A stretch of 64,000 nt of DNA from Dechloromonas sp. TW-R-39-2 (lineage in GTDB: Bacteria; Pseudomonadota; Gammaproteobacteria; Burkholderiales; Rhodocyclaceae), in the NCBI RefSeq assembly GCF_016864195.1, contig NZ_CP045202.1, forward strand, positions 310,001 to 374,000. The letters run 5' to 3'. Position numbers and translations under genes: made by a program. The notes beneath the pieces are model-generated. The model saw nothing but the letters and a program-made list of their open reading frames with translations, did no database searches and was not told the DNA's origin. This document shows positions 1-64,000 of this stretch, one piece after another. The stretch's first letter is position 1. Each line of letters opens with the position of its first letter.

Positions 1-930
1 ATCATCGTCAAGCATCATGCGCTGCTGGCGATCCATGAAGTCCTGCATGCTGTCGATTCCCCGTAGCTGCAGGATGGTATTGCGCACGGCAGCCTCCAGC
101 AAGACGGCCAGATTGCGGCCTGCAGCAACCGGAATGACCACCTTTCTGACCGGCACCCCCAGCACTTCCTGGGTTTGGGCATCGAGCGGCAAACGGGGAG
201 CATCGCCGGCAGAAACCGTCTTTTGCAAATGGACGATCAGTTTCAGTTTCATTTTCCGGCGGGAAGCCGTTTCGCCGAAAATAGTCCGGATATTCAGCAA
301 GCCCAGACCGCGAACCTCCAGGAAGTCGCGCAACATGCCGGGGCAGCGTCCTTCTATCGTGGTCGGTGCAATACGGGCCATTTCGACTACATCGTCGGCG
401 ACCAGACCGTGGCCACGCGAAATGAGCTCAAGCGCCAGTTCTGATTTGCCAACCCCGGAATCGCCGGTGATCAGCACGCCCATGCCCAGCACATCCATGA
501 ATACACCGTGCAGATTGACCGTATCAGCCAGTCGGGCAGACAGGTAAATGCGCAACAGATCAATCACTGCCGAGCAGGGCTTGGGGGACAAAAGTAGCGG
601 CGTATTCGTCTGCTTGCAGGCATCGATCAGGATATCCGGCGGCGTCAGACCATCGGCAACGATAACTGCTGGTGGCAGGGCCGCAAGCAGGTCGAGAAAC
701 ATCTGCGCGAACCGACGCTCTCCGATCCGGAAAGCCCAGTCATATTCGGCCTGTCCCATGACCTGCAGTCGTTCGGGGTGAATGATGTTGATGTGCCCAA
801 CCACATCGGCACCATAGTTGTTCGACAACTTGATCTCGATGTTGCGTTCGGCCTGCTGCGCCATCATCCAGCTAAGCAGCAGCTTTTCCCGATTATCTTC
901 GTAGAGCTGGGTCAGGCTGATGTGGCGCAC
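1..930 (-). CDS. hprK: HPr kinase/phosphorylase (3' end off the window)
   Basis: Bifunctional kinase/phosphorylase that acts on the regulatory serine of HPr-type phosphocarriers. In this group it belongs to the PTS-Ntr system. Reading the minus strand from a GTG at 930 gives 310 codons without a stop, ending near the usual family C-terminus. Visible features are the N-terminal SLTQLYEDN start typical of the family, the Walker A loop GDSGVGKSE, the downstream HGLVADDVVE segment, and the EVRGLGLLN motif. GTG was chosen because it lies just after the ptsN stop and no upstream start fits. Only the last few residues and the stop are missing. It ends the recA-to-hprK co-directional array. Confidence 0.93.
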   Translation of the reverse strand, partial: MRHISLTQLYEDNREKLLLSWMMAQQAERNIEIKLSNNYGADVVGHINIIHPERLQVMGQAEYDWAFRIGERRFAQMFLDLLAALPPAVIVADGLTPPDILIDACKQTNTPLLLSPKPCSAVIDLLRIYLSARLADTVNLHGVFMDVLGMGVLITGDSGVGKSELALELISRGHGLVADDVVEMARIAPTTIEGRCPGMLRDFLEVRGLGLLNIRTIFGETASRRKMKLKLIVHLQKTVSAGDAPRLPLDAQTQEVLGVPVRKVVIPVAAGRNLAVLLEAAVRNTILQLRGIDSMQDFMDRQQRMMLDDD

Positions 931-939
931 GAAATTGGC

Positions 940-1386
940 TCAGACCTGAAACAGGGTAACCACAGCGGCAGGGTCGGTTGCCGCAAGCAAGGCTTCCCGG
1001 AAGGGCTTTTCGGCAAAGCGCTGGGCCAATTCGGAAAGAATCTGGAGATGTTGTTCTGTCGCCTGTTCTGGAACCAGCAGCACGAACAGGAGATTGACCG
1101 GACGCCCATCCGGCGAGTCGAACGGTACGGGCGTTGCCAGACGCAAGAAAGCACCGGCAGCCTGCTTGAGGCCCTTGATCCGACCATGCGGAATGGCAAT
1201 ACCTTGCCCAAGACCGGTCGAACCCAGTTTTTCACGGGCAAAGAGGCTTTCGAAGACAACTGCACGGGCAAGCCCGAGATGACTCTCGAAAAGCATGCCG
1301 GCCTGTTCGAAGACCCGCTTTTTGCTGCCTGCCTCAAGATCAAGAAGGACCTGTGTGGCTGACAGAATATTGGCTAAGGGGTTCAT
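940..1386 (-). CDS. ptsN: PTS IIA-like nitrogen regulatory protein PtsN
   Basis: EIIA-Ntr, the terminal phosphoacceptor of the nitrogen PTS. It regulates transporters and sensor kinases rather than transporting sugar. The 148-residue product starts MNPLANILS. An 18-codon extension upstream (to 1440) is possible but looks non-homologous. The phospho-accepting histidine is H67 in GIAIPHG. Its position between hpf and hprK is the classic rpoN-linked arrangement: it starts 54 bp after hpf ends and stops 9 bp before the hprK start codon, so it is probably co-transcribed with rpoN. Confidence 0.92.
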   Translation of the reverse strand: MNPLANILSATQVLLDLEAGSKKRVFEQAGMLFESHLGLARAVVFESLFAREKLGSTGLGQGIAIPHGRIKGLKQAAGAFLRLATPVPFDSPDGRPVNLLFVLLVPEQATEQHLQILSELAQRFAEKPFREALLAATDPAAVVTLFQV

Positions 1387-1440
1387 AGGAAAATTCAGTG
1401 ATGCATGGGCCGCAGCGCGGTGGCTGCGGCCGAACGGCAA

Positions 1441-1764
1441 TTATTCTGCCGCGAGAATGACAGGCTTTTCACCGCGATGGTGATCCTGAACTTTTTGCTT
1501 GTATTTCTGGACCTGGCGATCAAGCTTGTCAAACATGGAGTCAATCGCTGCGTAGAGATCGTCACCGGACTCTTCGACATGCATGTCCTTGCCCGGAACG
1601 TGGACGGTCACTTCTGCTTTCTGCTTGAGCTTCTCGACAGACAAAATCACGTTAACGCCGGTGACTTTATCGAAATGGCGAACAACAGGGTCAAGTTTGT
1701 TTTCAACGTACTCGCGCAAAGCAGGGGTAACGTCGATATGGTGACCAGTGATCTGCAGATTCAT
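1441..1764 (-). CDS. hpf: Ribosome hibernation promoting factor, short form
   Basis: HPF/RaiA family protein of 107 residues that binds the decoding centre of 30S subunits and drives 100S dimer formation in stationary phase. The start MNLQITGHHIDVTPALREYV and the HVPGKDMHVEE and DDLYAAID segments are characteristic. There is no C-terminal dimerisation extension, so it is the short form found with RpoN in proteobacteria. It lies 15 bp downstream of rpoN and is probably in the same transcript. A good SD (GAGAGGAG) precedes the start. Confidence 0.93.
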   Translation of the reverse strand: MNLQITGHHIDVTPALREYVENKLDPVVRHFDKVTGVNVILSVEKLKQKAEVTVHVPGKDMHVEESGDDLYAAIDSMFDKLDRQVQKYKQKVQDHHRGEKPVILAAE

Positions 1765-1779
1765 GCTTTTCTCCTCTCT

Positions 1780-3249
1780 CTACAGGGTCTTGCGTAAATT
1801 GACCGGCGGGATGTTAAGCGATTCACGGTATTTGGCTACTGTGCGTCGGGCTACAACGATTCCCTGCTGGCCTAGTATTTCGGATAATTGGCTATCCGAC
1901 AAGGGCTTCTTGCCATCTTCTGCGCCGATCAGTTGTTTGATCAGTGCCCGGATGGCCGTTGCAGAACACGCACCACCGGTATCGGTGGCAACGTGACTGC
2001 CAAAAAAGTATTTCAATTCAAAGATACCGCGCGGCGTGGCCATGTATTTCTGGCTGGTAACGCGTGACACGGTCGACTCGTGCAAACCGAGAATATCGGC
2101 AATCTCGCGCAACACGAGCGGACGCATCGCCACTTCGCCATGCTCGAAAAACTGGCGCTGACGATCGACGATCGCCTGGGTGACGCGGTGAATCGTTTCA
2201 AACCGTTGCTGAACATTCTTGATCAGCCAGCGTGCTTCCTGTAGCTGGCCGGTCATGTTGCCGTTTCCACGACGCTGGCGTGACAGGATTTCAGCGTACA
2301 ACCGATTGATCCGCAAACGCGGATAGGCATCCGGATTGATATAGGCGGTCCACTTTCCCTTGAGCTTGCGAACCATCACATCCGGGGTGATATAGCGTGC
2401 TTCAATGGCTGCGAAACGTGCGCCCGGGCGAGGATCAAGGCTGACGATCAAACTGTGTGCCGCTTTCAGGGCGGGATCTTCGCAATCCGTCAGACGACGG
2501 ATTTTGGCAAAGTCGCGGGCGGCGAGTAATTCAAGGTGTTGCTCGACAATGGTCAGCGCCAGGTTGCGCACCGAAGTTTCCGGCAAAACCTTCAGCTGCA
2601 GGGCGAGGCATTCTTTCGGCCCACGCGCACCGATACCTGTCGGATCAAAGCTCTGGATATGGCGGAGCGCAATTTCCAGTTCCTCCAGCTCGATTTCATA
2701 CTCGGGCGGCAGGGTTTCCCATAACTCGTCGAGAGGCGCCGAGAGATAGCCATCATCATCAAGCGCTTCGATCAGGAAACGCACCAGGCTGCGATCCCGG
2801 TCCGACAACTGGGTCATGCCCAATTGCCAGCCGAGGTGATCGCGCAAACTGGTTGTTGCGGCATGGATGTCGTGGCTGTCGCTGTCATCGTCTTCATCGC
2901 GACCTGCCCCGGTATAGGTACCGGCATCGGATGACCAGCGATCGTCATCGACGTCGGATGGCGCACTCGGAATATCCTGCTCGCGCTCTTCACGCGCATC
3001 CCGTTCGTCGCGCTCAGCCCGCTGTTCGCGCTCACCCTCATCGCTCTTCGGCGCATCGAATTGCTGAGCCGAAGAATAAGACTCCGTTCCGGCGTCATCA
3101 TCCCGTTCAAGCATCGGATTCTCAAGCAGATAGCGCTCGATTTCCTGCTGCATCTCGATCGTCGATAGTTGCAGCAACTTGATCGATTGCTGCAACTGTG
3201 GCGTCAGGGCCAGATGCTGGGAAAGCTTGAGTTGAAGTGCCGGTTTCAT
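1780..3249 (-). CDS. rpoN: RNA polymerase sigma-54 factor
   Basis: Sigma-54, which directs RNA polymerase to -24/-12 promoters and needs AAA+ activators. The 489-residue product has the glutamine/leucine-rich region I (about 1-48), a strongly acidic region II (about 50-128, runs of D and E), the core-binding domain, a helix-turn-helix near SKVTSQKY-like residues, and the C-terminal RpoN box ARRTVAKYRE. It follows lptB by 28 bp and precedes hpf, the usual lptB-rpoN-hpf-ptsN order. The long acidic region is at the upper end for the family but in keeping with betaproteobacteria. Confidence 0.95.
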   Translation of the reverse strand: MKPALQLKLSQHLALTPQLQQSIKLLQLSTIEMQQEIERYLLENPMLERDDDAGTESYSSAQQFDAPKSDEGEREQRAERDERDAREEREQDIPSAPSDVDDDRWSSDAGTYTGAGRDEDDDSDSHDIHAATTSLRDHLGWQLGMTQLSDRDRSLVRFLIEALDDDGYLSAPLDELWETLPPEYEIELEELEIALRHIQSFDPTGIGARGPKECLALQLKVLPETSVRNLALTIVEQHLELLAARDFAKIRRLTDCEDPALKAAHSLIVSLDPRPGARFAAIEARYITPDVMVRKLKGKWTAYINPDAYPRLRINRLYAEILSRQRRGNGNMTGQLQEARWLIKNVQQRFETIHRVTQAIVDRQRQFFEHGEVAMRPLVLREIADILGLHESTVSRVTSQKYMATPRGIFELKYFFGSHVATDTGGACSATAIRALIKQLIGAEDGKKPLSDSQLSEILGQQGIVVARRTVAKYRESLNIPPVNLRKTL

Positions 3250-3277
3250 CGAATGGGGTAGGGACGCTGCTTATCGG

Positions 3278-4015
3278 TCAGAGCTTGAAATGCTCGCCAA
3301 GGTAAACCTTGCGCACACTTTCATTATCAACGATTTCATCCGGACGGCCAGCGGCCAGAACGCGCCCCGCACTGATAATGTAGGCGTGATCGCAAATACC
3401 CAGGGTTTCACGCACGTTGTGATCGGTGATCAGTACCCCGATGCCCCGCTCCTTGAGGAAACGGATGATTTTCTGGATTTCAAGTACCGCAATCGGGTCG
3501 ACCCCGGCAAACGGCTCATCCAGCAGGATGAAGCGCGGGCTGGTTGCCAGGGCCCGGGCAATTTCGACACGCCGGCGCTCGCCGCCGGAAAGCGCTGCAG
3601 CATTGACGTGACGGACATGGCCGATATGCAGTTCGCCGAGCAAACCCTCCAGTCGGTCATTCAACTCTTTCTCGGGCAGATCGAGCAGTTCCAGCACGGC
3701 ACGAATGTTTTCCTCGACGTTCAGCTTGCGAAAGACCGAGGCTTCCTGCGGCAAATAGGACAAGCCCTGGCGGGCCCGGCTGTGCATCGGCAGGTGGGTC
3801 AGCTTCGCATCGTCGATGTAAACCTCGCCGCCATCAGCCGGTACCAGACCGACAATCATGTAGAAACAGGTTGTCTTGCCAGCACCATTCGGCCCGAGCA
3901 AACCAACGACCTCTCCACTTTTGACCTCAAAAGACACATCCTCAACCACCGTGTGCGACTTGTAGCGCTTCTTCAGGTTGTGGGCAGCCAGCGTGGAAAT
4001 CTTTTTGTCCGTCAT
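3278..4015 (-). CDS. lptB: LPS export ABC transporter ATP-binding protein LptB
   Basis: Cytoplasmic ATPase of the LptB2FG complex that powers lipopolysaccharide extraction from the inner membrane. The 245-residue product shows Walker [10 protein letters not shown] (41-49), the Q-loop in [12 protein letters not shown], signature LSGGERRR, and Walker [14 protein letters not shown], all LptB-type. The start overlaps the recX stop by 4 bp. lptA and lptC, which usually sit immediately upstream, are not here: recX and recA occupy that position. Transcription may therefore depend partly on the SOS-type promoter upstream of recA unless an internal promoter exists. Confidence 0.94.
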
Positions 4016-4455
4016 TCTTCGGCTCCGCGCATCACTCGGCGTATGGCGTCGCCGGAAAAACCACGATATTGCAAAAATCGCATCTGCTTGCCGCGCTCTT
4101 CAGCCGATTGCGGCAACTGCTTGAACTTTCTTGCCCAAACCTGACGACAACGCTCGGTCTCGTCGCCGGCTTCCGGCAAGGCTGCAGCGATTTCATCATC
4201 GCTCACGCCGGTCTGGCGCAACTCCTGGCGCAGCCGCGCGTTGCCGTAACGTCCGGCCCGGGCAACGACGCGCTGAGTGGCAAAACGGGAATCCGAGAGC
4301 AGGCGCTCCGCCTGCAGTCTTTCGAGGACAGCATCGAGCTGTTCCTCGGATTCCGCCTGCGCGGCGAGCTTGGCCTTCAACTCCGCCCGGCTGTGATCAC
4401 GCCGGGTAAGGAGTCGGAGAGCCGCGACACGCAGCGCAACAACCGGATCAGGCAT
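4012..4455 (-). CDS. recX: Regulatory protein RecX
   Basis: RecX modulates RecA filaments by blocking filament extension and recombinase activity. The 147-residue protein has the family's tandem three-helix architecture, with [16 protein letters not shown] at the N-terminus and [26 protein letters not shown] in the middle. It overlaps the end of recA by 8 bp and the start of lptB by 4 bp, so it is translationally linked to both. Identification rests on sequence pattern plus the recA neighbourhood. Confidence 0.9.
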
Positions 4456-5476
4456 CAGCCTTGGCGGCCTTGACCGGTTTGATCACGTTGGTGCTGGCCG
4501 CTTCGCGAATACCGGCCTCGATTTCCTGGGCAATTTCCGGATTGGCCCGGAGGAATTCGCGCGCGTTGTCCTTGCCCTGACCGATCTTTTCGCCTTTGTA
4601 GGCATACCAGGCACCGGATTTGTCGACCAGCTTGTGGGCGACGCCCATTTCGACGATTTCGCCGTGACGGGAAATACCTTCGCCGTACAGGATGTCGAAA
4701 ATGGCTTCGCGGAACGGCGGGGAGACCTTGTTCTTGACGACCTTGACCTTGGTTTCGCTGCCAATCACTTCGTCGCCCTTCTTGATGCCGCCGATGCGGC
4801 GGATGTCGAGGCGGACGGAGGCGTAGAACTTGAGTGCATTGCCGCCGGTAGTGGTTTCCGGCGAACCGAACATGACGCCGATCTTCATCCGGATCTGGTT
4901 GATGAAGATAACCAGCGTGTTGGTCTTCTTGATGTTGGCGGTCAGCTTGCGCAGTGCCTGGGACATCAGGCGGGCGTGCAGGCCGACCATCTGATCGCCC
5001 ATTTCGCCTTCGATTTCAGCCCGCGGGGTGAGGGCGGCGACGGAGTCGATGATGATGATGTCGACCGAGCCGGAACGAACCAGCATGTCAGCGATTTCAA
5101 GAGCCTGTTCGCCGGTGTCCGGCTGGGAAATCAGCAGGTCGCCGACATTGACGCCGAGCTTCTGGGCGTATTGCGGATCAAGCGCATGTTCGGCATCGAT
5201 GAAGGCAGCAGTACCACCGAGTTTCTGCATTTCGGCAACGACCTGCAGACACAGCGTCGTCTTGCCGGAAGATTCCGGGCCGTAGATTTCGACAACGCGA
5301 CCGCGCGGCAGGCCGCCGACGCCAAGCGCGATATCGAGACCGAGCGAACCGGTCGAGACAACCTGAATGCCTTCGTCAATTTCGGCATCGCCCATCTTCA
5401 TGATGGAACCTTTGCCGAACTGCTTTTCGATCTGTTGCAGCGCTGCGGCGAGCGCCTTTGCCTTGTTGTCGTCCAT
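4448..5476 (-). CDS. recA: Recombinase RecA
   Basis: Central homologous-recombination ATPase and SOS co-protease. The 342-residue product starts [13 protein letters not shown]. The open frame extends 80 codons further upstream (to 5716), but that extension crosses the promoter and LexA box and is not RecA-like, and an SD (AGAGGT) sits just upstream of 5476. Walker [10 protein letters not shown], the MAW-like core, the L2 loop with [14 protein letters not shown], and an alkaline/acidic C-terminus are visible. It heads the recA-recX-lptB-rpoN array, with a LexA box about 175 bp upstream of the start codon. Confidence 0.98.
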
Positions 5477-5618
5477 GGGCATACCTCTAGAATTTGACGG
5501 AATTATGGCACAGGGGCCAAAGATGGAATAGAAATTGCAGTTACCGGGTTCATGATCACTACCGATAGACACCGCCGACGGGGAATGCGTATGCTCCACA
5601 CCTTTCGTCGAAGCTTTG

Positions 5619-5646
5619 CGTATAGCGAGCAGCGCACGACACACAA
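5619..5646 (-). promoter_or_regulatory. Candidate recA promoter
   Basis: On the minus strand TTGTGT (5641-5646) is followed after 16 nt by TATACG (5619-5624), a reasonable sigma-70 pair. The LexA box lies immediately upstream of the -35 element. The inferred leader to the recA start is about 135 nt. This is an assignment by eye. Confidence 0.45.
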
Positions 5647-5650
5647 TATA

Positions 5651-5666
5651 CTGTGTATATTTACAG
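5651..5666. promoter_or_regulatory. LexA (SOS) box
   Basis: CTGTGTATATTTACAG matches the gammaproteobacterial/betaproteobacterial LexA consensus CTGT-N8-ACAG in all eight fixed positions and has an AT-rich centre. It lies in the intergenic region between recA (minus) and rluA (plus), abutting the candidate recA -35, so LexA repression of recA is expected. An effect on rluA, whose start lies about 75 bp away, is possible. Confidence 0.88.
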
Positions 5667-5741
5667 TTATACCGTTGGCGCCCTGCGAATGCAAGTCCGC
5701 ATTGCTGCCTTGCCATTTCGCCGCCTGCAGATTTTCCGCCA

Positions 5742-6392
5742 ATGACGTATTCGCCGCCCCCGCTCGCCCCCCTCGATTATCTTTACGCCGACCCGTCGAT
5801 GATCATCGTCAACAAACCGCATGGCCTGCTGTCGGTGCCGGGGCGCGGCGAAGAGAAGCAGGATTGCCTGCTGACCCGGGTTCAGCGCGACTTTCCCGAT
5901 GCGCTGACCGTCCATCGACTCGACATGCAAACCTCGGGGCTGCTGGTTTTCGCACGCGGTCCGGAAATGCACCGCCGACTGTCGCGTCAATTCCAGGACC
6001 GCAAGGTGGACAAGCTTTACGTCGCCGTGGTGATCGGCCAGCCGGAAAACAAGAGCGGTGAAATCAATCTGCCACTGATCGTCGACTGGCCTAACCGGCC
6101 GAAGCAGATGGTCGACTTCGAACTCGGCCGCCCCTCGCTGACCCGCTATCGCGTTGTATCGACCGCCGCAGATGGTCGCAGCAGCCGCGTCGAGCTGGAG
6201 CCGGTGACCGGCCGTTCGCACCAGTTGCGGGTTCATTTATTGTCGATCGGCCACCCCATTCTCGGCGACGACCTGTATGGCGGCGAAGCTGAATTCATGG
6301 CCGACCGCCTGCAATTGCACGCCCGCGACCTGGCGGTCTTTCACCCGCTGACCGAAGAGCGCCTGGAGTTTCACTGCCCAGTTCCATTCTGA
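5742..6392 (+). CDS. rluA: Dual-specificity rRNA/tRNA pseudouridine synthase RluA
   Basis: Isomerises uridine to pseudouridine in 23S rRNA (U746) and tRNA (U32) in the E. coli family member. The catalytic aspartate sits in HRLDMQTSG, and the stretch [14 protein letters not shown] plus [10 protein letters not shown] is specific to RluA rather than RluC/D (no S4 domain). The start is taken at [20 protein letters not shown] (217 residues), because the 42-codon upstream extension runs through the LexA box region and is unlike the family. It is divergently transcribed from recA. Confidence 0.88.
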
Positions 6393-6430
6393 GCACTTCT
6401 GGCAAGCGCAACGACAGTCCGCATTGACCG

Positions 6431-6436
6431 TATAAT
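6431..6436 (+). promoter_or_regulatory. Candidate -10 element for the symporter gene
   Basis: A perfect TATAAT lies 41 nt before the symporter start codon, in the 85-bp gap after rluA. No convincing -35 is seen at 16-18 nt, so the assignment is weak. Confidence 0.3.
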
Positions 6437-6477
6437 TCCCGCGTTTTCAACCTCTTGCCACGGTCGACCGCGCAAAA

Positions 6478-7974
6478 ATGCTGATTTGGTTCGTCGTCCT
6501 TTACCTGCTCGTTTCCATCGGCATCGGCCTGTTTGCGGCAACCCGCGTTCATAGCGCCAAAGACTTTGCCGTCGCCGGACGCCACCTGCCGCTACCGGTC
6601 GTCACCGCAACCGTATTTGCCACCTGGTTTGGGGCCGAAGCTGTCTTTGGCGTTTCCGCCACCTTCGTCAAGGACGGTTTGCGCGGGGTCGTTGCCGACC
6701 CATTCGGCTCGGCCATGTGCCTGATCATCGCCGGCTTCTTTTTCGCCAGGAAACTCTACAAGCTGAACATCCTGACGCTCGGCGATTATTTCCGGATGCG
6801 TTACAACCGCAGCGTCGAAGTCCTCACCACACTGTGCATCGTCGCCAGCTATCTCGGCTGGGTATCGGCCCAGATCAAGGCGCTCGGCCTGGTGTTCAAT
6901 GTCGTGACCAACGGCTACATCAGCCAGAGCGCCGGCATGATCCTCGGCGCCGCCATCGTGCTGACCTACACCACCTTCGGCGGCATGCTCTCAGTCGCCA
7001 TTCTCGATTTCGTCCAGATGGGCGTCATCATGGGCGGCATGCTGTACATCGGCTACATCGTCTCCGGCCTGACCGGCGGCGTCGAATTGGTCATCAATCA
7101 CGCGTCGACCGCAGGCAAGCTCGATTTCTTTCCCCCCCCCGACCCCTGGCAATGGCTGACCTTTCTCGGCGCCTGGATGACGATGATGCTAGGCTCGATT
7201 CCGCAACAGGATGTCTTCCAGCGCATCACCTCCGCCAAGAGCCAGAAAATTGCGCTGTGGGGCTCGGTGCTCGGCGCATCGATCTATTTCTGCTTCACTT
7301 TTGTCCCGATGTTCATCGCTTATTCGGCGACCCTGATCGACCCTGAATTGTTCAACGGCCTGCTGCAGACCGATTCGCAACTCGTCCTGCCAACCCTTGT
7401 CCTGCAGCACACTCCGGTCTTTGCCCAAGCCATTTTCTTCGGCGCCGTGCTGTCGGCCATCATGAGTTGCTCGTCGGCTACCTTGCTGGCACCTTCGGTC
7501 GCTTTTTCGGAAAACATCATCCGCGGCTTTTTCCCGCACATGGATGACCGTCGCTTCCTGATGGTCATGCGGGCTTCAATCGTTGTCTTTGCCTGTATCG
7601 TCCTGTGCTTTGCGCTCAACTCCAACGCCAGCATTTTCAAGATGGTTGAAAATGCCTACAAAGTCACGCTGGCCGGTGCTTTCGTTCCCTTGTTCTTCGG
7701 TGCTTTCTGGCGGCGGGCCAGCACGCAGGGCGCGCTCTGTGCCATTTTCGGCGGCCTCGTTTCATGGCTGCTGATTGAACTGCTGGTTGGCGAAGCCAGT
7801 CTTGTCCCGCCGCAACTGATCGGCCTGGCCGTCAGTATGCTGGGCATGGTGGCCGGATCCTTGCTGCCGCAATGGGTCGGCCATGCCATGCCGCTCGAAG
7901 ACATGCACAGCGCCTTACACCATCGCGCGGCAGCAGAAACCCACCACACGGCAGAACACCCGCACCGCCATTAA
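6478..7974 (+). CDS. Sodium:solute symporter (SSS family)
   Basis: Inner-membrane Na+-coupled transporter of the SSS family (PutP/choline-type fold). The 498-residue protein shows about 13 hydrophobic segments, and the family pattern FAVAGRHLPLPVVTATVFATWFGAEAVFG, with the glycine-rich TM2 region followed by LTLGDYFRMRYNR. The substrate cannot be told from sequence. Two oddities: a run of nine cytosines at 7132-7140 within the coding frame, and a histidine-rich C-terminal tail (eight His in the last 23 residues) that could bind metal. It starts 85 bp after rluA. Confidence 0.85.
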   Translation: MLIWFVVLYLLVSIGIGLFAATRVHSAKDFAVAGRHLPLPVVTATVFATWFGAEAVFGVSATFVKDGLRGVVADPFGSAMCLIIAGFFFARKLYKLNILTLGDYFRMRYNRSVEVLTTLCIVASYLGWVSAQIKALGLVFNVVTNGYISQSAGMILGAAIVLTYTTFGGMLSVAILDFVQMGVIMGGMLYIGYIVSGLTGGVELVINHASTAGKLDFFPPPDPWQWLTFLGAWMTMMLGSIPQQDVFQRITSAKSQKIALWGSVLGASIYFCFTFVPMFIAYSATLIDPELFNGLLQTDSQLVLPTLVLQHTPVFAQAIFFGAVLSAIMSCSSATLLAPSVAFSENIIRGFFPHMDDRRFLMVMRASIVVFACIVLCFALNSNASIFKMVENAYKVTLAGAFVPLFFGAFWRRASTQGALCAIFGGLVSWLLIELLVGEASLVPPQLIGLAVSMLGMVAGSLLPQWVGHAMPLEDMHSALHHRAAAETHHTAEHPHRH

Positions 7975-8103
7975 AGCGGGTTGAAATGGCCCGGCAAGTC
8001 ACGATTACCTGACATTGAGTCGGGAGCAGGGCGTACTGCAGCCAAAACAGAATGATTGTTACTAAAGATAAGGGCTGACGGCACCGTCGATAGTCCATAA
8101 AAT

Positions 8104-8117
8104 TGGGACATGTCCCA
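8104..8117. repeat. 14-bp palindrome over the VanZ-like start codon
   Basis: TGGGACATGTCCCA is a perfect palindrome whose central ATG is the proposed start codon at 8110. It could be a protein-binding site or could occlude initiation in the mRNA. The function is not known. Confidence 0.5.
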
Positions 8118-9168
8118 GTTTTCCCGCGGCCCCATCCTGCTTTCCCGCTACCTTGCACTCGCCTGGCTCGGGCTGGTCATCTACGGTAGCCTGCACCCAT
8201 TTACCGGCTGGCGCGACACCGGCATTTCACCTTTTGCCTTTCTCGAAGGCGGCCTGCCGCGCTATTGGACCTTTTTTGACCTGGCCGCCAATGTCGCGGT
8301 CTACCTGCCACTCGGCTTCTTTTTGACCCTGGCGCTTTATGGCCTGCCTGGACGGCTGACCGCACTTGTACTCGCCGTACTGCTTGCCGGCGGCGTCAGT
8401 TTTGGCATGGAAGCCATACAAAGCTGGCTCCCGTCGCGCGTCCCGTCCAATCTTGATCTGGCCTGCAACAGTCTGGGCGGATTATTCGGTGCGATGTGGG
8501 CACAAAGCGTCGGGCCACGTGTTTTTGCGCGAATTTCAGCCTGGCAGGATGAGGTCATCGCCCCGATTCCCCACGCCGAACTCGGCCTGACCCTGCTCGG
8601 CCTCTGGCTGCTCGTCCCACTGTCGCCGGAAACCCTGCTGTTCGGTGCAGGTGATTTGCGTCAGACGCTCGGTTTGAGCGGCGCGGTGCCTTTTGCTGCC
8701 GAAAGCTTCATGTTGATTGATGCCAGCATCACCGCCTTCAATGCCCTGGCGGTCGGCCTGATTGTCCGGATGTTGTGCGCCCGCCTGATCGTCGCCTATC
8801 TGATCGTGCCGCTTTTTCTGCTGCTCGGACTGGCCATCCGGACACTGGCCGCAGCCATCCTGATCAGCCCGGGTGAAGCACTGGCCTGGCTGACCCCCGG
8901 CGCCCAGACCGGTCTGGGACTCGCTGCCGTCACCCTCGCACTGACCTTGCTGCTGCCCGCCACGCCGCGCCTGATGATCGCGGCCATGGCCCTGATGGCC
9001 GGCACCGTCCTGGTCAATCTGGCGCCGCCCAACCCGTATTCGACCGCTGCTCTGGCCACCTGGCGGCAAGGTCACTTTCTCAATTTCAACGGCCTCACCC
9101 GACTTGTGGGTACGCTATGGCCTTTCCTGACCCTGCCATTTCTGCTCCTGACAACACGTCGACCGTAA
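8110..9168 (+). CDS. VanZ-like membrane protein
   Basis: Integral membrane protein with an N-terminal VanZ-like domain (about 10-140): SLHPFTGWRD, NVAVYLPLGFFL, and the ME-x-IQ-x-WLPSR segment with SNLDLACNSLGG are the typical family residues. In total 352 residues with roughly ten hydrophobic segments, so it is longer than a minimal VanZ protein and has an extra C-terminal membrane block. VanZ confers teicoplanin tolerance in enterococci, but in most bacteria its role is unknown. The 3' end overlaps the next gene by 52 bp in another frame. The start is uncertain because the SD is weak and sits in a palindrome. Confidence 0.8.
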   Translation: MSQFSRGPILLSRYLALAWLGLVIYGSLHPFTGWRDTGISPFAFLEGGLPRYWTFFDLAANVAVYLPLGFFLTLALYGLPGRLTALVLAVLLAGGVSFGMEAIQSWLPSRVPSNLDLACNSLGGLFGAMWAQSVGPRVFARISAWQDEVIAPIPHAELGLTLLGLWLLVPLSPETLLFGAGDLRQTLGLSGAVPFAAESFMLIDASITAFNALAVGLIVRMLCARLIVAYLIVPLFLLLGLAIRTLAAAILISPGEALAWLTPGAQTGLGLAAVTLALTLLLPATPRLMIAAMALMAGTVLVNLAPPNPYSTAALATWRQGHFLNFNGLTRLVGTLWPFLTLPFLLLTTRRP

Positions 9169-11831
9169 GCTGGCATGCGGAAACGGCTGAAGACGCCGCC
9201 CGGCGCCTGTCGACCGATCTGCAGCGCGGTCTCGACGCGATCGAGGCCGACGCACGGCTCACCCGGCACGGCCCCAATCAATTAAGCCGGAGCAATGCGA
9301 CTCCGGGCTGGAAGCGGTTTGTCGGCCAGCTTTCCCAGCCGCTCGTCATCGTCCTCCTCGGGGCCGGCAGCATCACCGCCGGACTGGGTGAATGGATCGA
9401 CAGCAGCGTCATTTTCGGCGTCGTTCTGGTCAACGCTGCCATCGGCTACTGGCAGGAAGCACAAGCCGAAGGCGCCCTGGCCGCACTGGCCCGGACCGTC
9501 AGCACGCCGGTAACCGTCTTGCGCAGCGGCCAGCATCAGCAACTCGATGCCCGCCAACTCGTTCCCGGCGACATCGTGCGCCTTGCCGCCGGCGACCGCA
9601 CCCCGGCCGACCTGCGTCTTTTTCATCAGCGCGAATTGCACACAGACGACTCGATGCTGACCGGTGAATCGCTGCCGGTCAGCAAACACAACGAAGTCAT
9701 CGCGCAGGAAACAATGCTGGCCGAACGCCACAACATGGCCTACGCCGGCACCACCGTGGTGGCGGGTCAGGGCAGCGGTATCGTGATTGCCACCGGCGAC
9801 GCCACGGAGACCGGGCGCATTGCCGGCCTGATCGCCGCGGCGGATGAACTCGCCACGCCATTGACCCGCAAGATGACGGCCTTTTCGAACTGGCTGCTCT
9901 GGGCGATCGGCGGACTCGCGCTGCTCACCTTCGGTATCGGGCTGGCACGCGGCGAAAGCGCCTTCGAGATGTTCATGGCCGCGGTTGCCTTGGCCGTCGG
10001 CGCGATTCCGGAAGGACTGCCAGCCGCCGTCACCGTCACCCTGGCCATCGGCGTTGCCCGCATGGCACGCCGCCGGGCGATCATCCGGCACTTGCCAGCC
10101 GTCGAGACACTGGGCAGCACCACCATCATCTGCTCGGACAAAACCGGCACCCTGACCGAAAACGCCATGACCGTTCGCGCCCTCTGGGCCGCCGGCCAAA
10201 GTTTTGAGGTCAGCGGCCACGGCTACGTGCCGGAAGGCACGATCAGCCAACAGGAAAACCCCGCCGAGATCACCGGCGCCTTGCGGGAGATACTCGTTGC
10301 CGGCGCCCTGTGCAACGATGCCCACCTGAATCGCAGCGGCGCGCACTGGAAAATCACCGGCGACCCGACCGAAGCGGCCTTGCTAGTCGTCGCCCGCAAG
10401 GGTGGCCTGGCCGAACAGACGCTCAGGACCTTGCTGCCGCGTCACGACGAGCTCCCATTCGACGCCTCGCGCCAATACATGGCCACGGCGCACCGGACGG
10501 ATCGCGGACAACATCTTTACCTGAAAGGCGCGGTGGAAAAACTGCTGCCGCTTTGCCGCGGTCAACTGCAACAAGAGGGTCAAATCGGCCCATTCAAGCC
10601 GAGCGATGTCGAACAAGCCGCGCACGCGCTGGCCAGGCAGGGAATGCGCGTCCTGTTGCTGGCCAGCCGGCAATGTCCGGACAACGCGCCGCTCGACGAT
10701 GGCATCGTCGCCGACCTGACGCTGCTCGGCCTGGTCGGCATGATCGATCCGCCACGCAAGGCGGCTATCGGCGCCATCCGACACTGCCACTCGGCCGGCA
10801 TCCGGGTCAAGATGATCACCGGCGACCATGCCGTCACGGCACAAGCCATTGCGCGCCAAATCGGCCTGAACGGCGAACGGGTGATGACCGGCCGGGAACT
10901 GGCCCGGCTCGATGAACCGGCACTGGCCGCCGCCGCTCACGAGGCCGATGTCTTTGCCCGTGTTGAACCCGAGCAAAAACTGCGTCTCGTCCGCGCCTTG
11001 CAGGGCCGTGGTGAAGTGGTGGCGATGACCGGCGACGGCGTCAACGATGCCCCCGCCCTGAAACAAGCCGACATCGGCATTGCCATGGGCCAGGGCGGCA
11101 CCGAAGTGGCCAAGGCCGCCGCCGACATGGTGCTGACCGACGACAATTTTGCCAGCATCGAAGCCGCCGTCGAGGAAGGGCGGGGCGTCTGGGACAATCT
11201 GGTCAAATTCATCACCTGGACATTGCCGACTAATTTTGGCGAAGGTCTGGTCATCGTTGCCGCCATCATTTTCGGCGCAACATTGCCGATCACGCCGCTG
11301 CAGATTCTCTGGATCAACATGACCACCGCCGTGCTGCTCGGCCTGACGCTGGCCTTCGAACCGATCGAGCGCGGCATCATGCAACGACCGCCACGCCGAC
11401 TCAATACACCGGTCCTCGACCACGCCTTGATCCGGCGCATCACGCTGGTTTCTCTACTGCTGCTCGCCGGTTCATTCGGTCTTTTCCTGCGCGAACTCGA
11501 TCAGGGCCACACGCTCGCCGAAGCACGCACTGTCGCGGTCAACGTCTTCGTCATGGTCGAAATCTTCTACCTGTTCAACTGCCGCTCCCTGACCGTCGGA
11601 TTCTGGAAACAGGGGCTTTTCTCGAATCCCTGGATCTGGGGCGGCGTCGCTGGCATGCTTGTCCTGCAGTTGCTGCTGACTTACTGGCCACCCCTCAACA
11701 CACTGTTCCAGACCGCACCGATCGGTTGGACCGAATGGGCTGAAATCACGCTTTTCGCATGGTTCTGCGCGCTGCTGATCGGCCTCGAAAAACACTGGGC
11801 AACGTTTCACGTGAAACGGGACGGCCTATAA
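9117..11831 (+). CDS. Type II cation-transporting P-type ATPase
   Basis: P-type ion pump of 904 residues with the order cation-ATPase N-domain, E1-E2 actuator (TGES in MLTGESLPV), M4 motif IPEGLP, phosphorylation motif SDKTGTLT (aspartate 341), nucleotide-binding domain and hinge TGDGVNDAPALKQADIGIAMG. The layout resembles Ca2+/PacL-type pumps. In M6, however, N734-M-T-T-A738 has alanine where SERCA has the Ca2+ ligand Asp800, so calcium specificity is doubtful. It starts inside the end of the VanZ-like gene. A parS-like site lies in its last codons. Confidence 0.85.
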   Translation: MAFPDPAISAPDNTSTVSWHAETAEDAARRLSTDLQRGLDAIEADARLTRHGPNQLSRSNATPGWKRFVGQLSQPLVIVLLGAGSITAGLGEWIDSSVIFGVVLVNAAIGYWQEAQAEGALAALARTVSTPVTVLRSGQHQQLDARQLVPGDIVRLAAGDRTPADLRLFHQRELHTDDSMLTGESLPVSKHNEVIAQETMLAERHNMAYAGTTVVAGQGSGIVIATGDATETGRIAGLIAAADELATPLTRKMTAFSNWLLWAIGGLALLTFGIGLARGESAFEMFMAAVALAVGAIPEGLPAAVTVTLAIGVARMARRRAIIRHLPAVETLGSTTIICSDKTGTLTENAMTVRALWAAGQSFEVSGHGYVPEGTISQQENPAEITGALREILVAGALCNDAHLNRSGAHWKITGDPTEAALLVVARKGGLAEQTLRTLLPRHDELPFDASRQYMATAHRTDRGQHLYLKGAVEKLLPLCRGQLQQEGQIGPFKPSDVEQAAHALARQGMRVLLLASRQCPDNAPLDDGIVADLTLLGLVGMIDPPRKAAIGAIRHCHSAGIRVKMITGDHAVTAQAIARQIGLNGERVMTGRELARLDEPALAAAAHEADVFARVEPEQKLRLVRALQGRGEVVAMTGDGVNDAPALKQADIGIAMGQGGTEVAKAAADMVLTDDNFASIEAAVEEGRGVWDNLVKFITWTLPTNFGEGLVIVAAIIFGATLPITPLQILWINMTTAVLLGLTLAFEPIERGIMQRPPRRLNTPVLDHALIRRITLVSLLLLAGSFGLFLRELDQGHTLAEARTVAVNVFVMVEIFYLFNCRSLTVGFWKQGLFSNPWIWGGVAGMLVLQLLLTYWPPLNTLFQTAPIGWTEWAEITLFAWFCALLIGLEKHWATFHVKRDGL
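11804..11817. promoter_or_regulatory. parS centromere-like site 1
   Basis: GTTTCACGTGAAAC matches the 14-bp core of the bacterial parS consensus exactly. It is a perfect palindrome bound by ParB during chromosome segregation. It lies in the last codons of the P-type ATPase gene, about 50 kb from oriC, just upstream of a TATAAT that may serve the ferredoxin gene. Confidence 0.85.
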
Positions 11832-11832
11832 T
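11827..11832 (+). promoter_or_regulatory. Candidate -10 for the ferredoxin-hydrolase-ABC operon
   Basis: TATAAT spans the ATPase stop codon. With a 17-nt spacer the -35 position falls on the parS site (GTTTCA), which is a poor -35 match. The assignment is weak; its interest is the overlap with parS. Confidence 0.3.
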
Positions 11833-11856
11833 TCACCCTCCCACAGGAGATTCCCG

Positions 11857-12165
11857 ATGAGCTATTTCAAGCACCACGTATTTTTCTGCACCAACCAGCG
11901 CGAAGCTGGCGAACCGTGTTGCAACAATCTTGGCGGCTCTACGGCCTTCGCCTACGCCAAGGACCGTATCGGCGCGCTCAAGCAGAACGGTGCCGGCGCC
12001 GTCCGCATCAACAAGGCTGGCTGCCTCGGTCGCTGCGACCAGGGCCCGGTTCTGGTCGTGTACCCGGAAGAAACCTGGTACAACTATGTCGATAACGAAG
12101 ATGTTGAAGAAATCATCCAGGAACACCTGATCAAGGGCAACGTTGTGGAACGTCTCAAGCTATGA
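11857..12165 (+). CDS. Thioredoxin-like [2Fe-2S] ferredoxin
   Basis: Small soluble electron carrier of 102 residues. Cysteines C11, C21, C22, C56 and C60 include the pattern CxnC...CLGRC that ligates the [2Fe-2S] cluster in thioredoxin-fold ferredoxins. FFCTNQR at the start and VYPEETWYNYV near the end are typical of the family. A strong SD (AGGAGA) lies upstream. The stop overlaps the start of the following hydrolase by 4 bp. The redox partner is not evident. Confidence 0.88.
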   Translation: MSYFKHHVFFCTNQREAGEPCCNNLGGSTAFAYAKDRIGALKQNGAGAVRINKAGCLGRCDQGPVLVVYPEETWYNYVDNEDVEEIIQEHLIKGNVVERLKL

Positions 12166-12800
12166 AGGCGCCCGAAGAAAAATTCCTCGTTGATGGACCG
12201 GTCGGCAAGATCGACGTCATCATGGAACGTCCGGACGCGCCACGCGGCATCGCGCTGATCGCCCACCCGCACCCGATGGGCGGCGGCGCCAATACCAACA
12301 AGGTTGCCTACACGCTGGCCCGGACCTTCGTCAGCCTCGGCTACGCCGCCTTCCGTCCGAATTTCCGCGGTGTCGGCGCGACCGAAGGCGAACACGATGA
12401 AGGCCGTGGCGAAACCGACGACCTGCTCGCCGTGCTCGAAGAAGCCAAGCGTCGCTGCGGCGACCTGCCGGTGGCGCTGGCCGGTTTCTCGTTCGGCGCC
12501 TATTGCCAGACCCGCGTCGCCAAGCGCTTGCAGGATGCCGGCCATCCGGCCCAGCGTCTGGTCCTGGTCGGCACCGCCGCCGGCCATGTCGAGGGCAGCC
12601 GCCAGTACGATACCGAAGCCGTGCCGCACGACACCATCGTCATCCACGGTTCGGCCGATGAAACGGTGCCGCTGGCCAACGTCTTCGACTGGGCCTTGCC
12701 GCTCGACCTGCCGGTCGTCGTCGTCCCCGGGGCCGATCACTTCTTCCATCGTCGCCTGCACCAGATCCGCGACATCATCACCCGCGCATGGCGGCACTAG
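12162..12800 (+). CDS. Alpha/beta hydrolase (COG2945-like)
   Basis: Cytoplasmic alpha/beta hydrolase of 212 residues. The nucleophile elbow is GFSFG with serine 110, the oxyanion region is AHPHPMGGG, and a late histidine in GADHFFH completes the triad, with the acid probably in SADETVP. The N-terminal [13 protein letters not shown] stretch is typical of small dienelactone-hydrolase-like proteins. It overlaps both neighbours (4 bp with the ferredoxin, 13 bp with the ABC ATPase), indicating one operon. The substrate is unknown. Confidence 0.82.
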
Positions 12801-13705
12801 TCGTCGACGCGCTGCGCAAGGCCTATGCCGGCAACGAAGTGGTTGCCGGCCTGTCCTTCGCGGTTGAACCCGGCACCTGCTTCGGCCTGCTTGGCCCGAA
12901 CGGCGCCGGCAAGACAACGACTTTGCGCCTTTGTCTCGGGTTGACCGCGCCAGACAGCGGCAACATCGCGCTGAACGGCCACACCATTCCGGCCGACGCC
13001 CAAAAGGCGAGAGCGCGCATCGGGGTCGTTCCGCAGTTCGACAATCTTGACCCGGACTTCACCGCCAGCGAAAACCTGCTCGTTTTCGGCCGCTATTTCG
13101 GGCTGAAGGATGCCGAGGTCAAGGCACGTATTCCGCAGCTGCTCGAATTCGCCGGCCTGACCGGCAAGGCCGACGCACGCATCGCGACGCTCTCGGGCGG
13201 CATGAAACGCCGTCTGACGATGGCCCGCGCCCTGGTCAACAACCCCGACATCATCTTTCTCGACGAGCCGACCACCGGCCTCGATCCGCAAGCCCGCCAC
13301 CTGATCTGGGATCGACTGAAACAGCTCAAATCGGCCGGTAAGACGCTGATTCTGACAACGCATTTCATGGACGAAGCCGAGCGTCTGTGCGACCGCCTGA
13401 TCGTCATCGACCATGGCCGGAAAATCACCGAAGGCAGCCCGCGCCAGCTGATTGCCGAGCACATCGAACCACAAGTCATTGAAGTTTTCGACGAATCCGG
13501 CGGTCAACTGGCCAATTTTGTTGAAAACCACCGAGCCCTGGCCGAGCGCGTCGAAACCAGCGGCGAAACCGCCTTCTTCTACTGCCGCGAACCGCGCGAA
13601 CTTTTGGCCAAACTGGCCGAAGCCGACGGCCTGCGCTACGTACATCGTGCCTCAAACCTTGAAGACGTATTCATCAAGCTGACTGGGCGGGAATTGCGCG
13701 ATTAA
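12788..13705 (+). CDS. ABC transporter ATP-binding protein, NodI type
   Basis: ATPase subunit of an ABC-2 exporter. The 305 residues contain Walker [10 protein letters not shown], signature LSGGMKRR, Walker [14 protein letters not shown] and the H-loop [11 protein letters not shown], followed by a C-terminal extension typical of NodI/DrrA-type drug or lipooligosaccharide exporters. The cognate NodJ-type permease is not next to it. The best partner is the permease at 27247, 13.5 kb downstream, in an operon context (cutA, dsbD) that normally follows directly. The pair therefore looks split by an insertion. Confidence 0.88.
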
Positions 13706-13862
13706 GGCGCCGGGGATGATCTTCGGCCGAGGATTTTCTTCCTGTGCACTTCCAGTACAATTCCACGCCTTGAATCACGGCATGCAGCGCCAGAAAACAG
13801 GCGCCGGATGCACACAGGCCCCTGCGCCGGCAGGGCATCGGTTCCGCTACCAAGGATAATCC

Positions 13863-14984
13863 ATGAAAAAAATCGCACTCGCCATTGTCTGCCTCGGCAC
13901 CCTGGCTGCTCCCTTGGCCGTCCAGGCCCAAACGGTCGTCAAGATCGCCTTTGCCGGGCCGCTCACCGGCCCCGTCGCTCACGTCGGCAAGGATGAAGAA
14001 TTCGGCACGCTCCTCGCGCTCGATGATGCCAATGCCAAAGGGCTGACCATCGGCGGCCAGAAAGTCCGCTTCGAACTGATGGCCGAAGATGACCAGGGCG
14101 ATCCGCGCCAGGCAACCGTCGTCGCCCAGCGCATCGTTGATGCCGGCGCCAAAGGCGTCGTCGGTCACGTGACCTCGGGCGCCGCCATTCCGGCCGCCGC
14201 AATTTACGAACAAGGCGGCGTTCCGGCCATCACGCCGTCGGCGACCAGCCCGAAACTGACGCAACAGGGCTTCAAGGTTGCCTACCGCGTTATCGCCAAC
14301 GACTTCCAGCAGGGCGAAGCGATGGCCAAATACGCGGTCGACGCACTCAAAGCCAAGAAAATCGCCATCGTCGACGACCGCACTGCCTATGGTCAGGGGC
14401 TCGGCGATGCACTGGCCGACAACCTGAAAAAACTCGGCGTACAAGTCATCGCCCGCGAATACACGACCGACAAGGCCGTCGACTTCACCGCCTTGCTGAC
14501 CCGCCTCAAGAGCAAGCAACCAGACGCCATCTTCTACGGCGGCATGGATGCCCAGGGCGCGCCGATGCTCAAGCAGATCAAGCAACTCGGCATCAACACC
14601 AAGTTCCTGGCCGGCGACGGTGTCTGTACCGGCGAAATGCTCAAGCTTGCCGCCCAGGCCATGTCACCGGACGTTTACTGCACCCAGGCCGGTCTGCCGG
14701 CCGAGAAAATGCCGGGTGGCACCGAGTTCAAGAAACGCTTCAAGCAGCGCTTCAACACCGATGTCCAGCTCTACGCACCTTATGCCTACGACGCCGCCAA
14801 TGCGCTGATCGAAGCCATGAAGCTGGCCAACTCGGTCGATCCGGCCAAGTACCTGCCGATGCTGCAGAAGGTGAACTTCAAGGGCGTCACCGGCACCGTG
14901 GCTTTCGACCCGAAGGGCGACAACCGCTTTGGTGGCATCTCGCTGTATCAGTTCAAGAACGGCAAGTGGGCGGTCATTAACTGA
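13863..14984 (+). CDS. Branched-chain amino-acid ABC transporter substrate-binding protein
   Basis: Periplasmic type I binding protein of the LivJ/LivK family (373 residues). It has a Sec signal peptide with cleavage near VQAQT (about 22-24) and the family patterns KIAFAGPLTGP, HVTSGAAIPAA and DDRTAYGQGL. No Liv permease or ATPase genes accompany it, so it is either an orphan or works with a transporter elsewhere. A Rho-independent terminator follows 17 bp after the stop, isolating it from the caspase operon. An upstream TACAAT at 13756 is a possible -10. Confidence 0.88.
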   Translation: MKKIALAIVCLGTLAAPLAVQAQTVVKIAFAGPLTGPVAHVGKDEEFGTLLALDDANAKGLTIGGQKVRFELMAEDDQGDPRQATVVAQRIVDAGAKGVVGHVTSGAAIPAAAIYEQGGVPAITPSATSPKLTQQGFKVAYRVIANDFQQGEAMAKYAVDALKAKKIAIVDDRTAYGQGLGDALADNLKKLGVQVIAREYTTDKAVDFTALLTRLKSKQPDAIFYGGMDAQGAPMLKQIKQLGINTKFLAGDGVCTGEMLKLAAQAMSPDVYCTQAGLPAEKMPGGTEFKKRFKQRFNTDVQLYAPYAYDAANALIEAMKLANSVDPAKYLPMLQKVNFKGVTGTVAFDPKGDNRFGGISLYQFKNGKWAVIN

Positions 14985-15000
14985 GCAGCCGCTACTAACG

Positions 15001-15034
15001 AAAAACCCTCCCACGCTTGCCGGAGGGTTTTTTA
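15001..15034 (+). terminator. Rho-independent terminator after the binding-protein gene
   Basis: Arms AAAAACCCTCC (15001-15011) and GGAGGGTTTTT (15022-15032) pair perfectly around a 10-nt loop, followed by a T run. The A-rich 5' side means it could also act on the opposite strand. Confidence 0.93.
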
Positions 15035-15185
15035 TGTCCTCAGAACAGTCGGAGCCCATGGCCGGCATGCTTGACAGGCAATTGATTGTGAACAGCCTCT
15101 GAGAGCACCGACACCGCTCGTCGCCAACAGCCCCCAGCACCTTCGATAATTTACGCAGCATGCCCTTTATGCGAGAATTACTAGG

Positions 15186-15235
15186 TGTCATTTGCTGTTT
15201 GTCATTTTTGACATCCTGCCTCCCAATATCAAAAT
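15186..15235 (+). promoter_or_regulatory. Candidate promoter and operator for the caspase/CHAT operon
   Basis: A perfect -35 TTGACA (15208-15213) is followed after 16 nt by CAAAAT (15230-15235). The -35 is one arm of the inverted repeat TGTCA-TTTT-TGACA (15200-15213), and a further TGTCATTT copy lies at 15186-15193. A repressor or activator site is plausible. The leader to the first gene is about 45 nt. The rest of the 302-bp gap holds the upstream terminator and no recognised gene. Confidence 0.5.
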
Positions 15236-15286
15236 GACTGGAGACCGGATCAAAACCGTAAACGATTGGAAAGGGAGCGTAACCCA

Positions 15287-16003
15287 ATGAATTGCCTGGC
15301 CAGGCTCCGTTATTGGACAGCCATCTACTTTGCAGTTGCGGCTTTTCCAGTAACGGCAGATGAGCACTTCGAACAAGCCAAGGATATTGTCGAGCGCACA
15401 CTCGGTGGACAGGTCACCGGCAATGATGCCGTCAAGCTCAGTTTTGTCGTACTCAATCGCGATGGCTCGACGCAAATGGAACGGGCTGCACACTTTCCGT
15501 TTTACAGCGGTGAGCTAATCCGGGTAAAAGTCGTCAGCAGCCAGAACGGCGCCCTGCAACTGACCAACATTTCGCCAAGTGGAAAAATAACCCCATTCCG
15601 CACCATTCAGGTCCAGGCTGGACTGGCCGCCTACTATCCACCAGAAACGGGTGGCGTTCTCGAATTCACCAACAACATCGGTACTGAAATTCTGCGGGTC
15701 AGCTTGACGCCGACTCAGGCTATGCCAGTCGCCCAACCGAGCGCCCCGGCCACAGCAGGTCAGCTCCAATACCCCACAAACTACGGGGGAAGTCCGCAAA
15801 ACTCGGCGCCCCCTCCCGGCAGTTCGTCGGCCACGCCTTCACGAGCCAGTGAGTTCTTTTCCGGCGTTCAGGGGAAGTCTTACACGTATGCCAAGGATAT
15901 TCGCGAAACGGTTTTGGAGATGCAGCAAGGGACATATCTGACCCGGCCAAGCGGCAGCGGTCCATTGCAGTACGAAGTCAGCATTCAGCATCGCAACCAG
16001 TAG
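15287..16003 (+). CDS. Secreted DUF4384-like protein, first gene of the caspase operon
   Basis: Exported protein of 238 residues with no assigned function. A signal peptide (hydrophobic YWTAIYFAVAAFPV, cleavage near TADE) precedes a beta-rich domain (about 45-150) with the pattern FYSGELIRVKV, SPSGKITPF and EFTNNIGTEILRVSL. This is the same fold signature as the second gene and resembles the DUF4384 domain often found next to caspase-like proteins. A Pro/Ser-rich linker (about 155-195) and a short C-terminal domain ending YEVSIQHRNQ follow. The start at 15287 is chosen for its SD (AAGGGAG). It is probably a periplasmic partner of the protease. Confidence 0.7.
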   Translation: MNCLARLRYWTAIYFAVAAFPVTADEHFEQAKDIVERTLGGQVTGNDAVKLSFVVLNRDGSTQMERAAHFPFYSGELIRVKVVSSQNGALQLTNISPSGKITPFRTIQVQAGLAAYYPPETGGVLEFTNNIGTEILRVSLTPTQAMPVAQPSAPATAGQLQYPTNYGGSPQNSAPPPGSSSATPSRASEFFSGVQGKSYTYAKDIRETVLEMQQGTYLTRPSGSGPLQYEVSIQHRNQ

Positions 16004-16110
16004 GGTGCCCAATGCTCGCGCTCGGCACGATGGCCCCAAGCTGCCAAGCTGTCCCTCTGGACACGGCTGATCCTGTACGCATTCCGCAATTGACTTCAAG
16101 GATACGCCCG

Positions 16111-17013
16111 ATGTTTCGCACGATGCGCTTTTTAGTTCCGCTGTTTGCCCTGACGTCGCTTTCCATCAGCCCGCTCGGTGCCTCGTCGAATGCGCCTCAA
16201 GACCCGAGCCAGGAAACAAAGGCGATCCCGGCAATTGTCGCTGCACTGCTGTCCAATCTGATTGCCTCGGGTGCCCATAGCCTGACCAATCACTTTTTGC
16301 CACAGACTTCCGGGGTGTCGCCCCAAGCCGCCGGGCAGCCCTCCCTGCCATGCCATGCCTCAATCAACAGCGCACAAAAGATCTCGGCGACGATTCGAAA
16401 TGAATTGATGCAAGCGGGTTGCCAGCTTGTTGGGCAATTTGTCGGGGCGGCTCCGACAGCGTTGAACAGTGCGGTAAACGGACTGGTGGAAAATGTTCAA
16501 CAGACCCAGTCCGAACTGGCCACCCCACTGAGTTACAGCCCGGTCAACGGACCGAATTACCAAGGTCTGAAAGTCAGCGTCTTGGTGATCAACAGCCTGG
16601 GATCGGTCATCGAGGAGCGGGCGATCAACGCATCGTTCTATAGCGGCGAGAAATTCCGCTTGCGGGTGCAATCGACCTTTCCCGGCTTTCTTGAAGTGAC
16701 CCATACAGCGCCTTCCGGCACGAAAAAGCCTTTGTTTCCTAGGCCGGAAATCGGCCAATTCATGCTAGCGGCGGGCGGTGAAGTGATTCTGCCGCTGGGC
16801 CAGCAAAACACTTACGAATTTGCCGGGGATACCGGTATCGAGCAACTTACCTTCAGCATCCGCGACCCGCGTATCGCACATGCGTCACAAGCGGCCCAGG
16901 AAGTCTTTCGCCAGGACACGGAGAACGGTAGCTATTACGCCCAAACCCTCGCCGAAGGCCAACTCCCCTATATATCCCAATCCGTGCGCTTGAACCATCG
17001 CCCACAGAATTAA
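16111..17013 (+). CDS. Secreted DUF4384-like protein, second gene of the caspase operon
   Basis: Exported protein of 300 residues, paralogous to the first gene over its second half: SFYSGEKFRLRV, APSGTKKPLFP, EFAGDTGIEQLTFSI, and the ending YISQSVRLNHRPQN mirrors YEVSIQHRNQ. The N-terminal signal peptide is FLVPLFALTSLSISPLGA. The extra N-terminal region (about 40-140) has two cysteines and small-residue-rich helices. The start at 16111 has an AAGGA SD; a 33-codon extension to 16012 is possible but less likely. It ends directly before the caspase start codon. Function unknown; the context suggests a cofactor or substrate of the caspase-like protease. Confidence 0.7.
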   Translation: MFRTMRFLVPLFALTSLSISPLGASSNAPQDPSQETKAIPAIVAALLSNLIASGAHSLTNHFLPQTSGVSPQAAGQPSLPCHASINSAQKISATIRNELMQAGCQLVGQFVGAAPTALNSAVNGLVENVQQTQSELATPLSYSPVNGPNYQGLKVSVLVINSLGSVIEERAINASFYSGEKFRLRVQSTFPGFLEVTHTAPSGTKKPLFPRPEIGQFMLAAGGEVILPLGQQNTYEFAGDTGIEQLTFSIRDPRIAHASQAAQEVFRQDTENGSYYAQTLAEGQLPYISQSVRLNHRPQN

Positions 17014-18546
17014 GTGAAAAATATGACTATCAAGCTTAAATCAGTTCTAGCCAGCATTCTTTTGAGCACCAGCCTGCCCTACACCCATGCGGCGAATCAT
17101 GCATTAATCATGGGCATTGAAAACTATGAGCGCAGCCCACTGCATGGAGTACCCAAGGATCGCGCCAATGCACGAAAAATCGCCAAATCCATGGGAGTGC
17201 CAGATGAAAATATCATTGAGCGTCAGGAAAAAGCCCTGACCCTTGAGGGCTTGCGCACCACCCTCAAACAATTCCAGAAAACAATCGGGCCGGGTGACCG
17301 TGTATTTGTCTATTTTTCCGGGCACGGTACCAGCCAGTCGAACGGAAAAAATGGCTGTGAGCAGGGACTCGTCACACAGGACATGCAAGTCATGCCCAAG
17401 GCGGAGTTCCACGCCTTGATTGATCCGATCAAGAACGTAGCAGCAAAAACGATTGTTTTTCTAGACACGTGCTTTTCCGGTGGCGTCGTGACCACGTCCA
17501 AGGCCACGCGAGACTACGAGGGTGATGAACTCAAGCCCAAGTTTCTCCAGCCAAAGCTCAGCATGAGCCAAAGGGATACCTGTGGAGATGCCGTCAACTA
17601 CGCCAAGGCAACGCGCGATTTTGATGACATCCAGCAAGCCCAATCAACCCCGAATTATTATCTTCTCGGTGCAGCCGGCCCGAATGAATATGCCATTGAC
17701 GGGGGTCCCGTGCGGGGCAGTTTCGCAACCGCCGCACTGCTGGAATGCCTGAATCCCGAATCAGGGGCAGATCAAAACCGCGACGGGATCATTTCTCTGG
17801 AAGAAGCCAAAATTTGTGCACAAGTCCGCGTTAATCGGATGCTGAGGCCGCCATTCCTGGCACAAACATTGACCGCCGGTGATGGTCAGGGGGGCGGAGC
17901 CACCCCCGTCTCCTTCGGGCTCCCCCCTACCAGCGCTCCAGCCAGTGCATCGACGCCAGCGCCGGTGCCCGTGGCGCCGAATGCTACCGCCTCAAGCCCC
18001 CCCGCTCCTGGAAAAATCGACAGCCGGCAGCTCCTCGAGACGCTCAAACGCGGCGCCGACCCCAAGCATCAAGTCACCATTCGTTCAGCCAAAACCGCCT
18101 ACAAGATTCGTCAGGATTATCTGGACTTGGAGGTCACCTCCAGCAAGCCTGGCTACCTGACCTTACTCTCGGTCGGGTCGAGCGGACGGATTTTCCAACT
18201 ATTTCCCAATGAACTTGATCAGAAGAATCGCCTTGAAGCCAACGTCGCACTGCGCATTCCCAGACCCGAATGGCGTGTCGCCGCGAATGGACCAGCGGGA
18301 AGCAACCGTTTCCTGGCTATTGTCTCGGGCTCTGCCGATCGATTCGCCAGTATTGGCGTCCCCATCGCTGGGCGCTTCAGGGCCGTTGACAACACCCCCG
18401 GTAACGTCAGAGACATGGTTGAACGGCTGACCGCCCCAACCACAAACTGCGCCGTCGCCACGGCACGCGACTTCGACTCACCCGAAGCAGCTCCGTGTGG
18501 CGCAGCCTACGGGGCCGGATTGATCGACGTACGCGAAGTCGACTAA
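17014..18546 (+). CDS. Secreted caspase-family (C14) protease with EF-hand loop and DUF4384-like tail
   Basis: Predicted exported cysteine protease of 510 residues. A signal peptide (about 1-27, SVLASILLSTSLPYTHA) is followed by a C14 p20 fold. Histidine 104 in YFSGHG and cysteine 153 in LDTCFSGG form the expected dyad. Residues 253-264 (DQNRDGIISLEE) match a canonical EF-hand loop, with ligands at positions 1, 3, 5 and 12, hinting at calcium control as in metacaspases. A Pro/Ala/Ser linker (about 305-332) leads to a C-terminal DUF4384-like domain (about 335-440) resembling the two upstream proteins. The GTG start abuts the previous stop; ATG at 17023 is an alternative. It is the central gene of the operon. 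Confidence 0.85.
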   Translation: MKNMTIKLKSVLASILLSTSLPYTHAANHALIMGIENYERSPLHGVPKDRANARKIAKSMGVPDENIIERQEKALTLEGLRTTLKQFQKTIGPGDRVFVYFSGHGTSQSNGKNGCEQGLVTQDMQVMPKAEFHALIDPIKNVAAKTIVFLDTCFSGGVVTTSKATRDYEGDELKPKFLQPKLSMSQRDTCGDAVNYAKATRDFDDIQQAQSTPNYYLLGAAGPNEYAIDGGPVRGSFATAALLECLNPESGADQNRDGIISLEEAKICAQVRVNRMLRPPFLAQTLTAGDGQGGGATPVSFGLPPTSAPASASTPAPVPVAPNATASSPPAPGKIDSRQLLETLKRGADPKHQVTIRSAKTAYKIRQDYLDLEVTSSKPGYLTLLSVGSSGRIFQLFPNELDQKNRLEANVALRIPRPEWRVAANGPAGSNRFLAIVSGSADRFASIGVPIAGRFRAVDNTPGNVRDMVERLTAPTTNCAVATARDFDSPEAAPCGAAYGAGLIDVREVD

Positions 18547-18591
18547 GCCTCGGAACTGCCCATCCGAACTCAAATTAGCCGGAACCGACCG

Positions 18592-21500
18592 ATGATAAAA
18601 ATAATTGTTTCAGTTTCCTTCTGCCTGCTCAGTAGCGGCCTGTTGGGCAACCTTTGGGCCAATGAAGACGAAATCGACACGGAAGCCGCTGCCAAGGCTG
18701 CAGGTAAAGTTACGCAGATCAGCCCTACCCAGGCCTCGCTGAATAACCGGACACAGTTCACCATCTCGGGCAGCTTGCTGCCGAGCAGCCTGGCTTTTGC
18801 CATTGCCGATGCCGAGTGCAGCAAATTATCCGGCAACAGCTCGCAAGCCAGCTTTGCCTGCATTCCGCGAGTGGCCGGCAACAAGGCTTTTGTGGTCAAG
18901 GATGCACCGGGAGGAACTGCGCTTGCTTCGGGACTGGTCAGCATCGGTAGCAGCGTGGCGGCCCCCGCACCGTCAGCGCCGCCCCAAAGCGCCATGAACA
19001 TCAGCTCGGCAAGCGCTGCGACGGCCTTGATACTCAACCAAGCGGTGACGTTCAATCTGTCCGGGAGCGGCTTGCAATCCGGTCAGATAAGAATATCGCT
19101 GACCAATTGCGAAAACAGCAGCGTCCAGGCACTTAGCGCCAGCCAGGCACGCTTCACCTGCACACCACGGGCAGCAGGTGCACAGCGGCTGTTTTGGAAA
19201 AAACCCGGCTCGGAGGATTCAATCACACTCGGTGAGCATCTTATTGCCACCCCAGTTGCGAAGCCGCCAGTCAGCGAGCCGGCACCTCCCACGCCGGCAC
19301 TGCTGAACATCAGCAGCGCAAGCCCGACGGGGCCACTACAGATGAACCAACCGGTCAGCTTCAATCTATCGGGTACCAATTTGCAATCCAGCCCGATTCG
19401 CATCTCGTTGACCAACTGCGACAACAGTAGCGTGCAGGTACTCAGCCCGACACAGGCCCGCTTCACTTGTACGCCCCGAGCCAGCGGCATGCAGCGTCTG
19501 TTCTGGAAGAAACCAGACTCCGAAGTCGGTTTCATGCTCAGTGAATATCAGATCACTGCCGCCACACCATCACCGGCAGGCAACGGAAACTACGCGTCAA
19601 CCAACAGTCTGTTGATCAGGCATGCGCGGCAAGCGGGAATCCCACCGATTATTCCCAAGGCGATGGCCTATCTCGAAAGTCAATGGGATCACCTCCTTAA
19701 TGGCCGGCCCAAAGCCTCGTCCACCAATTGCTGTTTCGGCATCATGCAGGTCAAGGGTGCTGCAAGCGAATCCGAGGAGCAGAACATTCAACTGGGTATG
19801 GGCATACTCAACCAGAAATGGCAGCTCAATGTCAGTTCCGGTGCCGTCGCCGCACTCAGCAAAATCGATGGCATCGAGGAAGACTTTGACAAGCGCATCC
19901 TAGAAAACTGGTTTTTCCCGATTGCTGCCTACAATGGCTCCCAGAAACTTGCCAACGGCCAGTCCGGTTACAAGCTTGCAGATCAGTACACCCGCTCGGT
20001 CTACAGCATCATCGCCAATCCTGCTGACGCGCTGAACTACGCGGCCACAACGCCAGCAGCCAGGAACGTCAAGGCTGAAGTCGCCGGCTTCATCTTTCCC
20101 AGGGTACAAATTACCTCGCCCAGCATTATTCCTGGATTCAATGGCGGCACGACCGACCAGATCCAGCCCTATTCGCTCTGTCAGATGGTCCGCGCCGGCG
20201 GCATGATTCATCGTTACAACTTCGACAACGACAGCGTAGAGGACTACACCGCGCCAATTCGCAGCAAATGCGCTCAGAAGCAAGGCACTGCGCCCATCCA
20301 GACTTCTGCCATCCAGATCACCCAGGTAGCGCCCTTGAGCGGTCCGGTCGGCCAGCCGCTCACCTTCACGGTCAGCGGCGTCAACCTGCCTCCCACCCTA
20401 GCAATCAACCTCGATGGCGAGCGCTGCTACAACGATACCAAACCGGCGGCAAATCAGGTCAAATGTGACGTCACCCGGCTCGGGATCAACCCCAGACTGA
20501 CCGTAAAAGACAAGCCAGGCGGCCAGGAATTGAGGACTTTCCAGTTCGAAGGCAAGGCACCTCCCCAGGTCCCGATGAGCGGGAAAATCGCCGCACCGCT
20601 CAGCAAACTGACCATCACCCAGGATTTCGGCAACTATCTCGGCGTCTATGGCGGGATCGCCTACAAGGGATACCACACAGGCACGGATTTCCGTGGGGGC
20701 AGGGGAACGCCTGTCTTCAGTATTGCGGACGGTACCGTTTCCCGGGTTGCGCCCGCATCCAGCGCCAATCCGGCCAGCCTTGGCTGGTATGTGGTGATCG
20801 ACCATCCAGCGCTGAACATTCGCAGCGTTTATGTCCACACTGAAAAGCCCGGTGTTTCGAAAGGCCAGAATGTTCGTGCCGGAGAACAAATTGCCGAACT
20901 GGGCAAACCTACCCAAGTTCCGTCTCACCTGCATCTCGAGGTCCAGCGGTTCGACCGGAAAGTGGTTGATTCACGCGGCAACTTTGCCCCCTTCGTCAAT
21001 AAATCCACCTCCCCGGTCGGCAATCGTGGCTATGCCTCACGCGCTGGTGACCTTGCCAGTGTCTGGCTAGACCCGGTCAAACTCCTGAATTCGGGTGGGA
21101 CCGCCAAGGCGGTGGAAGCGCTGATCGAGCAAGGTGCAAATGACTTCTCGGCACATGCCTACAACCACGATGTTCAAGAAGATGATCCGATGCTTCAGGA
21201 TCAGGTCAGTCGCCAGAAAGCACTCGATCAACTGGCCCGACTGGCGGTCCAGAAAGGCCTGGCTCAGTCAGCAACGTCGAGCGAAATGCAACGTCTTGGC
21301 CTCTTCCAGGGAAGCACCTTGAGCCGACCTGCCGACATGGCATCACGCATGGAAGTCGCTTTGATGGTCAATCGGCTGATCGCTCCCCTGAAACTGGCCA
21401 CGGTCAATGCCGAGAAGCGCTTTGCGCTAGAGGAATTCGGCAGCACGCCGGAAGCCACAGAGCAGGATTATCAAAACGTGGTCAATTATCTGTACCAGAC

Positions 21501-22068
21501 GGGCATCATCAACGGCCAGCAAGATCACCTGGGCGAATGGCGCTACTACCCGACGCGAAAAATCAGCCTGGACGAACTGGGCAAGGTGACAAGCCGTCTG
21601 GAAACTGCAATCCCGGTGCGGACCTCAGCCCCGGCCCCGTTGCCGGTGACACCGATCCCGATGCCCTTTCCAGCCACGCCCCCGGCGCCGGTTCAACTCC
21701 CCGTCACGCCGCCCGGCAGCAACCCTGTCGGCCTTTACCTGAGCTCAACAAGCCCTGCCGTGGGGGAAACGGTGATGGTCAACCTGACGGGTAACCTGCC
21801 AGTGCAGCAAGCCAGTGACATTTATCTCTATCTCAAGGTGGCGCAACTAGGCGGGCAAGTCACCTGGTATTACAACCGCCAGCTCAATGACGATGGGGCA
21901 AAGCCCTGGCGGGCCTCGGTCCAGGGACCCAACCTGCCAGAGACCAACCCGGTTCTCCAGTACGCCCCCCGACTGCCCGGTGCTTACGCTGTCGGCATTC
22001 TGGTCGTGCCTGCGGGCACGCCCATCAACATGGGTCTGGCCACCGAAACAAGCTTCACCGTTCAGTAA
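18592..22068 (+). CDS. Large secreted peptidoglycan hydrolase: IPT-like repeats, lytic transglycosylase, M23 endopeptidase, SLH-like region
   Basis: Exported multidomain protein of 1158 residues. Order: signal peptide (1-24, cut near LWAN); three IPT/TIG-like repeats (about 40-325), the second and third nearly duplicate; an SLT-like lysozyme domain with catalytic E362 in YLESQW, then FGIMQV and AAYNG; a fourth IPT-like repeat (about 570-650); an M23 metallopeptidase with H695-x3-D699 and H779-x-H781; an SLH-like segment (about 860-1000); a Pro-rich linker and a C-terminal beta domain. It should cut both glycan strands and peptide crosslinks. It sits 45 bp after the caspase gene and is the likely effector or target of the proteases. 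Confidence 0.85.
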   Translation: MIKIIVSVSFCLLSSGLLGNLWANEDEIDTEAAAKAAGKVTQISPTQASLNNRTQFTISGSLLPSSLAFAIADAECSKLSGNSSQASFACIPRVAGNKAFVVKDAPGGTALASGLVSIGSSVAAPAPSAPPQSAMNISSASAATALILNQAVTFNLSGSGLQSGQIRISLTNCENSSVQALSASQARFTCTPRAAGAQRLFWKKPGSEDSITLGEHLIATPVAKPPVSEPAPPTPALLNISSASPTGPLQMNQPVSFNLSGTNLQSSPIRISLTNCDNSSVQVLSPTQARFTCTPRASGMQRLFWKKPDSEVGFMLSEYQITAATPSPAGNGNYASTNSLLIRHARQAGIPPIIPKAMAYLESQWDHLLNGRPKASSTNCCFGIMQVKGAASESEEQNIQLGMGILNQKWQLNVSSGAVAALSKIDGIEEDFDKRILENWFFPIAAYNGSQKLANGQSGYKLADQYTRSVYSIIANPADALNYAATTPAARNVKAEVAGFIFPRVQITSPSIIPGFNGGTTDQIQPYSLCQMVRAGGMIHRYNFDNDSVEDYTAPIRSKCAQKQGTAPIQTSAIQITQVAPLSGPVGQPLTFTVSGVNLPPTLAINLDGERCYNDTKPAANQVKCDVTRLGINPRLTVKDKPGGQELRTFQFEGKAPPQVPMSGKIAAPLSKLTITQDFGNYLGVYGGIAYKGYHTGTDFRGGRGTPVFSIADGTVSRVAPASSANPASLGWYVVIDHPALNIRSVYVHTEKPGVSKGQNVRAGEQIAELGKPTQVPSHLHLEVQRFDRKVVDSRGNFAPFVNKSTSPVGNRGYASRAGDLASVWLDPVKLLNSGGTAKAVEALIEQGANDFSAHAYNHDVQEDDPMLQDQVSRQKALDQLARLAVQKGLAQSATSSEMQRLGLFQGSTLSRPADMASRMEVALMVNRLIAPLKLATVNAEKRFALEEFGSTPEATEQDYQNVVNYLYQTGIINGQQDHLGEWRYYPTRKISLDELGKVTSRLETAIPVRTSAPAPLPVTPIPMPFPATPPAPVQLPVTPPGSNPVGLYLSSTSPAVGETVMVNLTGNLPVQQASDIYLYLKVAQLGGQVTWYYNRQLNDDGAKPWRASVQGPNLPETNPVLQYAPRLPGAYAVGILVVPAGTPINMGLATETSFTVQ
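18994..19557 (+). repeat. Tandem duplicated IPT-like repeat inside the hydrolase gene
   Basis: Two units start at residues 135 and 238 (309-bp period). They share NISSAS, NLSG, RISLTNC, ARFTCTPRA and RLFWKKP, with two cysteines each, and are also alike at DNA level, implying a recent in-frame duplication. A more diverged unit precedes them and another lies at about residue 572. Confidence 0.85.
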
Positions 22069-22100
22069 ATTGCGTCACACAAACAAGAGGGGAGTACATC

Positions 22101-23228
22101 ATGAAAAAAATAGCCATTCTGCTTTCCGCACTGCTGCTCGGAGGTTGCTACTCGATCAGTGCAAAAATTGCCTCGACCGGACTGCCGAACTCAAAGTACC
22201 GGCCCATCATGGTTTCGGAATCAGAGGTGGATACTTGGGTCGAGGCAATCCGTCTGGTAGACAAGAAAGTCGCCACCGACGAGCTCGGCACTTATTACCA
22301 TGACGTACGGGCAGACGGCATTTACGGTGCATTCATTGCGAGCCAGGATGGCACCCTGCTGAAGAATCTCTTCTCCGGCGATGTCGGACTACTTGAGCCT
22401 ATCTACAGCTACGACGATACACTCGAACTGAAACCTGACTGGGCAGAAACCGAACGACGCTACGACTATCTGACCAAGACGATCAAGCTCAAGCTTCTGC
22501 CACTCCAGACAACCCGCAAATACCATCAACTAGTCGATGAAAAAGTCCGCAGCGTGGCCTCCCGTGGCCAGGCATACTCGATTTCCGATGCTTTTAGCGG
22601 CAACATGGGCCTCTACGGCCCAAGCTTCTACCCGGAGATCATTCAGAAGATTCCGGGCAAATTTTCCTACTTCGTATCTTCGGCCGGCGGGGCCGGAGCC
22701 TATTACGGAAGCGTCGCCGGCAGCATCCAGCGCCAGCAGTCTTACCAGGCTAGCCTGCAGGATACGGAACGTCGTGAGTACATGCGCAAACGCGGGCAGG
22801 ATCTGAAAAAAATGGATGAAGATGCCAAGCGCTCTCTGACGCTGACCAACAGCCCGATGGCTTATCGGGGGACCGCCCAGGCCATTCGGGCAGGCAATCC
22901 GATTGTCTTCGGGCTCGTGGAAACCTATCGCGAACTGAAATCCGGCGGTGCAGCAGCGATGGTCATGGGGAGCGGTTGCGGATTCCAATCACCCGAAGAC
23001 CAAAAAGCTAACATCCGCAATATCAAGGCAAGCACTGATATTCCCTATGCCTCCGCGATTAATATGGCTATTAAGGAGCGCAACGCAGAAGAGCTCAGCA
23101 AAGCGCGGGAACAGTTTCTCCTGGCTCGCAAGGAATCCGCCGGGCTTGCCAAAAAACATGAAATTGCCTGCCTTGGCCTGAGATCAATCGGCGTTGCCGG
23201 CGCCATTTCTTCGCAAAAACTCGACTAA
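22101..23228 (+). CDS. Lipoprotein of unknown function in the caspase operon
   Basis: Predicted lipoprotein of 375 residues. The lipobox LLLGGC places the lipidated cysteine at residue 16, followed by YS, which suggests outer-membrane sorting. The rest is mixed alpha/beta with a Gly/Ala/Ser-rich stretch (SSAGGAGAYYG, about 195-208) and a basic helical region (about 210-245). I recognise no domain. A good SD (AGAGGGGAG) precedes it. It lies 32 bp after the hydrolase gene and before the CHAT lipoprotein, so it is probably part of an envelope complex with them. Confidence 0.72.
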   Translation: MKKIAILLSALLLGGCYSISAKIASTGLPNSKYRPIMVSESEVDTWVEAIRLVDKKVATDELGTYYHDVRADGIYGAFIASQDGTLLKNLFSGDVGLLEPIYSYDDTLELKPDWAETERRYDYLTKTIKLKLLPLQTTRKYHQLVDEKVRSVASRGQAYSISDAFSGNMGLYGPSFYPEIIQKIPGKFSYFVSSAGGAGAYYGSVAGSIQRQQSYQASLQDTERREYMRKRGQDLKKMDEDAKRSLTLTNSPMAYRGTAQAIRAGNPIVFGLVETYRELKSGGAAAMVMGSGCGFQSPEDQKANIRNIKASTDIPYASAINMAIKERNAEELSKAREQFLLARKESAGLAKKHEIACLGLRSIGVAGAISSQKLD

Positions 23229-23242
23229 TCCAGCTGAACACC

Positions 23243-23264
23243 GGATGACCTGTGCAGGTCATCC
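23243..23264. promoter_or_regulatory. Intercistronic perfect hairpin before the CHAT gene
   Basis: Arms GGATGACCTG and CAGGTCATCC are perfectly complementary around a TG centre. There is no T run, so it is not an intrinsic terminator. It sits 24 nt upstream of the CHAT start and could adjust translation or RNA stability, or be an operator. Confidence 0.6.
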
Positions 23265-23287
23265 GCTTCCCTTGTACGGACCTCGTC

Positions 23288-25465
23288 ATGAAACAAGCCC
23301 CGATCAAACGTGCCTTGGCATTATTGTCGTCTTTCGTGCTGTGCAGTTGCGGCAACCTGATCGTCCCCAAGTACGGCGTTCAGGATGACGTTGCAGCATC
23401 AGCCATTCGCCGAATCAATGGCATCGCCGAATTGCGTTCAACGCAAAGATATCAGGGACTGGTCACACAACTCGAGGCAGATTATCAAAAGTTCGGCCGC
23501 TCGGCATATGCACAACCACGAATCCTGAACGAACTGGCCGACATCTACAGCCTGCAAACGCTTGATATTGAAAGCGCCATACAGGCTGATGAGCAATTGA
23601 TCCGGAGCGATATCCCTGCCGCGGACACCACTGGCGATTTTCTGCCCCGCTACCAGACTGCCAGCCAATACACCATTGCTGACAGCCAGTACGTCACCAA
23701 ATACGTTTCAGTCGATGCCGCTACCATCAAGAAAAGTGCCACAGACCGCCTCCAGACGAACCGCCAACTGCTCGCTGGAAATCGTCCCAATACCAGCAAA
23801 ACCTATGCGGCCGACAAACTTCAGCAACACATCAAGCAGGTCCAGAACGATATCGACAGCACCCCCCCCGGCTCGGCAGCCCGCAAGCGGATTCTCTCCC
23901 GACTGATCCGCGGAGAATATGAGCTGAGCAAAATCAGCTCCAAGGCCACGCTGGCGGCTTATCGCTTCATAGACAAGGGCGACATGTCGAGCGATGGTGT
24001 AGACCTGTCAGAAATCGACTTCCTTAGCTTGGCCGACTACTACATCCAGGTCTTCCGCCGGACAGGCAATATCGTCTACGCCGAGTATGCCCTGGACACG
24101 GTCTATCGCCCCTACAGCAACCTGCGCAACCCATCGTTCCGCTGGCGCTACAACAAACTGATCAACGACTACATTTCAACCTTGATCGAAGCCAATTTCC
24201 AGGCTGAAAATTTCGATGAAGTGTTGTACTACGTTAGCCTGAACAAGTCCCGCCTGCTACTCGAAGAACGTCTGGCATATACCCGTGACAGCGGGAACGC
24301 CATGGCCAAGGTGGCAGATTTGGCAAGCGAAGACGGGATTCCCCGTACCCCCTCGGGACTGCCGCAGAAAAGCTGGTACCGCCAACGCCTGGCCCAATCC
24401 GGTCCGTACCTTGATTTGTATGTTGGCGGCAAGTTCATGCCCCTTGCCGCCAACAAGAACATCCGTGCCGCAAAAGCCGAACGAAGCACCATGCCCCTGA
24501 CAACACGGGACTTTGGTATCGATGATGCAGCACTGGCCAGCGACAGTTTTGTCGATGATGCGCTCTATGCCACCCGGATCGACTCAGGCAGGGTGATCTC
24601 TGTCAAGAAACTCAGTGGCAATGAGCTGGCAAACCTGAAAAACGAACTCAACCGATCCTACGACCAAATTTCCCAGAACAAGGACAAGCCAGGTGATGCT
24701 GCAGCCTTCTTTCGGAAAATATCGTCAACCAACCCGATGCCGGAACGCTTGACCGTGAGTCCAGACAAATGGGTATTGCGTCACCCGATTGACTTCCATC
24801 TTGGCGCCAAGGTCACCCGCTCGGTTAATTTCTTCACCACCGGAGACGCACGACAGCTCAGGGATATTCGGGTCAGCGGCTTTTTTAACCCGACACTCGA
24901 TCTCCAGGGTGCCGAACAGGAAGCTGAAGCGATTCGGCAATACGTACCGTCAGCCCAGGTTTTCAAACGTGAAGCGGCCAACCTTCAAGCACTGCAATCG
25001 GCAAGCGATGCGACCGTCGTCCATTTGTCGATGCATGGCCAGTTCAATGCCGACGATCCGAAAGACTCGCGCCTGGCATTCAACGGCGCCATTCGCGGGC
25101 GTAGCGTGACGACCGATCCGAATTCACTGTACGCCCGTGACATGCACAAATACGCAGCACTGAAAGGTCGTGATCTGGTCTTTGCAGCAGCCTGTCAAGC
25201 CGGTCTCAGCGCAGCGGATCAGGCCAACGAGAACGAACTGATGGGCATCCTTCGACCGCTCACAGCCAACCGCAACCGCAACATCATCCTGTCGCTATGG
25301 AACGTTGATGACATTGCGACACGTGATTTTGTCGCCGCTTTCTACCAACAGCTGGCCCAAACCCACGATATCGTCACTGCTTTCCATCATGCCCAGGACG
25401 AAGTCCGCAAAAAATACCCGCATCCATATTACTGGGCATCCTTCTACCTGGCACAAGCACGTTAA
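23288..25465 (+). CDS. CHAT-domain cysteine protease lipoprotein
   Basis: Predicted lipoprotein protease of 726 residues. The N-terminus MKQAPIKRALALLSSFVLCSCG carries a lipobox. A long helical, TPR-like region (about 30-400) precedes a C-terminal CHAT domain. The catalytic pair is H583 (HLSMHG) and C636 (AAACQAG), with the family hallmarks ILSLWNVDD, FYQQL, A-x2-D-x-VRKKYPHPYYWASF. CHAT proteins are caspase relatives (separase-like clan), so this operon carries two clan CD proteases. A run of eight cytosines (23862-23869) lies in the coding frame. The stop overlaps the convergent radical-SAM gene by 4 bp. Confidence 0.88.
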   Translation: MKQAPIKRALALLSSFVLCSCGNLIVPKYGVQDDVAASAIRRINGIAELRSTQRYQGLVTQLEADYQKFGRSAYAQPRILNELADIYSLQTLDIESAIQADEQLIRSDIPAADTTGDFLPRYQTASQYTIADSQYVTKYVSVDAATIKKSATDRLQTNRQLLAGNRPNTSKTYAADKLQQHIKQVQNDIDSTPPGSAARKRILSRLIRGEYELSKISSKATLAAYRFIDKGDMSSDGVDLSEIDFLSLADYYIQVFRRTGNIVYAEYALDTVYRPYSNLRNPSFRWRYNKLINDYISTLIEANFQAENFDEVLYYVSLNKSRLLLEERLAYTRDSGNAMAKVADLASEDGIPRTPSGLPQKSWYRQRLAQSGPYLDLYVGGKFMPLAANKNIRAAKAERSTMPLTTRDFGIDDAALASDSFVDDALYATRIDSGRVISVKKLSGNELANLKNELNRSYDQISQNKDKPGDAAAFFRKISSTNPMPERLTVSPDKWVLRHPIDFHLGAKVTRSVNFFTTGDARQLRDIRVSGFFNPTLDLQGAEQEAEAIRQYVPSAQVFKREAANLQALQSASDATVVHLSMHGQFNADDPKDSRLAFNGAIRGRSVTTDPNSLYARDMHKYAALKGRDLVFAAACQAGLSAADQANENELMGILRPLTANRNRNIILSLWNVDDIATRDFVAAFYQQLAQTHDIVTAFHHAQDEVRKKYPHPYYWASFYLAQAR

Positions 25466-27078
25466 GTATCGAGGCCTGGCCGGCTGACCAAGACACGATC
25501 GATGCAATCAGCCGTCACCCCGCCATGCCGTTCCTGCCGCTGGACCAGGGCGCTTGAAGCCTTGGGCAGCGGCTTTTCCCGATCTTTCAGCAAACCGGCC
25601 AGACAAGCTGGATTGGATCGGGCGCCGCTGGCCCGATAGTCGGCCAGAAGCATAGTGCGGACAGACTCTCCGGGCTGGCCGAGCACGCCGGTCAGGTAGT
25701 CGAACAGGCCATCGAGCAGCATTTCCGGGCTCAAGCCGCTGGTTTTCTGCCGAGTCTCCCAGAGCCAGTCGCTGAAAGCGAGAAAAGCATGGAACGGAGA
25801 GGGTGCTTCAAGCAGGGTTGCCAGCGTTGCCGGGAAACGGCCCGAATTGGCGATCAGATCCCAGTAGCGGGCAAAACGGGTGAAGCGTTGCACGGTCGAC
25901 GCATCGACAACGCCGGTTTGGGTGATGGTGTAGGGCGGCTGGGCGTCATAGACCATGCCGTATTCAAGCGTATGCCGGGCAATCGGCGTACCGCGCAGGC
26001 GTTTCAGGATACCGAGCTGGATTTCGTCGGGCTTCAGCGCATACAGGCGGTCGAAGCCGGCCGCAAAGCTGGACAGGGTTTCACCGGGCAGGCCGAAGAT
26101 CAGGTCGGTGTGCAGGTGAGCATGACTGTGCCTGACCAGCCAGTCGAGATTGGCGCAGGTCCGGTCATTGTCCTGACGACGCGAGATACCTTGCTGGACG
26201 GCCGGATTGAAGCTCTGGATACCGATTTCAAACTGCAGCACGCCGGGCGGAAAGCGGGCGATCATGGCTTTCAGGCGATCCGGCAAATGGTCGGGAACCA
26301 CCTCGAAATGCAGGAAAAGGTCGGGCGTCAGACGATCGATGAAGAATTCCAGGATGCGTAGCGAACTGTCGATCTTGAGGTTGAAGGTGCGATCGACAAA
26401 TTTGAAATTGCGCGCTCCGCGCTGGTAAAGCGTTTCCAGGGCAGAAAGAAAGCGCGCCTCGTCAAAGGCCCAGGCCGTTTTGTCGAGCGCGCTGAGACAG
26501 AACTCGCATTTGAACGGACAGCCGCGCGACGCTTCGACATAAAGCAGGCGATGCGCCAGATCGTCGGCACTCAACTCGGCATAGGGCAATTCAATCTCGG
26601 CCAGGCTGGCCTGCTCGCCGGCGATCACTTTCATCAAGGGTTGCGGCCCATGCAGCAAGGCACGGCACAATTTTGGGAAACTGACGTCGCCCCAGCCGGT
26701 GACCAGATAATCAGCCAACCGGACGATTTCCTGCTCGTCCCATTCATGGCTCACTTCCGGCCCGCCCAGGACAATGATCAACGCGGGACGCCGGGCCTTC
26801 AATTGACGAATGACATCGGTCGTCTGCCGCACATTCCAGATATAAACCCCGAAACCGACGATCTGGCGGACGCCATCACGAGCTTCGCCGAGTTCGGCGA
26901 GCAACGCATCGACAATTTCGGCGACCGGGCGGGCGATCGTGAATTCGCGCAACACCGTTGCGGCGCGCAGTTCAGCGCCGCCATGGCGGGCCATATTGGC
27001 CAGCAGATAGCGCAATCCCAGCGAAGCATGGATGTATTTGGCGTTAAGGGTCGAAAGCAGAATGGCAGGCGGTGTCAT
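25462..27078 (-). CDS. B12-binding-domain radical SAM protein (DUF4080 type)
   Basis: Cytoplasmic Fe-S enzyme of 538 residues. A Rossmann-like B12-binding domain (about 5-150, with VLGGPEVSHEW) precedes a radical SAM barrel whose cluster ligands are C187, C191 and C194 in CPFKCEFC, and a C-terminal DUF4080-like region. The canonical cobalamin motif DxHxxG is not evident, as in other members of this subgroup, so cobalamin use is uncertain. It is transcribed towards the CHAT gene and away from the NodJ-type permease. The reaction is unknown. Confidence 0.85.
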   Translation of the reverse strand: MTPPAILLSTLNAKYIHASLGLRYLLANMARHGGAELRAATVLREFTIARPVAEIVDALLAELGEARDGVRQIVGFGVYIWNVRQTTDVIRQLKARRPALIIVLGGPEVSHEWDEQEIVRLADYLVTGWGDVSFPKLCRALLHGPQPLMKVIAGEQASLAEIELPYAELSADDLAHRLLYVEASRGCPFKCEFCLSALDKTAWAFDEARFLSALETLYQRGARNFKFVDRTFNLKIDSSLRILEFFIDRLTPDLFLHFEVVPDHLPDRLKAMIARFPPGVLQFEIGIQSFNPAVQQGISRRQDNDRTCANLDWLVRHSHAHLHTDLIFGLPGETLSSFAAGFDRLYALKPDEIQLGILKRLRGTPIARHTLEYGMVYDAQPPYTITQTGVVDASTVQRFTRFARYWDLIANSGRFPATLATLLEAPSPFHAFLAFSDWLWETRQKTSGLSPEMLLDGLFDYLTGVLGQPGESVRTMLLADYRASGARSNPACLAGLLKDREKPLPKASSALVQRQERHGGVTADCIDRVLVSRPGLDT

Positions 27079-27185
27079 GTTGCTATTTTGACATCCCGGC
27101 CAGCCATTCCGCGATGACTGCGGTCGACCTTCGACTCGGGGCCAAATTGGCTGCCCGGCTTTTCGGCACCATCAACTTGCCAGGA

Positions 27186-27212
27186 TTGTGCGGCACGACT
27201 TCACAGTAAAAT
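27186..27212 (+). promoter_or_regulatory. Candidate promoter for the permease-cutA-dsbD operon
   Basis: TTGTGC (27186-27191) and TAAAAT (27207-27212) are separated by 15 nt, a short spacer. They lie in the divergent gap between the radical-SAM gene and the permease. Confidence 0.35.
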
Positions 27213-27246
27213 GGCAGCCTTATTTCATTTTGCCGGGAGCGCACGC

Positions 27247-28017
27247 ATGCCGCCCATATCGCTGAGTATTGGCTGGCGCCCTGTCTGGCAGCGCAATTTT
27301 CTCGTCTGGCGCAAGCTCGCCCTGCCATCGATTCTGGGCAATCTGGCCGATCCGCTGATCTACCTGCTGGGGCTGGGTTACGGCCTGGGCGCCATGCTGC
27401 CCAGCGTCGACGGCCGGCCATATGTCGCGTTTCTGGCGGCCGGCACCGTCTGTGCGTCGACCATGAACTCGGCAACCTTCGAAGCCCTGTACTCGTCCTT
27501 CTCGCGCATGCACGTCCAGAAAACCTGGGATGCCATCCTCAACACGCCGCTCGGCCTGAACGATGTCGTCGCCGGCGAACTGTTCTGGGCCGCGACCAAA
27601 TCGCTCTTCTCCGGGGCGGCCATCCTGGTCGTGATCAGCGCCATGGGGCTGACCAGCGGCAACCTCGTTCTCTGGGCGCTGCCAGCGATTGTCCTGACTG
27701 GACTGGCTTTCGCGGCACTGGGGCTGATCTGGAATGCGCTGGCGCCGTCCTACGATTTTTTCATGTACTACTTCACGCTGTTCATCACGCCGATGACACT
27801 GATTTCCGGCGTTTTCTTCCCGACCGAGCAATTGCCTGGCTGGCTTACCGCCATCGGTGGCTGGCTACCGCTGGCTCAGGGCGTTGCCCTGGTCCGGCCG
27901 CTGCTTGCCGGGCAATTCCCGGACAACGCCCTGATCCATATTGGCGTGCTGCTGGCCACAACGGCCATCGCCTTTGCCATTGCACTGCGCCTGACCCGGC
28001 GTCGCCTGCTCAAGTAG
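27247..28017 (+). CDS. ABC-2 transporter permease, NodJ type
   Basis: Inner-membrane permease of 256 residues with six predicted membrane segments. The start RPVWQRNFLVWRK and the conserved block TPMTLISGVFFPTEQLP are typical of NodJ/DrrB-type ABC-2 permeases that pair with NodI-type ATPases. The start at 27247 is preferred because of the SD GGGAG; a 12-codon extension is open. No ATPase gene is adjacent: the matching ATPase lies at 12788-13705. It begins a plus-strand operon with cutA (9 bp gap) and dsbD. Confidence 0.87.
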   Translation: MPPISLSIGWRPVWQRNFLVWRKLALPSILGNLADPLIYLLGLGYGLGAMLPSVDGRPYVAFLAAGTVCASTMNSATFEALYSSFSRMHVQKTWDAILNTPLGLNDVVAGELFWAATKSLFSGAAILVVISAMGLTSGNLVLWALPAIVLTGLAFAALGLIWNALAPSYDFFMYYFTLFITPMTLISGVFFPTEQLPGWLTAIGGWLPLAQGVALVRPLLAGQFPDNALIHIGVLLATTAIAFAIALRLTRRRLLK

Positions 28018-28026
28018 AATCAGGCC

Positions 28027-28347
28027 ATGGAACCCTTGTTGATCCTCACCAACTGCCCGGATGAAAGCGTCGCCAATGCGATTGCGCTGGCCGTCGTCGA
28101 AAGCGGCCTGGCGGCCTGCGTCAATATCCTGCCGCGCGTCGAATCGATCTACCGCTGGCAGGGCGCTGTCGAATCGGCCAGCGAAATTCCCCTGTTGATC
28201 AAGTCGACCGCAGCAAACTACGCGGCGCTTGAAACCACCATCCGCCAACGCCACCCCTACGAAGTGCCCGAAATCATCGCGCTGCCGATCACGCATGGTT
28301 TACCGGCCTATTTGAACTGGGTCAGCGCAGAAACACTCAAATCATGA
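28027..28347 (+). CDS. cutA: Divalent cation tolerance protein CutA
   Basis: Trimeric ferredoxin-like protein of 106 residues in the CutA1 family, associated with copper/metal tolerance. The core matches the family: TNCPDESVANAIA, GLAACVNILPRVESIYRWQG, and the C-terminal PYEVPEIIALPITHG followed by YLNWV. It overlaps the dsbD start by 4 bp. In many proteobacteria cutA is adjacent to dsbD, as here. Confidence 0.93.
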   Translation: MEPLLILTNCPDESVANAIALAVVESGLAACVNILPRVESIYRWQGAVESASEIPLLIKSTAANYAALETTIRQRHPYEVPEIIALPITHGLPAYLNWVSAETLKS

Positions 28348-30089
28348 TGCGCACACTTTTCCTGCTTCTTGCCTTCCTGAGCTCGCTGGTCCACGCCCAG
28401 GAATTTCTCGACCCGGCCGTTGCCTTCAAGCCAACCGCCCGTGCGATCGATGGACAGACGGTCGAAATCAGCTTCGAGATCGCCAAAGGCTATTACCTCT
28501 ACCGCGACAAGTTCCGTTTCGGCATCGAGGCTGAAGGAGCCACCGCAGGCAACCCCGTTTTACCCAAGGGCAAGGAAAAGAACGACGAAAATTTCGGCAA
28601 GGTCGAGGTTTATTACAAAAGCGCCATCGTCCGCCTGCCTGTTGAACGCAGCGTTTCCGGTGCGTTGCCGATCAAGCTGAATGTCACCTCGCAAGGCTGT
28701 GCCGATGCCGGCGTGTGTTACCCGCCGCAAACCCAGGCACTGAACTTGACCCTGCCCGACCCGGGCAGTACTCCCGCCGCGATTGCTGCGGTCGACGGCG
28801 ACGAAAGCGGCACAATTGCCGCAACCCTGAAAAATGCCGGCTTCCTGGCCAACCTTGCCTTCTTTTTTCTGGCCGGACTGGGCTTGTCGCTGACGCCTTG
28901 CGTCTTTCCGATGATTCCTATCCTGTCCGGCATCATCGCCGGCCAGGGCCACCGGATTTCGCGCAGCCGCGGCTTTGCCCTGTCTCTCGCCTACGTGCTC
29001 GGCATGGCCGTGACTTATTCGGCCATCGGCATTGCGGCAGGACTGACCGGCACGCTACTTTCCACCGCTTTGCAAAACCCGTGGGTACTGGGTGGCTTTG
29101 CGACGGTATTCGTCATTCTTTCATTCTCGATGTTCGGCTTTTACGAACTGCAACTGCCGACTGCGCTACAAAGCAAACTGTCGGAAGAATCCGGCCATCT
29201 GCAAGGCGGGCGCGGTATCGGCGTCTTCATCATGGGCGCGCTCTCGGCCCTGATCGTCGGCCCCTGCGTTGCGGCTCCGCTGGCCGGCGCACTGCTTTAC
29301 ATTGGCCAGACCGGCGATGCCGTCCTCGGCGGCATGGCGCTCTTCCTGATGGCACTCGGCATGGGCGTGCCGCTGCTCATCGTCGGTCTATCGGCCGGCA
29401 CGCTACTGCCCAAGGCCGGCGCATGGATGGAAGCCGTCAAGAAAAGCTTCGGCGTTCTGCTGCTGGCCACGGCCGTCTGGCTGGTTTCGCCGGTGATTCC
29501 GGCGGTTGCCCAGATGCTCGCCTGGGCGGCGCTGCTGATCATCCCGGCCATTTTCCTGCACGCACTTGATCCGCTGCCACCACATGCCAAGGGCTGGCAC
29601 CGTTTCTGGAAAGGCATCGGCATCGTCATGCTGCTGACCGGCGCGGCCCTGCTGATCGGTGCGCTGGCCGGCAATCGCGATCCACTGCAACCGCTCGCCG
29701 GCCTGCGCGGGCAAGCCCTGGCCACAGAAAGCCCGAAGCTGGCGTTCGAGAAAGTCAGCAGTGTCAGCGAACTCGAACAAGCCGTCCGCGCAGCCGGCAA
29801 ACCGGTAATGCTCGATTTTTATGCCGACTGGTGCGTTTCCTGCAAGGAAATGGAACGCTTTACCTTTGCCGATCCCGCTGTACAGTCCAAACTCGCCGGT
29901 TTCAAGCTGCTCAAGGCGGATGTCACGGCCAACACGGCCGACGACAAGGCGCTACTCGCCCGTTTTGGCTTGTTCGGACCGCCCGGCATCCTGTTTTTCG
30001 ATGCCACCGGCAAGGAAATCAAGACGATTCGCGTGGTCGGTTTCCAGGATACGACCGCCTTCCTTCAGAGCCTGGGCAAGATTCAGTAA
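28344..30089 (+). CDS. dsbD: Thiol:disulfide interchange protein DsbD
   Basis: Inner-membrane reductant conveyor that passes electrons from cytoplasmic thioredoxin to periplasmic DsbC, DsbG and cytochrome-maturation proteins. The 581 residues show a signal peptide (cut near VHAQE), an N-terminal immunoglobulin-like domain with GCADAGVCYPP, an eight-helix core with the redox cysteines in TPCVFPMIP and VGPCVAAP, and a C-terminal thioredoxin domain with WCVSCK. All three disulfide pairs are present. No terminator is evident before the next gene. Confidence 0.93.
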   Translation: MMRTLFLLLAFLSSLVHAQEFLDPAVAFKPTARAIDGQTVEISFEIAKGYYLYRDKFRFGIEAEGATAGNPVLPKGKEKNDENFGKVEVYYKSAIVRLPVERSVSGALPIKLNVTSQGCADAGVCYPPQTQALNLTLPDPGSTPAAIAAVDGDESGTIAATLKNAGFLANLAFFFLAGLGLSLTPCVFPMIPILSGIIAGQGHRISRSRGFALSLAYVLGMAVTYSAIGIAAGLTGTLLSTALQNPWVLGGFATVFVILSFSMFGFYELQLPTALQSKLSEESGHLQGGRGIGVFIMGALSALIVGPCVAAPLAGALLYIGQTGDAVLGGMALFLMALGMGVPLLIVGLSAGTLLPKAGAWMEAVKKSFGVLLLATAVWLVSPVIPAVAQMLAWAALLIIPAIFLHALDPLPPHAKGWHRFWKGIGIVMLLTGAALLIGALAGNRDPLQPLAGLRGQALATESPKLAFEKVSSVSELEQAVRAAGKPVMLDFYADWCVSCKEMERFTFADPAVQSKLAGFKLLKADVTANTADDKALLARFGLFGPPGILFFDATGKEIKTIRVVGFQDTTAFLQSLGKIQ

Positions 30090-30116
30090 TCTGCCGGGTA
30101 AAAAGTGCCTAAATTT

Positions 30117-30144
30117 TTGTAAATATAAGCCATTCGGCTAAAAT
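30117..30144 (+). promoter_or_regulatory. Candidate promoter at the start of the aryl-polyene operon
   Basis: TTGTAA (30117-30122) and TAAAAT (30139-30144) are separated by 16 nt. The -10 overlaps the first possible ACP start (30143). If the promoter is real, translation would begin at ATG 30155, almost leaderless. No SD is visible for either start. Confidence 0.35.
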
Positions 30145-30391
30145 GCTGCCCACTATGGATTCTCTTGGCCTGATCCGCGAATTTCTTCATGACCGACTGG
30201 GGATTTCCCCGGATACGGTCGTTCCCGACGCTCCCCTGGATGATCTGGGGGTCGATTCGCTGATGCTGCTCGAATTGATGTTCGAGTTTGAAGACCGTTT
30301 CGGCATCACGCTTTCCAAAGATCTGAAAAGCCCGAAAACCGTTGGCGAAATGGCGACGCTGATGGATCAACTCCGCAGCGAACAGAGCTGA
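30143..30391 (+). CDS. Acyl carrier protein 1 of the aryl-polyene cluster
   Basis: ACP of 82 residues (78 if it starts at ATG 30155). The phosphopantetheine attachment serine is S39 in LGVDSLMLLEL, followed by the acidic helix II FEFEDRFG. It should carry the starter or growing polyene chain. It is the first gene of a long plus-strand operon, and a KS follows after 3 bp. The second ACP is at 31664; two ACPs are usual for aryl-polyene systems (ApeE/ApeF in E. coli). Confidence 0.88.
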   Translation: MLPTMDSLGLIREFLHDRLGISPDTVVPDAPLDDLGVDSLMLLELMFEFEDRFGITLSKDLKSPKTVGEMATLMDQLRSEQS

Positions 30392-30394
30392 GCG

Positions 30395-31645
30395 ATGAGC
30401 CAGCGGCGGGTAGCAATCACCGGGCTGGGTCTGATCAGCCCCTACGGCGGCGACCTGCCCGACTTCTTTGCGCGTCTGCTCGCCGGTGAATCTGCCGTAC
30501 GGTATTTGCTGACCGACGACATTCCCCGCCCCCTGAGCATTCCTTTTGTCAGTTGCCCGGCTTTCGACGCCGATGCGACGCTCGGTCGGCCGCTGGCCGG
30601 CACCATGGACCGCTTCGCCCAGCTCGGCACCGCAGCCGCCTTCGATGCCTGGCAAGATGCCGGCCTGTTGCGCGGTCAACCCGCTGAAAACCGCGAAAAC
30701 TGGGGCGTCGCCTGGGGTACCGCGCTAGGCGGCACGCTGGCTTATGAAAAAGGCTATCGCGAACTGTGGCAGAAGGGTCGCGAGCGCGTCTCACCGCTCT
30801 CGGTCATCCTCGGCATGAACAACGCGGCCAATGCCCACATTTCGATCCAGCTCGGGCTAGGCGGTGTCAGCATGAGCCATACCGTTGCCTGCGCCTCGTC
30901 AGCCATCGCCATCGGCGAAGCTTTCCGACGCGTGCGCAGCGGTGAAGCAACGATCATGCTGACCGGTGGCTCCGATGTCCCGCAAGCCTACGGCGTGGCC
31001 CGTGCCTGGGAAGCGCTGCGCGTCATGGCCAGCGGCGATGAAACAAGCTCACCAACCGCCTGCCGGCCCTTCAGCGCCGACCGGACCGGACTGGTCCTCG
31101 GCGAGGGTGGGGCGGCGCTGGTGCTCGAAGACTGGGAACACGCCGTGGCGCGCGGCGCCCGCATCCACGCTGAACTGGTCGGCTATGGCACAAGCTGTGA
31201 CCACAGCCACCTGGTTCGCCCGGAAGCGGCCGGCCAGGTTCGCGCATTGCATGCAGCCCTGGCCGACGGCGGCCTGCTGGCCGACGAGATCGATTACGTC
31301 AATGCGCACGGTACGGCAACCGCCGAAGGCGACCCGGTCGAAATCTCGGCCCTGAAAGCCGTTTTTGGCGAGCGTGCCAGCCGCCTGGCCGTCAGCGCCA
31401 CCAAGTCCATGCACGGCCACCAGCTCGGCGCAGCCGGTGCGATCGAAGCGATCATCACGGTCCTTGCCCTGCGCGAACAGGCCATTCCGCCGACCGCTCA
31501 CCTGAACCAGGCTGATCCGGCCTGCCTTGGCGTCGACCACGTTACGACGGCGCGGCGCGGCAAGCCCCTGCGCGCCGCCTTGTCCAATTCCTTCGCTTTT
31601 GGCGGCAGCAACGCGGTGCTCGCGTTTCGCAGCGTCAATGCCTAG
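30395..31645 (+). CDS. Beta-ketoacyl-ACP synthase (KAS II type) of the aryl-polyene cluster
   Basis: Condensing enzyme of 416 residues that extends the polyene by malonyl units. The full catalytic set is present: C166 in VACASSA, H305 in NAHGTAT, and K337/H342 in KSMHGHQLG. It therefore is an active KS, not a chain-length factor. It may correspond to the homodimeric ApeR-type KS, while the KS at 41436 pairs with the chain-length factor next to it. It lies between the two ACP genes. Confidence 0.87.
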   Translation: MSQRRVAITGLGLISPYGGDLPDFFARLLAGESAVRYLLTDDIPRPLSIPFVSCPAFDADATLGRPLAGTMDRFAQLGTAAAFDAWQDAGLLRGQPAENRENWGVAWGTALGGTLAYEKGYRELWQKGRERVSPLSVILGMNNAANAHISIQLGLGGVSMSHTVACASSAIAIGEAFRRVRSGEATIMLTGGSDVPQAYGVARAWEALRVMASGDETSSPTACRPFSADRTGLVLGEGGAALVLEDWEHAVARGARIHAELVGYGTSCDHSHLVRPEAAGQVRALHAALADGGLLADEIDYVNAHGTATAEGDPVEISALKAVFGERASRLAVSATKSMHGHQLGAAGAIEAIITVLALREQAIPPTAHLNQADPACLGVDHVTTARRGKPLRAALSNSFAFGGSNAVLAFRSVNA

Positions 31646-31663
31646 TTCACGGAAATCACTGCG

Positions 31664-31948
31664 ATGACCCAAGACTCTGCCCAACAAGCCATCGAAGCAC
31701 TTTTGCCGGAAGTGGCCGAACTGATCATTTCAGCGCTCAACCTCGACCTGGCCGCCGATGAAATCGAAGCCGATGCCCCGCTGTTCGGCGATGGCCTGGG
31801 GCTGGATTCAATCGACATTCTTGAACTGGCGCTGGTTATTTCGAAACGTTATGGTTTCCAGTTACGTTCGGACAACGAAGACAATATTCGTATTTTCTCG
31901 TCACTGCGCGCCCTGGCAACCCATATCGCCAGCCAGCGAACGAAATGA
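31664..31948 (+). CDS. Acyl carrier protein 2 of the aryl-polyene cluster
   Basis: ACP of 94 residues with the attachment serine in GLGLDSIDILEL and acidic character throughout. The end overlaps the membrane protein gene by 4 bp. With ACP 1 it forms the carrier pair expected for an aryl-polyene synthase, one of which is thought to carry the aromatic starter. Confidence 0.88.
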   Translation: MTQDSAQQAIEALLPEVAELIISALNLDLAADEIEADAPLFGDGLGLDSIDILELALVISKRYGFQLRSDNEDNIRIFSSLRALATHIASQRTK

Positions 31949-32607
31949 CCGGGTTGGGCCCGACCGCCATTCTGCGCGGTCTTGCGGTCGGCCTGCTGGT
32001 CGTCGCCTGGGCTGTGCTGGCCCACTACGGCAGCGCCGGCGACAGCCCCTCCGACCTCTCTGCCGCACTGGCCTGTGCGCCGCTCCTGGCGATTGTCGTC
32101 ATCGTCCTCTGGCGCGTCGGCAGCCCCCTGCGGGTCACACTCGGCAGCCTGGCCATGCTTGCCGTGCTGATCTGGCAGTGGCCGCTGCTGCGTCAGAACA
32201 TCGCGCTGCTCTACTTTATCCAGCACGTCGGGACGAATCTGGCGCTCGGCACCCTGTTCGGCCGTACCTTGTTGCAAGGTCACGTGCCGCTCGTCACCCA
32301 TTTCGCCCGACTGGCCCACGATGGCGTCATTTCGCCGATCAAGGAAAAATACACGCGGCGCGTGACGATCGCCTGGACAAGCTATTTCATGCTGACCGCG
32401 CTGATCTCCGCCATCCTGTTCGTCTTCGCCCCGGCGAGCGTGTGGTCGACCTTCGCCAACCTGCTTGGCACCGTATTGATCGCCCTGATGTTCGTCATCG
32501 AACATCTTGTACGGCGGCACGCACTGCCGCCGGAAGATCAGTCGAGCATCGCTGACACCATCCGCGGCTATCGCCTTTCCACCCGCCAAAAGACAGAAAG
32601 TTCATGA
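31945..32607 (+). CDS. Small integral membrane protein (COG4648-like) of the aryl-polyene cluster
   Basis: Hydrophobic protein of 220 residues with five or six membrane segments (clusters at about 10-30, 40-58, 62-80, 145-165, 170-190). The HVGTNLALGTLFGRTLLQG and FARLAHDGVISP stretches match the uncharacterised membrane protein found in aryl-polyene clusters (ApeG-like in position). It is translationally coupled to both neighbours. Its role is unknown; a place in assembling the synthase at the membrane is conceivable. Confidence 0.75.
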   Translation: MTGLGPTAILRGLAVGLLVVAWAVLAHYGSAGDSPSDLSAALACAPLLAIVVIVLWRVGSPLRVTLGSLAMLAVLIWQWPLLRQNIALLYFIQHVGTNLALGTLFGRTLLQGHVPLVTHFARLAHDGVISPIKEKYTRRVTIAWTSYFMLTALISAILFVFAPASVWSTFANLLGTVLIALMFVIEHLVRRHALPPEDQSSIADTIRGYRLSTRQKTESS

Positions 32608-33947
32608 GCCTGGTTCCGCTCCTCGCCCCCGCGCCACTCGATGATATTTTTGCCTGGCGGCAGAACGGCCCGGTCAGCATTGCCGACTTTCTGGCCGACA
32701 CATTCGCCCTGGCTGCCCGTTTGCCGGCCGGCCGGCACATGCTCAACCTGTGCCAGGACCGCTATCGTTTCACGGTCGGTCTGGCGGCCGGCCTGGTCAG
32801 CGACAGGATCAGCCTGCAGCCCGCCTCGCAATCGCCCGAAACACTGCGCCAGATACAAGCCGCCAGCCCCGATGTTTTCTGCCTGTGCGACAACGATTTC
32901 GACAGCCTCGATCTGCCGCGTCTCGATTTTCCCGAACTTGGCGCGGTCGACCGCGAAAATATCGGTGAAATCCCGCTCATCCCGGCCAACCGGACTGCCG
33001 TCCGGCTGTACACCTCCGGCTCGACCGGCACGCCGGTTGCCCACGACAAGACCTGGGGTTTCATCGTCCAGAGCGCCTATGCCGAAGCCGAGCGGCTGGG
33101 CATCAACCGGCAAGTACATCACGTTGTCGGCACCGTTCCCGCCCAGCACAGCTTCGGTTTCGAATCGACCGTGCTGCTTGCGATGCATGCCCAAGCCCCG
33201 TTCTGGGCCGGCAAGCCGTTTTATCCGCAGGATATCGTTGCCGCGCTGAACGCCGTACCGCAACCCCGGATGCTGGTCACCACGCCGTTCCATCTCTCCG
33301 CACTGCTCGCCGCCGGCCTCGAACTGCCGCCGGTTGCACTGATCCTTTCGGCCACCGCACCGCTGTCGGCCCAATTGGCTCGGGATGCCGAGGCAAGCTT
33401 TGGCGCGCCGCTCTACGAAATCTACGGCTCGACAGAGACGGGGCAGGTCGCCAGCCGCCAGACAACGGCCGACCAAGCCTGGAAGTTGCTGCCCGACGTT
33501 CGCTTGCGCCAGGAAGAGGACGTCACCTTTGCCTCAGGCGGTCATATCGAACGTGAAATCGCCTTGTCCGATGTCATCGAGATCCTGCCTGACGGCTGTT
33601 TCATCCTGCATGGCCGCCATGCCGACCTGATCAACATCGCCGGCAAACGCACTTCGCTGGCCTACCTCAATCATCAGATCTGCGCCGTGCCCGGCGTCTC
33701 CGATGCAGCTTTCTTCCTGCCCGACGAACTGAACCCGGACGGCATCACCCGGCTATGCGCCTTCGTCGTCGCCCCCGGCCTGAACAGCCGCCAGTTGCAG
33801 GCCGAACTGCGCCAGCGCGTCGATCCGATTTTCCTGCCGCGTCCGGTCGTCTTCATGGATGCACTGCCGCGCAACAGCACCGGCAAGCTACCGCGCAAGC
33901 AGTTGCTCGAACTGTTCAACGAAAAGGTCGGACATGTCGAGCGCTGA
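32604..33947 (+). CDS. AMP-dependent acyl-ACP ligase (starter activation)
   Basis: ANL-superfamily adenylating enzyme of 447 residues. The P-loop-like motif YTSGSTGTPVAHDKTW, the EIYGSTETGQVASRQ region and the C-terminal PRNSTGKLPRKQL with its catalytic lysine are all present. It is shorter than acyl-CoA synthetases (about 500-550), as are the ApeH-type ligases that load a hydroxybenzoyl starter onto ACP. It overlaps the next gene by 14 bp. With the chorismatase at 50265 it provides a route from chorismate to aryl-ACP. Confidence 0.85.
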   Translation: MSLVPLLAPAPLDDIFAWRQNGPVSIADFLADTFALAARLPAGRHMLNLCQDRYRFTVGLAAGLVSDRISLQPASQSPETLRQIQAASPDVFCLCDNDFDSLDLPRLDFPELGAVDRENIGEIPLIPANRTAVRLYTSGSTGTPVAHDKTWGFIVQSAYAEAERLGINRQVHHVVGTVPAQHSFGFESTVLLAMHAQAPFWAGKPFYPQDIVAALNAVPQPRMLVTTPFHLSALLAAGLELPPVALILSATAPLSAQLARDAEASFGAPLYEIYGSTETGQVASRQTTADQAWKLLPDVRLRQEEDVTFASGGHIEREIALSDVIEILPDGCFILHGRHADLINIAGKRTSLAYLNHQICAVPGVSDAAFFLPDELNPDGITRLCAFVVAPGLNSRQLQAELRQRVDPIFLPRPVVFMDALPRNSTGKLPRKQLLELFNEKVGHVER

Positions 33948-34236
33948 TTACCACTGGTCCGTACCGGCCGATCATCCGAGCTTTGCCGGTCATTTCCCTG
34001 GTCGTCCGATCGTGCCCGGCGTTGTGCTGCTCGATCAGGCCATCCGGTTCACCGAGCAGTTGCTGGAACGCCCGGTTTCCGGCTGGCAAATCGGCAACGC
34101 CAAGTTTCTCAGCCCGGTCGCCCCGCAGGAAGAACTGACCTTCAGCCTGTTGACCAAGCCGAGCGGCGCCATCGCCTTTACCGTCCGCGCCGCCGGACGT
34201 GACGTTGCCTCCGGCAGCCTGACACCGGCGCCATGA
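33934..34236 (+). CDS. Hot-dog-fold 3-hydroxyacyl-ACP dehydratase (FabA/FabZ-like)
   Basis: Short dehydratase of 100 residues. The motif HPSFAGHFPGRPIVPGVVLLDQAI is the FabZ/FabA active-site helix entry, with the catalytic histidine in GHFPG. The start at 33934 lies inside the ligase gene; the upstream 25 codons of the open frame are in the ligase's reading region and are not plausible. It resembles ApeI-type dehydratases, one of two in the cluster. Confidence 0.82.
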   Translation: MSSADYHWSVPADHPSFAGHFPGRPIVPGVVLLDQAIRFTEQLLERPVSGWQIGNAKFLSPVAPQEELTFSLLTKPSGAIAFTVRAAGRDVASGSLTPAP

Positions 34237-35138
34237 CCCGGCCGGCCACGCCAAGCTGGCTGCGTCAGCAGGAACGCAGCAACCTCGCCATCCTCCGCCT
34301 GATGGTCTGGATTTCGCTGACCTTCGGCCGGGCCATCGGCCGCGTCGTGCTCTACGGCATCACCGCCTATTACGTACTTTTTGCGCCGCGCGCCCGCCAC
34401 TTCAGCCGTGAATATCTGCACCGTGCGCTCGGCCGCTGGGCGGAATGGTCAGACGGCTTTCGTCACGTCTTCAGCTTCGCCAGCACCATTCACGACCGTA
34501 TCTATCTGCTCAACGACCGTTTCGACCTGTTCGACATCGAAGTCATCGGCGCCGACCCGGTGCATGAACTGGCTGCCGCCCAAACCGGTGCAGTGCTGAT
34601 CGGCGCCCATCTCGGCAGCTTTGAAGTATTGCGCGCCGTCGGCCGGGGCAGGGCAGGGCTCAAGGTCGCCATGCTGATGTACGAGGAAAATGCCCGCAAG
34701 ATCAACGCCACGCTGGAGGCGATCAACCCGGCGGCAACCCAGGACATCATCTCGCTCGGCCGTATGGAATCGATGCTCGAAGCCCGCGACAAACTCGATC
34801 AAGGCTACCTTGTCGGCATTCTTGCCGACCGCAGCCTGAGTGACGATCCCACGGTCGACTGCGAATTTCTCGGCGAAATGGCCCCATTTCCGGTCGGCCC
34901 CTTCCGCCTCGCCGCGATGCTGCGCCGTCCGGTGTTCTTCATGACCGGCCTTTACCTGGGCGGCAACCACTACCGGATACACTTCGAAGCGCTGGCTGAT
35001 TTCACCGACACGCCGCGCAGCGAACGCGATGCCGCGATTCGCGCCGCGCAGCAGCATTACGCCGACCGGCTGAGCCACTATTGCCGCCTGGCACCTTACA
35101 ACTGGTTCAACTTCTTCGATTTCTGGCAGAAAAAATGA
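34233..35138 (+). CDS. LpxL/HtrB-family lipid acyltransferase
   Basis: Membrane-associated acyltransferase of 301 residues, with a hydrophobic N-terminal anchor (about 28-52) and the family motif in GAHLGSFEVLRA (H-x4-E type active site). Related enzymes add secondary acyl chains to lipid A. In aryl-polyene clusters the homologue probably attaches the polyene to a lipid carrier. It overlaps the dehydratase by 4 bp and the LolA-like gene by 4 bp. Confidence 0.82.
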   Translation: MTRPATPSWLRQQERSNLAILRLMVWISLTFGRAIGRVVLYGITAYYVLFAPRARHFSREYLHRALGRWAEWSDGFRHVFSFASTIHDRIYLLNDRFDLFDIEVIGADPVHELAAAQTGAVLIGAHLGSFEVLRAVGRGRAGLKVAMLMYEENARKINATLEAINPAATQDIISLGRMESMLEARDKLDQGYLVGILADRSLSDDPTVDCEFLGEMAPFPVGPFRLAAMLRRPVFFMTGLYLGGNHYRIHFEALADFTDTPRSERDAAIRAAQQHYADRLSHYCRLAPYNWFNFFDFWQKK

Positions 35139-35704
35139 TCAAGCGACTTTTTGCCGGCCTCATTCTCGCGGCACTCACCCTCCCGGCCCTGGCCGCCTTC
35201 GACCTCGGCCAGCTGATGGGCGAACTGGCCCGCCACAAAGGCGGCAAGGCCCGTTTCGTCGAGAAAAAATACCTTGCCGTACTCGACAAGCCGGTCGTCT
35301 CCAGCGGCGAAATGAGCTACACCGCCCCCGACCGGCTGGAAAAACGCACGCTGACACCCAAGGTTGAAACCCTGCTGCTCGACAAGGACATGCTCAGCAT
35401 CGAGCGCGAAAAGCAGAAACTGACAATCAACCTGAGCAACCAGCCGGAAGCGCTGGCCTTCATCGACAGCATTCGCGGCACACTGACCGGCAACCGCGCC
35501 GCGCTGGAGAAAAACTACGCGCTCTTCCTGGCCGGCAATCTGGATAAATGGACGCTGACGCTGTTGCCGAGCGACCCAAAGATTGCCGCCCTGGTGCAGC
35601 GCATTACCGTCAGCGGCAGCAAGAACCAGATCCGCAACATTGAGTACCTGCAGGCCGACGGCGACCGTTCGGTGATGAGCATCGAACCGATCGACAACCG
35701 ATGA
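35135..35704 (+). CDS. LolA-like outer-membrane lipoprotein carrier
   Basis: Periplasmic beta-barrel-like carrier of 189 residues. The signal peptide is LFAGLILAALTLPALAA. The mature part shows the LolA-fold alternation, with GGKARFVEKKYLAVLDKPVVSSGEMSYTAPDRLEKRTL. The start at 35135 forms an ATGA overlap with the acyltransferase stop; the longer open frame from 35081 is ignored. It corresponds to ApeL in E. coli clusters and probably ferries the lipidated polyene across the periplasm with the MMPL exporter. Confidence 0.82.
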   Translation: MIKRLFAGLILAALTLPALAAFDLGQLMGELARHKGGKARFVEKKYLAVLDKPVVSSGEMSYTAPDRLEKRTLTPKVETLLLDKDMLSIEREKQKLTINLSNQPEALAFIDSIRGTLTGNRAALEKNYALFLAGNLDKWTLTLLPSDPKIAALVQRITVSGSKNQIRNIEYLQADGDRSVMSIEPIDNR

Positions 35705-38043
35705 GCCCCGCCCGCCGCAGCTTTCTACTCTGGCTGCTGGCCATGCTGGCCGGCGCTGCAATCGTCTGGCACAGCCGGTTTACCGCCGACATGTCGTTCT
35801 TCCTGCCGTCCAAGCCGACGGCCGAGCAACAGGTGCTGGTCGATCAGCTCAAGGAAGGGGCAGTGGCCCGATTGCTGATGGTCGCGATCAGCGGCGGCGA
35901 TGTTGAACAACGCGCCACCTTGTCGCGCGATTTGCGCGGTCGACTCGGCAAAATGCCCGAATTCGCTTCGGTTCAGAATGGTCAAAGTGGCAGCGAATCA
36001 GCCGACCGCGACTTTCTATTCAAGCACCGCTATCTGCTCAGCCCGAGCGTCCGGCCCGAACGTTTCACGGTCGACGGCCTGAAAAATGCCATTTCGAACA
36101 GCATCGACCTACTTGCCTCGCCGGCCGGCATGATGCTCAAGCCGCTGCTGACCAGCGACCCGACCGGCGAACTGGTCGATATCCTCAGCCAGCTCAATGC
36201 CGGCGCCCAGCCTGCCAGCCGGGCCGGCGTCTGGGCCTCGCGTGACGGCGAACGCGCCATGCTGCTGATCCAGACCCGTGCCCTCGGCTCCGATACCGAT
36301 GGCCAGGAAAACGCCATCCAGCTGATTCGCCAGCAGTTCGCCGAGAGCCGGACGGCAAGCGGCCTGAGCGATGCCCGCCTGGCACTCTCCGGCCCCGGCC
36401 TGTTCGCGGTCAATTCGCGAGCCACGATCAAGGATGAAGTCAGCCAGCTGTCGCTGATCAGCAGCGTCGCCATCATTGCCGTGCTGTTCTTCGTCTATCG
36501 CTCCTTCCGGCTCCTCACGCTCGGCCTGTTGCCCGTCGTTTCCGGTGCGCTGGCCGGCGTCGTCGCCGTCAGCCTGGCTTACGGCACGGTTTTCGGCATC
36601 ACCGTTGGCTTCGGTTCGGCGCTGATCGGCGAGGCCGTCGATTACTCGATCTACTACTTCGTGCAATCCAGCCGGATGGGCGTCGATGCCTGGCGCGAAC
36701 GTTTCTGGCCAACCATCCGGCTTGGCGTACTGACCTCGATTTCCGGCTTTGCCGCCTTGCTCTTTTCCGGCTTTCCCGGCCTGGCCCAACTCGGCTTGTA
36801 TTCGCTGGCCGGCGTCCTGACCGCGGCACTGGTCACTCGCTTCGTACTGCCACAACTAGCCGGCACAACGATAGAACGCCGCGATCTGACGCCACTCGGC
36901 CATCTGCTGGAACGCAGCATCGGACAAGTCCAGCGACTGCGCTGGCCCATGCTCGCACTGGCAATCGCGGCGGCCGCAACGCTTTATCTTGACCGCGATT
37001 CACTGTGGAACCCTGAATTGTCGGCCCTCAGCCCGGTCAGCCAGGCCGATCAGCAAGTCGATCTCGCACTGCGCGCCGACATGGCCGCACCGGATTCGCG
37101 CTACCTTGTCGTGATCAATGCCGCAGACCAGGAAACCGCCCTGCAAATGGCCGAACGTACCGGCTTGCAGCTGGATCGCCTGGTCGAGCGCGGGCTGCTC
37201 GGCGGCTACGACAGCCCGACCCGTTTCCTGCCGAGCCAGCTGAGCCAGGCCCAGCGGCAAGCCAGTCTGCCGTCAAACGATGAGCTTGCACTCCGCCTCA
37301 AGGCCGTGCTGCAGGATGCGCCGCTGGCCGCCAGCAAACTCGATCGCTTTCTTGCCGATATCGAATCGACCCGCCGGCAACCGAAAATCACACCGGCCTC
37401 GCTGGCCGGTACGCAGCTGGCCCTCGCGGTCGATGCCATGCTGCTCAAGCATGCCAAGGGCTGGAGCGTCCTGCTGCCGCTGCGCCCGCCACAAGACGGA
37501 AGCGCAATGATCGATGCCGCGGCCGTGCGTGCCGCGCTGACAGAAGACACAGCCGGGCAGGCACTGTTCATCGACATGAAGGGCGAGTTCGACAAGCTTT
37601 ACAACGATTACCTGCACGAAGCATCGCAACTTTCGCTGGCCGGCCTGATCGGCATCATCCTGTTGCTCGCCATCACCCTGCGTTCGCCGCGCCGGCTCGG
37701 GCGTGTCCTGCTGCCGCTGATTCTTGCCGTATTGATCGTCATTGGCGGCTTGCACCTGCTCGGCGAACGCCTGCACCTGTTGCACCTGATCGGCATGCTG
37801 CTGATTGTCGCGGTCGGTTCCAATTACGCCCTGTTTTTCGACCGGGCCGATGAGACGACCGGCCCCGATCCGGAAACACTGGCTTCGATGCTGGTCGCCA
37901 ACCTGACCACAGCGATCGGTTTCGGCACGCTCGGCCTGTCCAACGTGCCGATCCTGCACGCCGTCGGCGTGACAGTCGGCCCCGGCGCCGTGCTGGCATT
38001 GCTGCTGGCAGCGATATTCGCGCCGCGTGGAACCACCGGATGA
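35701..38043 (+). CDS. MMPL/RND-family exporter of the aryl-polyene cluster
   Basis: Inner-membrane transporter of 780 residues with an N-terminal anchor, a periplasmic loop (about 35-230), five or six helices (about 245-400), a second loop, and another helix bundle (about 640-775). The GSNYALFFDRADE segment in the second bundle and the GEAVDYSIYYF segment in the first are the acidic RND/MMPL motifs used in proton coupling. It overlaps both neighbours by 4 bp. It likely exports the finished lipid-linked polyene (ApeM-like). Confidence 0.87.
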   Translation: MSPARRSFLLWLLAMLAGAAIVWHSRFTADMSFFLPSKPTAEQQVLVDQLKEGAVARLLMVAISGGDVEQRATLSRDLRGRLGKMPEFASVQNGQSGSESADRDFLFKHRYLLSPSVRPERFTVDGLKNAISNSIDLLASPAGMMLKPLLTSDPTGELVDILSQLNAGAQPASRAGVWASRDGERAMLLIQTRALGSDTDGQENAIQLIRQQFAESRTASGLSDARLALSGPGLFAVNSRATIKDEVSQLSLISSVAIIAVLFFVYRSFRLLTLGLLPVVSGALAGVVAVSLAYGTVFGITVGFGSALIGEAVDYSIYYFVQSSRMGVDAWRERFWPTIRLGVLTSISGFAALLFSGFPGLAQLGLYSLAGVLTAALVTRFVLPQLAGTTIERRDLTPLGHLLERSIGQVQRLRWPMLALAIAAAATLYLDRDSLWNPELSALSPVSQADQQVDLALRADMAAPDSRYLVVINAADQETALQMAERTGLQLDRLVERGLLGGYDSPTRFLPSQLSQAQRQASLPSNDELALRLKAVLQDAPLAASKLDRFLADIESTRRQPKITPASLAGTQLALAVDAMLLKHAKGWSVLLPLRPPQDGSAMIDAAAVRAALTEDTAGQALFIDMKGEFDKLYNDYLHEASQLSLAGLIGIILLLAITLRSPRRLGRVLLPLILAVLIVIGGLHLLGERLHLLHLIGMLLIVAVGSNYALFFDRADETTGPDPETLASMLVANLTTAIGFGTLGLSNVPILHAVGVTVGPGAVLALLLAAIFAPRGTTG

Positions 38044-38687
38044 GCCCGACGCTACGGACCATCCAGCAGTGTTCGAGCGCATCGACACTGATGGTGCTGT
38101 TGCCCGGCGCCTATATGAAGCCGGAAGACTACGTCACGGCTGGTTTTTTCAGCCGCGTCACGGATCTCGGCCTGAAGCTCGACCTTGTCGCGGTCGACCT
38201 CGATCTGGCGCAAATTTCCAGTGGCACGGCACTACCGGCGCTCCAGGCGCAGATCATCGCGCCGGCCCGAGAGCAGGGCTACCGTCAAATCTGGCTCGGC
38301 GGCATTTCGCTCGGCGGCCTGCTGACGCTGTGCCACAACGCCGATACACCCGGCGCCTTCGATGGCCTGTGCCTGCTCGCGCCTTACCCCGGCTCGCGAC
38401 TGACAACCAATGCGATTGCCCGGGCCGGCGGTCTGGCGCAATGGCAGCCGACGCCCGAGCAACTCGATGACCCTGAATTTCGTGCCTGGCAGTGGCTGAA
38501 AAACCCACCGGCCGGACTTCCCGTATTCGTCGGTTACGGCAGCGAAGACCGCTTTGCCGACGGAATGCGCCAGATTGCCGAATGCTTCCCCGATCACGCT
38601 TCGCTGGCCGTTCCCGGCGGCCATGAATGGCCGGTATGGCAGGTTTTGTGGGACCATTTCCTGCACAGTGACTTATTCCCCAGATAA
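38040..38687 (+). CDS. Alpha/beta hydrolase in the aryl-polyene operon
   Basis: Alpha/beta hydrolase-like protein of 215 residues. A complete triad is readable: S90 in GGISLGG, D170 in GSEDRF, H195 in PGGHEW. It has no signal peptide. No hot-dog thioesterase of the ApeK kind is found in this cluster, so this enzyme might hydrolyse aberrant acyl-ACP or release product. That is inference from absence. It is coupled to the MMPL gene by a 4-bp overlap. Confidence 0.7.
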   Translation: MSPTLRTIQQCSSASTLMVLLPGAYMKPEDYVTAGFFSRVTDLGLKLDLVAVDLDLAQISSGTALPALQAQIIAPAREQGYRQIWLGGISLGGLLTLCHNADTPGAFDGLCLLAPYPGSRLTTNAIARAGGLAQWQPTPEQLDDPEFRAWQWLKNPPAGLPVFVGYGSEDRFADGMRQIAECFPDHASLAVPGGHEWPVWQVLWDHFLHSDLFPR

Positions 38688-38690
38688 ACG

Positions 38691-39491
38691 ATGCCCCGTT
38701 CCTGGTCGCCCAATCTCACCCTCAAACTGACACTGGCCACCCATCTGGCGGCCGTATTCAGCCTGTTCGCCCTGCCTGCGGGCTGGCCATGGGCGGTCGC
38801 CGCACTCATCGTCAATCACGCCATCATCACCTTGGCTGGTCTTCTGCCACGCTGCAACTGGCTCGGTCCGACCCTGACCCGGTTGCCGGAAAGCGCCTGC
38901 CGGCGTGGTGAAATCGCCTTGACCATCGACGATGGTCCCGACCCCGAGGTTACCCCCCAGGTGCTCGACATGCTCGATGGCGCCGGGGTCAAAGCCAGTT
39001 TCTTCTGCATCGGACGGCATGCCCGGCAATATCCGGCCCTCTGCCGCGAAATCGTGGCACGCGGCCACAGCATCGAGAATCATGGCGAGGCTCATGCCTG
39101 GCACTTTTCCCTGTTCGGCTACCGGCGCATGAAGGCCGATATTTCAAGCGCCCAGGCCATCCTCGGCGAACTTGCCGGCCAGCCGCCACGCTTTTTCCGG
39201 CCGACCGCCGGCTTGCGCAATCCCTTCCTCGACCCGGTCCTGACCCATCTAGGCTTGCAACTGGCCGCCTGGACACGGCGCGGCTACGACACATGCGAGG
39301 CAGATCCGGCCATCGTGCTTGGCCGGCTTTGCCAAAATCTCGCCGCCGGCGACATTCTGCTCATTCACGACGGCAATAGCGCACGCAACAGCGCCGGCCA
39401 ACCCGTCATTCTTTCCGTTCTGCCCAAGCTGCTGCATGAAATCCGCGCAGCCGGACTGACCCCCGTAACCCTTCCCGCCGCCCTGACATGA
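38691..39491 (+). CDS. Polysaccharide deacetylase (NodB homology)
   Basis: Membrane-anchored carbohydrate esterase of the CE4 family, 266 residues. After two N-terminal hydrophobic segments (about 10-52), the NodB motifs follow: TIDDGPD (D80, D81), H131-x3-H135 in ENHGEAH, and RPTAGLRN. All metal-binding residues are present. In this position it may deacetylate a sugar on the polyene glycolipid made by the cluster's glycosyltransferase. It overlaps the methyltransferase by 4 bp. Confidence 0.85.
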   Translation: MPRSWSPNLTLKLTLATHLAAVFSLFALPAGWPWAVAALIVNHAIITLAGLLPRCNWLGPTLTRLPESACRRGEIALTIDDGPDPEVTPQVLDMLDGAGVKASFFCIGRHARQYPALCREIVARGHSIENHGEAHAWHFSLFGYRRMKADISSAQAILGELAGQPPRFFRPTAGLRNPFLDPVLTHLGLQLAAWTRRGYDTCEADPAIVLGRLCQNLAAGDILLIHDGNSARNSAGQPVILSVLPKLLHEIRAAGLTPVTLPAALT

Positions 39492-40213
39492 CCTCCCGCT
39501 TCCTGCAAACCCTGCTCGACGATGCCAGTCGCCCCTTTCGCAACGGTAGCCGCTTCGCCTACCACTACGCACGCGGCAAACTTTCCTCCGATTGCATCTT
39601 CCGCGAACTGCTCAAGCGCGGCATTTTCCCGGCTCAAGGGCGTTTTCTCGACCTCGGCTGCGGTCAGGGCAGTTTGTTTGCCTGGCTGCTGGCCGCCCGC
39701 AAGCTGTACGAACAGGGCAACTGGCCGGCTGATTGGGCGCCGGCGCCGCAGCCGCTGGCACTGCTCGGCTACGAATTGATGCAAAAGGATGTCGACCGCG
39801 CCAGCCAGGCTTTCGGGCTGGATCACCCGATTGTGAGCATTCGCCAGGGCGACATGTGCAAGGTCGATTTCGGTCAGGCCGATGTCGTGACCATCCTCGA
39901 TGCCCTGCATTACGTCGATCACGCGCGCCAGAAAGATGTACTCAAGCGCATCCGTGCCGCCCTGCCGCCGGGCGGCCTGTTCCTGACCCGCGTCGGCGAC
40001 AAGGGCGCCGGCCTGCCGTACCACATCTGCAACTGGGTCGATCATGCCGTGACCTTCGTTCGCGGCCATCGCCTGCCGACCCTGTATGGCCGCAAGCTGG
40101 TCGAATGGGTTGAACTGCTGAAAAGCCTCGGCTTTGTCGTCGAAACGCTGCCGATGAATGAAGGCAAACCTTTCGCCAACATCATGCTGATCTGCCGCGT
40201 TCCCGCCGCCTGA
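39488..40213 (+). CDS. Class I SAM-dependent methyltransferase
   Basis: Methyltransferase of 241 residues. The SAM-binding glycine loop is FLDLGCGQGSLFA, with a later acidic residue in LLGYELM and the post-II motif VTILDALHYVD. Aryl-polyene clusters usually encode one methyltransferase that acts on the aromatic head group, and this one is the probable counterpart. It ends 8 bp before the next gene. Confidence 0.82.
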   Translation: MTSRFLQTLLDDASRPFRNGSRFAYHYARGKLSSDCIFRELLKRGIFPAQGRFLDLGCGQGSLFAWLLAARKLYEQGNWPADWAPAPQPLALLGYELMQKDVDRASQAFGLDHPIVSIRQGDMCKVDFGQADVVTILDALHYVDHARQKDVLKRIRAALPPGGLFLTRVGDKGAGLPYHICNWVDHAVTFVRGHRLPTLYGRKLVEWVELLKSLGFVVETLPMNEGKPFANIMLICRVPAA

Positions 40214-40221
40214 TCCCCGGC

Positions 40222-41388
40222 ATGCGCCCGATGCTTTTCCGATGGCTGCCGCTGCTTGTGCTGGCTGGCTGTACATCGATCGACAATCCGCCTGGGCCGG
40301 TTCTGCCCGGCGACATGGCGACACCCAGCGGGCAAGCACGCACCATTCCGTGGTCCGAATTGCCGGAAGCCGAACTGCGCCAGCGCATCGCCCGGCTGAT
40401 TCCGGCCAACGTCAAGGATAGGGCCGGCTGGGCCGGCGATCTGCACACCGCCTACACGCACCTGAATATTCCGGCCGCTGCGCAAACCTACTGCGCCAGC
40501 ATTGCCGTGATCGAGCAGGAATCGACTTTCCAGGCCGACCCGGTCGTCCCCGGATTGCCCGATATCGTCTGGCGAGGCCTGGAAGAGCGCGTCGGCAAAT
40601 TCGGCATGCCCAAATTCGTGCTCCGGGCGGTGCTGCAAAAGACCTCGCCGGATGGCAAAACCTATGCCGACCGGATCAATGCGCTGAAAACCGAAAAACA
40701 GCTCAACGCGCTGTACGAAGACATGATTGCCGAACTGCCTTTCGGCCAGCGCTGGCTGAAAGACTACAACCCGGTACACACCGCCGGGCCGATGCAGGTC
40801 AGCATCGCCTTCGCCGAGGAACATGCGCGGGAAAAACCTTATCCCTATCCCCTCGGCAAAAACATCCGCGATGAGGTGTTCACCCGGCGCGGTGGCGTTT
40901 ATTTCGGTGCCGCCATCCTGCTCGATTATCCGGCCCCCTACGACGATGTGCTTTACCGCTTCGCCGATTTCAACGCCGGTCGCTACAGCAGCCGGAATGC
41001 CGCCTTCCAGGCCGCCTTGAATCGCTTGACCAGGCAAACGCTCAGCCTGGATGGCGATCTGCTGCGCTATGAAAAAGGCAGGGCAAGCGCCACCCCGAGC
41101 AGCGTCGAAGCCGCGCTGGGCGACCTGGCTGCGCGCCTGCAAATGAATCGGGCCGAAATCCGGCGCGACCTGCTCCTCGAAAAATCAGCCGGTTTCGGCG
41201 ACAGCCCGCTGTTCAACCGGCTGTTCCGGCTGGCCGAAGTTTCGGCCGGGCGCTTGCTGCCGCGTCAACAAATGCCACAGATCGATCTCAAAAGCCCGAA
41301 AATCAGCCGTCAGCTGACCACAGAATGGTTTGCCCGGCGCGTCGAAGGGCGTTACCGCACTTGCCTGGGCCGGGCCGAGACGAACTGA
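40222..41388 (+). CDS. DUF1615 lipoprotein with lysozyme-like motifs
   Basis: Predicted lipoprotein of 388 residues with lipobox VLAGC (C17). It belongs to the DUF1615 family by overall pattern. Three motifs match SLT-type lytic transglycosylases: E100 in IEQESTF, TAGPMQV (187-193) and FNAGRY (250-255). This suggests a murein-glycan-cutting fold, although the family has no assigned activity that I know of. It sits within the aryl-polyene operon, 47 bp before the second KS, and may open the cell wall for export. Confidence 0.78.
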   Translation: MRPMLFRWLPLLVLAGCTSIDNPPGPVLPGDMATPSGQARTIPWSELPEAELRQRIARLIPANVKDRAGWAGDLHTAYTHLNIPAAAQTYCASIAVIEQESTFQADPVVPGLPDIVWRGLEERVGKFGMPKFVLRAVLQKTSPDGKTYADRINALKTEKQLNALYEDMIAELPFGQRWLKDYNPVHTAGPMQVSIAFAEEHAREKPYPYPLGKNIRDEVFTRRGGVYFGAAILLDYPAPYDDVLYRFADFNAGRYSSRNAAFQAALNRLTRQTLSLDGDLLRYEKGRASATPSSVEAALGDLAARLQMNRAEIRRDLLLEKSAGFGDSPLFNRLFRLAEVSAGRLLPRQQMPQIDLKSPKISRQLTTEWFARRVEGRYRTCLGRAETN

Positions 41389-41435
41389 ACGGGCAGCCAA
41401 CCGGGGGCAGGCCCCTCTGATAAAATTCACTGTTC

Positions 41436-42647
41436 ATGAATTCGAGGTCCGCCGTGTCCCCGCTCCTTCTTTCCTGCTACACCGCAACCACCACGCTCGG
41501 CCACGGGCTTGATGCAACGCTGGCTGGCCTGCGCGATGGCCGCAGCGGCCTGAAACCCTGCGATTTCGAAACCGTCGATCTCGATACCTGGATCGGCGAA
41601 GTCACTGCGGTCGACGCCCAGAAACTGCCCGAATCGCTTACCCGCTACGATTGCCGCAACAACCGCCTGGCCCAGTTGGCACTGGAACAGGATGGCTTCG
41701 CAAGCCATGTCCGGGCCGCCATTGCCCGCTACGGCAAGACCCGCGTCGGCATTTTCCTCGGCACCAGCACGGCCGGCATCCTGCAAACCGAGCAGGCCTA
41801 TCGCCGACGCGATCCGGTCAGCGGCGCCCTGCCGGAAGATTTCATCTATCGCACGACACACAATGCCTTTTCGGTCGCCGAATTCACCCGCGACTATTTC
41901 GCGCTCGAAGGCCCGGCCCTGGCGATTTCAACGGCTTGCTCATCGAGCGCCAAGGTCTTTGCTGCAGCGGCCCGTCAATTGGCGCTGGGGACCATCGATG
42001 CGGCCATCGTCGGCGGCGTGGACAGCCTGTGCCTGACGACATTGCACGGCTTTGCCTCGCTGCAACTGACTTCGTCGGCACCATGCCGGCCTTACGACGC
42101 GACGCGCAACGGCATTTCGGTCGGTGAGGGTGCCGCCTTTGCGCTGCTCGAACGCTTGCCGGCCGATACGCCGTCGGGCGCCGTCCTGCTGCTCGGCACC
42201 GGCGAATCAAGCGACGCCTATCACATGTCCTCACCGCACCCGGAAGGACTGGGCGCACGCCTGGCCATGGAAGCGGCGTTGCGCTCGGCCGGCCTGCAGA
42301 CCGGCGATATCGATTACATCAATCTGCACGGCACCGCCACGCCGGCCAACGATGCGGCAGAAGGTAAGGCGGTTGCCGCACTGTTCGGCAATCGCGTTCC
42401 CTGCAGCTCGATCAAGGGTGCGACCGGCCATACGCTGGGCGCGGCCGGTGCGGTCGAAGCGATTGTCTGCGCCCTGGCGCTGACCCACGATCTGCTACCG
42501 GGCAGCCCGAATACCGGAACGCCGGACCCGGCCATTCCCATCGACTACCTGCTGAATAGCCGTCCGGCCAAGGTTCGTCATGCGCTGACCAACTCCTTCG
42601 GCTTCGGCGGCAGCAATTGCAGCCTTGTTTTTGGAGTCGCACCATGA
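41436..42647 (+). CDS. Beta-ketoacyl-ACP synthase of the aryl-polyene cluster (KS partner of the chain-length factor)
   Basis: Condensing enzyme of 403 residues with an intact active site: C168 in STACSSSA, H298 in NLHGTAT, H332 in GATGHTLGAAG. It overlaps the chain-length-factor gene by 4 bp, and the pair probably forms the ApeO-ApeC-type heterodimer that sets polyene length. The first ATG (41436) is used; an SD is weak. The 47-bp gap before it is one of the few breaks in the operon, so a secondary promoter is possible. Confidence 0.87.
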   Translation: MNSRSAVSPLLLSCYTATTTLGHGLDATLAGLRDGRSGLKPCDFETVDLDTWIGEVTAVDAQKLPESLTRYDCRNNRLAQLALEQDGFASHVRAAIARYGKTRVGIFLGTSTAGILQTEQAYRRRDPVSGALPEDFIYRTTHNAFSVAEFTRDYFALEGPALAISTACSSSAKVFAAAARQLALGTIDAAIVGGVDSLCLTTLHGFASLQLTSSAPCRPYDATRNGISVGEGAAFALLERLPADTPSGAVLLLGTGESSDAYHMSSPHPEGLGARLAMEAALRSAGLQTGDIDYINLHGTATPANDAAEGKAVAALFGNRVPCSSIKGATGHTLGAAGAVEAIVCALALTHDLLPGSPNTGTPDPAIPIDYLLNSRPAKVRHALTNSFGFGGSNCSLVFGVAP

Positions 42648-43447
42648 CCCCGACCCCCCTGACCGTCTGGATCGAAGGTATCGGCCTGCTCGCCCCCGGC
42701 CTGCCCGACTGGGCAAGCGCCTGCAGCATTTTGCGCGGCGCTGCGCCGTACACCGCAGCACCATCGATTCTGCCGGTACCAAGCATCCTGCCACCGGCCG
42801 AACGTCGGCGGGCCAGCCGCTTGGTCAAACTGACCCTGGCCATCGGCCTTGAAACCGCCGCCAATGCGGGCGCCGATGTCAGCCAGCTGGCTACCGTCTT
42901 TGCCGCATCCGGCGCTGACGGTCACAACTGCCACGCCTTGTGCGAACAACTGGCCAGCGATGATCGCCAGGTTTCGCCGACCCGTTTTCATAACTCGGTG
43001 CATAACGCCGGCGCCGGCTACTGGGGAATTGCCACCCAATCGATGGCTCCCAGCCAGGTGATCGGCGCCTTCGACGCCGGCTTCGGTGCCGGACTGCTCG
43101 ATACGCTCGGCCAAGTGATTGTCGACCGGCAAGCCACCATGCTCGTCGCCTACGACAGCGAATATCCGGAACCCTTGTTCAGCAAGCGCGACACCCCCGA
43201 TTGCGCCGGTCTCGGCCTGTTGCTGACGCCGGAAAAGACCGAGCGCTCGGTGGCCCGGATCATGGTCACGCCAAGTACGGAAGCGGCTGAAAAAATGGCC
43301 GACGCCGGGCTGGAAAACCTGCGCACCAGCATCCCCGCATTACGCTGCCTGCCGCTGTTGCAAAGGCTGGCCCGTGGCGAATACGGTCCGGTTTGCATCG
43401 ACTATCTGCCGCCGATGCAGTTGTCCATCGACCTGCAGCCATGCTGA
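42644..43447 (+). CDS. Beta-ketoacyl synthase-like chain-length factor
   Basis: Truncated KS-like protein of 267 residues. It lacks the KS cysteine motif and the second catalytic histidine motif but keeps the N-terminal thiolase-half pattern, with FHNSVHNAGAGYWGIAT. It matches the chain-length-factor family of aryl-polyene clusters (ApeC-like). The start at 42644 gives an ATGA overlap with the KS. It overlaps the following dehydratase by 7 bp. Confidence 0.82.
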   Translation: MTPTPLTVWIEGIGLLAPGLPDWASACSILRGAAPYTAAPSILPVPSILPPAERRRASRLVKLTLAIGLETAANAGADVSQLATVFAASGADGHNCHALCEQLASDDRQVSPTRFHNSVHNAGAGYWGIATQSMAPSQVIGAFDAGFGAGLLDTLGQVIVDRQATMLVAYDSEYPEPLFSKRDTPDCAGLGLLLTPEKTERSVARIMVTPSTEAAEKMADAGLENLRTSIPALRCLPLLQRLARGEYGPVCIDYLPPMQLSIDLQPC

Positions 43448-43896
43448 CACTCGACCACGACTGGATCGCCCGACGCATTCCCCACCATGGCGACATGTGT
43501 CTGCTCGATGCCGTGGTCGACTGGTCGGAAACGGCCATTTCCTGCCGCGCCACCAGTCATGCCGACCCTGCCAACCCGCTGCGTGCCGCAGACCGGCTTG
43601 GTGCAGCCAACGGCATCGAATATGCCGCCCAGGCGATGGCCGTACACGGCGCCTTACTCGCCGGCACCAGCGACAGACCGCGCCAGGGCTACCTGACCAG
43701 CGTGCGCGGCGTCACCCTGCATGTCGCCCGGCTCGACGATCTGGCCGGCGAGTTGTGCGTCCAGGCCGAACGCCTGTCCGGCGACAGCAACCATATCCTC
43801 TATCAGTTTTCACTCAGCCATGACGGCCGCTGCCTGCTTGAAGGCCGTGCCGCCGTCGTGCTCGATGCCGATGCGCTCGGCAAGGAAAATCCATGA
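43441..43896 (+). CDS. 3-hydroxyacyl-ACP dehydratase (ApeP-like)
   Basis: Hot-dog-fold protein of 151 residues. IPHHGDMCLLDAV matches the N-terminal motif of the second aryl-polyene dehydratase family (FabA-like, distinct from the one at 33934), followed by the central helix GAANGIEYAAQAMAVHG. The start at 43441 lies inside the chain-length-factor gene. With the other dehydratase it introduces the conjugated double bonds. It overlaps the ketoreductase start by 4 bp. Confidence 0.82.
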   Translation: MLTLDHDWIARRIPHHGDMCLLDAVVDWSETAISCRATSHADPANPLRAADRLGAANGIEYAAQAMAVHGALLAGTSDRPRQGYLTSVRGVTLHVARLDDLAGELCVQAERLSGDSNHILYQFSLSHDGRCLLEGRAAVVLDADALGKENP

Positions 43897-44612
43897 AACG
43901 TGCGCTCGTCACTGGCGGTAGCGGCGGCATCGGTGCTGCCATCTGCAAACGCCTGGCCAAGGATGGCCTGCATGTCATCGTCCATGCCAACCGCAGTCTC
44001 GACAAGGCAGCCGCCGTTGTAGCAGAAATCGCCGCTATCGGCGGTAGCGCCGAAGCCGTGGCCTTCGATGTCACCGATCGCGCGGCCACTGCCGCTGCCT
44101 TGGCCACGCTGCTCGAAGCAGGGAGCATCCAGATTCTGGTCAACAATGCCGGCATTCACGCCGATGCCGTTTTCCCCGGTATGTCGGGCGAACAATGGGA
44201 TAGCGTGGTCGACGTCTCGCTGAACGGCTTTTTCAACGTTACCCAGCCGCTGACCATGCCGATGATTCGCACTCGCTGGGGACGCATCATCACCATTTCA
44301 TCAATCGCCGGGATTACCGGCAACCGCGGCCAGGTCAATTATTCGGCGGCCAAGGGCGCCTTGCATGCGGCCAGCAAATCGCTGGCACTTGAGCTGGCCA
44401 GCCGCAATGTCACGGTCAACGCCGTGGCGCCGGGCATTATCGCGACCGACATGATCGCCGGCGCGTTCGATGTGGAAACGATCAAATCCATCGTCCCGAT
44501 GAAACGTGCCGGCCGCCCGGAAGAAGTCGCCGATCTCGTCGCCTTCCTCGCCTCCGAGCACGCAGCCTATATTTCCGGGCAGGTCATCTCGATCAACGGC
44601 GCGATGATCTAG
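43893..44612 (+). CDS. 3-oxoacyl-ACP reductase (FabG-like SDR)
   Basis: Short-chain dehydrogenase/reductase of 239 residues. NADPH-binding motif [17 protein letters not shown], and the catalytic S-Y-K set (ISSIAG, then YSAAKGA) are all present. It reduces the beta-keto group after each KS round (ApeQ-like). It is the last gene of the plus-strand operon, and its stop overlaps the stop of the convergent chemoreceptor gene by 4 bp. Confidence 0.9.
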
Positions 44613-46231
44613 CCGATAAACTTGAAGTGCTTGACCAGTTCCTTCAGGTCATTCGACGCCGCACTCATTTCACCGGCCTGATCGCGCATCCGGCTGATCG
44701 CAGCAACACTCTGATCGACGCCGGCCACAATCGACTCAGCCTGCCGGACGACATCTTCTGCAGCCACGCTCTGTTCGCGAGTCGCCAGGGCAATATCGCG
44801 CGATAAACCAGACACCACGCAGCCATGTGTCGTGACTTCCTGCAGGCCTTGTTGAGCCAGCACCATGGCGCGATCCGTGGTCGACACGAAATTTCCGGCA
44901 TTTTCCATTTCGCTGACGGCCAATTGGGTGACGCGCTGAATTTCCGAAACAGTCGTGGTGATCTCCCGCGTTTGCTGGCTGGCTCGTTCGGCCAGCTTGC
45001 GCACCTCGTCGGCAACAACCGCAAATCCACGACCGGCTTCACCGGCCCGTGCCGCCTCGATCGCCGCATTCAGGGCCAGCAGATTGGTCTGGTCGGAAAT
45101 CTCTTCAATCGTCCGGGTCACCGTACCGATCGCATGAATCGACTTGAACAATTCAGCCATCGTATTGCCGGCCTGGGATACCGTGGCAACCACATTGGCC
45201 GAGGCCTGCCGGCTGAGATCCATCTGGCTACCGGCATCGCCGACCAGCCGCTGGGAATTGTTCACCGCCTCGGCGGCATGCATCGCGCCGTTCGACACTT
45301 CGGCAATCGATGCATTGATCTGCTCGATGGCTGCGGCGATCCTGGTCACCGCCTCCGACTGCACTTCCGATACGGCATGCGTTTCGCTGGCCTGGACCGA
45401 TAGCTGGTCGCAGTTACCGGAAACAATCTCAGCCGCCCCGGCAATCTCGGCAATCATGATTTTCAAATGCGTCTGCATGACGACCAGCGCATCATTCAAC
45501 TTGCCCAGTTCATCAACGCGATGCAGCGGAATCGTATCGGTCAGATCGCCCTGGGTAATATGGTTCAGGCGACTGGCAATCCGGCCGGTAATGTCGAAAA
45601 CCTTGTTTTGTACGGCCATCAACCCCAAACCAACGGCAATACTGGAGATGCCAAGAAAGCGCAGCAGGTGAGTCGTCGTTTCGTGACTGAAACCGAAATC
45701 GGCCCCGAACAGATTGATCGCCCCGCCGAGGATATTGGCCAGGACCATGAAGCTGACAGCCCCGAAAAACTTGCTCCGCAGGCTGGTTTTTTGCCACAGG
45801 CCCGGCGTCGGCAAGCGGGCGGCACCGGCATTCAGTTTCTGATATAGCGCATCGGCCTGGGCGATTTGCTCGCGGCTCGGTTTGTGGCGAACCGACATGT
45901 AACCGGTAATCCGGTCTGCCTGAATCACTGGAACAACCAGTGCATCGACCCAATAAAAATCGCCGTTCTTGCAACGGTTCTTGACGATGCCACGCCACGG
46001 CCGACCAGCCTTCACCGTCGTCCACAGGTCAGCAAAAGCCTGGGGAGGCATGTCGGGATGGCGCACCAGGTTATGGTTCGTCCCGATCAGCTCAGCCATG
46101 CTGAAGCCGCTCATCTCAACGAACACGCTGTTCGCCGTGGTGATTATTCCCTTGAGATCGGTCCGTGAGACAAGGTATTTACCGTCAGGAAACGGCCTTT
46201 CGATTTGCGTGACCGGCAGATTCTTTTTCAT
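44609..46231 (-). CDS. Methyl-accepting chemotaxis protein with N-terminal PAS domain (Aer-like)
   Basis: Chemoreceptor of 540 residues. It begins with a cytoplasmic PAS domain (about 15-130, [17 protein letters not shown] then WVDALVVPV), has two membrane segments (about 155-205) with almost no periplasmic loop, a HAMP-like region, and the conserved MCP hairpin ([23 protein letters not shown]). The layout is that of aerotaxis/redox receptors. It sits between the two arms of the aryl-polyene locus. A likely own promoter lies in the AT-rich 92-bp gap upstream. Confidence 0.9.
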
Positions 46232-46323
46232 GCGCCCAACCCTCTATTTCTTTTGTCCAGAATAATCCAATATATCTATTACAAAAGGAATATTGCCAAA
46301 TCAAATTTTGCGAAAAATTTTAA

Positions 46324-46650
46324 TTATTCAATGGATTGGAGCAACAAGGATCGAATCTGCTGTTCATCGGCCGGACGAACCAGACGACCCGTTTCTACCC
46401 CCTGCTTGAGCAGCACCAGCGTCGGCCAGAGTTTCACGTGAAACGAGCGCCCCAGAGGTCGCCCCGGTCCATCTTCGATTTTCAGATGCCGGATAGCCGG
46501 AAAACCGTCCATGACGCCAGCCAGCCAAGGTTGAACGGCGCGGCAGTGACCACACCAGGGCGCACCGAATTCAATCAAAACGGGGCCTTCCAATGCGTCG
46601 ACCGCAGCACGGGCCGGCTCGATTTCTACGTACTCGCTGTTCATCCCCAT
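46324..46650 (-). CDS. Thioredoxin family protein
   Basis: Small redox protein of 108 residues (106 if starting at the second ATG, 46644). The active site is FGAPWCGHCRAV with C33 and C36; the CGHC form is PDI-like rather than the CGPC of thioredoxin 1. The cis-proline is in KLWPTLVLL. It has no signal peptide. It is 24 bp downstream of the antiporter gene and probably the end of the minus-strand operon. A parS site lies within its coding region. Confidence 0.87.
   Translation of the reverse strand: MGMNSEYVEIEPARAAVDALEGPVLIEFGAPWCGHCRAVQPWLAGVMDGFPAIRHLKIEDGPGRPLGRSFHVKLWPTLVLLKQGVETGRLVRPADEQQIRSLLLQSIE
46431..46444. promoter_or_regulatory. parS centromere-like site 2
   Basis: GTTTCACGTGAAAC again matches the 14-bp core parS palindrome exactly. 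It lies inside the thioredoxin gene (encoding part of RSFHVKLW), roughly 16 kb from oriC. Confidence 0.85.
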
Positions 46651-46674
46651 GACTTGCTCCTGATCGAAAGCCGC

Positions 46675-47874
46675 TCAATTACTGCGAAAAATGATTTCCT
46701 TCATGCGCGCCAGCTTGGGGGCGACAACCGGCACGGTCAGCATCGTGCTGGCCACCGCCATCAGCAACAAGGCGGTGAAGGCTTCGCTGGTGATGATCTG
46801 CTTGTCGAGCAGAATGTTGGCAAAGATGATCATGATCAGCGCCTTGGTTTGCAGCAGCCAGCCAATGATGCTGGCTTCGCCGGGTTGCCATTTGAGAATT
46901 TTCCCGGCCAAGCGGATTCCGAGCAGCTTGCCGGCAATCGATGCGAAAAGCAGCAAGGCGGCACCGACGAAAACTGCTTCGCCACCCAGCGCCCAATTGG
47001 TCCGCAGCCCGGTACTGAGGAAGAAGACAGGCATGATGACCAGCAGGACGTGATGGCGCATCAAATCCATTTTTTCCTGGTTGAACCATTCCGCCTCGAT
47101 GATCGCGCCCGCCAGGAAAGCGCCGACCATGAAGTGCAGGCCCGCCCAGTCCGCACCGAAGGAGCAAAGCGCCAGCCAGATCAAGGCGACGTACCAGCGG
47201 TCGCGTTCGTTAAGGCGCATCATCAACTGACGGAAAGCGTAACCGGCGACGGCAAAGGCAATCAGGAAAGCCAGTTGTTTGCCGACCCGTTCCCAGTCCA
47301 TCAGGATCAGCGCCAGGACGCCCCAGATGGCGATATCGTCAAGACTGGCATAGCGCAGGATGCGCTGGCCGATCGGCTGACGCAGGACATCGAGCTTCTC
47401 CATCAACAGGATCAGGATAGGCAGTGCGGTCACGGCACACGCCATGCCGACACCGAGGATAAATTGCCAGGTCAATGCCCGGGGACCCATCCAGCCATCG
47501 TCAAGCATCAGGATGGCGGCAGCAAGACAACCGAACAGCAACGGTGTGCCCAGTGCCAGCCCGGCGGTGATCGAGCTTTCACGGCGATGCGCCCAGGCTT
47601 TTTTCAGATCCAGCTCGATACCGGCAATCATCACGAACAACATGACCGCCCACCAGGCAATGCCGTTCAACGACTGAACGACTGCCGGGGTAAAGACAAA
47701 ACTGTAGTAATCGGGAAAAGCACGGCCAAGAACGCCCGGCCCGAGCAGGATACCGGTCATGATCTGGACGACGACCAACGGGGCGTAATAGTCAGTCCGC
47801 CCGACCCGCCAGATCAGGTAGGGCAGGGTGAAAATGATCGTCATCGCGATCAGGAATACTTCTGTCGTGTTCAT
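46675..47874 (-). CDS. Cation:proton antiporter (CPA2/Kef-type membrane domain)
   Basis: Monovalent-cation/proton antiporter of 399 residues with about 12 membrane segments. Family patterns include GPGVLGRAFPDYY near TM2, FVMIAGIELDLKKAW, and SLDDIAIWGVLAL. It has no C-terminal TrkA-N domain, so it is a short form. The start overlaps the glycosyltransferase stop by 4 bp, so it is co-transcribed with the minus-strand aryl-polyene genes. Whether it serves the exporter's proton demand is unknown. Confidence 0.85.
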   Translation of the reverse strand: MNTTEVFLIAMTIIFTLPYLIWRVGRTDYYAPLVVVQIMTGILLGPGVLGRAFPDYYSFVFTPAVVQSLNGIAWWAVMLFVMIAGIELDLKKAWAHRRESSITAGLALGTPLLFGCLAAAILMLDDGWMGPRALTWQFILGVGMACAVTALPILILLMEKLDVLRQPIGQRILRYASLDDIAIWGVLALILMDWERVGKQLAFLIAFAVAGYAFRQLMMRLNERDRWYVALIWLALCSFGADWAGLHFMVGAFLAGAIIEAEWFNQEKMDLMRHHVLLVIMPVFFLSTGLRTNWALGGEAVFVGAALLLFASIAGKLLGIRLAGKILKWQPGEASIIGWLLQTKALIMIIFANILLDKQIITSEAFTALLLMAVASTMLTVPVVAPKLARMKEIIFRSN

Positions 47875-48626
47875 TGGAACCTGCGGAGTATCAACAGTGG
47901 AAGGCGAATCACGAAACCGATGAACAGGCGCGTATGCATCCAGGTCAGCAGCGTGTTGTCACGCAAATAACGGAAATGCGAAACGCCCCCTTCATCAGCT
48001 CTGAAATAGCGCACCGGCGCATCAATATTGACCGGTCTGACGCCCGCCCAGCAAAGTCGGACCACCGCTTCCGGATCGAAATCGAAACGCCGCATGAAAC
48101 GGTTCGATTGCATGATCCGTTTCAAGGGCGCGATCGGATAAACCCGAAAGCCATACAAGGAATCGCCAATCCCCATCCACAGCGTTTCCAGGTTGGCCCA
48201 GCCATTCGATACCTTGCGGCCATTGACCCGCAAGGCAGGCGCATCGGCATCGAATACCGGCTTGCCAAGCACCATCGCCCCAGCTTGCGCCTGCGAGGCG
48301 GCCATGAAATCGGGAATCAGCTGTGCCGGATGCTGGCCATCCGAATCCATCGTCAGCGCATGCGTGAATCCAGCCGCCGCGGCTTGTGAAATACCTTCAA
48401 GCACAGCCGAGCCTTTGCCGCTGTTTTGCGGCAGGACAACGATGCGCAATCCGGCATCGTGCTCGGCCAGCGCCAATAATTGCTCGGTGCTGCCATCGGT
48501 GCTGCCATCGACAATCACCCAGACAGGTGCCCACTGGGCACGGGCCGCCCGCACGGTATCGAGAACCTTGGGACCGGGGTTGTAACTGGGAATGATGACG
48601 AGATGCGTCGCAGAAACTTCAGGCAT
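47871..48626 (-). CDS. Family 2 glycosyltransferase
   Basis: GT2-type transferase of 251 residues. VIIPSYNPG at the N-terminus, the DGSTDGS donor motif and the DSDGQHP metal-binding (DxD) motif are visible, and a C-terminal hydrophobic stretch may anchor it to the membrane. It follows the acyltransferase by 9 bp. Aryl-polyene clusters often contain such an enzyme, which probably adds a sugar to the lipid-bound polyene. Dolichyl-phosphate-mannose-like synthases are its nearest family. Confidence 0.85.
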   Translation of the reverse strand: MPEVSATHLVIIPSYNPGPKVLDTVRAARAQWAPVWVIVDGSTDGSTEQLLALAEHDAGLRIVVLPQNSGKGSAVLEGISQAAAAGFTHALTMDSDGQHPAQLIPDFMAASQAQAGAMVLGKPVFDADAPALRVNGRKVSNGWANLETLWMGIGDSLYGFRVYPIAPLKRIMQSNRFMRRFDFDPEAVVRLCWAGVRPVNIDAPVRYFRADEGGVSHFRYLRDNTLLTWMHTRLFIGFVIRLPLLILRRFQ

Positions 48627-48635
48627 GGAAATCCA

Positions 48636-49424
48636 TCAGGCAACGAATGCTGCGGTCGACAAGCCCTGCGCAGTGATTTTCAGTTCACTGCGGAAATAGG
48701 CTTCAAGCTCGCGCGTAAATGCTTCGACATTGCCCGGGGCAGAAAAACGGCGGCCCAGGCGAATCGTGCAGTGCAAAGGCAAGATCGGTCGGCGAAACAA
48801 CGGCCAGGCCTTGCCCAGATAAGGGGTGGAGAACTCGATCAGCAAGGTTTGTACCGGAATGGATGTCCGTCCGGCAATCAGGCCGGTACTTGGCGAGCAA
48901 GAATCAATCGGAAAGTCGCTCGTCCGCGTACCTTCCGGAAAAATGACCAGTTGCGCGCCACTGGCAAGTTCCTCCCGGGCATTGAGGATCATTTCGAGTG
49001 GCGCATTGTTGCGAATATAGCGGGCTAACCGAGCCGCCGCACCGAACAGGATATTGTCCATCAGCGCAGCTTTCATGACGCACACTGCATTCGGCAGGCG
49101 CGACACGATCATCACGGCATCGAGCAGGGAAGGGTGATTGGCCGCGAGAATCAACGGGCCTTCATCGCGCAGTTGATCAAGCTCGGAAAGCTCGAAACGA
49201 CAGGCGCAGAAAAAGGACAGGATCGACAAATAAACCCGGAAACCGCCTGAAATCATGAACCGGCCACAGGGCTGGCCAAGCCGGCGCGGCAAAAGTGGAT
49301 ACAGGATCATGGCGAATGGCAGCCAGCCCAGGCAAATCAGGGCCAGCGCACCAAGACCAAGGAACATGGCCAGATATTCGTAGGCAATCCACCACGGCTT
49401 GCCTGTCCGACCCTGATCAGTCAT
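48636..49424 (-). CDS. 1-acyl-sn-glycerol-3-phosphate acyltransferase-like protein
   Basis: PlsC-family membrane acyltransferase of 262 residues. The catalytic H-x4-D motif is NHPSLLD, with the substrate-binding motif in FPEGTRT. An N-terminal hydrophobic segment (about 14-40) anchors it. It lies in the minus-strand aryl-polyene operon between the MipA/OmpV gene (8-bp overlap) and the glycosyltransferase, so it probably acylates the polyene carrier rather than serving general phospholipid synthesis. Confidence 0.85.
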   Translation of the reverse strand: MTDQGRTGKPWWIAYEYLAMFLGLGALALICLGWLPFAMILYPLLPRRLGQPCGRFMISGGFRVYLSILSFFCACRFELSELDQLRDEGPLILAANHPSLLDAVMIVSRLPNAVCVMKAALMDNILFGAAARLARYIRNNAPLEMILNAREELASGAQLVIFPEGTRTSDFPIDSCSPSTGLIAGRTSIPVQTLLIEFSTPYLGKAWPLFRRPILPLHCTIRLGRRFSAPGNVEAFTRELEAYFRSELKITAQGLSTAAFVA

Positions 49425-50268
49425 TCACCCTCACGCGGGTGGAGGATTCGCCGAGAACCCAGGTGATCGCCGCACCCGCCGCAACGTAATCCTTTTGGCG
49501 CACCAGCGGGCTGTCTTCAAAAACCGATCCGCCAAGATTGTCGTAACGGACAAAACCACCCAGCCAATAGCCCGGGAAGCGCTTCGACAGGGCCAGCAGA
49601 TATTGCATGCCGGCATAACCTGCCTTGGCTTCGTAGGCCGGTCGACCTGCCGTGGCATAGCGCGGATCGACCGAATAATAGTAGGCATGCTGCTTTTGAT
49701 CGCCGAACAGGGGGCCGGCCAGCATTCCCAGGTTCCAGCCCGGCATGCCCGGCAAATCGGTAATGTCCATATTCAGCTTGGGATGGAAAACCCAGCCGAT
49801 TTCCTTGGGCGAGCCTTCAACGGTAATCGCCGCGCGCAAGGGCATGAGCAGTTTGATGAAGCGGGCCTTGTTGTCCGAACGCCAGAATGTGACATCCATT
49901 TCAGGACCGATTTCAAAGGTTCCCTTCAGATCGGACATCCCGGCCCGCGCCGTAATGTCCTTGCTGCTGACCGGCGGAGAAAGAGCGACGCTGAGCGTCA
50001 GGTCGAGACGGTCGGAATCGAAGAAACTGCCGCGTATACCGTGACGGTCCGCCTTGAGAAAATCACCGTGATAAGTGAAGTGCGGAACCGGCATCAGGAA
50101 ATTATTGGTCTGGTCCGAACCGCGATAAGACGGAAAGCTGAAGGCAGCGACACCCGCACCAATTTCCCACAGGGGCTTTTCTTCAGCGGCCTGCATCGCG
50201 CCGGAAGAGAGGCCAAGACTCAAGGCGATCAAACGGATAATCCGGCGGTATTGTGGGCTGGTCATCAA
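49417..50268 (-). CDS. MipA/OmpV-family outer-membrane protein
   Basis: Predicted outer-membrane beta-barrel of 283 residues. The signal peptide ends near GAMQAAEE. The mature protein begins WEIGAGVAAFSFPSYRGSDQ, the family hallmark, and the end (TWVLGESSTRVRVND) is aromatic/alternating, although not the usual terminal phenylalanine. It overlaps the chorismatase by 4 bp and the acyltransferase by 8 bp. A role in placing the pigment at the outer membrane is possible. Confidence 0.83.
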   Translation of the reverse strand: MMTSPQYRRIIRLIALSLGLSSGAMQAAEEKPLWEIGAGVAAFSFPSYRGSDQTNNFLMPVPHFTYHGDFLKADRHGIRGSFFDSDRLDLTLSVALSPPVSSKDITARAGMSDLKGTFEIGPEMDVTFWRSDNKARFIKLLMPLRAAITVEGSPKEIGWVFHPKLNMDITDLPGMPGWNLGMLAGPLFGDQKQHAYYYSVDPRYATAGRPAYEAKAGYAGMQYLLALSKRFPGYWLGGFVRYDNLGGSVFEDSPLVRQKDYVAAGAAITWVLGESSTRVRVND

Positions 50269-51293
50269 CGATTCCCCAGAAAGTGCAAGGCAAAAGCCTC
50301 TATTTCAATCAACAGGTCGTGTCGGCAGATATCTGCCTGAACAAAGACAATTTCGACGTCGGTACCAATCAGCGGCAGCAAGATATTGCGCGCCGGCAGA
50401 AAATCGGTGGCATGACGAATGTAGACACGGAAGGAAAGCTCGGACATGACAAAGGTGTCCGAACAGGCAAGGCGGTTGGCTTCGGCAAGCACCGCGGCAA
50501 TATTGGCCAGCGATTCCCGACATTGCCCGGCCAAATCGCCCGGATGCACGGTCTGATGGCCGACAATGCTCGCCGTGCCGGAAATGAACAGGACTTCCTG
50601 CGCCGGAAGATAGGCCAGTACCGCCCGCGAAAAAATCGGGCTGCGCGGACCATACTCGCTCGGGTAGTTGTAGGCACTGACCTGGCGCGGATTTTCAACA
50701 GGCACAGCCGGGTGAATGCCGGCCATGAAAGCAATGCTCAGCGGACCGCCCGCGACGCCCAGAGCACATGCTGCCGGCACATTGCCGGTAGCCCCCCGGG
50801 AAAATTCGAGGAAGCTGTCCTGGCGACCGATATTGAACTGGCGATAACGCTCGAGTCCGGCCGTCTCCATATTGATATCCGACAGATAGTTCCAGACACG
50901 CCAGAGATGTGGCCGTTGCTGCGCATCGAGCAAGGTAAATATCCGGCGGTAAGCTTCGGCACTGGCTTCCTGGAGCGGTGAACTGCCTGCTTGCCCGGCA
51001 AAATCAGCTTCATCCAGTTCAATCACACCGAACAGCAGCGGGCCGGCACAACGCCAGCGTATCCCTTCAAACTCACCGGACAGGCAAACCACATCGCTCA
51101 ACCAGGCTTCAGCCATCATCTCGCGGTTGCCGCCCAGCAAAGGCGTGACAACCGTCTGAAGCGGCCAGTCGGTCTTTTTGCCGGAACCAGCCGGAAAGCC
51201 GATGGCGCTGCCGCCAAGCACATGGTCTGCCCGTTCGGCCAAGGCCGAAGGCAGATCCTGAACAGCGCAGTCGGAAAGAAACGAGAGATTCAC
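50265..51293 (-). CDS. Chorismatase (FkbO/Hyg5/XanB2 family)
   Basis: Predicted chorismate-hydrolysing enzyme of 342 residues that would make 3- and/or 4-hydroxybenzoate, the starter of xanthomonadin-type aryl polyenes. Family features: RPHLWRVWNYLSDIN, the NYPSEYGPRSPIFSRA segment, and the RutC/YjgF-like half with FISGTASIVGHQTVHPGD. The stop overlaps the MipA/OmpV start by 4 bp. No aromatic ammonia lyase is seen in the window, so this gene is the likely source of the aryl unit. The regiochemistry cannot be told by eye. Confidence 0.85.
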   Translation of the reverse strand: MNLSFLSDCAVQDLPSALAERADHVLGGSAIGFPAGSGKKTDWPLQTVVTPLLGGNREMMAEAWLSDVVCLSGEFEGIRWRCAGPLLFGVIELDEADFAGQAGSSPLQEASAEAYRRIFTLLDAQQRPHLWRVWNYLSDINMETAGLERYRQFNIGRQDSFLEFSRGATGNVPAACALGVAGGPLSIAFMAGIHPAVPVENPRQVSAYNYPSEYGPRSPIFSRAVLAYLPAQEVLFISGTASIVGHQTVHPGDLAGQCRESLANIAAVLAEANRLACSDTFVMSELSFRVYIRHATDFLPARNILLPLIGTDVEIVFVQADICRHDLLIEIEAFALHFLGNR

Positions 51294-52633
51294 TAGATTG
51301 AATTGATGGCCGTGTCGTCAACCCGGCGAATATTGAAACGCCTACGTTTCCAGCCTGTGAAAGCCCTTCGCGGCTGGATGATGTTGGCAATGTAATAAAG
51401 CACCTTGAACATCCCGATCGAACGCCAGATCGGTGTCTTGCCGAAAATATCCCCGGCCAGCACGGAGAGCAGGGCTTCCTTGACCCGGAAAATATTCTTC
51501 GGATACATGAAGAAGTCCCGCATGATCGGGTTGGTGACCCGATAAATGAACCAGGAAAACTCCTTGGGGCCATGCTTCATCAGGGCGTCGAAACGCTTGA
51601 GTGCTGCCGCAGCCTCGGCCGGCTTGCGCAGACAGGTATCGATCGCCTCGGCACCGATGAGCCCACTGTTCATGGCCAGCAGAACACCGGACGAAAACAC
51701 CGGATCGATGAAGGCGTAGGCATCGCCCAACAACAGATAGTTGGCCCCGTGATTGCGCTCCGAAACGTAAGAAAAGTTACCGGTCGCCTCAACTTGATTG
51801 ACCAAGGTTGCCATTTTCAGCCGATCAGCCAGCGCCGGGCACATGTCGATCCCATCGCGCAAAAACTGCTCAATATTCCGTTGACCGCGGGTTTTCATGA
51901 AATACGGCCAGGTCACCATCCCGACACTGGTGACATCGCCCTGCATCGGAATGAACCAGAACCAGCCATGTTCAAACCAGAAAATGGTGATATTGCCTTC
52001 CGCTTGTCCCTCGTGTCGCCTGGCACCCGAGAAATGGCCATAGATTGCCGAACTATTGTGTTTCGGATTGCGATGCTTGATCTGGAAACGATTGGCAAGA
52101 AATGTGTCGCGGCCGGAAGCATCGACCACGAATCGGGCCTTCCATTCAACCTGGCGACCATCGTCATGCTCGGCCAAAACGTTGGCACCGCTATTGTCCG
52201 GCAGGAAATCGACGGCTCTGGCCTTGCAGTTCTCATGGACCTCGACACCTTTTTTCTCGGCGTTGCGGATCAGGATGGTATCGAATTCAGCCCGCTTGAC
52301 CTGGTAGGCGTAGGGCATCGATTTGTCCCAGGCATCGGCAAAGTGAAAACACTGCGACATCTTGTCGTGGTTCGGCGAAACAAATTCGGCGCCCCATTTT
52401 TCCATGCCGATCGCCTTGACCTGGTCGGCAATCCCCATTTTTTCGAAAAGCGGCAGATTCGCCGGCAACAGCGATTCACCGATGTGAAAGCGTGGATGCC
52501 GCGCTTTTTCGAGCAAAACGACCTTGTAGCCCTTTTCGGCCAGAATCGGCGCAATGGTCGTACCGGCCGGGCCACCACCGATAACCAGGACATCACACGT
52601 CTGACTCTCCGCTGCCTTCGCTTGTTGTTCCAT
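51293..52633 (-). CDS. FAD-dependent tryptophan-halogenase-like flavoprotein
   Basis: Flavoprotein monooxygenase of 446 residues. The FAD-binding GGGPAGT (19-25) and the late LLGDAYAFIDPVFSSG motif are present. W224-x-W226-x-I228-P229 in GWFWFIP matches the WxWxIP motif of flavin-dependent halogenases, which separates them from hydroxylases, though not absolutely. Homologues occur in aryl-polyene/xanthomonadin loci. Its start codon follows 38 bp after the lipoprotein gene, and its stop shares one base with the chorismatase start. Halogenation (or hydroxylation) of the aryl head is the likely job. Confidence 0.85.
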   Translation of the reverse strand: MEQQAKAAESQTCDVLVIGGGPAGTTIAPILAEKGYKVVLLEKARHPRFHIGESLLPANLPLFEKMGIADQVKAIGMEKWGAEFVSPNHDKMSQCFHFADAWDKSMPYAYQVKRAEFDTILIRNAEKKGVEVHENCKARAVDFLPDNSGANVLAEHDDGRQVEWKARFVVDASGRDTFLANRFQIKHRNPKHNSSAIYGHFSGARRHEGQAEGNITIFWFEHGWFWFIPMQGDVTSVGMVTWPYFMKTRGQRNIEQFLRDGIDMCPALADRLKMATLVNQVEATGNFSYVSERNHGANYLLLGDAYAFIDPVFSSGVLLAMNSGLIGAEAIDTCLRKPAEAAAALKRFDALMKHGPKEFSWFIYRVTNPIMRDFFMYPKNIFRVKEALLSVLAGDIFGKTPIWRSIGMFKVLYYIANIIQPRRAFTGWKRRRFNIRRVDDTAINSI

Positions 52634-52671
52634 GATTTGCTGCCTATTCGACTCTCTGTGGTGGCGAAGAA

Positions 52672-53319
52672 TTATTTTGTTTTGTAGGTCATGTGAGCGA
52701 CGGTTTCCGAATGGCCGTCAATTTTTTTGACTTTGTTGCCTGACCAATAAACGTAGTACGGCCCGAAACTCGACCACCAGTAGCGCCAGTAAGGGCCGTC
52801 CAGTTTCGGATTTTCATTGGTCTGCGGATAGCCGACAGCCATGATGACCTGCTCCTTGGTCATTCCCTTGGTCAGCTTGCCGGCTTCAATCGCTTTGCGG
52901 ACGACTGGCGAAAATTTGGCCATCGTCAGTTTCGGATCATTCAGTACAACGATCTTGTTGACCCACTGCTCGGTACTTTCCTGCGCCCGTCCATAGTCAT
53001 GCCCCAAGCGCATGGCTTTGCCATCAACCTCGACATATGCGCGGTAGCCATCGATTTTCTTGACCTTGATGGGGGTTCCGGCCGGGATGAAAGCGAGTTG
53101 GGCGAGATTCGAATCACTGATCCAGTCGCCCTCGTAGTGCAGGTTGCAGCAGGCGTAACCGTTTCGTGCGTAGGCTTCTTCTTTTTTTGTTTCGACCACC
53201 GGTTTGACCGGATCATCCACCTTGTTCTCAGCGTTTTTGCATGCACTCAACGCAAGTACCGCAATTACTGCGGTCAACCAGTGAAAACCAGTCGATTTTT
53301 TCTGAAATTTCATCATCAC
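52672..53319 (-). CDS. Lipoprotein with SmpA/OmlA-like C-terminus
   Basis: Predicted lipoprotein of 215 residues. The lipobox is LALSAC with the modified cysteine at about residue 27, followed by a charged linker (DDPVKPVVETKKEE). An SH3-like stretch (IPAGTPIKVKKIDGYRAYVEVDGK) and a C-terminal GMTKEQVIMAVGYP segment resembling the BamE/SmpA fold can be seen. Three ATGs in a row make the exact start uncertain. It lies 16 bp after the radical-SAM gene. A role in the envelope stage of polyene transport is a guess. Confidence 0.75.
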   Translation of the reverse strand: MMMKFQKKSTGFHWLTAVIAVLALSACKNAENKVDDPVKPVVETKKEEAYARNGYACCNLHYEGDWISDSNLAQLAFIPAGTPIKVKKIDGYRAYVEVDGKAMRLGHDYGRAQESTEQWVNKIVVLNDPKLTMAKFSPVVRKAIEAGKLTKGMTKEQVIMAVGYPQTNENPKLDGPYWRYWWSSFGPYYVYWSGNKVKKIDGHSETVAHMTYKTK

Positions 53320-53335
53320 CCCCCCGGGATTCCAA

Positions 53336-54982
53336 TTATACCGCTGCCTTGATGGCCGGCGGCGTGCAACAGGATGTCCCTTCCCCGGCAGCGGGAAGAA
53401 TCGTTTTCATCGCCTCGCGCCGGGAAATCTTGATCGGCGACATCGAGACAATGTTATCGACCTGCAAATCCGGGCTGAGATAAGGCTTCAAGCCCTGCGG
53501 CTGGCGTGGATGCAGCTTGAACTCGCGCTTGGCCTTTTCCAGCTGTTCCTTGTTGGCACTGAAATAACGGGCGGCCGCGATGGTTTCCGGCAAATGCTTG
53601 AGGATGTGCCAAAGACTCCAGCGATGTGCCCAAAGCCGCTTGGCGAAGCGCCGGCGATAACCCTTGCTGTCGTAGAAACGCTTGATATGCCAGTTGTACA
53701 GCGCATCCATTTCCTCGCGCGACTTGAAGCCATGCGGCAGGAAAACGAAATTCAGGCAATTCATTAGGCGCCAATCCTCGATGAAATCGCCGGACACCTG
53801 GCTGGCGCATTCTTCCCAGATCGGTGCGCCATGCAGCGGGCTGAACTTGGTCATGTTCATCTCATCCAGCTCCAGCGACAGGATGAAATCGCTGGTCACC
53901 TTGACGGTTTCCGGTGTCTCGCCGGGCATGCCGAAAATAAACAGGCCCTTGGCACGCATGCCGGCGGCGTGGATCTGGCGCACCGTGTCACGCACCGCAG
54001 CTAGCGTCACACCGGCCTTGTGACGTTCCATCATGCCCGGATCGGCCGATTCGACGCCCATCGAGACCATCAGCACGCCGGCTTTCTTGAGCTGAGCGAG
54101 CATTTCGTCCGAGGTATGTCCGGTGCGGATGGCGCAGTTCCACTGCACGCCGAGCGGCTTGTCGATCAGCAACTGGCACAGGTCCATGACGCGCTGCTTC
54201 TTGGCCGTGAACAGGTCGTCGTACATGTTGATGTGATAGACCCCGAAGTTGTCCCGCAGGTACTTCATGTGGTCGTAGGTATATTGCGCCGAGTTGGTCT
54301 TGTACAGGCGCTCGAACACCGTGCGGTCGCAGAACGAGCAGGTGTAGGGACAACCGCGCGAGGTGATCATCGTCGCGCCATAACGCTTTTCGTAGGCGAA
54401 CAACGGCAGGTGGTAAGCATGCGGAAAGCCGGCCAGCTTCTCGTAGGCCGGGAAGGGCAGTTCGTCGAGATCGAGGATGCGGTCGCGCCGCGGGTTGATG
54501 TGGATCTTGCCGCTTTCATCGCGATAGATTAGGTTGCCGATGTCCTTGAGCGGCTTGCCATCGGCCAGATCGAGCAGCGCACCTTCGCCTTCGCCGATCA
54601 CCAGGTAATCAATTTCAGGAAACTCTTCGAGAACCGGAGCGCCCAGCGAGGAGACATGCACATTGCCGAAGACGATCTTGATCTCCGGGCGACGCTGGCG
54701 GATGTAGGTGGCGATTTCAACAGCATCCATGAAACCTGAAGTTGTCGCTGAAAAACCCACCATCTCAGGTTCTGTCGCAAGAACAATCTCGGCATTTTCA
54801 GCAATCGTCGGCGGCGCATAAGGGCCGAGGCAGTCATGCAATTGCACGCTATGGTCGAATTTTTCCAGCCAGGAAGCCAGTTGCATGATGCCGATGGGCG
54901 GCATCCGATTGGCCAATACCGAAAAATCAGGTTGTCCCGGTACGAAATTGAACCCGGCAGGGTGAACAAGCGTGATGCGCAT
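53336..54982 (-). CDS. B12-binding-domain radical SAM protein (second copy type)
   Basis: Fe-S/cobalamin-type enzyme of 548 residues, unlike the one at 25462. An N-terminal B12-binding-like Rossmann domain (about 1-140) is followed by a radical SAM barrel with cluster cysteines C211, C215 and C218 in CPYTCSFC. Motifs typical of the BchE/HpnJ/P-methyltransferase group are present, such as FGNVHVSSLG and IGEGEG. The C-terminus ends with a Cys-Cys tail (TSCCTPPA). It heads the minus-strand operon with the chorismatase and halogenase-like genes, with SD AAGGAAG, so a C-methylation or rearrangement of the polyene is possible. Confidence 0.85.
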   Translation of the reverse strand: MRITLVHPAGFNFVPGQPDFSVLANRMPPIGIMQLASWLEKFDHSVQLHDCLGPYAPPTIAENAEIVLATEPEMVGFSATTSGFMDAVEIATYIRQRRPEIKIVFGNVHVSSLGAPVLEEFPEIDYLVIGEGEGALLDLADGKPLKDIGNLIYRDESGKIHINPRRDRILDLDELPFPAYEKLAGFPHAYHLPLFAYEKRYGATMITSRGCPYTCSFCDRTVFERLYKTNSAQYTYDHMKYLRDNFGVYHINMYDDLFTAKKQRVMDLCQLLIDKPLGVQWNCAIRTGHTSDEMLAQLKKAGVLMVSMGVESADPGMMERHKAGVTLAAVRDTVRQIHAAGMRAKGLFIFGMPGETPETVKVTSDFILSLELDEMNMTKFSPLHGAPIWEECASQVSGDFIEDWRLMNCLNFVFLPHGFKSREEMDALYNWHIKRFYDSKGYRRRFAKRLWAHRWSLWHILKHLPETIAAARYFSANKEQLEKAKREFKLHPRQPQGLKPYLSPDLQVDNIVSMSPIKISRREAMKTILPAAGEGTSCCTPPAIKAAV

Positions 54983-55041
54983 AGAATCTTCCTTCGACGA
55001 AGTAGCTAATTTTATTAGAAAAATCAGCCTTTTGTGACGAA

Positions 55042-55830
55042 CTAGATATGCAGCAAAAGCGCCAGCGTATCCCAGGCAAATTTAATGATCAGTATTCCAA
55101 CGACAAACAAAAATACCCGGCGGACAAAGCCGCTGCCATATTTCAGCGCAAGGATGGTTCCAGCAAGCGAACCGCAAACATTGGCCAGTGCCATGAGACC
55201 GGCAAGCAAGGGCAGGAAGTAACCGTTCGGCACAAAATAGATGAGGGCAGCCAGGTTGGTTGCCACATTCACGACCTTGGCGCTGGCGGATGCATGCAGA
55301 AAATCAAAACCAAAATATCGGACAAACAGGAAAATCAGGAAGCTGCCGGTTCCCGGTCCGAAAAAACCATCATAAAACCCGATCACGCCACCCAACAACA
55401 GCGAAAAACAAAGTTCACGATATCCACTGAGCCCCGGTCGGTGCACCTGGCCGAATTCCTTCCGTTTCAGGGTGTAGACCGCAGCAAGGATGAGTAAAAG
55501 CAAAATGAGTGGCCGGACGGCATCTTTGGGCAACCAGGCAACAGCAGCAGCACCGAGATAGGACAAAGCAAAGGCAGATAGCGCGGCGGGCAATATGGTT
55601 CGCCATGGCATGCGGACTCTCTGCGCGTAACGCCAGGTTGCATTTGCCGTGCCGACGACGCTGGCGCATTTGTTGGTCCCGAACAAGGTGGCAGGCAACT
55701 CGCCAGGCAAGGCGGCGAATAGGGCCGGAATCTGGATCAATCCACCACCACCGACCACTGCATCAATCGCACCCGCCAGAAATGCGGCAAAAACCAGGGC
55801 AGACATGCCAATTTCAAGCAATTCCATCAT
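55042..55830 (-). CDS. TSUP-family (TauE/SafE) membrane transporter
   Basis: Sulfite/organosulfonate exporter family protein of 262 residues with seven or eight membrane segments. The duplicated motif of the family is visible: GAIDAVVGGGGLIQIPAL in the first half and GFYDGFFGPGTGSFLIFLFVRYFG in the second. The substrate is not predictable. It lies 59 bp upstream of the radical-SAM gene on the same strand and diverges from the DUF2726 gene. Confidence 0.88.
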   Translation of the reverse strand: MMELLEIGMSALVFAAFLAGAIDAVVGGGGLIQIPALFAALPGELPATLFGTNKCASVVGTANATWRYAQRVRMPWRTILPAALSAFALSYLGAAAVAWLPKDAVRPLILLLLILAAVYTLKRKEFGQVHRPGLSGYRELCFSLLLGGVIGFYDGFFGPGTGSFLIFLFVRYFGFDFLHASASAKVVNVATNLAALIYFVPNGYFLPLLAGLMALANVCGSLAGTILALKYGSGFVRRVFLFVVGILIIKFAWDTLALLLHI

Positions 55831-55901
55831 TCATCATCCTGACTATCTGCTGGCTTGATATTCATGTCATCATTTCGTTCTGGAAATCTGGAAATCGAAA
55901 A

Positions 55902-56495
55902 ATGGATTTTTTTACGATCGGCATGCTGGTTGCCGCTTTGGGTCTTGGCTTGATCCTGCTTTTGCGCGGTAAAAAAGACAGCGGGCGCACTGAGTCAAAA
56001 ATCTCACCTGTCAGCCAGAAAACCGGCCGCAAGGATCGGGCGCAACAAGCACTCAACCTGGATCAGGAAACACGTTTCATCGAAACACCGAGGCGCAAGT
56101 CTTATCGGCTGCTGAATGAGAGCGAGCAGGAACTCTACCATCGCTTGCGCGAGGCCATGCCCAACATGACCATTTTCAGCCAGGTTGGTGTTGCCCAACT
56201 AGCCCTGCTGCGTGGCCGGAAGGAAGCTCATCGGCTGAGCGGCATGGCAGGTCGTGGGGTCGATTTCATCGTTTGCGGGGCTGATTTCTCGATTATCGCC
56301 GCCATCGAAATTTCCTGGCCCACCGCCGACGAGAGCGGCCAGATGGCAGAAGAAGAGAAGCGCGATGCCCTGCAAAGCCTGGGTATCCCGCTCATCGTCT
56401 TCCGTCCGAATAATCTGCCGGACGCCGACACGCTGAGTCGTGCAATCGCCGACGCCATCATTCGCCGCAATCGTCTCGAAGCCGAGCGCGAATAA
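55902..56495 (+). CDS. DUF2726 protein with N-terminal membrane anchor
   Basis: Protein of 197 residues with one hydrophobic segment at residues 2-21, then a basic linker and a DUF2726 domain (about 65-185). That domain looks nuclease-like, with GVDFIVCGADFSIIAAIEIS (the D...E-x-S arrangement resembles a restriction-endonuclease-like core). The start at 55902 is chosen because the longer open frame, from 55509, overlaps the TSUP gene antisense. It converges with mnmE (5 bp between stops). The cellular role is unknown. Confidence 0.78.
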   Translation: MDFFTIGMLVAALGLGLILLLRGKKDSGRTESKISPVSQKTGRKDRAQQALNLDQETRFIETPRRKSYRLLNESEQELYHRLREAMPNMTIFSQVGVAQLALLRGRKEAHRLSGMAGRGVDFIVCGADFSIIAAIEISWPTADESGQMAEEEKRDALQSLGIPLIVFRPNNLPDADTLSRAIADAIIRRNRLEAERE

Positions 56496-56500
56496 GCGGA

Positions 56501-57847
56501 TTACTTTCCGATGCAAAAACGGCTGAAAATGACCCCCAACAGGTCATCAGCCGTAAATTCACCGGTGATTTCACCGAGCGATTGCTGCGCCAGACGCAGT
56601 TCTTCGGCAAACAGTTCGAGAGCCGGCAAATAGCCTTCGACAACATGACGCGCTGCCGCAATGTGCTCCTGGGCCGAAGCCAGTGCCCGCAAATGCCGTT
56701 CACGGGCGATGAATACATCTTCTGCTTGATGCCAGCCTGCAATGCGCAATAATTCCTGACGCAATAGCTCGATTCCATCGCCAGAACGAGCTGAGAGGGA
56801 AATCGCTGTCGTATCGGGTTCATCGTGGCGTTCAGCCAGAGCGCCGGACAAATCAATCTTGTTGTAGACCGTAACCCGCTTCAATCTTTCCGGCAGGCGG
56901 GCCAGGATTTCACGGTCGGCTTCGGTCACACCGCTGCGGGCATCGACCAGCAGCAACACCACATCGGAGCGCTCGATTTCGCGCCAGCTCCGTTCAATAC
57001 CAATTTTTTCGACTTCGTCATCGGTTTCACGCAGCCCGGCAGTATCGATGATGTGAAGCGGAATTCCTTCAATCTGGATGGTCGACCGCAGCGCATCTCG
57101 AGTTGTCCCTGCAATCGGCGTGACAATGGCCAGGTCATCACCGGCCAGACGATTGAGCAGCGACGATTTGCCGACGTTGGGCTGTCCGGCCAGTACTACG
57201 TGCAACCCGGATTGCAACAACTTGCCCTGACCGGCCCGATCGAAAATTTCAGCCAGTTTCAGTTGCAAGCGCTCAAGCCGGCCAAAAGCATCGGCCGCCT
57301 TGAGAAAATCGATATCTTCTTCCGGAAAATCGAGTGTTGCTTCAACCAGCATGCGCAGGTTGATCAATTCATCGGTCAGGCCATGAATCGCCTTGGAAAA
57401 TTCACCCTGCAGGGAACGCACGGCAGAGCGCGCTGCACTGCTTGTTGCTGCATCGATCAGATCGGCAACAGCTTCTGCCTGGGCCAGATCGAGTTTTCCA
57501 TTCAGGAAAGCACGTCGGCTGAATTCACCGGGCTCGGCCAGCCGCGCACCCAGATCGAGACAACGGGCAAGCAGCATCTGCATGACCACCGGGCCGCCGT
57601 GCCCCTGTAGTTCGAGTACATCTTCGCCGGTAAAAGAAGCAGGATTCGGGAAATAGAGAAGCAGACCGCTGTCGATCGTGCTGCCATCAGCTGCTTTGAA
57701 ATCGGCCAGCGTGGCATAGCGCGGCTTGGGTTCTTTTGCCGTCAGCGCAAAAGCAAAGGGCAGCAAATCGCTGCCCGAGATGCGGATGACGCCAACACCG
57801 CCACGACCGGGGGCCGTGGCGATGGCAGCGATTGTGTCCGATTTCAC
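56501..57847 (-). CDS. mnmE: tRNA uridine-5-carboxymethylaminomethyl modification GTPase MnmE
   Basis: MnmE (TrmE) works with MnmG to install cmnm5U at the wobble position of certain tRNAs. The 448 residues comprise the N-terminal tetrahydrofolate-binding domain ([20 protein letters not shown]), a helical domain, an embedded G domain ([25 protein letters not shown]) and the essential C-terminal motif CIGK. It is 3 bp downstream of yidC, the usual place at the end of the rpmH operon. MnmG and parAB, which often follow, are not here. Confidence 0.96.
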
Positions 57848-57850
57848 ACT

Positions 57851-59497
57851 TTATGCCTTGGCGTCGTTGGCAGCCTTGCCACCCGCTTCAAGCATGCGGG
57901 TGATCTGCCACTGCTGGGCGATCGACAGGACGTTGTTCACCACCCAGTAGAGTACCAGACCGGCCGGGAACCAGAAGAACATGACACCGAAGATCAGCGG
58001 CATGGCCATCATCACCTTGGCCTGGATCGGATCCGGCGGCGTCGGGTTGAGTTTGGTCTGCAGGAACATCGAAGCCATCATGATGACCGGCAGGATGTAG
58101 TAGGGGTCCGGCGAAGCCAGATCCTTGATCCACAGGATCCACGGTGCATCCCTCATTTCAACGGCGCCCAGCAGCACCCAGTAAAGGGCGATGAACACTG
58201 GAATCTGAACCAGAATCGGGAGACAACCACCGAGCGGATTGACCTTTTCGGTCTGATACAGCTTCATCATTTCCTGATTCAGGCGCTGCTTGTCATCAGC
58301 AAAACGTTCTTTCAGTTGCATCAGACGTGGCGTCAGCAACTTCATCTTGCCCATCGATTTGTAGGAAGCGGCGGACAACGGGAAGAAAATGGCCTTGATG
58401 ATGATGGTCAGCAGGACAATCGCCCAGCCCCAGTTGCCGACCAGCTTGTGGATTGCTTCCAGTGCCCAGAAAATCGGGGCAGCAACAACGGTCAACCAGC
58501 CGTAATCAACCACCAGATCAAGTCCGGTAGCGATTTGCTTGAGCGCAGATTGTTCCTGCGGGCCAGCAAACAACGTGACTGAGGTTTCCCCCTTGGCACC
58601 CGGTGCAATCTCGGCAACCGGCACAATCACACCCGCCTGGAAGACATTGCTACCTTCAAGCTTGCGCATGTAGAACTCGCGTGCTGTCTTGTCCTTTGGT
58701 ACCCAGGCAGCAACGAAGTAATGCTGGACGATGGCCAGCCAGCCGTTATCAGCCGTCTTGGCAAATTTTGCCTTGTCCTTGCCAATATCTTCGAAGGTGA
58801 TTTTTTGATACTTTTCACCGTCGGTATAGACAGCCGGACCGGTAAAGGTGGAGACCATTTTGGTTTCACCTGCAGGCACGACATCGTCACGTTGTAGCTG
58901 GTAATAAGCATGCGGCGCAAAGGGCTTGTCGCTGCCGTTGGTAATTTCCCAGGCAACATCCACTGCATAGGAACCACGCTTGAAGGTCAGAATCTTGGCA
59001 AGCGTGACGCCATTTTCACCTGCGGCCTCAAGGCGAATCTTCAGTTCATTCTTGCCTTCAGCCAGCGAATTTTCACCCGCTACTCGCTTGAAAACAGAAC
59101 GATGCGTCGGCAAACCCTGGCCGATCAGGCCGCTTTGTGCGATGTAATGGTGCTTGCTGTCGAACAGGACAAAAGTTTGATCCTTGTTATCGTGTTCCTT
59201 GTACTTGAGCAGCTCAAGGTTAACCAGATCACCGCCTTGGGCAGAAATGGTTGCCTTGACCAGATCGGTGCTGACCGTAAAGGTTTCAGCAGCAGAAACG
59301 CTTGGTGCAACGACCGGCGCAGCGCCAGAAGCATTACCAGCCTGCAGGTTTGCCGAAGGCTTCGGTGCGGCACCAGCGACAGTAGCTACACCAGCTTCAG
59401 CCGGCGGCTTGGGCTGGTTGTACTTCTGCCAGTTTTCCCACAGCATGAAGCTGGAGAAAGTGAAGATCAAAACCAGAATCAGGCGTCGAGTGTCCAT
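57851..59497 (-). CDS. yidC: Membrane protein insertase YidC
   Basis: YidC/Oxa1 insertase of 548 residues. It has an N-terminal membrane anchor (RRLILVLIFTFSSFMLWENWQKYN), a large periplasmic domain (about 60-330) as in Gram-negative YidC, and five C-terminal helices. The hydrophilic-groove region contains the SMGKMKLLTPRLMQLKERFADD coiled cytoplasmic hairpin, and the ending is typical (WVVNNVLSIAQQWQI). It follows yidD by 30 bp and precedes mnmE. Confidence 0.96.
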   Translation of the reverse strand: MDTRRLILVLIFTFSSFMLWENWQKYNQPKPPAEAGVATVAGAAPKPSANLQAGNASGAAPVVAPSVSAAETFTVSTDLVKATISAQGGDLVNLELLKYKEHDNKDQTFVLFDSKHHYIAQSGLIGQGLPTHRSVFKRVAGENSLAEGKNELKIRLEAAGENGVTLAKILTFKRGSYAVDVAWEITNGSDKPFAPHAYYQLQRDDVVPAGETKMVSTFTGPAVYTDGEKYQKITFEDIGKDKAKFAKTADNGWLAIVQHYFVAAWVPKDKTAREFYMRKLEGSNVFQAGVIVPVAEIAPGAKGETSVTLFAGPQEQSALKQIATGLDLVVDYGWLTVVAAPIFWALEAIHKLVGNWGWAIVLLTIIIKAIFFPLSAASYKSMGKMKLLTPRLMQLKERFADDKQRLNQEMMKLYQTEKVNPLGGCLPILVQIPVFIALYWVLLGAVEMRDAPWILWIKDLASPDPYYILPVIMMASMFLQTKLNPTPPDPIQAKVMMAMPLIFGVMFFWFPAGLVLYWVVNNVLSIAQQWQITRMLEAGGKAANDAKA

Positions 59498-59527
59498 GAA
59501 CTGCCTACGTAATCAAGCATTCTCAAA

Positions 59528-59737
59528 TCAGGGTACCGGATCGTACCCACCGGGATGCCAGGGATGACAGCGGCAGATGCGCTTCGCACCCAGCCAGCCA
59601 CCCTTGATGGCACCGTGTTTCTGTACTGCTTCCACCGTATATTCCGAACAGGTCGGGAAATAGCGGCAGCTTCGCCCTAAAAAAGGGCTTATTGCATATT
59701 GATAGACTCGGACTAGCCCTATCAACAGGTATTTCAT
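59528..59737 (-). CDS. yidD: Membrane protein insertion efficiency factor YidD
   Basis: Small amphipathic protein of 69 residues that helps YidC-dependent insertion. The conserved core is [23 protein letters not shown] and [17 protein letters not shown], with all family cysteines. It overlaps the end of rnpA by 4 bp. A 6-frame alternative of 96 codons overlaps here but is not the gene. Confidence 0.95.
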
Positions 59738-60105
59738 CGTGCGTCCTGCTTTGGCCGTGGCCGCCGCAGTTTATCCAGCAGGGCGAGAAAATCGCCAGCC
59801 AATTGCTTGCCATCCAGTAAGCCAGGCTTTACAGCCAAGCGAACAACCAGATCACAGGCTGGCAGACTCGATTTTTGAACGCGAAACTGCTCCCGAATGA
59901 TACGTTTGACTTTGTTACGGTCAACAGCACGTTTTAGGAGTTTTTTGCCAACGACGACGCCAAGCCTGGCTTCCGTAAATTCGGCAGCTCTGGGTTGGTA
60001 GTGCAACATCAGCAGTTGTCCGCGAATCGCCCTCCTGAAACCAAAAACGGATGAGAACTCATCCGTTTTTGTCAGGCGATAGCGTCTGGCGAAGGTTTGT
60101 TCCAC
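59734..60105 (-). CDS. rnpA: Ribonuclease P protein component
   Basis: RNase P protein subunit (123 residues), which helps the catalytic RNA cut tRNA precursors. The RNR motif is in [18 protein letters not shown], and the N-terminal [17 protein letters not shown] matches the family. It lies 17 bp after rpmH. A 28-nt perfect inverted repeat flanked by A and T runs falls in its 5' coding region (60043-60070) and may attenuate transcription from rpmH. Confidence 0.95.
60043..60070. terminator. Terminator-like perfect hairpin inside rnpA
   Basis: Arms AAAAACGGATGAG (60043-60055) and CTCATCCGTTTTT (60058-60070) are perfectly complementary with a 2-nt centre and end in T5 on either strand. It encodes the KTDEFSSVF part of rnpA. 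It would suit partial termination between the abundant rpmH message and the rest of the operon. Confidence 0.7.
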
Positions 60106-60122
60106 CTCGCCGAACGTCCGGT

Positions 60123-60257
60123 TTATACGGCCAGGCGTGAGCGACCCTTGGCGCGGCGAGCAGCAATAACTGCACGGCCACCCTTGGTGCGCATACGAAC
60201 CAGGAAGCCATGGGTGCGCTTGCGGCGCACGACCGACGGTTGATACGTGCGTTTCAT
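60123..60257 (-). CDS. rpmH: 50S ribosomal protein L34
   Basis: Ribosomal protein L34 of 44 residues, very basic. [22 protein letters not shown] and the end [11 protein letters not shown] are nearly invariant in the family. The open frame can be read 24 codons further upstream, but the ATG at 60257 is the family start and has an SD (AAGGGA). It is the first gene of rpmH-rnpA-yidD-yidC-mnmE. Confidence 0.98.
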
Positions 60258-60293
60258 GTTGGTAATCCCTTGATGTGCTAAGAAAAACACGTG

Positions 60294-60323
60294 ATTACAC
60301 CGTGCTTTAGGGTGCTCTGTCAA
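60294..60323 (-). promoter_or_regulatory. Candidate rpmH promoter
   Basis: On the minus strand TTGACA (60318-60323) and TGTAAT (60294-60299) are separated by 18 nt, giving a leader of about 30 nt. A second TTGACA lies 14 nt further upstream. DnaA boxes sit just upstream. Confidence 0.7.
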
Positions 60324-60343
60324 GTTCAATTATTTGTCAACGC

Positions 60344-60364
60344 TGTGGATAACATTGTGGATGA
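60344..60364. promoter_or_regulatory. DnaA boxes in the rpmH-dnaA intergenic region
   Basis: TGTGGATAA (60344-60352) is a perfect DnaA box in reverse orientation (TTATCCACA). TGTGGATGA (60356-60364) has one mismatch. They probably serve dnaA autoregulation. The remainder of this gap is AT-rich with no other recognised element. Confidence 0.8.
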
Positions 60365-60492
60365 GGGGTAGAATAAGCGCCCTGAAGGCGGCCGGTGAGC
60401 CGCCAATTTTGTTATATATTTACCAATTAAATCAATTAGTTAATACTGCAGTTTTTCATTTTTTGATTGTGCAGTAAGGAGTGTTGTTGGCA

Positions 60493-61878
60493 ATGGCCGG
60501 TTTCTGGGAATCATGTTTGCTCCGTTTTGAGCAGGAATTGCCCGCACAGCAATTTAATACCTGGATCAAACCACTCAGGCTCGAAGGCGAAAGCACGCCG
60601 CTTGATGGCTTGCGCTTGATCGCACCAAACAGCTTTATTCAAAAATGGGTACGCGATCGCTATCTCGGCCGCATTGAAGAATATGCACAGGCTTTCTTTT
60701 CTGCCCCAGTCACTATTTCTCTGACCATTGGCAGTGGCCGCTCATCAGCGCCAGCTTCAAACACGACAAATACCGCTCAGACACCGACTGCCGGCACTAA
60801 TACTTCCAACAACAGTCCAGTTCCTTCCGAAAAACCTCGCGGCCGAACCAGCAACTACGAAAAATCACGCCTTTTTTCTTCTTTCACTTTCGACAACCTG
60901 GTTGTCGGCAAGGCAAATGATCTGGCCCGGGCAGCATCTGTTCAAGTTGCAAACAATCCGGGCGGTGCCTACAACCCACTTTTCATCTACGGTGGGGCTG
61001 GACTGGGTAAAACCCATTTGATTCATGCCATCGGCAATACCATCCTTGCTGAAAATCCGGAAAAAATCGTTCGCTACGTACATGCTGAAGACTATTACTC
61101 CGACGTAGTCCGGGCTTATCAGCAAAAATCCTTCGATTCCTTCAAGCGCAGCTACAGGACGCTTGATGTTCTTTTGCTTGATGACGTTCAGTTTTTTAAC
61201 GGAAAGAACCGTTCCCAGGAAGAATTTTTCTTCCTGTTCAATGCGTTAATTGAAGCCCGCAAACAGATCATCATCACCTGCGACACATATCCGAAAGACA
61301 TCAACGGACTTGATGATCGTCTGGTGACGCGCTTTGACTGGGGTCTTACGGTCCAGATCGAGCCGCCCGAACTGGAAATGCGCGTTGCCATTCTCAAGAA
61401 AAAGGCCGAGGCTGAAGGGTTACAGCTTGATGACGAAGTTGCATTTTTCATTGCCAAGCATCTGCGTTCGAACGTCCGGGAACTGGAAGGGGCGCTCAAG
61501 AAGGTCCTGGCTTATTCGTCTTTCCATGGCCGCTTGATTGCACTCGATCTTGCCAAGGAAGCGCTCAAGGATTTGATCGGCTCTGTCCGCAATGTCGGCA
61601 TGGATAACATCCAGAAAACAGTTTCCGACTACTACAAGATCAAGGTTGCAGACCTGTTTTCAAAAAAACGGACACGTGCCATCGCACGTCCCCGGCAAGT
61701 TGCAATGTGGTTGTGCCGTGAAGTGACCTCACACAGCTATCCTGAAATTGGTGATGCATTCGGCGGCCGTGATCACACAACAGTCATTCATGCCGTCAAG
61801 ACAATCGACAGCTTGCGCACCAAAGAAAACGAACTCAACCATGACCTGCATGTCCTTTTACAGGTACTTAAAGGCTGA
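60493..61878 (+). CDS. dnaA: Chromosomal replication initiator DnaA
   Basis: AAA+ initiator that binds oriC and opens DNA. The product has 461 residues from ATG 60493 (MAGFWESCLLRFEQ); GTG 60481 or TTG 60487 are possible and closer to the SD AAGGAG at 60476. Domain I (1-80), a Ser/Thr/Asn-rich linker (about 85-120), the ATPase domain (GGAGLGKTHL, LLLDDVQFF) and the DNA-binding domain IV with the signature GGRDHTTVIHAVKTI can be read. It is followed by an intergenic region with multiple DnaA boxes. Confidence 0.97.
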   Translation: MAGFWESCLLRFEQELPAQQFNTWIKPLRLEGESTPLDGLRLIAPNSFIQKWVRDRYLGRIEEYAQAFFSAPVTISLTIGSGRSSAPASNTTNTAQTPTAGTNTSNNSPVPSEKPRGRTSNYEKSRLFSSFTFDNLVVGKANDLARAASVQVANNPGGAYNPLFIYGGAGLGKTHLIHAIGNTILAENPEKIVRYVHAEDYYSDVVRAYQQKSFDSFKRSYRTLDVLLLDDVQFFNGKNRSQEEFFFLFNALIEARKQIIITCDTYPKDINGLDDRLVTRFDWGLTVQIEPPELEMRVAILKKKAEAEGLQLDDEVAFFIAKHLRSNVRELEGALKKVLAYSSFHGRLIALDLAKEALKDLIGSVRNVGMDNIQKTVSDYYKIKVADLFSKKRTRAIARPRQVAMWLCREVTSHSYPEIGDAFGGRDHTTVIHAVKTIDSLRTKENELNHDLHVLLQVLKG

Positions 61879-62036
61879 TCTGTTGATAAGTCTGAGGGAA
61901 AGCTGTCAGGCAATTGTGAGCAAACTTGGATTTTCAATTGAACGAAAAAATTGTTCGACATTGATCCACAGCTTTCAAGGGTAGTTTTCAAGAGGCAAAA
62001 AATAGATTTAAGTAGATGATTTTTATATAAAATTTA

Positions 62037-62067
62037 CAGTTATCAACAGACTCATTCCTGAGGTAGT
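62037..62067 (+). repeat. oriC 31-nt repeat, copy 1
   Basis: Starts CAGTTATCAACAGA and ends TAGT. It matches copy 2 at 26 of 31 positions and contains a DnaA box. Confidence 0.8.
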
Positions 62068-62343
62068 ATCAGTAGTAGATTTATTTATAGTTCTTATATA
62101 AAAGCTTCTACAAACCAATTTCCGGCCAACCTTTTTACTTTGCAGAGCATTCTTCGAAAACACTGGGAACAATCTGAGACAAATTTTCTGTGTATAAACT
62201 TGTGGAAAACTTGTCTCTAAAATGTGAGTTGTCTGTGTCTTTCAGCTTTGTGAGAAAATTGTCCCGATTTCATCCTCAAGCAATCCAGAGCTTTACCAAG
62301 AACAAAAAACGTATTCAACCATTTGAAATTAAACAATAAATTT

Positions 62344-62374
62344 CAGTTATCCACAGAGTCATTCCCGATATAGT
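62344..62374 (+). repeat. oriC 31-nt repeat, copy 2
   Basis: Starts CAGTTATCCACAGA and ends TAGT. It is in the same orientation as copy 1, 307 bp downstream, contains the perfect DnaA box, and ends 19 nt before the dnaN start. Confidence 0.8.
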
Positions 62375-62393
62375 CTACTTAGGAATTTAATTT

Positions 62394-63500
62394 ATGGTTC
62401 TTATTAAAACCCATAGAGACACGCTTCTTGCCCCTTTGCAGTCGGTATCGGGGATTGTTGAACGACGTCACACCCTGCCTATTCTTTCCAATGTCCTGCT
62501 TGAGAAGAAAGGCGAAAAACTCACCCTTCTCGCAACCGATATCGAGATTCAAATCACGACTTCGACAGAAGTAGGAGCCGGCGAGGGTGACGGTGCAGTG
62601 ACTGTTGGTGCACGCAAACTGCAAGAAATCCTGCGTTCGCTGCCGGATACCACGGAAGTCAGCCTTGTGCTCGAAGACAAGCGTCTTCAGGTTCGTGCCG
62701 GTAAGAGCCGTTTCAGCCTGCAGACCCTGCCGGCCGATGATTTCCCGCGAATGACGATGGCTGAAGGTGAAACGCGTCAATTTGCCATTTCCCAGAAGGC
62801 GTTCCGCCAACTGCTTGGCAAGACCCAGTACAGCATGGCAGCACAAGACGTGCGCTACTACCTGAACGGTCTTCTGCTGTTGGTCGAGGGCAAGGAACTA
62901 CGTGCCGTAGCAACGGATGGTCATCGTCTGGCCTTTGCCAGCGTTGAAATCGATGCTGACTTGCCGCGCCAGGAAATGATTCTGCCGCGCAAGACCGTGC
63001 TTGAACTGAATCGCTTGCTGGTTGATAACGATGAGCCGCTGAACATTACGCTTACGGCCAACCAGGTTCGTTTCAATTTTGGTTCTGTCGTTCTGGTGTC
63101 AAAGCTGATCGACGGCAAATTCCCTGATTACGAACGGGTTGTTCCGGCAACGCTGAAGAATCATCTGACGGTTGGCCGCCAGTCGTTGATGCAGGCAATG
63201 AGCCGTGCAGCGATCCTGACCAATGAAAAATTTCGCGGTGTACGCGTCGTTTTGGGTGAAAACAGCTTGAAGCTGATTGCTGCGAATGCCGAACAGGAAG
63301 AAGCTCAGGACGAAATTGAAGTAAACTATCAGGGTGACGTCATCGATGTTGGCTTCAACGTCGGCTATTTGCTGGATGTGTTGAACAATGTTCACACTGA
63401 AGAAATCCAGTGGAGCTTCAACGATGCGAATTCCAGTGCGCTGATTACTGTTCCCGGTAATGAGCGCTTCAAATACGTTGTCATGCCGATGCGTATCTGA
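62394..63500 (+). CDS. dnaN: DNA polymerase III beta subunit (sliding clamp)
   Basis: Ring-shaped processivity clamp of 368 residues made of three similar domains. RRHTLPILSNVLLE, the middle-domain QDVRYYLNGLLL, and the C-terminal YVVMPMRI (ends of the partner-binding cleft) are typical. It follows oriC with an AGGAA SD. A DnaA box and repeat copy 2 lie immediately upstream, so initiator control of its transcription is plausible. Confidence 0.97.
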   Translation: MVLIKTHRDTLLAPLQSVSGIVERRHTLPILSNVLLEKKGEKLTLLATDIEIQITTSTEVGAGEGDGAVTVGARKLQEILRSLPDTTEVSLVLEDKRLQVRAGKSRFSLQTLPADDFPRMTMAEGETRQFAISQKAFRQLLGKTQYSMAAQDVRYYLNGLLLLVEGKELRAVATDGHRLAFASVEIDADLPRQEMILPRKTVLELNRLLVDNDEPLNITLTANQVRFNFGSVVLVSKLIDGKFPDYERVVPATLKNHLTVGRQSLMQAMSRAAILTNEKFRGVRVVLGENSLKLIAANAEQEEAQDEIEVNYQGDVIDVGFNVGYLLDVLNNVHTEEIQWSFNDANSSALITVPGNERFKYVVMPMRI

Positions 63501-63519
63501 ACCCTGAAAGAAAATCCAA

Positions 63520-63533
63520 GTTTCACGTGGAAC
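63520..63533. promoter_or_regulatory. parS-like site 3 between dnaN and gyrB
   Basis: GTTTCACGTGGAAC differs from the core parS palindrome at one base. It lies in the 40-bp dnaN-gyrB gap, about 1.2 kb from oriC. Confidence 0.65.
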
Positions 63534-63540
63534 CCAAGCA

Positions 63541-64000
63541 ATGAGCGAAGAAAACAACCCGAAGGACGGTTCTCCGGCCTACGGCGAAGCAAGCATCCAG
63601 ATTCTTGAAGGTCTGGAGGCTGTCCGCAAACGTCCGGGCATGTATATCGGTGATACATCCGATGGTACCGGCCTGCACCACCTTGTTTTCGAGGTCGTCG
63701 ACAATTCGATTGACGAAGCGCTGGCGGGTCATTGCGACGATATTACCGTCACGATCCACGTTGATAACTCGATCAGCGTCATCGACAACGGTCGGGGTAT
63801 CCCGACCGGTGTCAAAATGGACGACAAGCACGAGCCAAAGCGCTCGGCGGCTGAAATTGCACTGACTGAACTCCACGCCGGCGGCAAATTCAACCAGAAT
63901 TCCTACAAGGTTTCCGGTGGTTTGCATGGCGTCGGTGTTTCCTGCGTCAATGCCTTGTCCAAGTGGCTGCGCCTGACCATCCGTCGCGATGGCAAGAAGC
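63541..64000 (+). CDS. gyrB: DNA gyrase subunit B (3' end off the window)
   Basis: N-terminal 153 residues of the gyrase ATPase subunit. The GHKL ATP-binding motifs are readable: E/N in [19 protein letters not shown], and GLHGVG at the end. [15 protein letters not shown] is the conserved start region. It begins 40 bp after dnaN, with a parS-like element in the gap. The gene continues beyond the right edge. Confidence 0.97.

Follow-up and report, generated by a model that had tools for sequence, protein, structure and literature searches.

Bacterial caspases and CHAT proteases have mostly been studied as cytoplasmic defence or death proteases. For orthocaspases, the described accessory domains include DUF4384, with 23 cases in one cyanobacterial table, and one pseudo-orthocaspase carries a TAT-signal-like N-terminus according to a legend, a printed hint of export (PMC8283722, PMC7475262, PMC6426788). 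This domain pairing is the same as in gene 3 of the operon described here, but the passages considered from these three articles contain no operon with CHAT and a peptidoglycan hydrolase. A likeness to gene 6 is offered by Craspase, in the excerpts considered a partner-controlled CHAT protease (TPR-CHAT, Csx29) acting with Cas7-11. Craspase is, however, CRISPR-associated and RNA-guided, whereas the CHAT protein here looks exported and Pfam detected no CRISPR protein among the six products. A gasdermin- or Craspase-type CHAT system was rejected as an assignment, since Pfam, run on the six products at E 0.1, detected neither gasdermin nor Cas7-11.

In the conflict systems of Kaur et al. 2020 (PMC7159879), as set out in the sections considered, a proposed proteolytic cascade deploys an effector; the core consists of a trypsin-like peptidase and a NucA nuclease, EAD1 or Death-like parts occur in some, and peptidoglycan peptidases of lysozyme-like and papain-like type are present in certain versions. 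Several peptidases coupled to an effector would be common to these systems and the operon, in which the coupling is inferred; unlike them, the six proteins gave no Pfam match to trypsin or NucA. Regarding the hydrolase, M23 endopeptidases of the MepM/ShyA/Pgp3 type and SLT lytic transglycosylases each share a catalytic domain and its motifs with gene 4 (in the case of SLT a probable domain), which differs from both in uniting the two domains in a single chain together with TIG domains. A full-text literature search found no description of such an apparently exported caspase-CHAT-hydrolase operon, and the PADLOC 2023 library returned only weak matches to it (generic "caspase", 4.9e-11; BovA, 1.8e-6 over the CHAT region).

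Architecture of the operon

The window, i.e., the whole analysed stretch of 64,000 nucleotides from Dechloromonas sp. TW-R-39-2, contains at 15287-25465 six open reading frames on one strand (+, as for all features below), all open at the coordinates given here and separated by short gaps. Their products are a pair of DUF4384-like proteins, a caspase joined to DUF4384, a protein of 1158 residues with an M23 and a probable SLT domain, a predicted lipoprotein and a CHAT protein, with protease dyads and hydrolase motifs intact. The co-directional block and its gene content proposed in the sequence-only reading were thereby upheld. A gene for a substrate-binding protein lies upstream, and a strong intrinsic terminator (15000..15033) sets the block apart from it. 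This terminator has a 12-bp stem and a T run; its stability of -16.4 kcal/mol (z -4.30) was reached by 0 of 200 shuffled sequences. The candidate operon promoter, a sigma-70-like match at 15208..15235 (TTGACA-16-CAAAAT, 10/12 consensus), is weak, since the scan gave six matches in total vs 4.9 expected. The block is flanked by genes for an ABC transporter and for a radical-SAM protein.

Judged by eye, all six products carry a signal peptide or a lipobox; a crude hydrophobicity score overlapped with a cytoplasmic control (FabF 2.53 vs 2.52 for gene 3) and gave no clean separation. The products of genes 5 and 6 look cell-anchored, and the hydrolase has no lipobox.

Gene 1 (dufA, 15287..16003, 238 aa from ATG, signal peptide by eye) and gene 2 (dufB, 16111..17013) are predicted to encode DUF4384-like secreted proteins. 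The gene 2 reading frame opens at 16012, its start probably being ATG 16111. Their earlier description as paralogues holds (34% over 98 aa, E=4e-10), but membership of the DUF4384 family proper was rejected for both because the profile threshold was missed: gene 1 had no Pfam match and gene 2 stayed under the cut-off of 27 (E=1.1e-4, 22.6 bits), so that we call them DUF4384-like only. The AF2 model of gene 2 places an Ig-like beta-sandwich (blocks at pLDDT 58-86; mean of the model 56) behind long N-terminal helices of low confidence.

Gene 3 (17014..18546), exported as judged by eye, is a Peptidase C14 with a C-terminal DUF4384 domain: both profiles matched (Peptidase_C14, E=1e-17, 65.1 bits against a cut-off of 21.4; DUF4384, 1.2e-16), and the His/Cys dyad H104/C153 aligns in all 13 relatives compared. 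Assignment as an EACC1-associated caspase (NCBIfam NF047832) was rejected at 48.8 bits vs a cut-off of 140. Likewise, gene 6 (23288..25465) is by its profile and dyad a CHAT protease (1.2e-32, 114 bits, cut-off 24, the match spanning only positions 97-287 of the 289-position profile). Its dyad, conserved in 5/5 compared relatives, is H583/C636 counted from ATG 23288 and H595/C648 from GTG 23252, where the frame opens. ATG 23288 is probably the start, as GTG 23252 falls inside a hairpin loop. The hairpin (23242..23265, 10-bp stem, 4-nt loop, no T run) lies between gene 5 and gene 6; present in one copy only in the genome, it is a possible processing or attenuation site. Both proteases and their dyads had been named from the letters alone, and profiles and alignments agree. 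The CHAT protein is probably an atypical lipoprotein, its lipobox reading LCSC.

The predicted bifunctional peptidoglycan hydrolase of gene 4 (18592..22068, 1158 aa) comprises TIG repeats (2.2e-11), SLT, M23 and a conserved C-terminal domain. As an M23 endopeptidase it is identified by a profile match above the cut-off (3.8e-19, 69.1 bits, cut-off 28.7) and by the zinc motifs of the domain at 20671..20958, HxxxD from 695 (H695, D699) and HxH (HLH, 779-781). The SLT domain (19615..19941) retains Glu362 and GIMQ from 383 and scores under the cut-off (E=0.0077, 16.2 bits vs 21.3); its assignment is supported by a 55% identical homologue in G177, a Hydrogenophilales MAG, which passes it (2.3e-6, 27.6 bits). 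The transglycosylase and M23 motifs formerly noted in one chain could hence be located. All nine NCBIfam models matched by gene 4 remained far under their cut-offs. Gene 5 (22101..23228) encodes a predicted lipoprotein (lipobox LGGC) of no known family, lacking Pfam, PADLOC and NCBIfam matches as well as relatives in 148 other genomes, plasmids, viral contigs or the related loci compared.

Linkage of the genes across genomes

Among the genomes searched, the full six-gene set occurs in this genome only. The block is absent from the same site in 7/7 syntenic congeners, in which the site is variable and hosts other genes instead. The SLT-M23 family of gene 4 was found in two genomes, and in both it is linked to a caspase, dufA and dufB. 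In G177 these four genes cluster together, the paralogues corresponding to P0008 (dufA, 34% identity, E=1e-29) and P0009 (dufB, 34%, E=7e-38). Gene order differs between the two genomes and the SLT and M23 domains of the hydrolase are swapped, implying that the linkage outlived rearrangement. The G177 cluster has no CHAT gene, its caspase is without DUF4384, and CHAT is found at another locus of that genome. Its hydrolase additionally carries three Kazal protease-inhibitor domains (E=1.9e-18); Kazal domains usually inhibit serine proteases, not clan-CD enzymes.

The protease pairing recurs separately. Four other genomes (G157, G177, G340, G351) have a DUF4384-bearing caspase beside CHAT with both domains confirmed; in a fifth, G182, DUF4384 is weak. 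Genes 3 and 6 find their best matches among the linked sets compared at one locus of G157 (34% and 38%). In a survey of 300 genomes of the order, 20 had both CHAT and DUF4384; in 7 of these (window included) the two were no more than 10 kb apart, with 0.38 expected within 15 kb. The proportion was 6/19 without the window (P=4e-7) and 4/17 without the window and two weak cases (P=2e-4). CHAT was nearby at 6/15 caspase-DUF4384 loci vs 0/29 of the remaining DUF4384 loci (Fisher p=7e-4); removing either the window or G182 gave 5/14 (Fisher p=2e-3). Second-caspase linkage, by comparison, is a general DUF4384 trend and only moderately stronger at caspase-DUF4384 loci: an additional clan-CD gene (caspase or CHAT) lay near 14/15 of these, and C14 near 16/29 of the others (p=0.01).

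The conserved linkage anticipated by the sequence-only reading was therefore found for two sub-linkages, caspase/dufA/dufB/SLT-M23 in G177 and caspase-DUF4384/CHAT in several genomes, G177 among them, and not for the six-gene set. Since the latter was seen in no other genome searched and gene 5 had no relative in the sequences compared, a fixed six-part machine is counted against. Of the one exported system envisaged, the clan-CD protease pair, recurring among genomes, looks like a recurring module and is fairly well supported, while its coupling to the hydrolase, resting on two genomes, is moderately supported.

Proposed function and alternatives

The operon is probably an accessory envelope module acquired horizontally. 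As parts of the set are met again in distant relatives, the operon may serve to cut the wall under the control of proteases, and we tentatively favour an acquired module in which the proteases control the bifunctional hydrolase and the DUF4384-like proteins act as adaptors. All six products would be exported; a protease pair, periplasmic or at the outer membrane, would consist of the caspase-DUF4384 protein together with the CHAT lipoprotein, and the two small proteins would use the DUF4384 domain of the caspase to recruit it to the hydrolase of gene 4. This effector would be kept inactive or confined to its place until either it or an inhibitory partner had been processed by the proteases, and would then cut glycan strands and stem-peptide cross-links, leading to local peptidoglycan breakdown under protease control. 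The reading is backed by the linkages described above, by the Kazal domains of the G177 hydrolase and by OmpA-domain genes adjoining several of the recurring loci; the two-genome range of the SLT-M23 family, the CHAT-free G177 cluster, the lone gene 5, the general second-caspase trend and the usual targets of Kazal domains speak against it. Such breakdown might amount to self-lysis, attack on neighbours or remodelling, and the protease activation, lysis and contact response suggested by the sequence-only reading are hypothetical.

Wall remodelling is a less likely explanation. Here the hydrolase would open the wall for some structure, on the surface or secreted; assembly or quality control of that structure would fall to the proteases together with DUF4384/OmpA-like proteins, no killing being involved. 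The TIG domains of gene 4, the OmpA-domain genes adjoining several caspase-DUF4384 loci and, in G162, a kinase-DUF4384 gene next to a type VI TssM/IcmF gene are consistent with it. The absence of the block from all syntenic congeners argues against it, as does the fact that the only exporter-like genes among ten annotated neighbours (ABC ATPase, ABC-2 membrane protein) also occur in congeners without the block. That the hydrolase is a secreted weapon against the walls of neighbours or predators, matured by proteases that may instead shield the producer, we consider improbable: a long, multidomain, apparently exported enzyme free of a lipobox, the accessory distribution and the Kazal domains of the homologue, fitting a protease-rich exterior, speak for it, but the six genes include neither a dedicated exporter nor a recognisable immunity gene, and two products look cell-anchored. 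Independently acquired envelope genes at an insertion hot spot, with no joint function, would suit the variable site, the unique set and the frequent C14 neighbours of DUF4384 genes, but are equally doubtful in view of two separately recurring sub-linkages, the CHAT one well above chance, and of the single strand with short gaps.

Returning to the favoured protease-controlled module, its most far-reaching form, a caspase/CHAT circuit outside the cytoplasm with a bifunctional peptidoglycan hydrolase as effector and DUF4384 as docking domain, an envelope counterpart of caspase-driven death, appears unlikely at present. More generally, a recurring exported pair, joined here to a hydrolase predicted to be able to cut both wall bond types, would mean that a caspase-like circuit operates in the envelope; it would also assign DUF4384 a docking function open to experiment and provide a two-protease, one-substrate system that could be rebuilt from purified parts.

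Operon layout and domain composition

The sequence-only reading had described an operon of six genes at 15287..25465, and its ORFs were borne out as real and co-directional within a complete 3.46-Mb genome, of which the window covers bases 310001-374000. The intergenic gaps from gene 1 to gene 6 measure 8 or 107 bp (depending on start choice), 0, 45, 32, and 23 or 59 bp. The gene upstream of the operon is closed off by a strong terminator (15000-15033), after which comes a weak TTGACA-type promoter match (15208-15235); at the other end, gene 6 is convergent with a radical-SAM gene. The gap between genes 5 and 6 hosts a hairpin (23242-23265; 10-bp stem, 4-nt loop, no T run, one copy in the genome), which may set expression of the CHAT gene differently.

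Pfam assigned C14 (caspase) and DUF4384 to gene 3, TIG, M23, and a weak SLT to gene 4, and CHAT to gene 6; DUF4384 in gene 2 scored slightly below the cut-off. The catalytic dyads of both proteases (genes 3 and 6) and both hydrolase motifs of gene 4 proved intact. Two residues N-terminal of its dyad cysteine, gene 3 carries an Asp kept in 13 aligned relatives. Judged by eye, all six N-termini look export-like; on a crude hydrophobicity score they overlap with a cytoplasmic control (FabF 2.53, gene 3 2.52). One further C14 match and one further CHAT match are located elsewhere in the genome, far from the operon.

Variable site and accessory status

The radical-SAM gene is present in 11/19 same-genus genomes examined (own genome counted). 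Stretches around it were fetched from nine of the ten other genomes, seven of them with both flanks, and none of these seven congeners encodes any of the six operon proteins (tblastn, E 1e-20). In one congener (G008) the two flanks are separated by 15 bp, representing an empty site. The GC content of the operon (0.564 versus 0.633 and 0.612 in the flanks) is consistent with acquisition.

The variable site spans 13705-25462, between an ABC-transporter ATPase gene and the radical-SAM gene, and several congeners carry other genes there. The radical-SAM/B12-binding protein (25462-27078) matches the PADLOC candidate-defence model PDC-M51A (8.5e-30), although it occurs in 11/19 same-genus genomes and is probably housekeeping. 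Over the rightmost part of the window (60001-64000), a GC of 0.487 versus 0.585 overall marks a possible further island.

Linkage of CHAT, caspase, and DUF4384 across the order

Among 300 genomes of the order, DUF4384 was detected in 43, CHAT in 84, and both in 20. In seven of these 20, including the window, CHAT lies within 10 kb of DUF4384 (G000, G157, G177, G182, G217, G340, and G351), compared with 0.38 expected within 15 kb for randomly placed CHAT (P about 3e-8). Linkage persisted without the window (6/19, P about 4e-7) and on additional removal of G217 (weak CHAT) and G182 (weak DUF4384) (4/17, P about 2e-4).

For a comparison on locus level, 45 of 51 DUF4384 matches (44 loci) were taken in; second matches in G000, G177 (C35), and G351 were left out, and G130, G317, and one of G227 were not fetched. 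Caspase and DUF4384 share a single ORF at 15 loci, with both domains above the Pfam cut-off in 12 (G182, G203, and G306 being less sure); four of the 15 genomes (G101, G148, G269, and G329) belong to one genus and are therefore not independent. CHAT was found within 10 kb of 6/15 caspase-DUF4384 loci versus 0/29 others (Fisher p=7e-4; 5/14 gives 2e-3). At 14/15 caspase-DUF4384 loci, the surrounding 10 kb contain a further gene for C14 or CHAT; the exception (G298) is on an 8.3-kb contig. Against specificity, a C14 gene is also near 16/29 other DUF4384 loci (contrast p=0.01).

Within the linked sets compared, genes 3 and 6 both match best in a single G157 locus (caspase, 34%, 239 bits; CHAT, 38%, 112 bits), a hint that the two may have been inherited together. 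The caspase tree places the long window row in a 12-row group with proteins of G177 (C15), G157, G340, and G351, its support of 93/93 not being firm.

OmpA-domain genes adjoin several caspase-DUF4384 loci (Pfam-checked in G351, G340, and G148). G351 encodes a Tubulin_2-family protein (E=9e-49) midway in its caspase/CHAT cluster (L056:6199-9351). Roughly 3 kb separate the OmpA end of this caspase/CHAT/DUF4384 cluster from a phage-lysozyme-M23 fusion (L056:14036-15424), another type of wall hydrolase combining glycan and peptide cleavage; the fusion lacks a clear signal peptide and belongs to a different group of genes. In G162, a kinase-DUF4384 gene adjoins a type VI TssM/IcmF gene (L093, L094), with a TPR-CHAT gene on a different contig; DUF4384 may thus serve more than one envelope system.

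Distribution of the wall hydrolase

Among the 149 nearest genomes, gene 4 matched beyond its M23 stretch in its own genome only; 12 of 399 genomes of the order match, two of them (the window and G177) in the SLT region, and within the family of G177, a Hydrogenophilales MAG, 1/117 does (G177 itself), these sets overlapping. A pattern scan of 84,980 species in a genome-contig collection, its reach limited by the pattern used, returned three loci, one close relative being the G177 record again.

The G177 locus (L034) encodes, in an order differing from that of the window, a 684-aa protein, a 307-aa protein, a 466-aa caspase without DUF4384, homologues of genes 1 and 2 (34% each), and the SLT-M23 homologue. 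The latter shares 55% with gene 4 in SLT and 39% in both the M23 half and the C-terminal domain; its M23 precedes SLT, and it contains three Kazal domains, absent from gene 4. Genes 5 and 6 had no match in L034. A second G177 locus (L055) holds a caspase-DUF4384 gene and a divergent CHAT gene, together with a gene whose product resembles that of gene 2; the window operon thus unites what is split in G177 over L034 and L055.

In the window and L055 alike, the caspase/DUF4384 genes are adjoined by a gene for a branched-chain-type substrate-binding protein (13863-14984 and L055:7804-8946, 52% identical). Nothing in the nine stretches examined from congeners matched this gene.

Proposed function

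Among the matches listed from open-licence full-text literature, the parts seen contained no description of an exported caspase-DUF4384/CHAT operon, nor of a caspase/CHAT-type operon with an SLT-M23 protein; the portions of PMC7159879 and of the orthocaspase literature consulted describe neither. The anatomy supports an operon encoding proteases, a glycan-plus-peptide wall hydrolase, and small proteins akin to the C-terminal domain of the caspase. The outcome could be self-lysis, attack on neighbours, or remodelling. In a tentative model, whose chances we rate just short of even, DUF4384 would be a docking element, the proteases would act on the hydrolase or on an inhibitor, and the end result would be controlled cutting of the wall.
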